From a virus: DNA of 24,359 nt. The position numbers were made by a program, and so were the translations under genes. Below, in pieces: positions 1 to 24,359 of the stretch; within the stretch, counting starts at the first letter, position 1, and the number at the start of each line of letters is the position of its first letter. The notes beneath the pieces are model-generated. The model saw only the letters and a program-made list of their open reading frames with translations. It did not search any database and was not told where the DNA came from. Location: positions 1 through 24,359 of IMG/VR virus record IMGVR_UViG_3300037143_000021; one strand, written 5' to 3'.

Positions 1-341
1 GCGGTGGCCCAGCTGCACCTAAGCAACCTGATACACCACCCGGTGACGATACCGGCGGCACTGCACCCAGTGGCGGCGCAGTCGGTGGCCGTGGTGGTGC
101 TGGCGATCCATCATCACGTAACGGGTTCCCAGCTAGCGAGAACCCAATGGCCGGTGCCGGAGCCAGTAATATCAAGTCAGACATGGGTGAGAGTGCGTCA
201 CTCGAAGACCAGGTAGCGCTGCTGATGCGTGAACGCGAACGCCAACGTCGTGTTCCTGATCCTGAGTTGGTAGGTGACTACCGCGAAAGCAGTGTCAAAA
301 ACCTTAAAGAATTAGTGCAGGGGGCTGTGCAAAGTGTCTGA
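1..341 (+). CDS. C-terminal end of probable portal protein (partial)
   Basis: The frame is open from the first bases (first full codon at 3) to the TGA at 339-341, so this is the 3' end of a gene that begins upstream. About 112 residues are visible. The first 45 or so are a Gly/Pro/Ser-rich low-complexity linker, and the rest is a charged helical tail containing a run of Arg and Glu and ending in Gln-Ser-Val. No catalytic domain remains. The portal call rests on position: the genes that follow are a small wHTH protein, a small head protein and a Mu F-like head morphogenesis protein, and the portal normally precedes these. A disordered, Gly/Pro-rich C-terminal extension is compatible with actinophage portals but not diagnostic. 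It could also be another head protein. The stop overlaps the next start by 8 bases. Confidence 0.5.
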   Translation, partial: GGPAAPKQPDTPPGDDTGGTAPSGGAVGGRGGAGDPSSRNGFPASENPMAGAGASNIKSDMGESASLEDQVALLMRERERQRRVPDPELVGDYRESSVKNLKELVQGAVQSV

Positions 342-774
342 ACCCATGTCCACCCGGCCGGTCAGAGTGATCATCGCAGGTGCGCTTGATGAACTGCGCC
401 TACGCGAAGCTCGACTGCTGGAGATCAGCAACGAGCTTGCTGCTGTGCAAGAAGCGATCAAAACCCTGACCAAGCTCAACGCTAAGACCGCGGTCGCGCT
501 ACACCCGACACCAGCACCACAAACCGCTCCGCCCCGCCGCGCATCGGTCCACCCGGTAGCTGCAGAGAACCAAATTAGAGAAAGGCTGACTGCAGCGCCA
601 CTCAGTGTCAGTCAGCTGCAAGCTGCCACCGCGCTGCCCGCTAGCGCGATACGTACCGCGCTCCAACGCCTATGCGAGAATAGCGAAGCTGTCCGGATCG
701 GTAGCGGCCGTTCTACCAAGTACCGTCGAGCATCCGCTATCCGCGACGTAACGCCTCTCACACTGATGGCGTGA
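334..774 (+). CDS. Coiled-coil plus winged-helix protein
   Basis: 146 residues from a GTG at 334, preceded by a G-rich stretch (320-324) that could serve as ribosome-binding site; an ATG at 346 is the alternative start but has no good site. Residues about 15-48 form an amphipathic, Leu- and Glu-rich helix likely to coil. Residues 50-75 are a Pro/Ala linker. Residues about 78-132 read as a winged helix-turn-helix: a helix, a short Ser-Val-Ser-Gln-Leu turn helix, a recognition-like helix ending in Leu-Gln-Arg-Leu, then a basic wing (Gly-Ser-Gly-Arg-Ser-Thr-Lys-Tyr-Arg-Arg). It lies between the portal candidate and the Mu F-like gene, overlaps the former by 8 bases and is followed after 3 bases by the next start. 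DNA binding is inferred from fold only. A virion or packaging role and a regulatory role are both possible. Confidence 0.7.
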   Translation: MSEPMSTRPVRVIIAGALDELRLREARLLEISNELAAVQEAIKTLTKLNAKTAVALHPTPAPQTAPPRRASVHPVAAENQIRERLTAAPLSVSQLQAATALPASAIRTALQRLCENSEAVRIGSGRSTKYRRASAIRDVTPLTLMA

Positions 775-777
775 CGT

Positions 778-1002
778 ATGTTGAGGCTGGATGACCCGCG
801 GGTACAGCCGGGCGCATACATAGACAACGGCAAAGACCTGTTTCGGGTGCTCGATTACGAGACGATGGGAAAACGTATAAAGGTCGAAGATTGCCGCTAC
901 GACCTGGACACTAGTAATCCCGACTGGGAGTGGATACCGCTCATCGCGGTCGAGCGGGATTTCGAGCTGGCTACCGATCGTAAACCCGCAGAGGTGGTTT
1001 AG
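778..1002 (+). CDS. Small conserved phage head-region protein
   Basis: 74 residues starting at ATG 778, three bases after the preceding stop. The sequence opens with a Leu-Asp-Asp-Pro-Arg-Val-Pro-Gly-Ala-Tyr type motif (residues 4-14), followed by a Leu-Phe-Arg-Val-Leu strand, a Lys-Arg-Ile-Lys-Val-Glu-Asp-Cys strand and a Trp-rich segment near residue 50, which suggests a small beta-barrel-like fold. Similar short proteins occur near portal and head genes of actinophages as I recall the family, but no function is established. There is no signal peptide or membrane segment. Confidence 0.7.
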   Translation: MLRLDDPRVQPGAYIDNGKDLFRVLDYETMGKRIKVEDCRYDLDTSNPDWEWIPLIAVERDFELATDRKPAEVV

Positions 1003-1023
1003 CTGGCTCGCTCAGCTATCGAC

Positions 1024-1827
1024 ATGTTCGTGGATAAGCAGAAGCGTCTGTTAGTTCAGACGTATAACGCTGCTTGGCAGAAAGGCGTCGACAGCTACGG
1101 TAAAGGTACCCCGCCCGAAAAACCAGATCCCGTTCGCCGCGCAGTAGCGTTAGCGCCAGCGTTCAAGAGCTTAAACGCAATGGCCGATGAGTTCGCAGAC
1201 GTCGGTAAGAAGCCGGTACGTGAAGCGGATCCGTCAGCGCAGCAGAAACCGACAGTCAGCCAGCGTCTAAAGCAACTTTTCCGGATAGGTGTGGGTACAG
1301 CGGCAGCTGTAAAAGTAGCTGGGAGCCCACGAGAGCCCTCTGATAGCCCTTCTAGCGATACAGGGGCATCTGAGCCCGCCTCAGCAGCTTCTGATGACGC
1401 GGACGCCGCGGGGAGCGTCGCATCCGCTGTCCGCGACTGGGTGATTAATAACGCCTATAGGCTTGATGGCGCCGATAGTGTGGTTTGGGCCGGTGAGCAA
1501 GCCGGTTACGGTGAAGCAGCCGACGCTGACGGTCAGTTGCTCGGCTGGGACGACACCGGCGACGCCAGCGAATGCGGCGATTGTCATGAGCTGGCAAACA
1601 TGCCGCCACAACCACTAAGCGAATGGCCCTGTACACCGGGTGATGGGGCCACGGAATGCAATATCGGCTGCCGATGTGAACTAACCGCTACCGGTGACTC
1701 CGTACTACCGAATGACACGTATGCACCGGCACTAACTGGTTCACAGAGCGCCTTGATAGATAAACTCGTTGCGGCACAAGCAGACGCAATGTCCGCGATG
1801 ATGCCGGACTCTCAGTATTTAGAATAA
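1024..1827 (+). CDS. Mu F / SPP1 gp7-like head morphogenesis protein
   Basis: 267 residues. The C-terminal half carries the hallmark of the Mu gpF/SPP1 gp7 minor head family: an acidic Trp-Asp-Asp stretch at residues 175-177, Cys184-x2-Cys187, a Leu-Pro-Pro-Gly-type connector with Cys203, then Cys212 and the terminal Cys216-Arg-Cys218 signature. Members of this family attach to the portal and take part in head assembly or early DNA events. Residues 95-135 are a Ser/Asp/Ala-rich linker. Residues 65-68 read Val-Arg-Glu-Ala, close to the putative cleavage motif seen elsewhere in the window. The ATG at 1024 has no clear ribosome-binding site. A CTG at 1003, directly after the previous stop and behind GAGGTGG at 991-997, is in frame and would add seven residues, so the start is uncertain. 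Confidence 0.8.
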   Translation: MFVDKQKRLLVQTYNAAWQKGVDSYGKGTPPEKPDPVRRAVALAPAFKSLNAMADEFADVGKKPVREADPSAQQKPTVSQRLKQLFRIGVGTAAAVKVAGSPREPSDSPSSDTGASEPASAASDDADAAGSVASAVRDWVINNAYRLDGADSVVWAGEQAGYGEAADADGQLLGWDDTGDASECGDCHELANMPPQPLSEWPCTPGDGATECNIGCRCELTATGDSVLPNDTYAPALTGSQSALIDKLVAAQADAMSAMMPDSQYLE

Positions 1828-1847
1828 CCCGGAAGGAGCGTCTCCAA

Positions 1848-1889
1848 TTGGACAGTAACGTATGGACAGCTGCCTGGAGCGGTCCGTGA
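1848..1889 (+). other. Possible 13-codon mini-ORF or frameshifted N-terminus
   Basis: A strong Shine-Dalgarno-like sequence GGAAGGAG (1831-1838) sits 9 bases ahead of a TTG at 1848. That frame runs for 13 codons, two of them Trp, and stops at TGA 1887-1889, overlapping in GTGA fashion a GTG at 1886 that opens the next gene. Two readings are possible: a translationally coupled leader peptide, or a one-base deletion that splits the real N-terminus of the next protein. Inserting one G near 1886 would join the two frames smoothly. Confidence 0.35.
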
Positions 1890-2212
1890 CTCCTGAAAGC
1901 GAGTCAGAAGCGCGTGCCCGACACGAACGTGAAACGAAAGCGACTGCTTTGGCCGTAGATCAGGCACGACGCGACGAAAGAACCAAAGCTAGGCTTGATG
2001 GACATGACAGAGAATTGACAGAGGTGCGTGCTACCGCATCTGAAACATCAAGCAAGCTGGACGGGGTTGTAGCTACGCTTAATAAGATCGAGCAGGCGGT
2101 AGCGACACAAGCCGCGGTCGCAGCCGCAGGGCTGTCCAATCGAACGTTCTGGCTCGGTGTGGCGGCCGTAATAGCGTCTATAGCAGCTATTTTTATTGGG
2201 ACGGGGCACTGA
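1886..2212 (+). CDS. Coiled-coil membrane-anchored protein (XhlA-like architecture)
   Basis: From GTG 1886 the product has 108 residues; an in-frame ATG at 1862 would give 116. I prefer 1886 because GGAG (1876-1879) lies 6 bases upstream, while 1862 has no site at a proper distance. The first two thirds are a highly charged Arg/Glu/Ala helix, rich in Asp-Glu-Arg, with heptad-like Leu spacing. It is followed by an Ala-rich stretch and one C-terminal membrane helix of about 18 residues ending in Phe-Ile-Gly-Thr-Gly-His. Coiled coil plus C-terminal anchor is the layout of XhlA-type phage proteins associated with holins, but I cannot assign a lysis role because no endolysin is near. The stop overlaps the next ATG as TGATG. 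Confidence 0.65.
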   Translation: MTPESESEARARHERETKATALAVDQARRDERTKARLDGHDRELTEVRATASETSSKLDGVVATLNKIEQAVATQAAVAAAGLSNRTFWLGVAAVIASIAAIFIGTGH

Positions 2213-2541
2213 TGCGTAAACGCAATCAATACTTGGCTATCACATTGGTGATAGCAGCGCTTGGTTTCAATATTTACTCCAATCTGCATACGGCTAATCG
2301 TGTAGATACCACCGTCAACGAGTCTGCGCAGACACGTGTTACCACCGTAAGACAGCGGTGTCATCTCACATCAGAAGTAGCCAACTTTTCGCTGCATGCG
2401 GAACAAGTACTCGCTCACTTTGCGCCTCGAGAGGTGCCGTCGTTCAGCAATGATTACGCAGGGTTCGAAGCTAGCTATCACTCTTGCAAAAAGCAGCTGA
2501 TAACGGTGGAGTCGATAGCCAATAAAGCCCCACCGTCGTGA
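2212..2541 (+). CDS. Signal-anchored small protein
   Basis: 109 residues. A basic N-terminus (Arg-Lys-Arg) is followed by a hydrophobic helix at residues about 6-24, giving a signal anchor with the remainder outside the cytoplasm. The outer part has two cysteines (50 and 92) that could form a disulfide, and an aromatic patch around residues 78-90. Its start shares a base with the preceding stop, and its TGA overlaps the next GTG, so it is translationally coupled on both sides. The layout recalls small phage spanin or virion-associated membrane proteins, but no family is recognised and there is no lipobox. Confidence 0.65.
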   Translation: MRKRNQYLAITLVIAALGFNIYSNLHTANRVDTTVNESAQTRVTTVRQRCHLTSEVANFSLHAEQVLAHFAPREVPSFSNDYAGFEASYHSCKKQLITVESIANKAPPS

Positions 2542-2936
2542 GGATAGATCGCCAGCGAGCGCTGGGTTTCCTGCTACTGCTATCGCTGGCAGCGGCGGCA
2601 CTATACCTGATCTTGCAGCCCGGGTTTCTTACGTACTATTTTGGCGGGCCGGGGTCGACTCCGTGGTGGGAGCGCGCGGTATGGGGTAATGTGTGGGCTT
2701 GCGTGCCGTGCGGTATCCTTGCTGTGTTGTATGCTCGAGCTAAGCTCGCTGCACATCGCAAGGCTCAACACGAAGAGCATGTAGAGGTGATGCAGCAGGC
2801 TGAGGCGCACCACAAAGAGCAACGTGAACACAATAAACACGTGTGGGAACACACAGCCGAGATCTACGAAAAGACTACCGGTAAACGAGCGCGGCAACAT
2901 CCGCACGCCGAACTGTTTCGAAAGGAAGTGTCCTGA
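2538..2936 (+). CDS. Two-TM protein with His-rich coiled-coil tail
   Basis: 132 residues from GTG 2538 (GTGA overlap with the preceding stop). Membrane helix 1 spans residues about 8-27. A short loop with a Pro-Gly-Ser-Thr-Pro-Trp-Trp motif (38-44) precedes helix 2 at about 47-67. The tail, residues 72-123, is strongly charged and carries ten histidines, so it may bind metal or be pH-sensitive. Two-helix proteins with a Pro-Trp-Trp loop occur in head modules of actinophages as I recall, with no proven function. A holin-like role is possible from topology but is not supported by a neighbouring endolysin. The stop overlaps the next start as TGATG. Confidence 0.65.
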   Translation: MRIDRQRALGFLLLLSLAAAALYLILQPGFLTYYFGGPGSTPWWERAVWGNVWACVPCGILAVLYARAKLAAHRKAQHEEHVEVMQQAEAHHKEQREHNKHVWEHTAEIYEKTTGKRARQHPHAELFRKEVS

Positions 2937-3268
2937 TGGCGCTATACGCCCCTATCGACTGCGCCAGCTCAGGGCAGAATGAGATCGTCCCGGCTAAAGG
3001 CAACGAGTCGATCATCGTAGTCAGCTACGTACTAGTGGCAGTTAGCGCTGTGACCGCCAAGTGGGAGGGCTACACTGCATTGGGTGGCGTGGCGACCGAG
3101 GAGATGTCGGGCGCGATGTCGCTGATCACGGGTACGCCGTTATCACCAGTGGGTACGCTACAGGACCCGTTGATGGTGGTTAAGGAAGGGCTAGACCTGA
3201 GTTTGCTGTTGGGCAGCGGTGTGCAGGTGTCCGGTCATATTGCTTACTATTACTCGGGCGACGCTTAA
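2936..3268 (+). CDS. Small beta-rich virion-associated protein family
   Basis: 110 residues. The pattern is characteristic of a small phage structural family: an N-terminal segment ending in Glu-Ser-Ile-Ile-Val-Val-Ser-Tyr-Val-Leu-Val, a Thr-Ala-Lys-Trp strand, a Gly-Ala-Met-Ser-Leu strand, a Pro-Leu-Ser-Pro-Val-Gly turn and a C-terminal Gly-Ser-Gly-Val-Gln-Val-Ser-Gly-His-Ile-Ala-Tyr strand. In related phages such proteins sit among virion genes, and I read it as a surface or decoration-type protein. It is the last plus-strand gene before the minus-strand island; the convergent stops are only 7 bases apart. Confidence 0.7.
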   Translation: MALYAPIDCASSGQNEIVPAKGNESIIVVSYVLVAVSAVTAKWEGYTALGGVATEEMSGAMSLITGTPLSPVGTLQDPLMVVKEGLDLSLLLGSGVQVSGHIAYYYSGDA

Positions 3269-3275
3269 TGCGGGG

Positions 3276-3575
3276 CTAGCCCTTCAACGAGTGTGGCTCG
3301 TCTTCCACGATCATCCCAAGTCTCTCAGCGAGCTGCAAGGGAGTTGTCTTGTAGCGGTCGTAGAAGCCTCGGCAGACGGCGTTGTCCACGCCGGGCTCAA
3401 GGGTCGAGTGGCAGACGATCGCTGAATCGTCACGCTGAGCGTCTTCGATCATTCCTTTCAGGCGACCTAGCTGGAGACGCATCAAATTTCTTGGCCTGAA
3501 AACGCAGGTACTGCACATCTCACGGCAGACGTGGATCTCGCCATTGCGAAAGATGTTGTGGTTATGCCGGGGCAC
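3276..3575 (-). CDS. Cys-rich conserved actinobacterial/phage protein
   Basis: 99 residues, read on the minus strand from a GTG at 3575 with GAGGA about 7 bases upstream. Cysteines lie at 17, 21, 24, 55 and 68, in the context Cys-x2-Cys-Val-Phe-Arg-Pro-x-Asn, then Val-Cys-His-Ser-Thr-Leu and Ala-Val-Cys-Arg-Gly-Phe-Tyr-Asp. A conserved helix, Leu-Gln-Leu-Ala-Glu-Arg-Leu-Gly, ends the domain. I recognise this as a family common in Streptomyces-type genomes and actinophages; its function is unknown. The four conserved cysteines suggest Zn or Fe-S binding (inference). It is the last gene of the minus-strand operon. Confidence 0.8.
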   Translation of the reverse strand: MPRHNHNIFRNGEIHVCREMCSTCVFRPRNLMRLQLGRLKGMIEDAQRDDSAIVCHSTLEPGVDNAVCRGFYDRYKTTPLQLAERLGMIVEDEPHSLKG

Positions 3576-3585
3576 CCGACTTCCT

Positions 3586-3825
3586 CTATTCTGGTGCTAA
3601 TAGTTGCTTGGGTTCCATACCGTCAGCTCGGACCGTCACTTCACCGTCGGTAGTGACACTAAGGATGACGCCGCGGAAGGGGTACCCGTCGGTTTTGGAT
3701 TTGGCTGCGTCGGCTTTGGCTTTAGCTGCTGCTTCACGAATGTAGTGAGCGAGCTGATAAGCGGGACCAACGGTCAGACCTACGGTGATGGCGGTCTGGA
3801 CGTCGATATTGCGGCTCGTCTTCAT
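3586..3825 (-). CDS. Small hypothetical protein
   Basis: 79 residues. A good ribosome-binding site (AGGAG, then 9 bases) precedes the ATG at 3825. The N-terminal third contains a mildly hydrophobic Ala/Thr/Val/Gly stretch, followed by an Ala/Lys-rich helix (residues about 28-45) and a small beta segment with Val-Thr-Thr-Asp-Gly-Glu-Val-Thr-Val. No family is recognised. It starts 5 bases after the end of the winged-helix gene upstream and ends 11 bases before the start of the next, so all are likely read as one message. Confidence 0.65.
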   Translation of the reverse strand: MKTSRNIDVQTAITVGLTVGPAYQLAHYIREAAAKAKADAAKSKTDGYPFRGVILSVTTDGEVTVRADGMEPKQLLAPE

Positions 3826-3829
3826 GGCC

Positions 3830-4033
3830 TCATTCTCCTACCCATCCATCTGCAACCAGCAGCTGGTAGACATTCTCGCCGGGGTTGAGTTGGTAGTAGG
3901 CATCGCCGATACGTTGCGCTAATCCCTCGGCTACCAGCACATCATACGTGCGCCTCTTCACGGCAGCGGGTACTACGCCGCCTCCGCGATGCTCGTGCAA
4001 CTTTCGCAACGCCAGGCGTTGCGGCTCCGTCAT
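3830..4033 (-). CDS. Small winged-helix-like protein
   Basis: 67 residues from the ATG at 4033, chosen over an upstream in-frame ATG at 4060 because 4033 overlaps the stop of the preceding gene as ATGA. The sequence reads as a winged helix: a helix of Gln-Arg-Leu-Ala-Leu-Arg-Lys-Leu, a Gly-rich turn, a helix with Val-Lys-Arg-Arg-Thr-Tyr-Asp-Val-Leu, then Gly-Leu-Ala-Gln-Arg and a two-strand wing ending in Tyr-Tyr-Gln-Leu. Such small proteins often act as regulators or as parts of larger complexes. DNA binding is an inference from fold. Confidence 0.7.
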   Translation of the reverse strand: MTEPQRLALRKLHEHRGGGVVPAAVKRRTYDVLVAEGLAQRIGDAYYQLNPGENVYQLLVADGWVGE

Positions 4034-4206
4034 GCGCTTGCGAGACGCGCACTTGAGCATCTCTTTCCATCTTCGTTGATCAGCAAGTTGACACCCTGAC
4101 AGCTGAAGTAAACAACACCTCCGCCGCGCGGTGTGACCATAACGGGTTCGCCGTCGTGCTCGAGCGAGAACTGCTCGAGCCTGTTCTCTTGTTCTTTCGT
4201 AAGCAC
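4030..4206 (-). CDS. 58-aa first gene of the minus-strand operon, probably leaderless
   Basis: 58 residues read from a GTG at 4206 to a TGA at 4030-4032. The product has a charged N-terminal helix (Lys-Glu-Gln-Glu-Asn-Arg-Leu-Glu-Gln-Phe), a beta-like segment with Pro-Val-Met-Val-Thr-Pro-Arg-Gly-Gly-Gly, and single cysteines at 36 and 50. No family is recognised. The start is supported by the promoter directly upstream, whose predicted first transcribed base coincides with the G of GTG, so no ribosome-binding site is expected. The stop overlaps the next start as ATGA. A longer frame across the same bases on this strand (4080-4331) lacks any start signal and was not kept. Confidence 0.7.
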   Translation of the reverse strand: MLTKEQENRLEQFSLEHDGEPVMVTPRGGGVVYFSCQGVNLLINEDGKRCSSARLASA

Positions 4207-4212
4207 ACCCTG

Positions 4213-4241
4213 AGTTTAGCAGATGCGTGCCTACGTGTCAA
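4213..4241 (-). promoter_or_regulatory. Strong sigma70-type promoter, minus strand
   Basis: On the minus strand, a perfect -35 TTGACA (4241-4236) is separated by 17 bases from a -10 TAAACT (4218-4213). Six bases later comes the GTG at 4206, so transcription should begin at or within a base of the start codon, giving a leaderless message for the four-gene island. This is the best consensus-like promoter in the window. Confidence 0.75.
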
Positions 4242-4333
4242 GTACCAGGGAGTCAAAGTCCTCCCGCGCCGATCACGCTTTGATACCGTTTCAGTTCCAA
4301 CTCTTACCGCACAACCGAGGAAGGGAAGCATTC

Positions 4334-4846
4334 ATGTCACCTATCACATCAGTAGACGACCGTGCAGCAGGCTCCGCAGGACAGGGCTTCGCAAATCTGG
4401 TCGACCAGAGTTCACTCGCTGAAGAACTCAACAAGAGCGGCAACCCCAACCGCAAACCGCACCCATTCCGCGCGTACTGCAACAGAGTAATCGAGAAGGC
4501 TGGCGTGCCCGATGCGCAGGAGACCCGCGAGATGGCATCTAACATCTGCGGCGCTGTTGCCCGGCTGCCGTTCGTACCAGATGATAAGACCAAGATCCCG
4601 GACGGTGACGGCGGCACCACCACCGAGTTCGAGCAGCAGATCCGGAAGACCGCCCGACGTGCAGAAGAAACACTCGACTCCGAGATGGTGTGGACCGCGT
4701 CCGCACTCAAGATCTCCAAGGCTGCGCTCGAAATCCGTAAGGGCGACCCGGACGGCAGCAAGCACGAAGCATGGGTCAACGACCCGCTGCCCGGCGAGCG
4801 CCGCGAGCTGGCAGCCGCTGCAGCCGCGGCCTCCTCTGAAGACTAA
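4334..4846 (+). CDS. Hypothetical protein, 170 aa
   Basis: 170 residues from ATG 4334, preceded by a GGAAGGGAAG purine tract about 7 bases upstream; an upstream in-frame start at 4223 lies within the divergent promoter region and was rejected. The N-terminus is polar. The middle contains helices with Lys-Pro-His-Pro-Phe-Arg and Thr-Arg-Glu-Met-Ala-Ser-Asn. The C-terminal half is a mixed charged helical region ending in a run of seven alanines and an acidic tail. No family is recognised. It is the first gene of a six-gene chain of overlapping small genes leading to the capsid protease. The last bases overlap the next ATG as TAATG. Confidence 0.65.
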   Translation: MSPITSVDDRAAGSAGQGFANLVDQSSLAEELNKSGNPNRKPHPFRAYCNRVIEKAGVPDAQETREMASNICGAVARLPFVPDDKTKIPDGDGGTTTEFEQQIRKTARRAEETLDSEMVWTASALKISKAALEIRKGDPDGSKHEAWVNDPLPGERRELAAAAAAASSED

Positions 4847-5001
4847 TGGACATCCGTGGACATGTTCGCGAATCAGCTGGCGGTCTAAACAACCGCAAGA
4901 AGCTAACCAGCGAACAGGAACGCAAGATGGCCGAAGCTGCTGCAGCAGCTCGCGCTAAGCGCGCAACGACAGAGAAGCCGGATGTCGGCCGTCGCAACTA
5001 A
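4846..5001 (+). CDS. 51-aa basic hypothetical protein
   Basis: 51 residues from an ATG that overlaps the preceding TAA (TAATG). The N-terminus has Gly-His-Val-Arg-Glu-Ser-Ala-Gly-Gly-Leu-Asn-Asn-Arg, followed by a single charged helix rich in Glu, Lys and Ala and a basic tail ending Gly-Arg-Arg-Asn. No family is recognised. The coupling to both neighbours, including a 20-base overlap with the following gene, supports it as real despite its size. Confidence 0.55.
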   Translation: MDIRGHVRESAGGLNNRKKLTSEQERKMAEAAAAARAKRATTEKPDVGRRN

Positions 5002-5260
5002 CACATCGCCCCAAGCGTCGGTCGGCTACGAGGTAGTCAACGCCCTGGGGCGGCTAAACAGCGACCGTCCCAAACTGGGTGAAGCGTGCACCGAGCAAGT
5101 ACCTGTAGCTCGAGCAGTGAGATATCTCTTGCACGCACTGGACCTGCACCAACAAGCAACCGGACACTCTTGCGCAAAAATTGCGCGCGATATACGGAAA
5201 GGGCGAATTGAGATGCGTCTCGACGGAGACCGCATCGTGATCGTTACACCAGGTACATGA
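4982..5260 (+). CDS. Hypothetical protein, 92 aa
   Basis: 92 residues from ATG 4982, overlapping the preceding gene by 20 bases and the next by ATGA. The body is mostly helical (an Ala-Arg-Ala-Val-Arg-Tyr-Leu-Leu-His-Ala-Leu motif near residues 43-53, a His-Ser-Cys-Ala-Lys-Ile-Ala-Arg helix) and ends in a short beta hairpin with Arg-Ile-Val-Ile-Val-Thr. No family is recognised and there is no membrane segment. Confidence 0.6.
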   Translation: MSAVATNTSPQASVGYEVVNALGRLNSDRPKLGEACTEQVPVARAVRYLLHALDLHQQATGHSCAKIARDIRKGRIEMRLDGDRIVIVTPGT

Positions 5261-5730
5261 GCGACGAAACCAAAATAACTGACGAGACTGCCACCGAAGA
5301 GGCTGGGGCCCCCGCACCCGACGCCGAAACTGCGGCTTCGGACTCACCCGAGACGCCTGCCCCTGTACCCGAGGCGGGTGAGGATAAGCCCAAGCGTCGC
5401 CGTAAGAGCGGCGCCGACGATACCGAAAACGAAAAGGCGCCTTTGCCAGAGCCAGCACCGTGGCATCCGGAGCCAAGCGTAATCACCGAAGCCAAGCAAC
5501 TGGCATTGGGGCATCACAGTTTCGCCATCCGAACCGATAAGAACGGTCATGGACGAATCCTAATCCAGGCACCCGAGAAGTCGATCGAGAAAGTAAAATG
5601 CGAAGACCTGCCTGGTACTGCGTACGTCGCCCAAGCAGGTGCGCAGCGGACATGGGTCGGCGTATACGGCGCCATCGCTGAAGCTGAGGTCCGCGTATCG
5701 TTCGACATCTCCCTCGAATGGGTGCGATGA
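5257..5730 (+). CDS. Hypothetical protein with acidic disordered N-terminus
   Basis: 157 residues. Residues 1-45 are an acidic, Pro/Ala/Glu/Thr-rich disordered segment, broken by a basic Lys-Arg-Arg-Arg-Lys patch around 46-50. The C-terminal 85 residues look globular and beta-rich: a His-His-Ser-Phe-Ala-Ile-Arg strand, an Arg-Ile-Leu-Ile-Gln strand, a Thr-Trp-Val-Gly-Val-Tyr strand and a final Val-Arg-Val-Ser-Phe-Asp-Ile strand. No family is recognised. Start and stop are both ATGA overlaps with neighbours. Confidence 0.65.
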   Translation: MSDETKITDETATEEAGAPAPDAETAASDSPETPAPVPEAGEDKPKRRRKSGADDTENEKAPLPEPAPWHPEPSVITEAKQLALGHHSFAIRTDKNGHGRILIQAPEKSIEKVKCEDLPGTAYVAQAGAQRTWVGVYGAIAEAEVRVSFDISLEWVR

Positions 5731-5885
5731 GCAAACGTAAGCAGATTAAACAACTTCAGAAGGATATGGAGTTGATTAAGTTTCGTGTTCAGCAGCTGCA
5801 AACAACCAGTAATCCGGTTGATCTGTCGCTACCGGCTACAGCTCCTGGCATGTTGTTAGATCCCCCAACTCAAGCTGATCCATGA
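5727..5885 (+). CDS. 52-aa hypothetical coiled-coil protein
   Basis: 52 residues from ATG 5727 (ATGA overlap with the preceding stop) to TGA 5883-5885. Residues 3-26 form one Lys/Gln/Leu amphipathic helix that could coil, and the rest is Pro-rich and extended. No family is recognised. The ATGA overlap with the following start supports translation. Confidence 0.55.
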   Translation: MSKRKQIKQLQKDMELIKFRVQQLQTTSNPVDLSLPATAPGMLLDPPTQADP

Positions 5886-6040
5886 ACCAACGATCAGAGT
5901 TCTGGGATTGGGTTATATTCGCGGGAGTCTGTGTACTGGGGATGCTCATAGGCGTCGGGTGTGCTATCGGATTTTGCGCACTCGGACATTGGGAGCATGG
6001 GATCGGGTGGCTAGCTGATAATGGGGCGGTTCAACGATGA
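5882..6040 (+). CDS. 52-aa single-pass membrane protein
   Basis: 52 residues. A polar, aromatic N-terminus (Glu-Phe-Trp-Asp-Trp) is followed by one membrane helix at residues about 11-34, rich in Gly, Val and Cys (cysteines at 17, 27 and 32). A short tail with two Trp and several Gly follows. Both ends are ATGA overlaps. It is the fourth small membrane protein among the head genes. Function is unknown; a holin-like or superinfection-exclusion role cannot be told apart from sequence. Confidence 0.6.
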   Translation: MNQRSEFWDWVIFAGVCVLGMLIGVGCAIGFCALGHWEHGIGWLADNGAVQR

Positions 6041-6318
6041 CTGAGAACAACGGTACCCGCACGTCGCTTACACCTCCCAAGGAGGGGATCAACGCATCGG
6101 TCGGCCGCGAAATGGGCCGCGACTGGGGCTGGGTACTAGCGCGCACCCGGCGCGTAGAACGTCTGCTGGCCGAGCCCGCCGTGATGGAGCTAGCCGATGA
6201 GCTGGTGCGCCACTGCGAACGGTTCTGCGCCCACGAAGCCATCGATATGAAAGACCTGCAGGTGGACATTCTACCGACCAGATCTAAAAGTTACATCACG
6301 CTGCAGCTGTCGCCCTAA
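6037..6318 (+). CDS. Hypothetical protein, 93 aa
   Basis: 93 residues from ATG 6037 (ATGA overlap). The middle is a long helical stretch with Trp-Gly-Trp and Arg-Thr-Arg-Arg-Val-Glu-Arg-Leu-Leu-Ala-Glu, then Ala-Asp-Glu-Leu-Val-Arg-His-Cys. The end is a beta segment with Ser-Tyr-Ile-Thr-Leu-Gln-Leu. No family is recognised. It ends 33 bases before the protease start, where the chain of overlaps breaks and a strong ribosome-binding site appears. Confidence 0.6.
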   Translation: MTENNGTRTSLTPPKEGINASVGREMGRDWGWVLARTRRVERLLAEPAVMELADELVRHCERFCAHEAIDMKDLQVDILPTRSKSYITLQLSP

Positions 6319-6351
6319 TTGCAGCATGACCCTGTCAAACCGGAGGTAACG

Positions 6352-8421
6352 ATGAAGAATAACCGGCTGATGCGCCTCCGAGAGGCGGGGGCCGCCACAG
6401 CATCGCCCGCGCTGATCCGAGGTACCGGCGACGATGACCCGAACATCGGCGCAGCAGGCGCCGGTGGGAGCACCGGAGCCAGCACCGACATCAACGACGA
6501 CGGTTCCCCTGAGATCAAGACCAAGCCGTGCCCCACATGCGGCGGCGCGGGCGTCGACAACGGCGCGCTATGCGCCACCTGCAACGGTAACGGACAAGAT
6601 CAAAGCGGCGAGACCGTGCAAGACATGGGAGAAGCCGCCAGCGACACCAAGACCTGCCCAGTCTGCGGCGGCGACGGTGTAATCGGTAAAAGCCTACCGT
6701 GCAACGCCTGCGACGGCAAAGGCGTAGTGCCCAAGGACTGGCAGCCGAAAGCAGACTCAGGCAACCCATTCGCCAAAGGCAAGGAAGCTGCAGCTGACTT
6801 AAGGGACCTGGGGCCGCTGTCTCGAGTACCGGCTGCATGGCTTGCAGACGGGTCGCTGCGTGAAGCCAGTGTCGCTAAACTGTCAGAGAAGGACTACTCG
6901 ACAGACACCCGCATCCAAGCGGCCAAGGACGGCAATGCCATCCCGATCAAGAACGCCAAAGGTGAAATCACCGGCGGAGCGTTCCCGATCCTGGACGGTG
7001 GCGATGTCGACGATGCAAAAAGCTCGTTCGGTCACAACCCGAGCGCGGTAGTTAAGGCGCACATCGTCAAGCAGGCCAGGAAGTTCGGTAGCGATGACCA
7101 GGTCAAGGCGGCGCAGGCGCTCGATAGTACCAAGGAATCCGCTGCGCTCGAGAGTCGCATCGCAGTGCTCGAAACCCGACTGAGCAAGGATGCAGACCTG
7201 CGCGAATCGAAGCCCGACTTCATGGGTTCGACCTTCGCAGGGATGACCAAGGTCACCAACTCGCAAGGTCAGGAAGGGTACGACGTCGTGCTCATCCGCG
7301 AAGGTAAGGGTAACGACCAGGATGACAACTGGTACACCGCTGCCGCTATCAAAGAGATGTGCGAGTCCGGGCGAGCGGAAGGCATGCAAGCATATGCCAA
7401 CCACCCAGACCTCGAGGAAGAGGAACTGCGTCCCGAGCGTGATGTTCGTCACCTCATCGGCACGCACACCGATGTGAAGTTCGCAGAGGCGGGCGGTAAG
7501 GGGACCGCCAAGTCGATCTTCGTGCCACTGACCACGAACGAGAACCACCCGACCTACGGGTGGGTCACAACTCTGGCCGAGGCAGCAGTTCGCAGTAAGG
7601 GACCGCAGCCACTGGTCGGATGGAGCTTGTACGGGCTGTCCGGTGGCGACACCGGGACCCGGCCGGACGGTACGGAAGGTCGTATCGTAGATTTGATCAT
7701 GCCCACCAGTGGTGACATGGTCACGAACGCAGGAGCGGGCGGCGGTTTTGCCCGCAAACTGATGATGGAGAGCGCACGGCGTCTCCGTCGTGCAAACACC
7801 ACAACACAGGAGGAACCGATGAACATCGGTCAATTCCGCGTGAAGATGACGGAGGCGAACAAGGCTCTCCGGGAGGCAGATACCGATGAGGCGCGTGCGG
7901 ACGCGCTACAGGCCATCGAGACCCTGACGGCTGACGCCGAGAAGATCGACGATACGCCGCAGCCCGCTGCCGGTACCGCAGTGCTAACTGAGGCTGCCAT
8001 CGCGGCGGTCAAGGAAGCGGCGAAGGCCGAAGCTGCTGGTGAGACCGCAGAACTGCAGAAGAAACTGCGCGAGGCCAACACCACGCTCGCCCAGTTCACC
8101 GATGTGATGAGCATCGACGCTGTACTGCGCGAAGCCGAAGTCACGGACGACGACGAGCGTCGGCACTTCATCGCTGTCGCCCGGCAGCGTGGCCTGCGCG
8201 AGGCCGCGGACATCAAGGACATGGTGGAGACCGAGCGTGGTTACCAGGCCAAGCAGGAAGAGAGGATGCTCGCGTCACTGCGCGAGTCGCTCGGGGACAT
8301 CGACTTCCCCGAGGTCGAAGGCGCCGTTACCGCAGGTCGTTCCGCGGCACCGGCGGCAGACGGAGGCGTCGCGCTGCTGCGCGAGGCCGGTATCCCGACC
8401 AAGGAACCGGCCGCTGCGTAG
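6352..8421 (+). CDS. Capsid maturation protease fused to scaffold, with DnaJ-type zinc domain
   Basis: 689 residues from ATG 6352, with GGAGG at 6342-6346. Domains in order: a Gly/Ala-rich start; four Cys-x2-Cys-x-Gly-x-Gly repeats (60-67, 74-81, 102-109, 117-124) as in the DnaJ zinc domain; residues about 150-250 resembling the Ala-x-Pro-Ile, Gly-x-Phe-Pro-Ile, His-Ile-x-Lys-x-Ala-Arg-Lys domain found in phage XkdF-like proteins; a protease domain at about 288-465; and a charged helical scaffold from 490. The protease carries an Asn-His-Pro (His351) and Glu-Arg-Pro-Glu-Arg-type stretch (about 348-370) and a Gly-Trp-Ser-Leu-Tyr-Gly segment (Ser425). His351 and Ser425 are my candidates for catalysis. 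This enzyme class cleaves scaffold and capsid N-termini in the prohead. Leu-Arg-Glu-Ala tetrapeptides recur throughout. The downstream neighbours are the decoration and major capsid genes. Confidence 0.85.
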   Translation: MKNNRLMRLREAGAATASPALIRGTGDDDPNIGAAGAGGSTGASTDINDDGSPEIKTKPCPTCGGAGVDNGALCATCNGNGQDQSGETVQDMGEAASDTKTCPVCGGDGVIGKSLPCNACDGKGVVPKDWQPKADSGNPFAKGKEAAADLRDLGPLSRVPAAWLADGSLREASVAKLSEKDYSTDTRIQAAKDGNAIPIKNAKGEITGGAFPILDGGDVDDAKSSFGHNPSAVVKAHIVKQARKFGSDDQVKAAQALDSTKESAALESRIAVLETRLSKDADLRESKPDFMGSTFAGMTKVTNSQGQEGYDVVLIREGKGNDQDDNWYTAAAIKEMCESGRAEGMQAYANHPDLEEEELRPERDVRHLIGTHTDVKFAEAGGKGTAKSIFVPLTTNENHPTYGWVTTLAEAAVRSKGPQPLVGWSLYGLSGGDTGTRPDGTEGRIVDLIMPTSGDMVTNAGAGGGFARKLMMESARRLRRANTTTQEEPMNIGQFRVKMTEANKALREADTDEARADALQAIETLTADAEKIDDTPQPAAGTAVLTEAAIAAVKEAAKAEAAGETAELQKKLREANTTLAQFTDVMSIDAVLREAEVTDDDERRHFIAVARQRGLREAADIKDMVETERGYQAKQEERMLASLRESLGDIDFPEVEGAVTAGRSAAPAADGGVALLREAGIPTKEPAAA
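7808..7814 (+). promoter_or_regulatory. Internal ribosome-binding site for nested scaffold
   Basis: AGGAGGA inside the protease reading frame, 5 bases before an in-frame ATG at 7819. It is as strong as any start site in the window and lies exactly at the boundary between the protease domain and the scaffold helix region. Confidence 0.7.
7819..8421 (+). CDS. Nested scaffold protein (in-frame internal start)
   Basis: 200 residues translated from an in-frame ATG within the protease gene. The product would be the scaffold alone: almost entirely helical and charged, rich in Ala, Glu, Lys and Arg, with Leu-Arg-Glu-Ala or Leu-Thr-Glu-Ala tetrapeptides at residues 506-509, 545-548, 572-575, 592-595, 615-618 and 676-679 (numbering of the full protein). 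Separate expression of a scaffold from inside a protease gene is known for lambda C/Nu3 and some other phages, and lets many scaffold copies be made per protease. Evidence here is the strong AGGAGG site and its position at the domain boundary. Confidence 0.65.
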   Translation: MNIGQFRVKMTEANKALREADTDEARADALQAIETLTADAEKIDDTPQPAAGTAVLTEAAIAAVKEAAKAEAAGETAELQKKLREANTTLAQFTDVMSIDAVLREAEVTDDDERRHFIAVARQRGLREAADIKDMVETERGYQAKQEERMLASLRESLGDIDFPEVEGAVTAGRSAAPAADGGVALLREAGIPTKEPAAA

Positions 8422-8460
8422 AGCGGCTCATTCCCGAGAAAGAACAGGAGCAGCGCGACC

Positions 8461-9126
8461 ATGAGGTCAAAGCGTAAGAACGCGATCGGCAAGCCCTATA
8501 AGGGCACACTGCCGCTGTACCAGCTAATCGGCCGGTCCGATGAGGACCTCGCCGACCTGTTGGAGCAGGGGTATGACCTGACCATGTCGGGGGCAACCAC
8601 CGCACAGAACCAGGTGGCAGAAAACCCGCTGTATTTCCCGCGGGCGGTGGTCGTCACCACCGATCAGACCATCAACCAGGGTGACTCGGTCTGGTGGGAC
8701 CCGGTCAACTACACGCTCAAGCCGTGCACGACCGCCGCTCAGGTGGCCATCGGCACAACCGGTGGATTCTGCGGCTTTGCTGCAGGTTCCAACGTTCCAG
8801 GCGTGTACCCCAACCCCCCGGCAGGCACCCCATCCGAGAACCTGCCCGGCATCGCCGTGCAGTTCGGCGGCACGGTATTTGCCAACCTGCAGTCCAACGA
8901 TGTTATCGACTACCCGTTCCAGAACGTCACCATGGCCGGAGTCGATGCACAGACGATCACCAAGGGCGGCGCCACTTCAGCCAACCGTGTTGGTGTCGTC
9001 ATCGTCCCACCCCCGACGGTGCCTCGCGGCGCCGCAGGTGCAACCCCCGTACCAGAGTCGGCCGCGGGCGGTACTCGCGTTCGGGTCTGGGTCGAACGCA
9101 AGTACCCGAGCACCACCCTGGTCTAG
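8461..9126 (+). CDS. Probable capsid decoration protein
   Basis: 221 residues from ATG 8461, with AGGAG some 10 bases upstream. The N-terminus is basic and helical (about 1-40). The rest is Gly/Pro/Val/Thr-rich and beta-strand in character, with a Gln-Gly-Asp-Ser-Val-Trp-Trp-Asp motif near residues 73-80 resembling DUF2190-type capsid decoration proteins, a Pro-rich loop about 117-130, and a C-terminal Arg-Val-Arg-Val-Trp-Val-Glu-Arg strand. Its place between scaffold and major capsid genes is where decoration or head-stabilising proteins are usually encoded. Codon use is as G/C-ended as in its neighbours, which fits high expression. A different minor capsid role is possible. Confidence 0.65.
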   Translation: MRSKRKNAIGKPYKGTLPLYQLIGRSDEDLADLLEQGYDLTMSGATTAQNQVAENPLYFPRAVVVTTDQTINQGDSVWWDPVNYTLKPCTTAAQVAIGTTGGFCGFAAGSNVPGVYPNPPAGTPSENLPGIAVQFGGTVFANLQSNDVIDYPFQNVTMAGVDAQTITKGGATSANRVGVVIVPPPTVPRGAAGATPVPESAAGGTRVRVWVERKYPSTTLV

Positions 9127-9154
9127 CAGACCCGGAAGAAAGGAGTACCCAGCC

Positions 9155-10306
9155 ATGCCGGATCTGCGACAGATCCAGAACAAGCGGATCGACAAGATTC
9201 GCGAAGCCACACGCCAGCAGGTGCAGAAGGTAAGTGGCATCGACCCCGAGAGGATCGACTGGAACGATCCCGACCTCTCGGTCAAATCCCTTAGGGAGGC
9301 TTGCTTCAAGGGCCGCCTACGGGAAGCAAGCGCGGAGTCGGCCTTCGGCCAGCTGCTGCGCGCAGGCGTTAACAACTTCATGTTCGACGCCTACCAGACC
9401 GTGCCGACCATCTACCAGGACCTCGTCCGGGTAGCGGCCAGCACGAAGTACGAGGAGCTGTACGCACCGCTGTACAACTCCGAGCTACCGCAGGAAGTGT
9501 TCCCGTCGGAACCGTTCGACGACAGCCGCATCGTCGGTCTGGACGTGCACGTCAGGAACCGTAAGTTCGGCCGCATGCTCGCCTTTGAGCGCGAGCTTGT
9601 CGACGACGATATGACCGGGCAGATCACGCAGCGTGCCGCGAATCTCGGTGAGATGATGCGGTATGTTGAAGAGCTGCAGGTTATGATCGCGATCGACGGT
9701 GCGATCAACCCGCAGACCGGTGGTGCCGGTTACTCCTACTCCGCACTGGGCAACCAGCTGCAGACGCCGGGGCAGCTGTCACAGCCGAACCTCGAGCTGG
9801 CAGACATCCAGCTGCAGAACATGATCGACCCGCTCGGCAACTTCATGCTGGTGACCCCGGACACCGTCCTGGTCTCACCGGCGGACAAGTTCAATCTGTT
9901 GAAGCTGCTTAACAGCACGTTGCAGCCGAGCGTCCCTGGCACCGCGGGCTCCACCACCATTGGCGGTGGCGGTACGGGTGCCAGCTCCGGTCAGACCGGT
10001 TGGACCATGACGATCAACCCGCTCCAGGGCGAGTACAGCGCTAAGGTGTCTCGCTTCATGCGCGGCGCCAACAGCTCGCAGGGCGGCCCCGGGCTCACCG
10101 GTCCGGGTCAGGACGGCTCGCACGGTGCGTGCTACCTGTTGCAGACGCAGAAGTCGATCGTGTTCCAGGATCGAGACGGGCTCGAGGTGCTCCAGGAGGC
10201 TCCGAACTCCGGGACAGCTTTTGCATACGATCAGTACCGCTACCGCGTCCGTAGACGATTCGCGTGCCGGGTCATTGACCCTCGTTTTCTGTGTCAAATT
10301 AACTGA
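9155..10306 (+). CDS. Major capsid protein
   Basis: 383 residues from ATG 9155, with AAGGAG 9 bases upstream; the same frame is open upstream to 8681 but that part only shadows the decoration gene. The N-terminal ~58 residues are charged and helical and contain Ile-Arg-Glu-Ala (15-18) and Leu-Arg-Glu-Ala (46-49 and 55-58), as expected for a cleavable delta-type domain. The body has the features of actinophage HK97-fold capsid proteins: Phe-Gly-Gln-Leu-Leu-Arg-Ala-Gly (64-71), Tyr-Ala-Pro-Leu-Tyr-Asn-Ser-Glu-Leu-Pro, Arg-Lys-Phe-Gly-Arg-Met-Leu-Ala-Phe-Glu-Arg-Glu-Leu-Val-Asp-Asp-Asp and a C-terminal Val-Ile-Asp-Pro-Arg-Phe strand. A Gly-rich loop at about 265-280 may be an insertion. It follows the protease-scaffold and decoration genes and has strongly G/C-ended codons. 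Confidence 0.88.
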   Translation: MPDLRQIQNKRIDKIREATRQQVQKVSGIDPERIDWNDPDLSVKSLREACFKGRLREASAESAFGQLLRAGVNNFMFDAYQTVPTIYQDLVRVAASTKYEELYAPLYNSELPQEVFPSEPFDDSRIVGLDVHVRNRKFGRMLAFERELVDDDMTGQITQRAANLGEMMRYVEELQVMIAIDGAINPQTGGAGYSYSALGNQLQTPGQLSQPNLELADIQLQNMIDPLGNFMLVTPDTVLVSPADKFNLLKLLNSTLQPSVPGTAGSTTIGGGGTGASSGQTGWTMTINPLQGEYSAKVSRFMRGANSSQGGPGLTGPGQDGSHGACYLLQTQKSIVFQDRDGLEVLQEAPNSGTAFAYDQYRYRVRRRFACRVIDPRFLCQIN

Positions 10307-10316
10307 GGGTCGGTTA

Positions 10317-10346
10317 TTGACGATCCACGGTTAGCCTGCCTATGCT
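10317..10346 (+). promoter_or_regulatory. Promoter upstream of the 457-aa gene
   Basis: A -35 TTGACG (10317-10322) and a -10 TATGCT (10341-10346) are 18 bases apart, in the gap after the major capsid gene. The expected start, near 10353, falls inside the left arm of the inverted repeat at 10345-10372, so messages from this promoter would lack the complete hairpin. Confidence 0.5.
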
Positions 10347-10372
10347 CCCTCAGGTGTAAAAACCTGAGGGAG
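10345..10372 (+). terminator. 11-bp perfect inverted repeat with 6-base loop (terminator or translation-control hairpin)
   Basis: Bases 10345-10355 and 10362-10372 are exact reverse complements, with loop GTAAAA. No U tract follows, so it is not a classical E. coli-type terminator, though actinobacterial terminators often lack one. The right arm ends in GGGAG (10368-10372), the ribosome-binding site of the ATG at 10378, so in read-through messages from the capsid gene that site would be paired and hidden. Confidence 0.6.
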
Positions 10373-10377
10373 TAAGC

Positions 10378-11751
10378 ATGAAGATACCAACTAGCGAAAG
10401 GAACGGTGAGCTGATGGGGTCATACATAAACGCAGACGGCAGCAGCGTACAGTTCACCGACGATGAACTGCAACGTCAAGCTACAGTACTATACAGCATC
10501 CTCAAAGAGGAAGCGCCATCCGGGTCCAGTAACATGGAGAATGATGTAGTCCGTCAGCTGCTTACCGACCTGTGGCAGAACAAACCTTTGAATAACGCCC
10601 AGCATGGCGCGCTCGCACAGCTGCTGCGCAAGTATGCTCCGCAGATTGCCGCAGCGCAGAAAAGCGAAGACTATGATGGGCAGGATTATTTGCACACCCC
10701 GCCTGAGGGGCAGGGGCGAGTGACCCCGGCACCGGTAGCTCTTAAAGAGGCCGAGGGTAAACAGCCGAGTTTGGCGCCGCAAGACGTGGTCCGTAGCCCG
10801 CCGCATCTGCTTGACACGGTGTTGCATGATCTTGCGCATGCTGCGCAACATGGTAAACAGCTAGCTGACGCGGAAGTGCAGAACGATCCGCAGTCGCTAC
10901 AGTTCAACCAAGAGCATATGATCAAGCATTTACAGGGCGCTCAGTCGCACGCGCAGAAGCTTGACGCGCATCTGTCCAAGTTCAAGTCAGATCCGAAGGT
11001 GTGGGCTGTGGAGCGCGATGCGCTTAACGGTCAGCGCGCGACCCCGGCTATCGACGCGCCGACGTCCGACAGTAAGCCGATTAAAGAGGCGGCTGTTGAC
11101 GCGAGGCCGCCGCATCTGCGTCAGTCAATGGACCCTACGGTTCAGTGTCACACCTGTTCGATGTTCGATAGTGTGAACTCGCGGTGTACCGCTTACAAGC
11201 TTGCGACCGGTGAGAACTATCCGGTTGATGATGAGATGGTGTGTGATGTGTATCAACATCGCATGAAGGAAGCAGACACCCCTAGGGAAGACAGCGGGAA
11301 GTTCCGTAAAGACAGCCGCGTATTCGACCCGCTCTTGCTTCACGCTGATCCGCTCCACGCCGCAGAAGCGGCTAGGCAACTGGGTGAGACAGGACGGGTG
11401 CGGGTTCTGGGTCACGATCCGGCAGCTAAAGATGCGGCTGATATTGTTGCAGCTAAGGTTGCGGGTAATCCGGAGCAGTCACAACTAACAATCCAAGGCA
11501 ATCCCTACACTCAGCTCAAGGTAGTAGAGTCCGCATTTATGGGAATGATTCCGTCGGAGCGGCGGCGTATGCGCGAGGATCAAGCACGCGACCCTAACGA
11601 GGAGTTTGCAGGCGGCTCCGGCGATAAGCCTAATGTGAGCGCAGGGTCAGCTCCTGGAGGCGGGTTCACCAAAGATGAGCTGATCAAGAACTACGTGACT
11701 ATGCACGGTCAGCAGCCATCAGCGGCGCAGATAGCGAAGCTGTCTAAATGA
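10378..11751 (+). CDS. 457-aa Cys4 head-region protein
   Basis: 457 residues from ATG 10378 (GGGAG 5 bases upstream); an in-frame ATG at 10414 with AAGGA upstream is an alternative. The sequence is polar and helical with long linkers. Residues 257-289 hold a Cys-x2-Cys-x9-Cys-x18-Cys cluster with Tyr-Pro-Val-Asp-Asp-Glu-Met-Val-Cys, resembling small metal or iron-sulfur binding modules in other phage proteins; the metal is unproven. Leu-Lys-Glu-Ala (122-125), Ile-Lys-Glu-Ala (235-238) and Met-Lys-Glu-Ala (296-299) are variants of the tetrapeptide seen in scaffold and capsid, so this protein may be processed inside the prohead. The region around 320-390 (Arg-Val-Arg-Val-Leu-Gly-His-Asp) may be a small alpha/beta domain. 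It lies directly after the major capsid gene, and its stop overlaps the next start as ATGA. Function unknown. Confidence 0.65.
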   Translation: MKIPTSERNGELMGSYINADGSSVQFTDDELQRQATVLYSILKEEAPSGSSNMENDVVRQLLTDLWQNKPLNNAQHGALAQLLRKYAPQIAAAQKSEDYDGQDYLHTPPEGQGRVTPAPVALKEAEGKQPSLAPQDVVRSPPHLLDTVLHDLAHAAQHGKQLADAEVQNDPQSLQFNQEHMIKHLQGAQSHAQKLDAHLSKFKSDPKVWAVERDALNGQRATPAIDAPTSDSKPIKEAAVDARPPHLRQSMDPTVQCHTCSMFDSVNSRCTAYKLATGENYPVDDEMVCDVYQHRMKEADTPREDSGKFRKDSRVFDPLLLHADPLHAAEAARQLGETGRVRVLGHDPAAKDAADIVAAKVAGNPEQSQLTIQGNPYTQLKVVESAFMGMIPSERRRMREDQARDPNEEFAGGSGDKPNVSAGSAPGGGFTKDELIKNYVTMHGQQPSAAQIAKLSK

Positions 11752-12152
11752 GCATCATTCAAGAGCGTGATATTGAAAAACCGGCGCTGCCCCGCACACC
11801 CGACGTGCTCTCAGAAATTCTGGGGGCACGCACATATGCGCGCCGTCACCGGTTTGGAGTAAGGCTGCAGCGAGGCGCGGCGCAAAGCCCAAAGCTATCG
11901 GTCAGCCGGTTTTACTTCGATACCGACCCGCCGACCGCTGTCGACTTCGTGCCGGAGATTAAGCGCGGTAAAGCGGAAGTACTCGCCAAATACACTTACT
12001 GCGAAGTACATGGGATTCGGTACATATTGTTGGCCAGCGAGTGGGATGAAGAGGGACTAACCGATTTGCTGCAGATTGTATCGCCAGAATCTTTCGATGC
12101 GGCTGGTCCACCTGCAGATCTGTTGATCGCGCCTCGGAAAGGAACCAAGTGA
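11748..12152 (+). CDS. Hypothetical head-tail region protein, 134 aa
   Basis: 134 residues from ATG 11748 (ATGA overlap). A basic central part (Ala-Arg-Arg-His-Arg-Phe-Gly-Val-Arg) is followed by mixed alpha/beta sequence, including a Tyr-Cys-Glu-Val-His-Gly-Ile-Arg-Tyr-Ile-Leu-Leu strand pair and an acidic helix. The C-terminus is basic. No family is recognised. Its place after the capsid gene suggests a head completion or connector role, but nothing in the sequence shows it. The stop overlaps the next GTG. Confidence 0.6.
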   Translation: MSIIQERDIEKPALPRTPDVLSEILGARTYARRHRFGVRLQRGAAQSPKLSVSRFYFDTDPPTAVDFVPEIKRGKAEVLAKYTYCEVHGIRYILLASEWDEEGLTDLLQIVSPESFDAAGPPADLLIAPRKGTK

Positions 12153-12520
12153 CGCTTACTTATCTGCCTGCTGCGCAAGCCAACGCGGCTATGCAAGCAA
12201 TGATCACTCCGACCACGACATACTACGCGTCTTTGCATACGGGATCGCCGTCTAACACGGGCGCTAACGAAACATCGGGTGGGTCGTATGCTCGACAGGC
12301 AATCCAGTTCGGGAACGCTTCATCTGGGGTAGAGACTTCTACCGACGCACAGAGTTACACCAACATGCCTGCTGTTACTATCTCTTACTTTGGGGTGTGG
12401 AGTTTAGTGACTGGCGGTACATATGAGCTAGGTAGCCCGCTTGGGTCTTCATTAACTGTGCCTGCTGGCGCAACTGTAACTATGGCTATAGGCGCTGTAA
12501 CTTTAACTGTGGGAGGCTAA
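12149..12520 (+). CDS. Small beta-rich phage virion protein
   Basis: 123 residues from GTG 12149, with AAAGGA about 6 bases upstream and GTGA overlap with the preceding stop. The sequence shows the Ser-Leu-His-Thr-Gly, Gly-Ala-Asn-Glu and Gly-Gly-Ser-Tyr-Ala-Arg-Gln series (residues about 29-52) typical of a widespread small phage structural family, then strands with Ile-Ser-Tyr-Phe-Gly-Val-Trp and a C-terminal Thr-Val-Pro-Ala-Gly-Ala-Thr-Val motif. Members are usually encoded beside tail-fibre or baseplate-type genes, which fits the adhesin gene two genes downstream. Codons are more T-ended than in the capsid genes. Confidence 0.7.
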   Translation: MTLTYLPAAQANAAMQAMITPTTTYYASLHTGSPSNTGANETSGGSYARQAIQFGNASSGVETSTDAQSYTNMPAVTISYFGVWSLVTGGTYELGSPLGSSLTVPAGATVTMAIGAVTLTVGG

Positions 12521-12521
12521 A

Positions 12522-12803
12522 ATGCTGAAAGAGCTAGTGTCCACTAACCCGGATGGGTCTCCGCATTACCGGTTTGAGCTTACACAAGATGAACATGACT
12601 CTGGGTTGGTGGCGCTTATGACCGGTCCGATAGCGGGTCCATTGACGCTTGATGACGGTACTACTTACGACGTCACCGATACTTTTATACCGGTCAAGCG
12701 TGAGCATGTTGGTCCGCTGCACATTGCTATTGTAGAGTCTCATCACGCAAACGGCCGGTTTCTTGATGTGCCAGTTCCGAAGCTTGAGGATGTTTCTCTT
12801 TAA
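12522..12803 (+). CDS. Hypothetical protein, 93 aa
   Basis: 93 residues from ATG 12522, one base after the preceding stop, with GGGAGG some 6 bases upstream. It reads as a small beta-rich domain: Tyr-Arg-Phe-Glu-Leu-Thr, Gly-Pro-Leu-Thr-Leu-Asp-Asp-Gly-Thr-Thr-Tyr-Asp-Val-Thr, and a His-Ile-Ala-Ile-Val-Glu strand with two adjacent histidines following. It ends six bases before the adhesin start. No family is recognised; accessory or structural roles tied to the fibre are possible. Confidence 0.6.
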   Translation: MLKELVSTNPDGSPHYRFELTQDEHDSGLVALMTGPIAGPLTLDDGTTYDVTDTFIPVKREHVGPLHIAIVESHHANGRFLDVPVPKLEDVSL

Positions 12804-12808
12804 GCGCT

Positions 12809-15406
12809 ATGTCTATGATTACGGCTAGCGCCGCTGGCGGTAACTGGTCTTCTACTGCTGCGTGGACAGGCGGTGTAGTACCTGGTGCGGGTGACGATGT
12901 TTTGTTAACTGTTACCAGTGGCAACATCACCATAGATACGTCTGCTGCTGCTTGTAACAGTCTAAACTGTACGGGCTACACCGGTACGCTTACTCATGTA
13001 GCAGGGATTACGTTCAATATTGGATCCGCGGCTGCTGGTTTGTCAAGCGATGCGTTAGTGTTGGTAGCAGGGATGACGTATACGTTGGGGAATGCCACGA
13101 CGTCGGCGCTCAACTTTATATCGACATCGGCGACGCAGCTGAATGTCACGTCTGGTGGTAATGCGCTGGGCAATGTTACGTTCAATGGTGCTGGTGGTTC
13201 ATGGATATTAACCGATGGGTTTTCGACTAATGCTGCGGCTACAGTCACCCTGACCGCAGGCACGCTCAACACCAACAGCCAGGCGTGTTCGTGGGGTCTG
13301 TTTTCCAGTTCAAATTCTAACACGCGAGTGCTAACGATGGGCACAAGCGCTATTACCCTCACTGGTACCGGTACCACGTGGAATATAGCTATTGCCACCG
13401 GTCTCACTCTCTCAGCAGCATCCAGCACAATTAACGTAACAGGCGCTACAGCTTCTTTCTCGCACGCCAATTCGGCTGGGTCGGCCGGAAGTTTCGGTAC
13501 TCTTAATCTGACCGGCTCGGGAGTCTGTCAGTACCTCGGGCAGTCAGCGACAGGAAACAGCTTCGTCAACTTCAACAGGACCGGGACCGCAGTTAAGACA
13601 GACTCGCTGAGTATTGTCGAGAAGTTTGCGGTCACGGGGACCCTGACGCTCGCGGGTAACAGTGTCACAAACAGGCTCCTGGTCCAATCGTCGGTCACAG
13701 GCACGGCACTGACCATCACCGCTGCTGCGGTATCGCTCACGGATGTTGATTTTCAGGACATCACCGGAGCGGGTGCAGCTTCTTGGGCCGGAACCAGTAT
13801 CGGTGATTGCGGTGGCAACTCCAATATCACAGTGACTGCCGCGCTGAACTTGTATGGAGTCAATACGAGCGCCAACTCGAACTGGAGCACGGCACTGTGG
13901 GCTACCTCCTCTGGCGGATCGTCTGGCGCACGAGTGCCATTGCCGCAGGATGCTGTATATCTCGATGGTAACTCTGGTACGCATCAGTACGCGATCGATA
14001 TGCCGCGTCTCTGCGCAAACCTGATCTGCCTCGGGTTCACTGGGGCGCTGTACGCGTCGGCGACCAACTTCACGATGTACGGCAGCTTAACGCTTGTTGC
14101 GGGAATGACCTATACCAACAATGTATCAATGACCCTAAGCGGTCGCGGCAGCGGCAACACGATCACCAGCGCTGGTCATACCCACGCCAGCATCGGGATG
14201 GGAGGCGTCGGAGGAACCTACACATTGCAGGACAACCTTACGGTGACCCAGACATTCACAATCTCCTACATCTTCAATGCTAATGGCATGAACGTGTCGG
14301 CGGGGGAAGTGCAGTTCTTCGGTGGTGCGGCTACTACTGTCAACATGGGTTCAGGAACATGGACTTGTACCGGCACTACAACCATATGGAACTACAGCTC
14401 GGGCATTATTAATCCGCAGACCTCGACAATTGTGCTTGCCGGAAGCGGGGCCGCGATTACATTCGCAGGCGGCACGGAAACATATGGCAACATCACCATT
14501 CAAGGATTGGCGGGAGGCTCCGTCACCTTCACCGGGAACAGCACCTTCGGAACCTTCACTTGCACGCAAAAGAAGACGCTGATCTTTCCTGCATCGACAA
14601 CCCTGACGGCTGCACAATGGGTACTGCAGGGCTCTAGTGGAAATTTAGTCACACTTCAATCGTCATCTTCGGGGACCACCGCGAGCATTAAGCAAACATC
14701 CGGCTACGTATTCGCACAATTCGTATCTCTGAAGGATTCGACCGCCACGGGTGGCGCTGCATTTGGGTACGACTCCAACAGTACTGTCGTGTCGAATGTA
14801 GCTGGGTGGGCTCTTATGGATCTCGAGACCGGTACTGGGTCGTTCTCATTTTCAGGTAGCGGTACAGAAACACTGTCTCAATCTGGAGCTGGAACATATT
14901 CTTTCAGCGGTAATAGCACCATATCGCTAGTTAGCGCTGGCGGCGGAGCATACTCGTTTACCGGAACAGCATCAGAAGCCCTTACGGTAGCGGGTGGCGG
15001 GCTATATTCCTATAGCGGATCCGGTGCGGGTGTTATCAAAATCGCTGGGACCGGGGTAGGCCACTATTCGTTTACTGGTACGGCTACCGACAGTCTTGCC
15101 AGTAGCGGGGTAGGATCGTACAGTTTTGTAGGTCATAGCGCAGAGTCATTGGTTGCTAGCGGAAACGGATCATACCGGTTTACTGGGACAGCCACTGGGG
15201 CTGTAACCGCAGTGATAGTGGCTACACCTATCACCACCGGCCATACGCGAGCGCAATCGCAAAGTGGATCAGCTACAATGTCTACAACCGCTACCGGTAA
15301 TGCAAGTAGCGGACGCACCGGCGTATCCAAAGTGCCTGCGGCTGTTACCGGTAGCGCAGGCAGTGGACGCACTGGTATACCTAAAGTACTTGGACCTAAC
15401 TGGTAA
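12809..15406 (+). CDS. Large beta-helix adhesin / fibre-like protein
   Basis: 865 residues from ATG 12809 (a second ATG lies at 12815; no clear ribosome-binding site, so coupling to the preceding gene is likely). Residues about 10-80 read Gly-Asn-Trp-Ser-Ser-Thr-Ala-Ala-Trp, Val-Pro-Gly-Ala-Gly-Asp-Asp-Val and Leu-Asn-Cys-Thr-Gly-Tyr-Thr-Gly, a G8/right-handed beta-helix type opening that recurs at about residues 350-420. The rest is Ser/Thr/Gly-rich with short regular strands, as in solenoids. Residues 675-802 hold seven 18-residue repeats, and the end has two about 17-residue Gly-Arg-Thr-Gly repeats. No catalytic triad or signal peptide is seen. It is the best receptor-binding candidate, and its high Ser/Thr content makes it a plausible acceptor for the glycan enzymes downstream. 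Codon use changes along the gene, which suggests modular exchange. Confidence 0.75.
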   Translation: MSMITASAAGGNWSSTAAWTGGVVPGAGDDVLLTVTSGNITIDTSAAACNSLNCTGYTGTLTHVAGITFNIGSAAAGLSSDALVLVAGMTYTLGNATTSALNFISTSATQLNVTSGGNALGNVTFNGAGGSWILTDGFSTNAAATVTLTAGTLNTNSQACSWGLFSSSNSNTRVLTMGTSAITLTGTGTTWNIAIATGLTLSAASSTINVTGATASFSHANSAGSAGSFGTLNLTGSGVCQYLGQSATGNSFVNFNRTGTAVKTDSLSIVEKFAVTGTLTLAGNSVTNRLLVQSSVTGTALTITAAAVSLTDVDFQDITGAGAASWAGTSIGDCGGNSNITVTAALNLYGVNTSANSNWSTALWATSSGGSSGARVPLPQDAVYLDGNSGTHQYAIDMPRLCANLICLGFTGALYASATNFTMYGSLTLVAGMTYTNNVSMTLSGRGSGNTITSAGHTHASIGMGGVGGTYTLQDNLTVTQTFTISYIFNANGMNVSAGEVQFFGGAATTVNMGSGTWTCTGTTTIWNYSSGIINPQTSTIVLAGSGAAITFAGGTETYGNITIQGLAGGSVTFTGNSTFGTFTCTQKKTLIFPASTTLTAAQWVLQGSSGNLVTLQSSSSGTTASIKQTSGYVFAQFVSLKDSTATGGAAFGYDSNSTVVSNVAGWALMDLETGTGSFSFSGSGTETLSQSGAGTYSFSGNSTISLVSAGGGAYSFTGTASEALTVAGGGLYSYSGSGAGVIKIAGTGVGHYSFTGTATDSLASSGVGSYSFVGHSAESLVASGNGSYRFTGTATGAVTAVIVATPITTGHTRAQSQSGSATMSTTATGNASSGRTGVSKVPAAVTGSAGSGRTGIPKVLGPNW
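14831..15214 (+). repeat. Seven tandem 18-residue coding repeats
   Basis: Within the adhesin, seven units share the pattern Gly-x-Gly-x-Tyr-Ser-Phe-x-Gly with Leu six residues on. Six are 18 residues and the fourth is 20. The first begins at residue 675. The DNA copies have diverged in synonymous positions, so the repeat is held at protein level. The pattern fits a beta-solenoid coil or a repeated surface hairpin. Confidence 0.75.
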
Positions 15407-15415
15407 GGAGGCGCT

Positions 15416-16408
15416 GTGTCATACGTAATAAACCTTACCGACTATGTTCCACCAGCGCGATACGACAGCGAAGCTTGGATACAAGCTCAAATTTGGTATT
15501 CGCCCGACAATATTCAGACGTATGTGTTGTTGGATACGTTCAGTCTTTCGCCGGAAGACAGTAACCCGCAGCAGCCGTTATCACGTAGCTTCACGGTATC
15601 TAATGTACCTACAGCCGTAGGCTGGTTGTCGGTCACGTTCGTGGACGCGTCAGCTAATCAGGCGCCCACTAATCCGGTGCAATACCCAGTGACTACCGGT
15701 TCTGGGAGCGCAAACCCGACGCTGCTGTCTGCTCGCTATGGCGTACGCCACCGTATCAGGGATGGGCTACCCGCGTTGGATGCAAGCCCGATGCCGTTCA
15801 GCATGGTCAGACTCGAGAACCTGAGTGACCAGATAGTGGCAACGTCTACGCCGACTGAGACTGTTTTCCAGTGCCGTTACGACGACGTACCTACACAGCG
15901 GTACATGAACGCTGAGGTTATCCCCGGCACGCTAACGGCGTATGTAGACGGGTCTTGGACACCCGCAACGGTTACGCAAGACGTGGATCAGAACGGTAAT
16001 TTCACGTTAGCTATAGCGCCTACACAGGCGCTGATGATCACCTATGCCTGGCAGTACTTGTCAGACGGCGAGATCGATCAGTTTGTCGATGAAGCGCGGC
16101 AGTGGCTCCGCGAATTCTCTCAAGTTGGGAGTATACCGGACGGGCTGGTACCGGCTCTTATCAGCTACGCGTCATCGCGTGCCTTAGACGCGCTCGGTCG
16201 CAGCGCGATCTTGGCGCCGGTGCATGCTGGTGACTCAGAGATCGACTTTAGTAAGTTAGCTTCATCATACGCGACCGCGTCGACATCGCAATACAATAAA
16301 GCGATGAAGGAACGCGAAGAGTTCTACACGCAAGGTCCTGAGGCGCTTGACCCAACGGCTGCTGATTTCAGCTCTGTTGGAGTTAGTGCTTATACCCCGT
16401 TGCACTAA
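15416..16408 (+). CDS. Connector-like virion protein with Ig-like N-terminus
   Basis: 330 residues from GTG 15416, with AAGGAGG at 15405-15411. Residues about 1-92 have the strand pattern of an Ig/FN3-like domain (Thr-Phe-Ser-Leu-Ser, Arg-Ser-Phe-Thr-Val-Ser, Gly-Trp-Leu-Ser-Val-Thr-Phe-Val). Residues 102-212 contain mixed strands. Residues 216-305 are helical, with Asp-Gly-Glu-Ile-Asp-Gln-Phe-Val-Asp-Glu-Ala-Arg, Val-Pro-Ala-Leu-Ile-Ser-Tyr-Ala and His-Ala-Gly-Asp-Ser-Glu-Ile-Asp-Phe-Ser-Lys, a combination I associate with head-tail adaptor proteins that follow capsid genes in actinophages. The assignment to a connector is by pattern and position. It is the last gene before the glycan module. 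Confidence 0.6.
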   Translation: MSYVINLTDYVPPARYDSEAWIQAQIWYSPDNIQTYVLLDTFSLSPEDSNPQQPLSRSFTVSNVPTAVGWLSVTFVDASANQAPTNPVQYPVTTGSGSANPTLLSARYGVRHRIRDGLPALDASPMPFSMVRLENLSDQIVATSTPTETVFQCRYDDVPTQRYMNAEVIPGTLTAYVDGSWTPATVTQDVDQNGNFTLAIAPTQALMITYAWQYLSDGEIDQFVDEARQWLREFSQVGSIPDGLVPALISYASSRALDALGRSAILAPVHAGDSEIDFSKLASSYATASTSQYNKAMKEREEFYTQGPEALDPTAADFSSVGVSAYTPLH

Positions 16409-16420
16409 CCTAGCTAGGTT
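16407..16420. promoter_or_regulatory. 14-bp perfect palindrome, operator candidate
   Basis: AACCTAGCTAGGTT reads the same on both strands. It starts at the last two bases of the connector-like gene and ends 17 bases before the extended -10 at 16438, covering the position where a -35 element would lie. This is the placement of a typical dimeric repressor operator. It has no loop and is poor as a terminator. Confidence 0.45.
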
Positions 16421-16434
16421 CTGACACCTAGGCA

Positions 16435-16443
16435 TGGTATAAT
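16435..16443 (+). promoter_or_regulatory. Extended -10 promoter of the glycan module
   Basis: TG-G-TATAAT (16435-16443) is a consensus extended -10. The -35 position holds TAGGTT at 16415-16420 (17-base spacing), a poor match and part of the palindrome. Transcription would start near 16450, leaving a leader of about 16 bases with an AAGGGGA ribosome-binding site before the ATG at 16466. Confidence 0.6.
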
Positions 16444-16465
16444 CGTGAAGAGAGCAAGGGGAAGC

Positions 16466-16795
16466 ATGGTAGACGCAGACGCCCAAGAAGTGATCGAAGG
16501 TCTGGTACAGCGCTGCGCGCTGGCTAATCAGGCGTTTAATCGCATCAACACAGTAGCCAAAGAGCACGGGCTGATCTATAGCCCCGAAGAGCTGACGTCG
16601 ATCAACATCGTGTGTGATCAGCTGCTCGAAGTGCTGGTTGCCTCGGGGCTGATCGATAAGGTACAGTTCATGCAGGACGTACTGGCTAGACAAGCCGAGT
16701 CGCTGGAAGAGCAACTAGCTAATGCCGCCGCCGATTTCCGTGAGCGCACTGGGCTGATGGTGCCGCTCGGTGTAAGCGGCAGGCCGCAAGGATGA
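16466..16795 (+). CDS. Hypothetical helical protein, first gene of glycan module
   Basis: 109 residues from ATG 16466 with AAGGGGA a few bases upstream. A GTG at 16445 is in frame but lies ahead of the predicted transcription start. The protein is almost all helix: Val-Ile-Glu-Gly-Leu-Val-Gln-Arg, Ile-Val-Cys-Asp-Gln-Leu-Leu-Glu-Val-Leu-Val, and a charged C-terminal Leu-Glu-Glu-Gln-Leu-Ala-Asn-Ala-Ala helix, ending Gly-Arg-Pro-Gln-Gly. No family is recognised and there is no helix-turn-helix. It overlaps the first glycosyltransferase by ATGA. Confidence 0.65.
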   Translation: MVDADAQEVIEGLVQRCALANQAFNRINTVAKEHGLIYSPEELTSINIVCDQLLEVLVASGLIDKVQFMQDVLARQAESLEEQLANAAADFRERTGLMVPLGVSGRPQG

Positions 16796-17571
16796 AACTT
16801 TGCGTGGGCGCCCCTGTAGGCGACGATCGCGAATGGGTGTTTGATGCTTGGCTGGACGCGCTCAGGGCTCAGACGGTACAGCCAGATTACATACGCCTGG
16901 TCACAGGGCAAGCCATACCTGGCTGGGTAGTCCATGAGCTGGAAGATCAGGGGGTGGAGTACGATTGCGCCCCGTCTGAGCTTCCGTGTTACACGCGTAA
17001 TCAGCGCACTGCAGATCCTACCGACCCGAACCGCACTAACCACTTTTGTGCGCTGCGTAATCAGCTGCGTGGTCTGATGCTCGAGACTGATGCTGACGTG
17101 TTTTTGAGCTTGGACACCGATATTTTGTTGACTAACCCTGATACGATCGAGTTGCTGCTCGACGCGCTATTTAGGTACCATTACAGCGTAGCTGCACCGA
17201 TGGTTTACCTTCACCCTCTAGGCGAAGAGGGCGGGTGTTATAACGCGGCATGGTGGTGCACCAGCGAGCTGGGCGACCCGAAGCGGGCGTGGCAGCGTAT
17301 AAGCACCGACGATATTCGTGAGCATCGCGAAACACTCGGGTCGATGTTTAACATTGACGAAGCACTCGGGCCGATGACTATTGACATACCGATGGCTGCG
17401 GTCGCAATGCGCCGAAGCGTGCTCGAGGCATGTACGTACACCCCGCATGAACAGGGTGAAGATATCGGGTTTGCTGACCAGCTGTCTGCTAACAATTTCT
17501 CTATCGGTTGGTGCTACAACCTAGAGACCTGGCATGTTTGGGGCGCCGAGTATTTGGAGGAAGCCGTATGA
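16792..17571 (+). CDS. GT-A (GT2-like) glycosyltransferase
   Basis: 259 residues. An N-terminal Leu-Cys-Val-Gly-Ala-Pro strand starts the nucleotide-sugar domain. Ser-Leu-Asp-Thr-Asp (106-110) is the metal and nucleotide binding D-x-D, preceded by a hydrophobic strand. The acceptor side has Glu-Asp (223-224) in Gln-Gly-Glu-Asp-Ile-Gly-Phe-Ala, a likely catalytic base, and His248 in Trp-His-Val-Trp, the usual third metal ligand. There is no membrane helix, so it is cytosolic. The donor sugar cannot be read from the sequence; the adjacent GDP-sugar gene suggests a GDP donor (inference). Start and stop are ATGA overlaps with neighbours. Confidence 0.8.
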   Translation: MKLCVGAPVGDDREWVFDAWLDALRAQTVQPDYIRLVTGQAIPGWVVHELEDQGVEYDCAPSELPCYTRNQRTADPTDPNRTNHFCALRNQLRGLMLETDADVFLSLDTDILLTNPDTIELLLDALFRYHYSVAAPMVYLHPLGEEGGCYNAAWWCTSELGDPKRAWQRISTDDIREHRETLGSMFNIDEALGPMTIDIPMAAVAMRRSVLEACTYTPHEQGEDIGFADQLSANNFSIGWCYNLETWHVWGAEYLEEAV

Positions 17572-18764
17572 ACTGCCGCGGCTGTGGGCAAGAATTAGAT
17601 CCAGCCAATGTCGTGTGTGATCTCGGTATGCAGCCGCTAGCTAACGAGTTGGTTACTGACCTCGATCATGCTGAGATCCGTTACCCGACACGCCCGCTGG
17701 TGTGCTCAGTATGTTTGCTAATGCAACTCCCCGCGGTAGACGGAGTGTTCCACGCTGATTACCCATTCTACGCGGGCCAAAGCCAAGCGTGGCGTAGGCA
17801 CTGTACTCACTTTGTGGAGACCCTGCTTGATCGTGGACTTAGTGAATCTAACCGAGTGCTTGAAATCGGATCTAACGACGGCACCTTAACCAGCGCCTTT
17901 CTGCAGCACGGGATGCAACGTACCATGGGCGTGGAACCCTGTGCGGAAGTAGCTCAGAGCGCGCTACGTGAAGGTTTGGCTGTCGATATTCAGTTCTGGA
18001 CGGAGGATTACGCTGAACGGCTGGTTGATCGGGGATACTCAGCTGACCTGGTTGTAGCTACCAACGTACTCGCGCACGTACCTGATCTGCAAGACTTTTT
18101 GCGAGCCATAAAGACCGTACTCGAGCCGGACGGCGAGATCGTGTTCGAAGTACCGCACGTAGCTAAGCTCATACAGGATGGGCGATTCGATCAAATCTAT
18201 GCTGAGCATCACTGTTACTTCAGTATGCGTTCCCTATGGATCGCACTGTTGGGAGTAGGTCTGGATATCGGTGACGTCCAGGAAGTGCCCACACACGGCG
18301 GCTCCCTGCGGATATACGCCGGGCACATGGACCATTGGCAGCCCAGCGAACGGGTCAGCGCCATGACCAAGGCCGAAGACGCACAGGGATTGTACGATAT
18401 GAGCACCTATTTATCGTTCTATCCTCGACCCGCAGCCGTGAAAACTGCGCTGTTGCGTGAGCTAACCTCTAGTGATTGCGTTACCTGGGGGTATGGCGCC
18501 AGCGCCAAAGCCGTGACGCTTATGAATTACTGCGGAATCGACCCTTCAATGATCACTGCGATAGCAGACACCACACCCGCTAAACAGGGCAAGTTTGCAC
18601 CTGGCTGCCGAATCCCTATTGTTTCCTCCGTCGATATGGCAGCGGCACAGCCTGAGCGTATAGTCAACTTTCTATGGAACTGGGCCGAAGAATCTGAGCG
18701 AAACATACGAAAGGCTTGCCCTGAAGCCCTCATCATCAACCCGTTCGACTGCCTACCTGCATGA
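17568..18764 (+). CDS. NDP-sugar C-methyltransferase (NovU/TylC3/TcaB9-type)
   Basis: 398 residues from ATG 17568, with GGAGG upstream. All three family domains are present. The N-terminal zinc domain has Cys3-x2-Cys6 and Cys46-x2-Cys49 and a Leu-Gly-Met-Gln-Pro-Leu-Ala-Asn motif. The SAM domain has Leu-Glu-Ile-Gly-Ser-Asn-Asp-Gly (98-105). The C-terminal domain has Trp-Gly-Tyr-Gly-Ala-Ser-Ala-Lys (307-314). The active-site Tyr-x-Glu-His, known in TcaB9, is conserved as Tyr211, Glu213, His214, and His-Gly-Gly-Ser-Leu-Arg follows at 243-248. Known members C-methylate C3 of an NDP-4-keto-deoxysugar, usually dTDP-linked. The next gene makes GDP-4-keto-6-deoxymannose, so a GDP-linked substrate is likely (inference). 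Length matches the family (about 400). It overlaps both neighbours by ATGA. Confidence 0.9.
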   Translation: MNCRGCGQELDPANVVCDLGMQPLANELVTDLDHAEIRYPTRPLVCSVCLLMQLPAVDGVFHADYPFYAGQSQAWRRHCTHFVETLLDRGLSESNRVLEIGSNDGTLTSAFLQHGMQRTMGVEPCAEVAQSALREGLAVDIQFWTEDYAERLVDRGYSADLVVATNVLAHVPDLQDFLRAIKTVLEPDGEIVFEVPHVAKLIQDGRFDQIYAEHHCYFSMRSLWIALLGVGLDIGDVQEVPTHGGSLRIYAGHMDHWQPSERVSAMTKAEDAQGLYDMSTYLSFYPRPAAVKTALLRELTSSDCVTWGYGASAKAVTLMNYCGIDPSMITAIADTTPAKQGKFAPGCRIPIVSSVDMAAAQPERIVNFLWNWAEESERNIRKACPEALIINPFDCLPA

Positions 18765-19753
18765 GTAAACGTGCTCTCATTACAGGTTTGACGGGGCAAG
18801 ACGGGAGCCATCTAGCAGATCTGTTGCTTGAGAAAGGTTACGAAGTACACGGTATTGTGCGCCGCAGTTCACACGTAGCTGACGGCCGCATCGCTCATAT
18901 CCGTGGTCAACTGCAATTGCATGAAGCTGATCTGACCGATCAAGAGTCGCTGAATCGTGTGATGCACCGTGTGCGTCCAGACGAAGTATACAACCTAGCT
19001 GCGATGAGCTTCGTGGGCGCCAGCTGGAACCAACCCATACTAACATCTGAAGTCACTGGACTTGGCGCGTTACGGATGCTCGAGGCAGTTCGTAGCTGTA
19101 CTCCTGACGCGCGGTTTTACCAAGCATCGTCGTCTGAGATGTACGGATCTGCTCCGGCGCCTCAGGACGAAAACACTCCGTTTCATCCTCGCTCGCCTTA
19201 CGGGGTGGCGAAAGCATTTGCGCATCATATGACCGTTAACTATCGCGAAAGTTACGGTATGCACGCCAGCTGCGGTATTCTGTTCAATCATGAGGGTGAA
19301 CGTCGCGGCGAGGAGTTCGTCACCCGCAAGATAACTAAGTGTGTAGCTGAACTGGTAGCTGGTAAGCGTAGCACGTTCACGCTCGGGAATTTAGACGCTC
19401 GCCGTGATTGGGGGTATGCCCCAGACTATGTGAACGCGATGTGGCTCATGCTGCAGCAAGAAACTCCCGATGATTACGTTATCGCCACTGGGGAAACATG
19501 GTCGGTGGCCGACTTTGTTGACGCGGCCTTGCAAGCCGCGGGTATTAGCAATTCACGTGAAGAGTTAGTGACGATCAATCCAGCGTTTGTTCGTCCGGCT
19601 GAAGTCAACGAGTTGTGCGGGGTTCGACGCAAAGCTTGGGTTAAGCTTGGATGGGCACCTACTGTATCATTCATGGAATTGGTAGGTCGCATGGTACAGG
19701 CTGATTTAGAGGCGCTGGGTGTTGACCCACTCCCTGGTATGGCGACGGTCTGA
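18761..19753 (+). CDS. gmd: GDP-mannose 4,6-dehydratase
   Basis: 330 residues. An extended short-chain dehydrogenase with Gly-Leu-Thr-Gly-Gln-Asp-Gly (9-15) for NADP, Asn-Leu-Ala-Ala at 78-81, a Ser-Ser-Ser-Glu-Met-Tyr-Gly active-site strand (123-129), and Tyr147-x3-Lys151. Phe-Asn-His-Glu (175-178), Arg-Arg-Gly-Glu (181-184), Phe-Val-Thr-Arg-Lys-Ile and Gly-Asn-Leu-Asp-Ala-Arg-Arg-Asp-Trp-Gly (209-218) are specific to GDP-mannose 4,6-dehydratase rather than dTDP-glucose dehydratase. The enzyme converts GDP-D-mannose to GDP-4-keto-6-deoxy-D-mannose in the cytosol. The usual Ser-Pro after Asn-His-Glu is Gly-Glu here, a small deviation. No GDP-fucose synthase or GDP-rhamnose reductase is in the window. 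It overlaps the C-methyltransferase by ATGA. Confidence 0.92.
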   Translation: MSKRALITGLTGQDGSHLADLLLEKGYEVHGIVRRSSHVADGRIAHIRGQLQLHEADLTDQESLNRVMHRVRPDEVYNLAAMSFVGASWNQPILTSEVTGLGALRMLEAVRSCTPDARFYQASSSEMYGSAPAPQDENTPFHPRSPYGVAKAFAHHMTVNYRESYGMHASCGILFNHEGERRGEEFVTRKITKCVAELVAGKRSTFTLGNLDARRDWGYAPDYVNAMWLMLQQETPDDYVIATGETWSVADFVDAALQAAGISNSREELVTINPAFVRPAEVNELCGVRRKAWVKLGWAPTVSFMELVGRMVQADLEALGVDPLPGMATV

Positions 19754-20892
19754 TGTATCGTGAACCTTTTAGTGTAGTGACTCCTACCGCGTCAGCTGAC
19801 GGTTACGGTGTCAGCGGCGAAAGCCTGATCCTAGCCGCTAAACGTAGTCACGATGCCGAGATCTCGGTGATCGGCTATGATTGGGCTGACGAGCGTTACA
19901 CCGACCCTGAGCTGCTAGCGATGAAGTGTGATCCCTATTTGGCAGATGCGCATGATCTGTTGGTAGTGTATTTTCTACCGTTCGCACTGACACGGTTCTC
20001 GTCGCGCTGCACGGTGAATATGACGATGTGGGAGACCGATCGGTTGCCGGACCAGTGGGCACGACTGCTTAAGCTTGCTGACGGTGTAGTTGTCCCGTCT
20101 GAGCATTGCAAAGTAGTGTTTCAGCAGCGGGTGGATTGTCCGGTCGAGGCGGTACCGTTCGGCACCGATACCGATCTGTACAGTTACATTAATCGTCGCG
20201 GCGATCTTACTCGCAATCGCTCGCTGCATCCGTATTACTTCGGGCCAGAAGTTCGGAATCCGCATGAGTTCGTGTTCCTTATGAGTGGAGCGTTACACTA
20301 CCGTAAAGGTGTGGACTTCGCTCTCCGCGCGTTGCGTGAGGAATTCACCGGCGGCGAGCCTGTGCGATTAGTACTCAAGACCCGTCGCGGATTCTTTGAT
20401 TTTGTTGGGGAGGCTGCGATGCTGTCAGACGCGCGGGTAACTGTGATAGACGAAGATTACACGCGCGAGCAGATGCGCGACCTGTATCATATGGCTGATT
20501 GCTTCCTCGCCCCTTCCCGTGGCGAGGGCTCCGGGCTCACCCCGCGCGACGCTATGTCCACCGGCTTACCTACCATCGCCACCGAATGGGGCGGGTTAAA
20601 AGAATTGACGGACTCCGGTTGTGTGATGACCCTCCGAGTAGAAGACCTGGAGGAAGCGCCGCAGGAGAATACTTCGTACGGTGTGGGTGTCACTGGTGGC
20701 GGTGATATCGGCAACTTTGCTCGGCCTGATGTGGCTCATCTGCGCACGCTGATGCGGGAGGCTTATGAAGACCGCGAGTCGGGCTATAGCTTGGGTTACG
20801 ATGGGGCGCAGCTTATGCGCTCGGAGTATACGTGGCGCGATTGTGCCGGTAAGTGGCTTAACGCGCTCGAACTACTGAAAGCGGCGGCTTAA
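19753..20892 (+). CDS. GT4-family glycosyltransferase
   Basis: 379 residues, start sharing one base with the preceding stop. It has a GT-B fold. The N-terminal domain has a Gly-Tyr-Gly-Val-Ser-Gly-Glu acceptor loop (17-23) and a Met-Trp-Glu-Thr-Asp-Arg-Leu-Pro motif (92-99) common in GT4 enzymes. The C-terminal domain opens with Tyr-Arg-Lys-Gly (183-186) and carries Pro-Ser-Arg-Gly-Glu-Gly-Ser-Gly-Leu-Thr-Pro, the E-x7-E site, but with Asp266 in place of the second Glu. A Gly/Thr-rich loop near residue 310 is unusual. GT4 enzymes are retaining; GDP-linked sugars are common donors. No membrane helix is seen. Confidence 0.85.
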   Translation: MYREPFSVVTPTASADGYGVSGESLILAAKRSHDAEISVIGYDWADERYTDPELLAMKCDPYLADAHDLLVVYFLPFALTRFSSRCTVNMTMWETDRLPDQWARLLKLADGVVVPSEHCKVVFQQRVDCPVEAVPFGTDTDLYSYINRRGDLTRNRSLHPYYFGPEVRNPHEFVFLMSGALHYRKGVDFALRALREEFTGGEPVRLVLKTRRGFFDFVGEAAMLSDARVTVIDEDYTREQMRDLYHMADCFLAPSRGEGSGLTPRDAMSTGLPTIATEWGGLKELTDSGCVMTLRVEDLEEAPQENTSYGVGVTGGGDIGNFARPDVAHLRTLMREAYEDRESGYSLGYDGAQLMRSEYTWRDCAGKWLNALELLKAAA

Positions 20893-20915
20893 TCTTGCAA
20901 CCTACGATTACAGGG

Positions 20916-20925
20916 AAGGAGGTGA
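20916..20925 (+). promoter_or_regulatory. Near-perfect Shine-Dalgarno sequence
   Basis: AAGGAGGTGA is fully complementary to the 3' end of 16S rRNA and lies 6 bases before the ATG at 20932. It is far stronger than the coupled starts of the surrounding glycan genes and suggests that the following small protein is made in larger amounts. Confidence 0.7.
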
Positions 20926-20931
20926 ACAGTC

Positions 20932-21228
20932 ATGACAGACGAAGCTCATGCTCACACGAATCCGGCAACTGGCGCGGCCAGCAAAGACGTCGGACGCGCG
21001 GTAATCTTTACCGACACGCACGGGGTGAAGCACAACGCGCTAGTGACGGCGGTATGGGGCGAACTCGGAGTCCACAGCATCAACCTGTTGTTTGTGGAAG
21101 ACGATCCGGCCAAGACCGACCAATACGGTCGTCAGATCAACCGTCAAAACACAAGCGTGGTGCACAAGAGCGGGCAGTCGGCACACGGTATGTACTACGA
21201 AGTGATCGACGCAGCCTTTACGAGCTAA
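20932..21228 (+). CDS. Small conserved phage protein
   Basis: 98 residues. The pattern Ile-Phe-Thr-Asp-x-His-Gly, Ala-Leu-Val-Thr-Ala-Val-Trp-Gly, Ile-Asn-Leu-Leu-Phe-Val, Asp-Gln-Tyr-Gly-Arg-Gln, Thr-Ser-Val-Val-His and Ala-His-Gly-Met-Tyr-Tyr belongs to a family I recognise from many actinophages and other tailed phages, of unknown function. The first 20 residues are polar and His-rich. It has its own very strong ribosome-binding site and sits alone between two glycosyltransferases, so it marks the glycan region as phage rather than host DNA. It may be a virion component and possibly an acceptor for the glycan (inference). Confidence 0.75.
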   Translation: MTDEAHAHTNPATGAASKDVGRAVIFTDTHGVKHNALVTAVWGELGVHSINLLFVEDDPAKTDQYGRQINRQNTSVVHKSGQSAHGMYYEVIDAAFTS

Positions 21229-21282
21229 CGCTGTCTCTGGTGCCGAGTAGGTGCCTAATCAAGAGGCTGTTCACACGTTGAA

Positions 21283-22692
21283 ATGGACGTCTGGGTTTTA
21301 ATGATAGTGGGCCAGTTCGAAGAACCGTTCCTCGAGGCGGCATTACGATCAGTCGAGTGGGCTGACGGTTTCGCTATCGTCAACACCGATCCTGAAGGTA
21401 AGAACGGTCAACAGAACGAGCGGATTGTACGCAACATCGTACCTCGAGAGAAGCTCAAGCTTGAGCGACTGTGGATGAGCCCCGGCAAGTTCGACTTCGC
21501 TAAGGCGCGCAATACCGCGCTCGGGCTGATTCCGGATGATGCTGCTGTGCTCATTGTCGACGCCGATGACGTGCACTACCCGCATTTCCAGGGGCTGGTG
21601 CGCAATGCGATCGCGCAGGGTGACACCACGCTGGCTGCACATTACTGGCATCATGCCGTCTACAAAAACCTGTGGCACTCGATACCGCACCGGAGGATTG
21701 TGTTCCCGCGGCACGGCGCGGGATTCAGCAATTCACAGGGCACCGTGCATGAAGAGTTGCGAGGTCGTGTAATCGAGCCGGTGTTTTTGGATTATCGCTA
21801 CCATCACTACGGCTATATCAAGCCTGCGCGTGAGGTAAGCAAGCGCTGGGAGTTTTACCGTAGCCTAGGTGCCCCGATTCACGACTACGACCGTGATCAA
21901 CCAGACCACGCGCTCGACGATTGGCCGCGGATCTGTAAGCTGTACACCGGCGAGCACCCGCCAGCGGTAGAGCCTGCGCTGAACGGGCTTGGCGACCAAA
22001 GCATCTGGCCAGTGGCGACGCCCGACGTTTTTCCGCATGACACGCACCCGGCACGCGTCGGATTAGTGCTGCTAACTTGGAACGACGAAGATAACCTCCG
22101 AGGCTGCCTACAGTCACTCGATTTTACTCGCGAGCCATTCGGCCTGCTTACTGTCGACAACGGATCTAATGACGACAGCCCTAGCATGGTAGTACGATAC
22201 GGCGACCTGTTGGAGCGACCTGACCGGTCGCTCACAGAGGCGCTGAACATTGGGTTCAAGGATCAAATGGACGCCGGTTACGAGTACATCGGCTGGATTC
22301 ACCCAGACCACGTGTTCGAGTATCCAGATTGGTTGACCGAACTGGTAGCTGCGCTGGACACTCACCCGGAATGGGCGAAGGTTGGTTGCCAAGAGGTCGT
22401 AGACGCTGGATCTGGATTGCGAGCAGGTAATACTCAGTGCTTTATCGTCCGGCGATCTGCGCTCGAGCAGATCGGTTTGTTTGACGAAGGCTATCTTGCC
22501 TGCGGTGGCTACGAAGATTGGGATATGAACCGGCGGCTGATCAACGGCCCAGGATCGGTTATGATCTGGCCAAATGCGGTGGTCCGACATAACGCGATGA
22601 GCACCCGTAAGCGGCACGACAACGAAGAGGCGGCACGGCGTAACGCTGGGTACTATCAGGAGAAGTGGGGCGACACGGAGCCCCCTTGCTGA
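21283..22692 (+). CDS. Tandem two-domain GT2-type glycosyltransferase
   Basis: 469 residues with two GT-A modules. Domain 1 (1-about 235) has an N-terminal Val-Leu-Met-Ile-Val strand, Lys-Ala-Arg-Asn (74-77) and Ile-Val-Asp-Ala-Asp-Asp (91-96), a standard D-x-D. Domain 2 (about 258-469) opens with Gly-Leu-Val-Leu-Leu-Thr-Trp-Asn, has Val-Asp-Asn-Gly-Ser-Asn-Asp (291-297), a Trp-Ile-His-Pro-Asp-His segment (338-343) where D-x-D is expected, and Gly-Tyr-Glu-Asp-Trp-Asp (409-414) for the catalytic base. Tandem GT2 proteins usually add two sugars in turn. The degenerate D-x-D in domain 2 may mean altered metal use. The ATG at 21283 has only an AAGAGG some 18 bases upstream. The stop overlaps the next ATG as TGATG. 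Confidence 0.85.
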   Translation: MDVWVLMIVGQFEEPFLEAALRSVEWADGFAIVNTDPEGKNGQQNERIVRNIVPREKLKLERLWMSPGKFDFAKARNTALGLIPDDAAVLIVDADDVHYPHFQGLVRNAIAQGDTTLAAHYWHHAVYKNLWHSIPHRRIVFPRHGAGFSNSQGTVHEELRGRVIEPVFLDYRYHHYGYIKPAREVSKRWEFYRSLGAPIHDYDRDQPDHALDDWPRICKLYTGEHPPAVEPALNGLGDQSIWPVATPDVFPHDTHPARVGLVLLTWNDEDNLRGCLQSLDFTREPFGLLTVDNGSNDDSPSMVVRYGDLLERPDRSLTEALNIGFKDQMDAGYEYIGWIHPDHVFEYPDWLTELVAALDTHPEWAKVGCQEVVDAGSGLRAGNTQCFIVRRSALEQIGLFDEGYLACGGYEDWDMNRRLINGPGSVMIWPNAVVRHNAMSTRKRHDNEEAARRNAGYYQEKWGDTEPPC

Positions 22693-22874
22693 TGGCTCGT
22701 ATAATGCCTGAGACTATAACTGTCAAATTGAAGCTCGGCGATGTCCTCGCGGTTGAGCGCTTGTTGGATTTTGTCGCAGAGGTTACGCATCATGCTATAG
22801 CGACTGGGGACAAAGTGCTGCTAGCTAAATGTCAGAAGGTGGGCGAAGATATGGTGGGCGTAACATGCGAGTAG
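22692..22874 (+). CDS. 60-aa hypothetical protein
   Basis: 60 residues from ATG 22692, overlapping the preceding stop (TGATG); a longer in-frame start at 22665 lies inside the previous gene and is less likely. The sequence contains Ile-Thr-Val-Lys-Leu-Lys-Leu-Gly, a helix Asp-Val-Leu-Ala-Val-Glu-Arg-Leu-Leu-Asp-Phe-Val, and two histidines. It overlaps the next gene by 10 bases. No family is recognised; it is one of three small genes scattered among the glycan genes. Confidence 0.55.
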   Translation: MARIMPETITVKLKLGDVLAVERLLDFVAEVTHHAIATGDKVLLAKCQKVGEDMVGVTCE

Positions 22875-23824
22875 GGGTACTAACCAGTCACCGTGTACCT
22901 TGTGGTGTAGCACAATACTCCGAACGCTTCGTCGAGGCGCTCTCTCGGATTCCGGATATTGAGCCGGTCATCTTGGCCGGGAGAGCCGATGAGCACCGTT
23001 CCGTGCCCGAAGAGTGGTCCGGAGAAGTGCACGACGTAGCCGATATCGGCCTGTGGCGCGACGATCAAACCTATAACCTAGATATCATCAAAATTCTTGG
23101 TCTAGATTTGGATGCTATCCATGTGCAGTATCAATCGATGCTGTTCGATCAAGAAGATCTATGCTGCTTGGCGAATCGGTTCTACGGTGTGAAAGCTATA
23201 ACCTTTCACGATAACTGTCAGCGACCCGACTTTCCGTATCGTGCGTTTGATCTGCGGTTTACGCATCGCGCAAACGTCGGCCAGGGCGAAGTTATACCGT
23301 TCGGCATCGAGGATCGCCCGCCGGTAGTGCGAACCTTCGGGCTCGGTCGTACACGTTCCGATTACATCCGGCCGATTTGTGAACGTAATGGCTGGGTGTT
23401 CGAGTCGGCCGCAAGCCATGAGCCGATCCAGGGAGGCGGTCAGGCGTGGCGCGCCCACAATGATCTGATTGAGTGGCTTCGTGGCGCGGATGCGATTGTG
23501 TTGTGGTACGACGATAACGGTATGGCGGGCTCGAGCCAAGCGGCGCGCACGGCGATCGCATCACGGCGGCCGGTGATCACCAATGACACAACCTGGTTTA
23601 GCGACCTGCCGGAGTGGATGGTTGGATACAAGAAGGTGGCCAGCCTAGAAGCGCTAGAAGATGCGCTGAGTGATGAATTCACTCGCGATTACGTGCAACA
23701 GAACTCTTGGAACAGTGTAGCTCACACCATTACAGAGCGCTACCGGGGCGCGCTAGTATCTCGGGGCGCACCCGCGGCCTTCGGTGACTCTTTTTCACAT
23801 CTAGACGGGCTAGACGCCGCATGA
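22865..23824 (+). CDS. GT-B-like glycosyltransferase
   Basis: 319 residues from ATG 22865 (an upstream in-frame ATG at 22829 lies inside the preceding gene). The N-terminal strand-loop Val-Gly-Val-Leu-Thr-Ser and Cys-Gly-Val-Ala-Gln-Tyr-Ser (13-19) is typical of the first domain of GT4 enzymes that act on lipid or protein glycans. His-Val-Gln-Tyr-Gln (about 90) follows. The second domain is shorter than usual: Val-Ile-Pro-Phe-Gly-Ile near 148, Leu-Arg-Gly-Ala-Asp-Ala-Ile-Val-Leu, and Ser-Ser-Gln-Ala-Ala-Arg-Thr-Ala-Ile-Ala in the place of the E-x7-E helix, with no Glu. It may therefore use a different residue or be a divergent member. The final helix has Thr-Ile-Thr-Glu-Arg-Tyr. Confidence 0.7.
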   Translation: MRVGVLTSHRVPCGVAQYSERFVEALSRIPDIEPVILAGRADEHRSVPEEWSGEVHDVADIGLWRDDQTYNLDIIKILGLDLDAIHVQYQSMLFDQEDLCCLANRFYGVKAITFHDNCQRPDFPYRAFDLRFTHRANVGQGEVIPFGIEDRPPVVRTFGLGRTRSDYIRPICERNGWVFESAASHEPIQGGGQAWRAHNDLIEWLRGADAIVLWYDDNGMAGSSQAARTAIASRRPVITNDTTWFSDLPEWMVGYKKVASLEALEDALSDEFTRDYVQQNSWNSVAHTITERYRGALVSRGAPAAFGDSFSHLDGLDAA

Positions 23825-24359
23825 CCAGTATCGCGACCAAGTCGCCCCGCTTGTTGGCTGAGATAGCCATACAAGAGCATGGCGCTCAGCAAAAGCTGGA
23901 TGAGCTGCAGCTACTGTGTGAGCTAGTCCAGGAGCACACGTTACATCGGGTTCTCGAAATAGGCAGTCAGTTCTGCGGCACGCTGTGGTTGTGGTCTCAG
24001 CTCGCAGAACCCGACGCCACATTAGTGGCGGTAGATCAACAATTTCAGCATCGGGTTAAAGGTCGAAATCGACAAAAGCTTATGCTGTTAGAGGGTGACT
24101 CCCATCGCGAATCGGTCTACTTCTCGGTGCGCAACACCTTTGATGGTCCCGGGTGGAACGGCCAAAGCTCCGACATCGACCTGCTGTTCTTGGACGGTGA
24201 TCACAGTTACGAAGGTGTGAAGGCGGATTACCTAACTTACGGCCAGTTGGTAAAGCCCGGTGGGTTGATTGTGTTGCATGATATCGCTGAGCACACCGAC
24301 CCCAGCTGCCAAGTAAAACCGCTATGGGATGATATCTTTGACGGTGATTTTGGTGTTTT
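23821..24359 (+). CDS. Class I SAM-dependent methyltransferase (3' truncated)
   Basis: 179 residues are visible from ATG 23821 (ATGA overlap with the preceding stop); the frame runs off the window. Motif I is Val-Leu-Glu-Ile-Gly-Ser (44-49). The core strand Leu-Leu-Phe-Leu-Asp-Gly-Asp-His-Ser-Tyr-Glu-Gly-Val-Lys-Ala-Asp-Tyr (121-137) and Lys-Pro-Gly-Gly-Leu-Ile-Val-Leu-His-Asp (145-154) are characteristic of the Methyltransf_24/CmcI-like group, whose members often O-methylate sugars or natural products. With the glycan genes upstream, sugar O-methylation is the simplest role (inference). Acidic metal ligands around Asp125 and Asp127 are present, as in metal-dependent members. Confidence 0.8.
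   Translation, partial: MTSIATKSPRLLAEIAIQEHGAQQKLDELQLLCELVQEHTLHRVLEIGSQFCGTLWLWSQLAEPDATLVAVDQQFQHRVKGRNRQKLMLLEGDSHRESVYFSVRNTFDGPGWNGQSSDIDLLFLDGDHSYEGVKADYLTYGQLVKPGGLIVLHDIAEHTDPSCQVKPLWDDIFDGDFGV

Follow-up and report, generated by a model that had tools for sequence, protein, structure and literature searches.

A candidate maturation cleavage code shared by the protease-scaffold and capsid proteins of an uncultured phage

The window analyzed here, a 24,359-nucleotide stretch of viral DNA, raises the question of why one tetrapeptide, Leu-Arg-Glu-Ala, recurs with close variants in a 689-aa protein, the major capsid protein (MCP), a 457-aa protein, and a MuF-like protein. Genes for prohead proteases are a hallmark of tailed phages, but cut sites are known for few of these enzymes; the T4 enzyme, gp21, cuts after Glu in L/I-X-E (PMC9026906). 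The original prediction was that the tetrapeptides form a T4-like maturation cleavage code, and every one that it listed in the four proteins was found at the residue given. The comparative tests described below bear this idea out, and we conclude that the motif is very probably what the phage's own prohead maturation protease recognizes, with cleavage itself predicted from sequence.

The 689-aa protein (72.3 kDa; positions 6352..8421, numbered from the ATG at 6352; all features below lie on the + strand) combines a conserved protease core, approximately residues 286–473, with a scaffold domain. The core matched phrog_15531, "head maturation protease," in a profile search (E=3.5e-6), as did 49 of the 49 aligned relatives' cores. 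Furthermore, its gene sits between the portal and major capsid genes (portal C-terminus at 3-338, MuF-like gene at 1024, protease at 6352, capsid at 9155), an order also found in cultured phages. An AF2 model of the core reached a pLDDT of ~96 across most residues, and its best match in a BFVD fold search was the "Capsid maturation protease" of Arthrobacter phage Rings (E=3.7e-10); hits to proteases named in this way had a probability of 1.00 with a TM-score of only ~0.5. A PDB fold search with the core gave no significant solved structure (best E 0.039); this best match, to MCE transport proteins, is unrelated and was dismissed as chance. The protease protein had no Pfam match to a peptidase family. 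Taken together, the profile, the fold matches, and the gene order support the assignment of the core as a head maturation protease, its activity being predicted. Within the core (S286-E473; 7207..7770; 20.2 kDa), His351 (7402-7404), Ser425 (7624-7626), and Asp455 (7714-7716) are each conserved at 98% among 52 aligned relatives, and we infer a catalytic role for them. Ahead of the core, after the N-terminal candidate site, lies a DnaJ-type CXXCXGXG zinc-finger region (6529..6723), which matches DnaJ 1exk in a PDB profile search (E=2.3e-8) and Pfam PF00684 at E=4.6e-7 and 30.4 bits, slightly under the curated cut-off of 32.7.

LREA occurs at residues 9, 169, 506, 572, 592, 615, and 676 of this precursor, with LAEA at 408 and LTEA at 545, and the more general pattern phi-[RK]-E-[AS] (phi, hydrophobic) is present 10 times. 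Residue shuffling gave an expectation of 0.02 for the seven LREA copies and of 0.03 for the three [LIVM][RK]EA copies of the capsid protein, in agreement with the claim that the density exceeds chance. The same held in homologues, where counting had been proposed: the non-core parts of 52 protease-scaffolds contain 412 phi-x-E-[AS] motifs against 90.8 expected (4.5x) and 143 phi-R-E-[AS] motifs against 5.1 expected (28x), with a 5.6x preference for Arg at P2, although these pooled counts use related sequences and their z-scores overstate independence. Cultured-phage proteases likewise carry 9-17 sites against 2-4 expected. As a control, T4 was analyzed for [LI]xE, which was found 16 times in scaffold gp22 (5.7 expected) and 7 times in gp21 (2.55 expected), while gp23 has LTE65↓A (the arrow marks the bond after Glu, where a cut would fall); these counts fit the published L/I-X-E rule (PMC9026906). 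The motif frequency in non-head proteins, a point on which the original prediction had staked its reading, was low: phi-[RK]-E-[AS] occurs per 1000 aa 16.8 times in protease-scaffolds, 7.75 times in MCPs, 3.64 times in portals, and 0.58 times in the remaining proteins encoded on the same contigs, a 29-fold difference between the first and the last.

The scaffold and the capsid leader are rich in Ala and Glu, runs of which favor helix, and L-x-E-A could in principle arise by chance from such helical or coiled-coil composition. This is extremely improbable, since permuted orders of the same residues (phi-E-x-[AS], phi-x-[AS]-E, [AS]-E-x-phi, and E-phi-x-[AS]) are not enriched, in contrast to the 4.5x and 28x of the motif itself, and since one capsid column is invariant (see below). 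These patterns and those with D, K, Q, or R substituted for E, eight altogether, were all found at 0.58-0.91x; spacing-shifted controls reached 1.11x (phi-xx-E-[AS]) and 1.26x (phi-E-[AS]). A DNA repeat as the source of the motif was also ruled out, because the sites differ in their synonymous codons (CTC CGA GAG GCG, CTG CGT GAA GCC, CTT AGG GAG GCT, CTA CGG GAA GCA, and others), showing that selection acts on the protein.

Most of the sites originally listed in the precursor were retained, and that list proved incomplete, having overlooked LRE↓S at E285 and E645 and MME↓S at E473; MTE↓A (E501), VKE↓A (E555), MGE↓A (E94), and FAE↓A (E379) are further occurrences. Two of the overlooked sites mark the ends of the protease core. 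E285 (7198..7209), at the N-terminal boundary, is Glu in 90% of the 52 relatives and falls in a low-confidence segment (pLDDT ~50) ahead of the folded core; E473 (7762..7773), at the C-terminal boundary, is Glu in 88% of them, its site being present in 9/9 close relatives. Both core ends are thus flanked by a site in ~90% of relatives, outside the confidently folded part. Upstream, candidate sites of the LRE↓A type lie at E11 near the N-terminus (6376..6387; 8/9 aligned relatives) and at E171 (6856..6867; 3/9). The candidate scaffold sites are E501 (7846..7857; 8/9), E508 (LRE↓A; 7867..7878; 8/9), E547 (LTE↓A; 7984..7995; 8/9), E555 (8008..8019; 7/9), E574 (LRE↓A; 8065..8076; 7/9), E594 (LRE↓A; 8125..8136; 7/9), E617 (LRE↓A; 8194..8205; 2/9), and E645 (8278..8289; 7/9), followed by a C-terminal site at E678 (LRE↓A; 8377..8388; 4/9), where the tail of the closest relatives reads LRE[AS]-G-[ILV]-P. 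LAEA408, which was dropped from the list, lies inside the predicted folded core and is probably uncut. Together with FAEA377, also in the folded core, and LQEA346 in the capsid body, it is conserved for other reasons, so the presence of a motif alone is no proof of cutting.

The MCP precursor (9155..10306; 383 aa, 42.3 kDa) matches Pfam Phage_capsid_4 (41.5 bits; cut-off 27) and Mu-like_gpT (35.4 bits; cut-off 20.1) as well as a Mu gpT-domain capsid protein in a PDB profile search (E=1.8e-12); its AF2 prediction, made from 10 sequences only, had a pLDDT of 34. It carries IREA15, LREA46, and LREA55, the last forming the candidate maturation site LRE57↓A58 (9317..9328), with a predicted delta-like propeptide M1-E57 (9155..9325; internal sites E17 and E48) and a predicted mature protein A58-N383 of 35.5 kDa. 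As originally proposed, the putative cut at Glu57 directly precedes the conserved body, following an unalignable leader of 40–122 aa. In an alignment of 46 MCPs, including those of cultured phages and an archaeal virus, with identities down to 16-38%, only Glu57 and Glu147 are invariant; Glu57 is followed at P1' by Ala (41), Ser (3), Gly (1), or Thr (1), P3 is hydrophobic in 45/46, and P2 varies widely (R, Q, K, G, Y, H, A, N, T, M, L). Moreover, the 46 leaders hold 76 extra phi-x-E-[AS] motifs against 11.2 expected, with at least one in 45 of them, and in six MCPs of cultured phages phi-x-E↓[AS] immediately precedes an STSDF-type body start. Capsid and scaffold showed no covariation at P2, and MQE capsids have K-rich scaffold sites. 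A scan found no capsid relatives in genome contigs, and neither host nor prophage was therefore assigned; no solved structure was found by sequence for cultured actinophage capsids of this type.

LREA might alternatively serve for docking, holding scaffold and capsid leader to one another or to the protease as the head assembles, and not be a cut site. Several facts would suit docking: many of the scaffold sites align at constant positions (7-8/9 relatives), their density is above the need of a single release cut, and Arg is strongly preferred at P2 though T4-type proteases do not require it there. However, the motif falls exactly at domain boundaries (the capsid body and both ends of the protease core), P1 Glu and a small P1' are fixed while the capsid P2 varies, as expected of a Glu-specific protease, and the T4 scaffold is likewise enriched in a system where cutting is proven (PMC9026906). 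We therefore regard pure docking as quite unlikely and retain the reading of the motif as a protease recognition sequence.

A nested in-frame scaffold gene (7819..8421; 200 aa, 21.3 kDa) would start at M490, with a Shine-Dalgarno sequence, AGGAGG (7808..7813), 5 nt upstream of its ATG at 7819. Shine-Dalgarno matches of at least 6 nt precede 27 of 140 start codons located up to 60 aa past the core, compared with 24 of 1011 elsewhere in the same proteins, and 39 of the 52 relatives have a match of at least 5 in the post-core region. No Rfam RNA element was found.

Whether cleavage extends to other proteins is a separate matter. The 457-aa protein (10378..11751), an uncertain substrate, carries LKEA122, IKEA235, and MKEA296, three [LIVM][RK]EA copies at p=4e-5 by shuffling. 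Its sites thus remain above chance as first claimed; they fall beyond a conserved ~115-aa N-terminal domain, and their positions are not conserved, only the first, just past that domain, being loosely comparable with LREA117 in one relative (G002). Against a role as substrate, the homologues in G005, G007, and G008 entirely lack this extension, and VREA65 of the MuF-like protein finds no phi-[RK]-E-[AS] counterpart in MuF homologues, which removes it from the original site list. That the protease, besides its main targets, also processes these two as internal head proteins appears doubtful, and the 457-aa protein is an unproven substrate.

We propose the following mechanism, whose wider pathway is borrowed from studies of T4 and giant phages (PMC9026906, PMC10052503). 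A prohead would form from the capsid precursor together with both scaffold products, the nested free form and the full-length protease-scaffold, with the 57-aa capsid leader pointing inward. Once activated, the Ser/His core would cut after Glu in [L/M/I/F/V]-x-E↓[A/S], where this clade favors Arg at P2; it would release itself by cuts on either side (E285↓S286 and E473↓S474) and break up the scaffold at roughly nine positions. The capsid leader would be removed by a final cut at E57↓A58, with redundant ones at E17 and E48; the fragments would leave the prohead, and DNA would be packaged. Cleavage, the order of the cuts, the exit of fragments, and the scaffold sites used are what we infer; the motif positions, enrichment, conservation, domain and catalytic-residue pattern, and gene order are observed. 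Our search turned up neither mass-spectrometric nor N-terminal data on any family member, and virion mass spectrometry is absent from the main text of the paper on the archaeal virus Blf4.

On balance we favor, with some reserve, a single hydrophobic-x-Glu↓Ala/Ser code throughout a very wide protease family whose members come from uncultured phages, actinophages, an archaeal virus, and a cyanobacterial phage, with protease self-excision at both ends, an invariant capsid anchor, removal of a portal leader, and a nested start yielding free scaffold; the papers searched do not describe this family's cleavage specificity. Cut sites, mature capsid start, self-excised protease, and free scaffold would then be readable from sequence in a large, mostly uncultured family, with mature N-termini improving capsid annotation, and the code could be checked in cultured actinophages by routine virion mass spectrometry.

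Among known systems, the actinophage proteases (Arthrobacter Rings/Amigo, Streptomyces Satis, Curtobacterium Yappy) have a homologous core, found by the core profile at E 1e-21 to 1e-28 (1e-20 to 1e-28 for cultured actinophage proteases in general), a portal-protease-small protein-capsid order, and the same site type ahead of the capsid body. They differ in being shorter (300-361 aa), the Rings sequence lacking the zinc-finger region, and the papers searched contain no description of the specificity of the Rings/Amigo, Satis, and Yappy enzymes. Full-length P0001 and P0002 gave no tblastn matches to cultured phages; the protease core of a divergent relative did. The locus also resembles T4 gp21/gp22/gp23 (Straboviridae) in its serine protease adjoining scaffold and capsid genes, its site-dense scaffold, and its ~60-aa capsid leader (65 aa in T4, 57 here), but its protease and scaffold form one polypeptide with a nested scaffold start, with A/S at P1' and Arg at P2 favored. 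The supposed likeness to gp21 thus stands for the specificity signature and not for detectable homology, hhalign giving a nonsignificant probability of 1.7% for the core against the single gp21 sequence and no significant match of the capsid to gp23; the T4-type Glu-cutting rule would extend to a protease family without detectable sequence similarity to gp21. Salmonella giant phage SPN3US gp245 and phiKZ gp175 also have Glu at P1 and multiple redundant propeptide sites, and the SPN3US portal is cut too (PMC10052503, PMC9026906). The locus would share the P1 Glu and the redundant sites with both, and differ at P3, which is Ala in SPN3US, Ser/Ala in phiKZ, and large and hydrophobic here. Nested protease-scaffold genes in which an in-frame internal start gives free scaffold are known from lambda C/Nu3 and Mu I/Z, lambda C being of another protease fold, and the window's MCP also resembles Mu in matching gpT models.

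The 24,359-base virus record encodes, in order, the C-terminus of a portal protein (3–338), a MuF-like protein (1024), a protease-scaffold (6352–8421, numbered from the ATG at 6352), a small protein (8461) whose match to a phage cement protein family stays below threshold, and a capsid protein (9155–10306) that passed the Pfam cut-offs for both Phage_capsid_4 and Mu-like gpT. A Pfam search found no match for the protease. Its core (S286–E473), like all 49 aligned cores, matched phrog_15531 "head maturation protease", and His351, Ser425 and Asp455 are each 98% conserved among 52 relatives. The AF2 model of the core has a pLDDT of 86 overall and ~96 across most of the core; its top viral fold matches include capsid maturation proteases named as such in Arthrobacter and Clavibacter phages, and none of the PDB chains matched significantly. 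We conclude that the protease belongs with the phrog_15531/actinophage capsid maturation proteases, a family whose specificity is not described in the literature searched, most subscription journals lying outside its coverage. Between its N-terminal site and the core, the protease-scaffold also carries a DnaJ-type CXXCXGXG zinc-finger region (6529–6723); the count of zinc-finger pairs differs among relatives, with fewer in the loci L011–L014. A relative's MuF-like protein (L015:2-1744, contig G002) has a ~350-aa insertion (residues ~176–529) that may be an intein; its Pfam intein-splicing match is weak and below threshold (E=0.0015). After the structural genes, a sugar-modification-type run (16792–24357) includes a C-methyltransferase (17508) and a GDP-mannose 4,6-dehydratase family protein (18761). 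An 865-aa protein (12809–15406), unmatched in Pfam or PHROG, has a C-terminal portion with repeated YSF(S/T)G-type units.

The alignments of capsids and of proteases grew stepwise via viral contigs, from 5 to 10 to ~50 members. Searching with a divergent relative's core reached the cultured phages Arthrobacter Rings and Kukla, Streptomyces Satis, Curtobacterium Yappy, Brevibacterium LuckyBarnes and Microcystis Mae-JY22, and likewise archaeal Blf4. In Mae-JY22 (L109:5644-7959), a 771-aa frame annotated as hypothetical contains the protease core and a long C-terminal part, apparently capsid-like by position, with no separate capsid gene downstream; the frame holds 17 φ-x-E-[ASG] sites (φ, hydrophobic) versus 4 expected.

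Comparative evidence supports well the original prediction of a head maturation cleavage code, and φ-x-E-[AS] very probably is that code, the predicted cuts being read from sequence. Every tetrapeptide listed lay at its assigned residue, and the density claimed to exceed chance did so on per-protein shuffling, both for LREA in the protease-scaffold (7 versus 0.02 expected) and for [LIVM][RK]EA in the capsid (3 versus 0.03); LRE|S and MME|S sites had been overlooked. Non-head window proteins mostly stayed near the shuffled expectation. Because codons differ between sites, the repetition is selected at the protein level. Outside their cores, 52 protease-scaffolds showed 4.5-fold enrichment of φ-x-E-[AS], 28-fold of φ-R-E-[AS] and 38-fold of LREA, versus 0.58–0.91 for same-residue permutations and P1 D/K/Q/R substitutions and 1.11–1.26 for spacing-shifted patterns; since pooled counts come from related sequences, the permuted controls rather than z-scores bear the argument. 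The density of φ[RK]E[AS], counted over the window plus seven related contigs, reached 16.8 per 1000 aa in protease-scaffolds, 7.75 in capsids and 3.64 in portals, versus 0.58 in other proteins. Not every proposed site held up: LAEA408, like FAEA377, lies inside the folded core and is probably uncut, and relatives of the MuF-like protein lack φ[RK]E[AS], which speaks against VREA65. The 457-aa protein (10378–11751), an uncertain candidate substrate, does exceed chance in its motif count (p 4e-5), but the whole region carrying the motifs is absent from homologues in three contigs.

Among 46 aligned capsids, Glu57 and Glu147 are the only two invariant columns. At the Glu57 site, a hydrophobic residue occupies P3 in 45/46 and Glu occupies P1 in all 46; the P1' residues are A41 S3 G1 T1, and P2 is free to vary. 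The leader upstream spans 40 to 122 aa and is scarcely alignable, a variable-length gap separates the E48 and E57 sites in the closest relatives, and the window capsid's match to an NCBIfam protease/capsid fusion model begins at its residue 58. Leaders hold 76 further φ-x-E-[AS] (11.2 expected), and bodies 56 (35 expected).

Portal sites were read from relatives, the window holding only the C-terminus. In the relatives' portals, [MLI][RK]E(A/S)-WG or close variants lie at residues ~105–118, ahead of the conserved body, as expected if the leader were removed; portal leader removal is reported in SPN3US (PMC10052503). Candidate sites occur at ~80 and ~110 (L011 1795-3945, L013 841-3006, contigs G001–G006), and some portals also have one near the C-terminus (MREA ~680), making processing at both ends possible.

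Both core ends are flanked by φ-x-E-[ASG] sites that lie beyond the confidently folded segment of the AF2 model; Glu285 is present in 90% and Glu473 in 88% of relatives. The predicted free protease is 20.2 kDa. Directly after the core lies an in-frame ATG (7819) with AGGAGG 5 nt upstream (7808–7821). Among start codons within 60 aa past the core, 27/140 are preceded by a Shine-Dalgarno match of at least 6 nt, versus 24/1011 for start codons in the rest of these proteins; in 39/52 relatives this stretch has a match of at least 5 nt. This excess and conservation make a nested free scaffold starting at 7819 likely. Nested free scaffolds also occur in Mu and lambda.

T4, whose head-protein cutting is proven (PMC9026906), served as positive control: [LI]xE occurs 16 times in gp22 (5.7 expected) and 7 times in gp21 (2.55 expected), and gp23 has LTE65|A. 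The window protease would act in the manner of T4 gp21; a profile comparison of the two gave no significant match.
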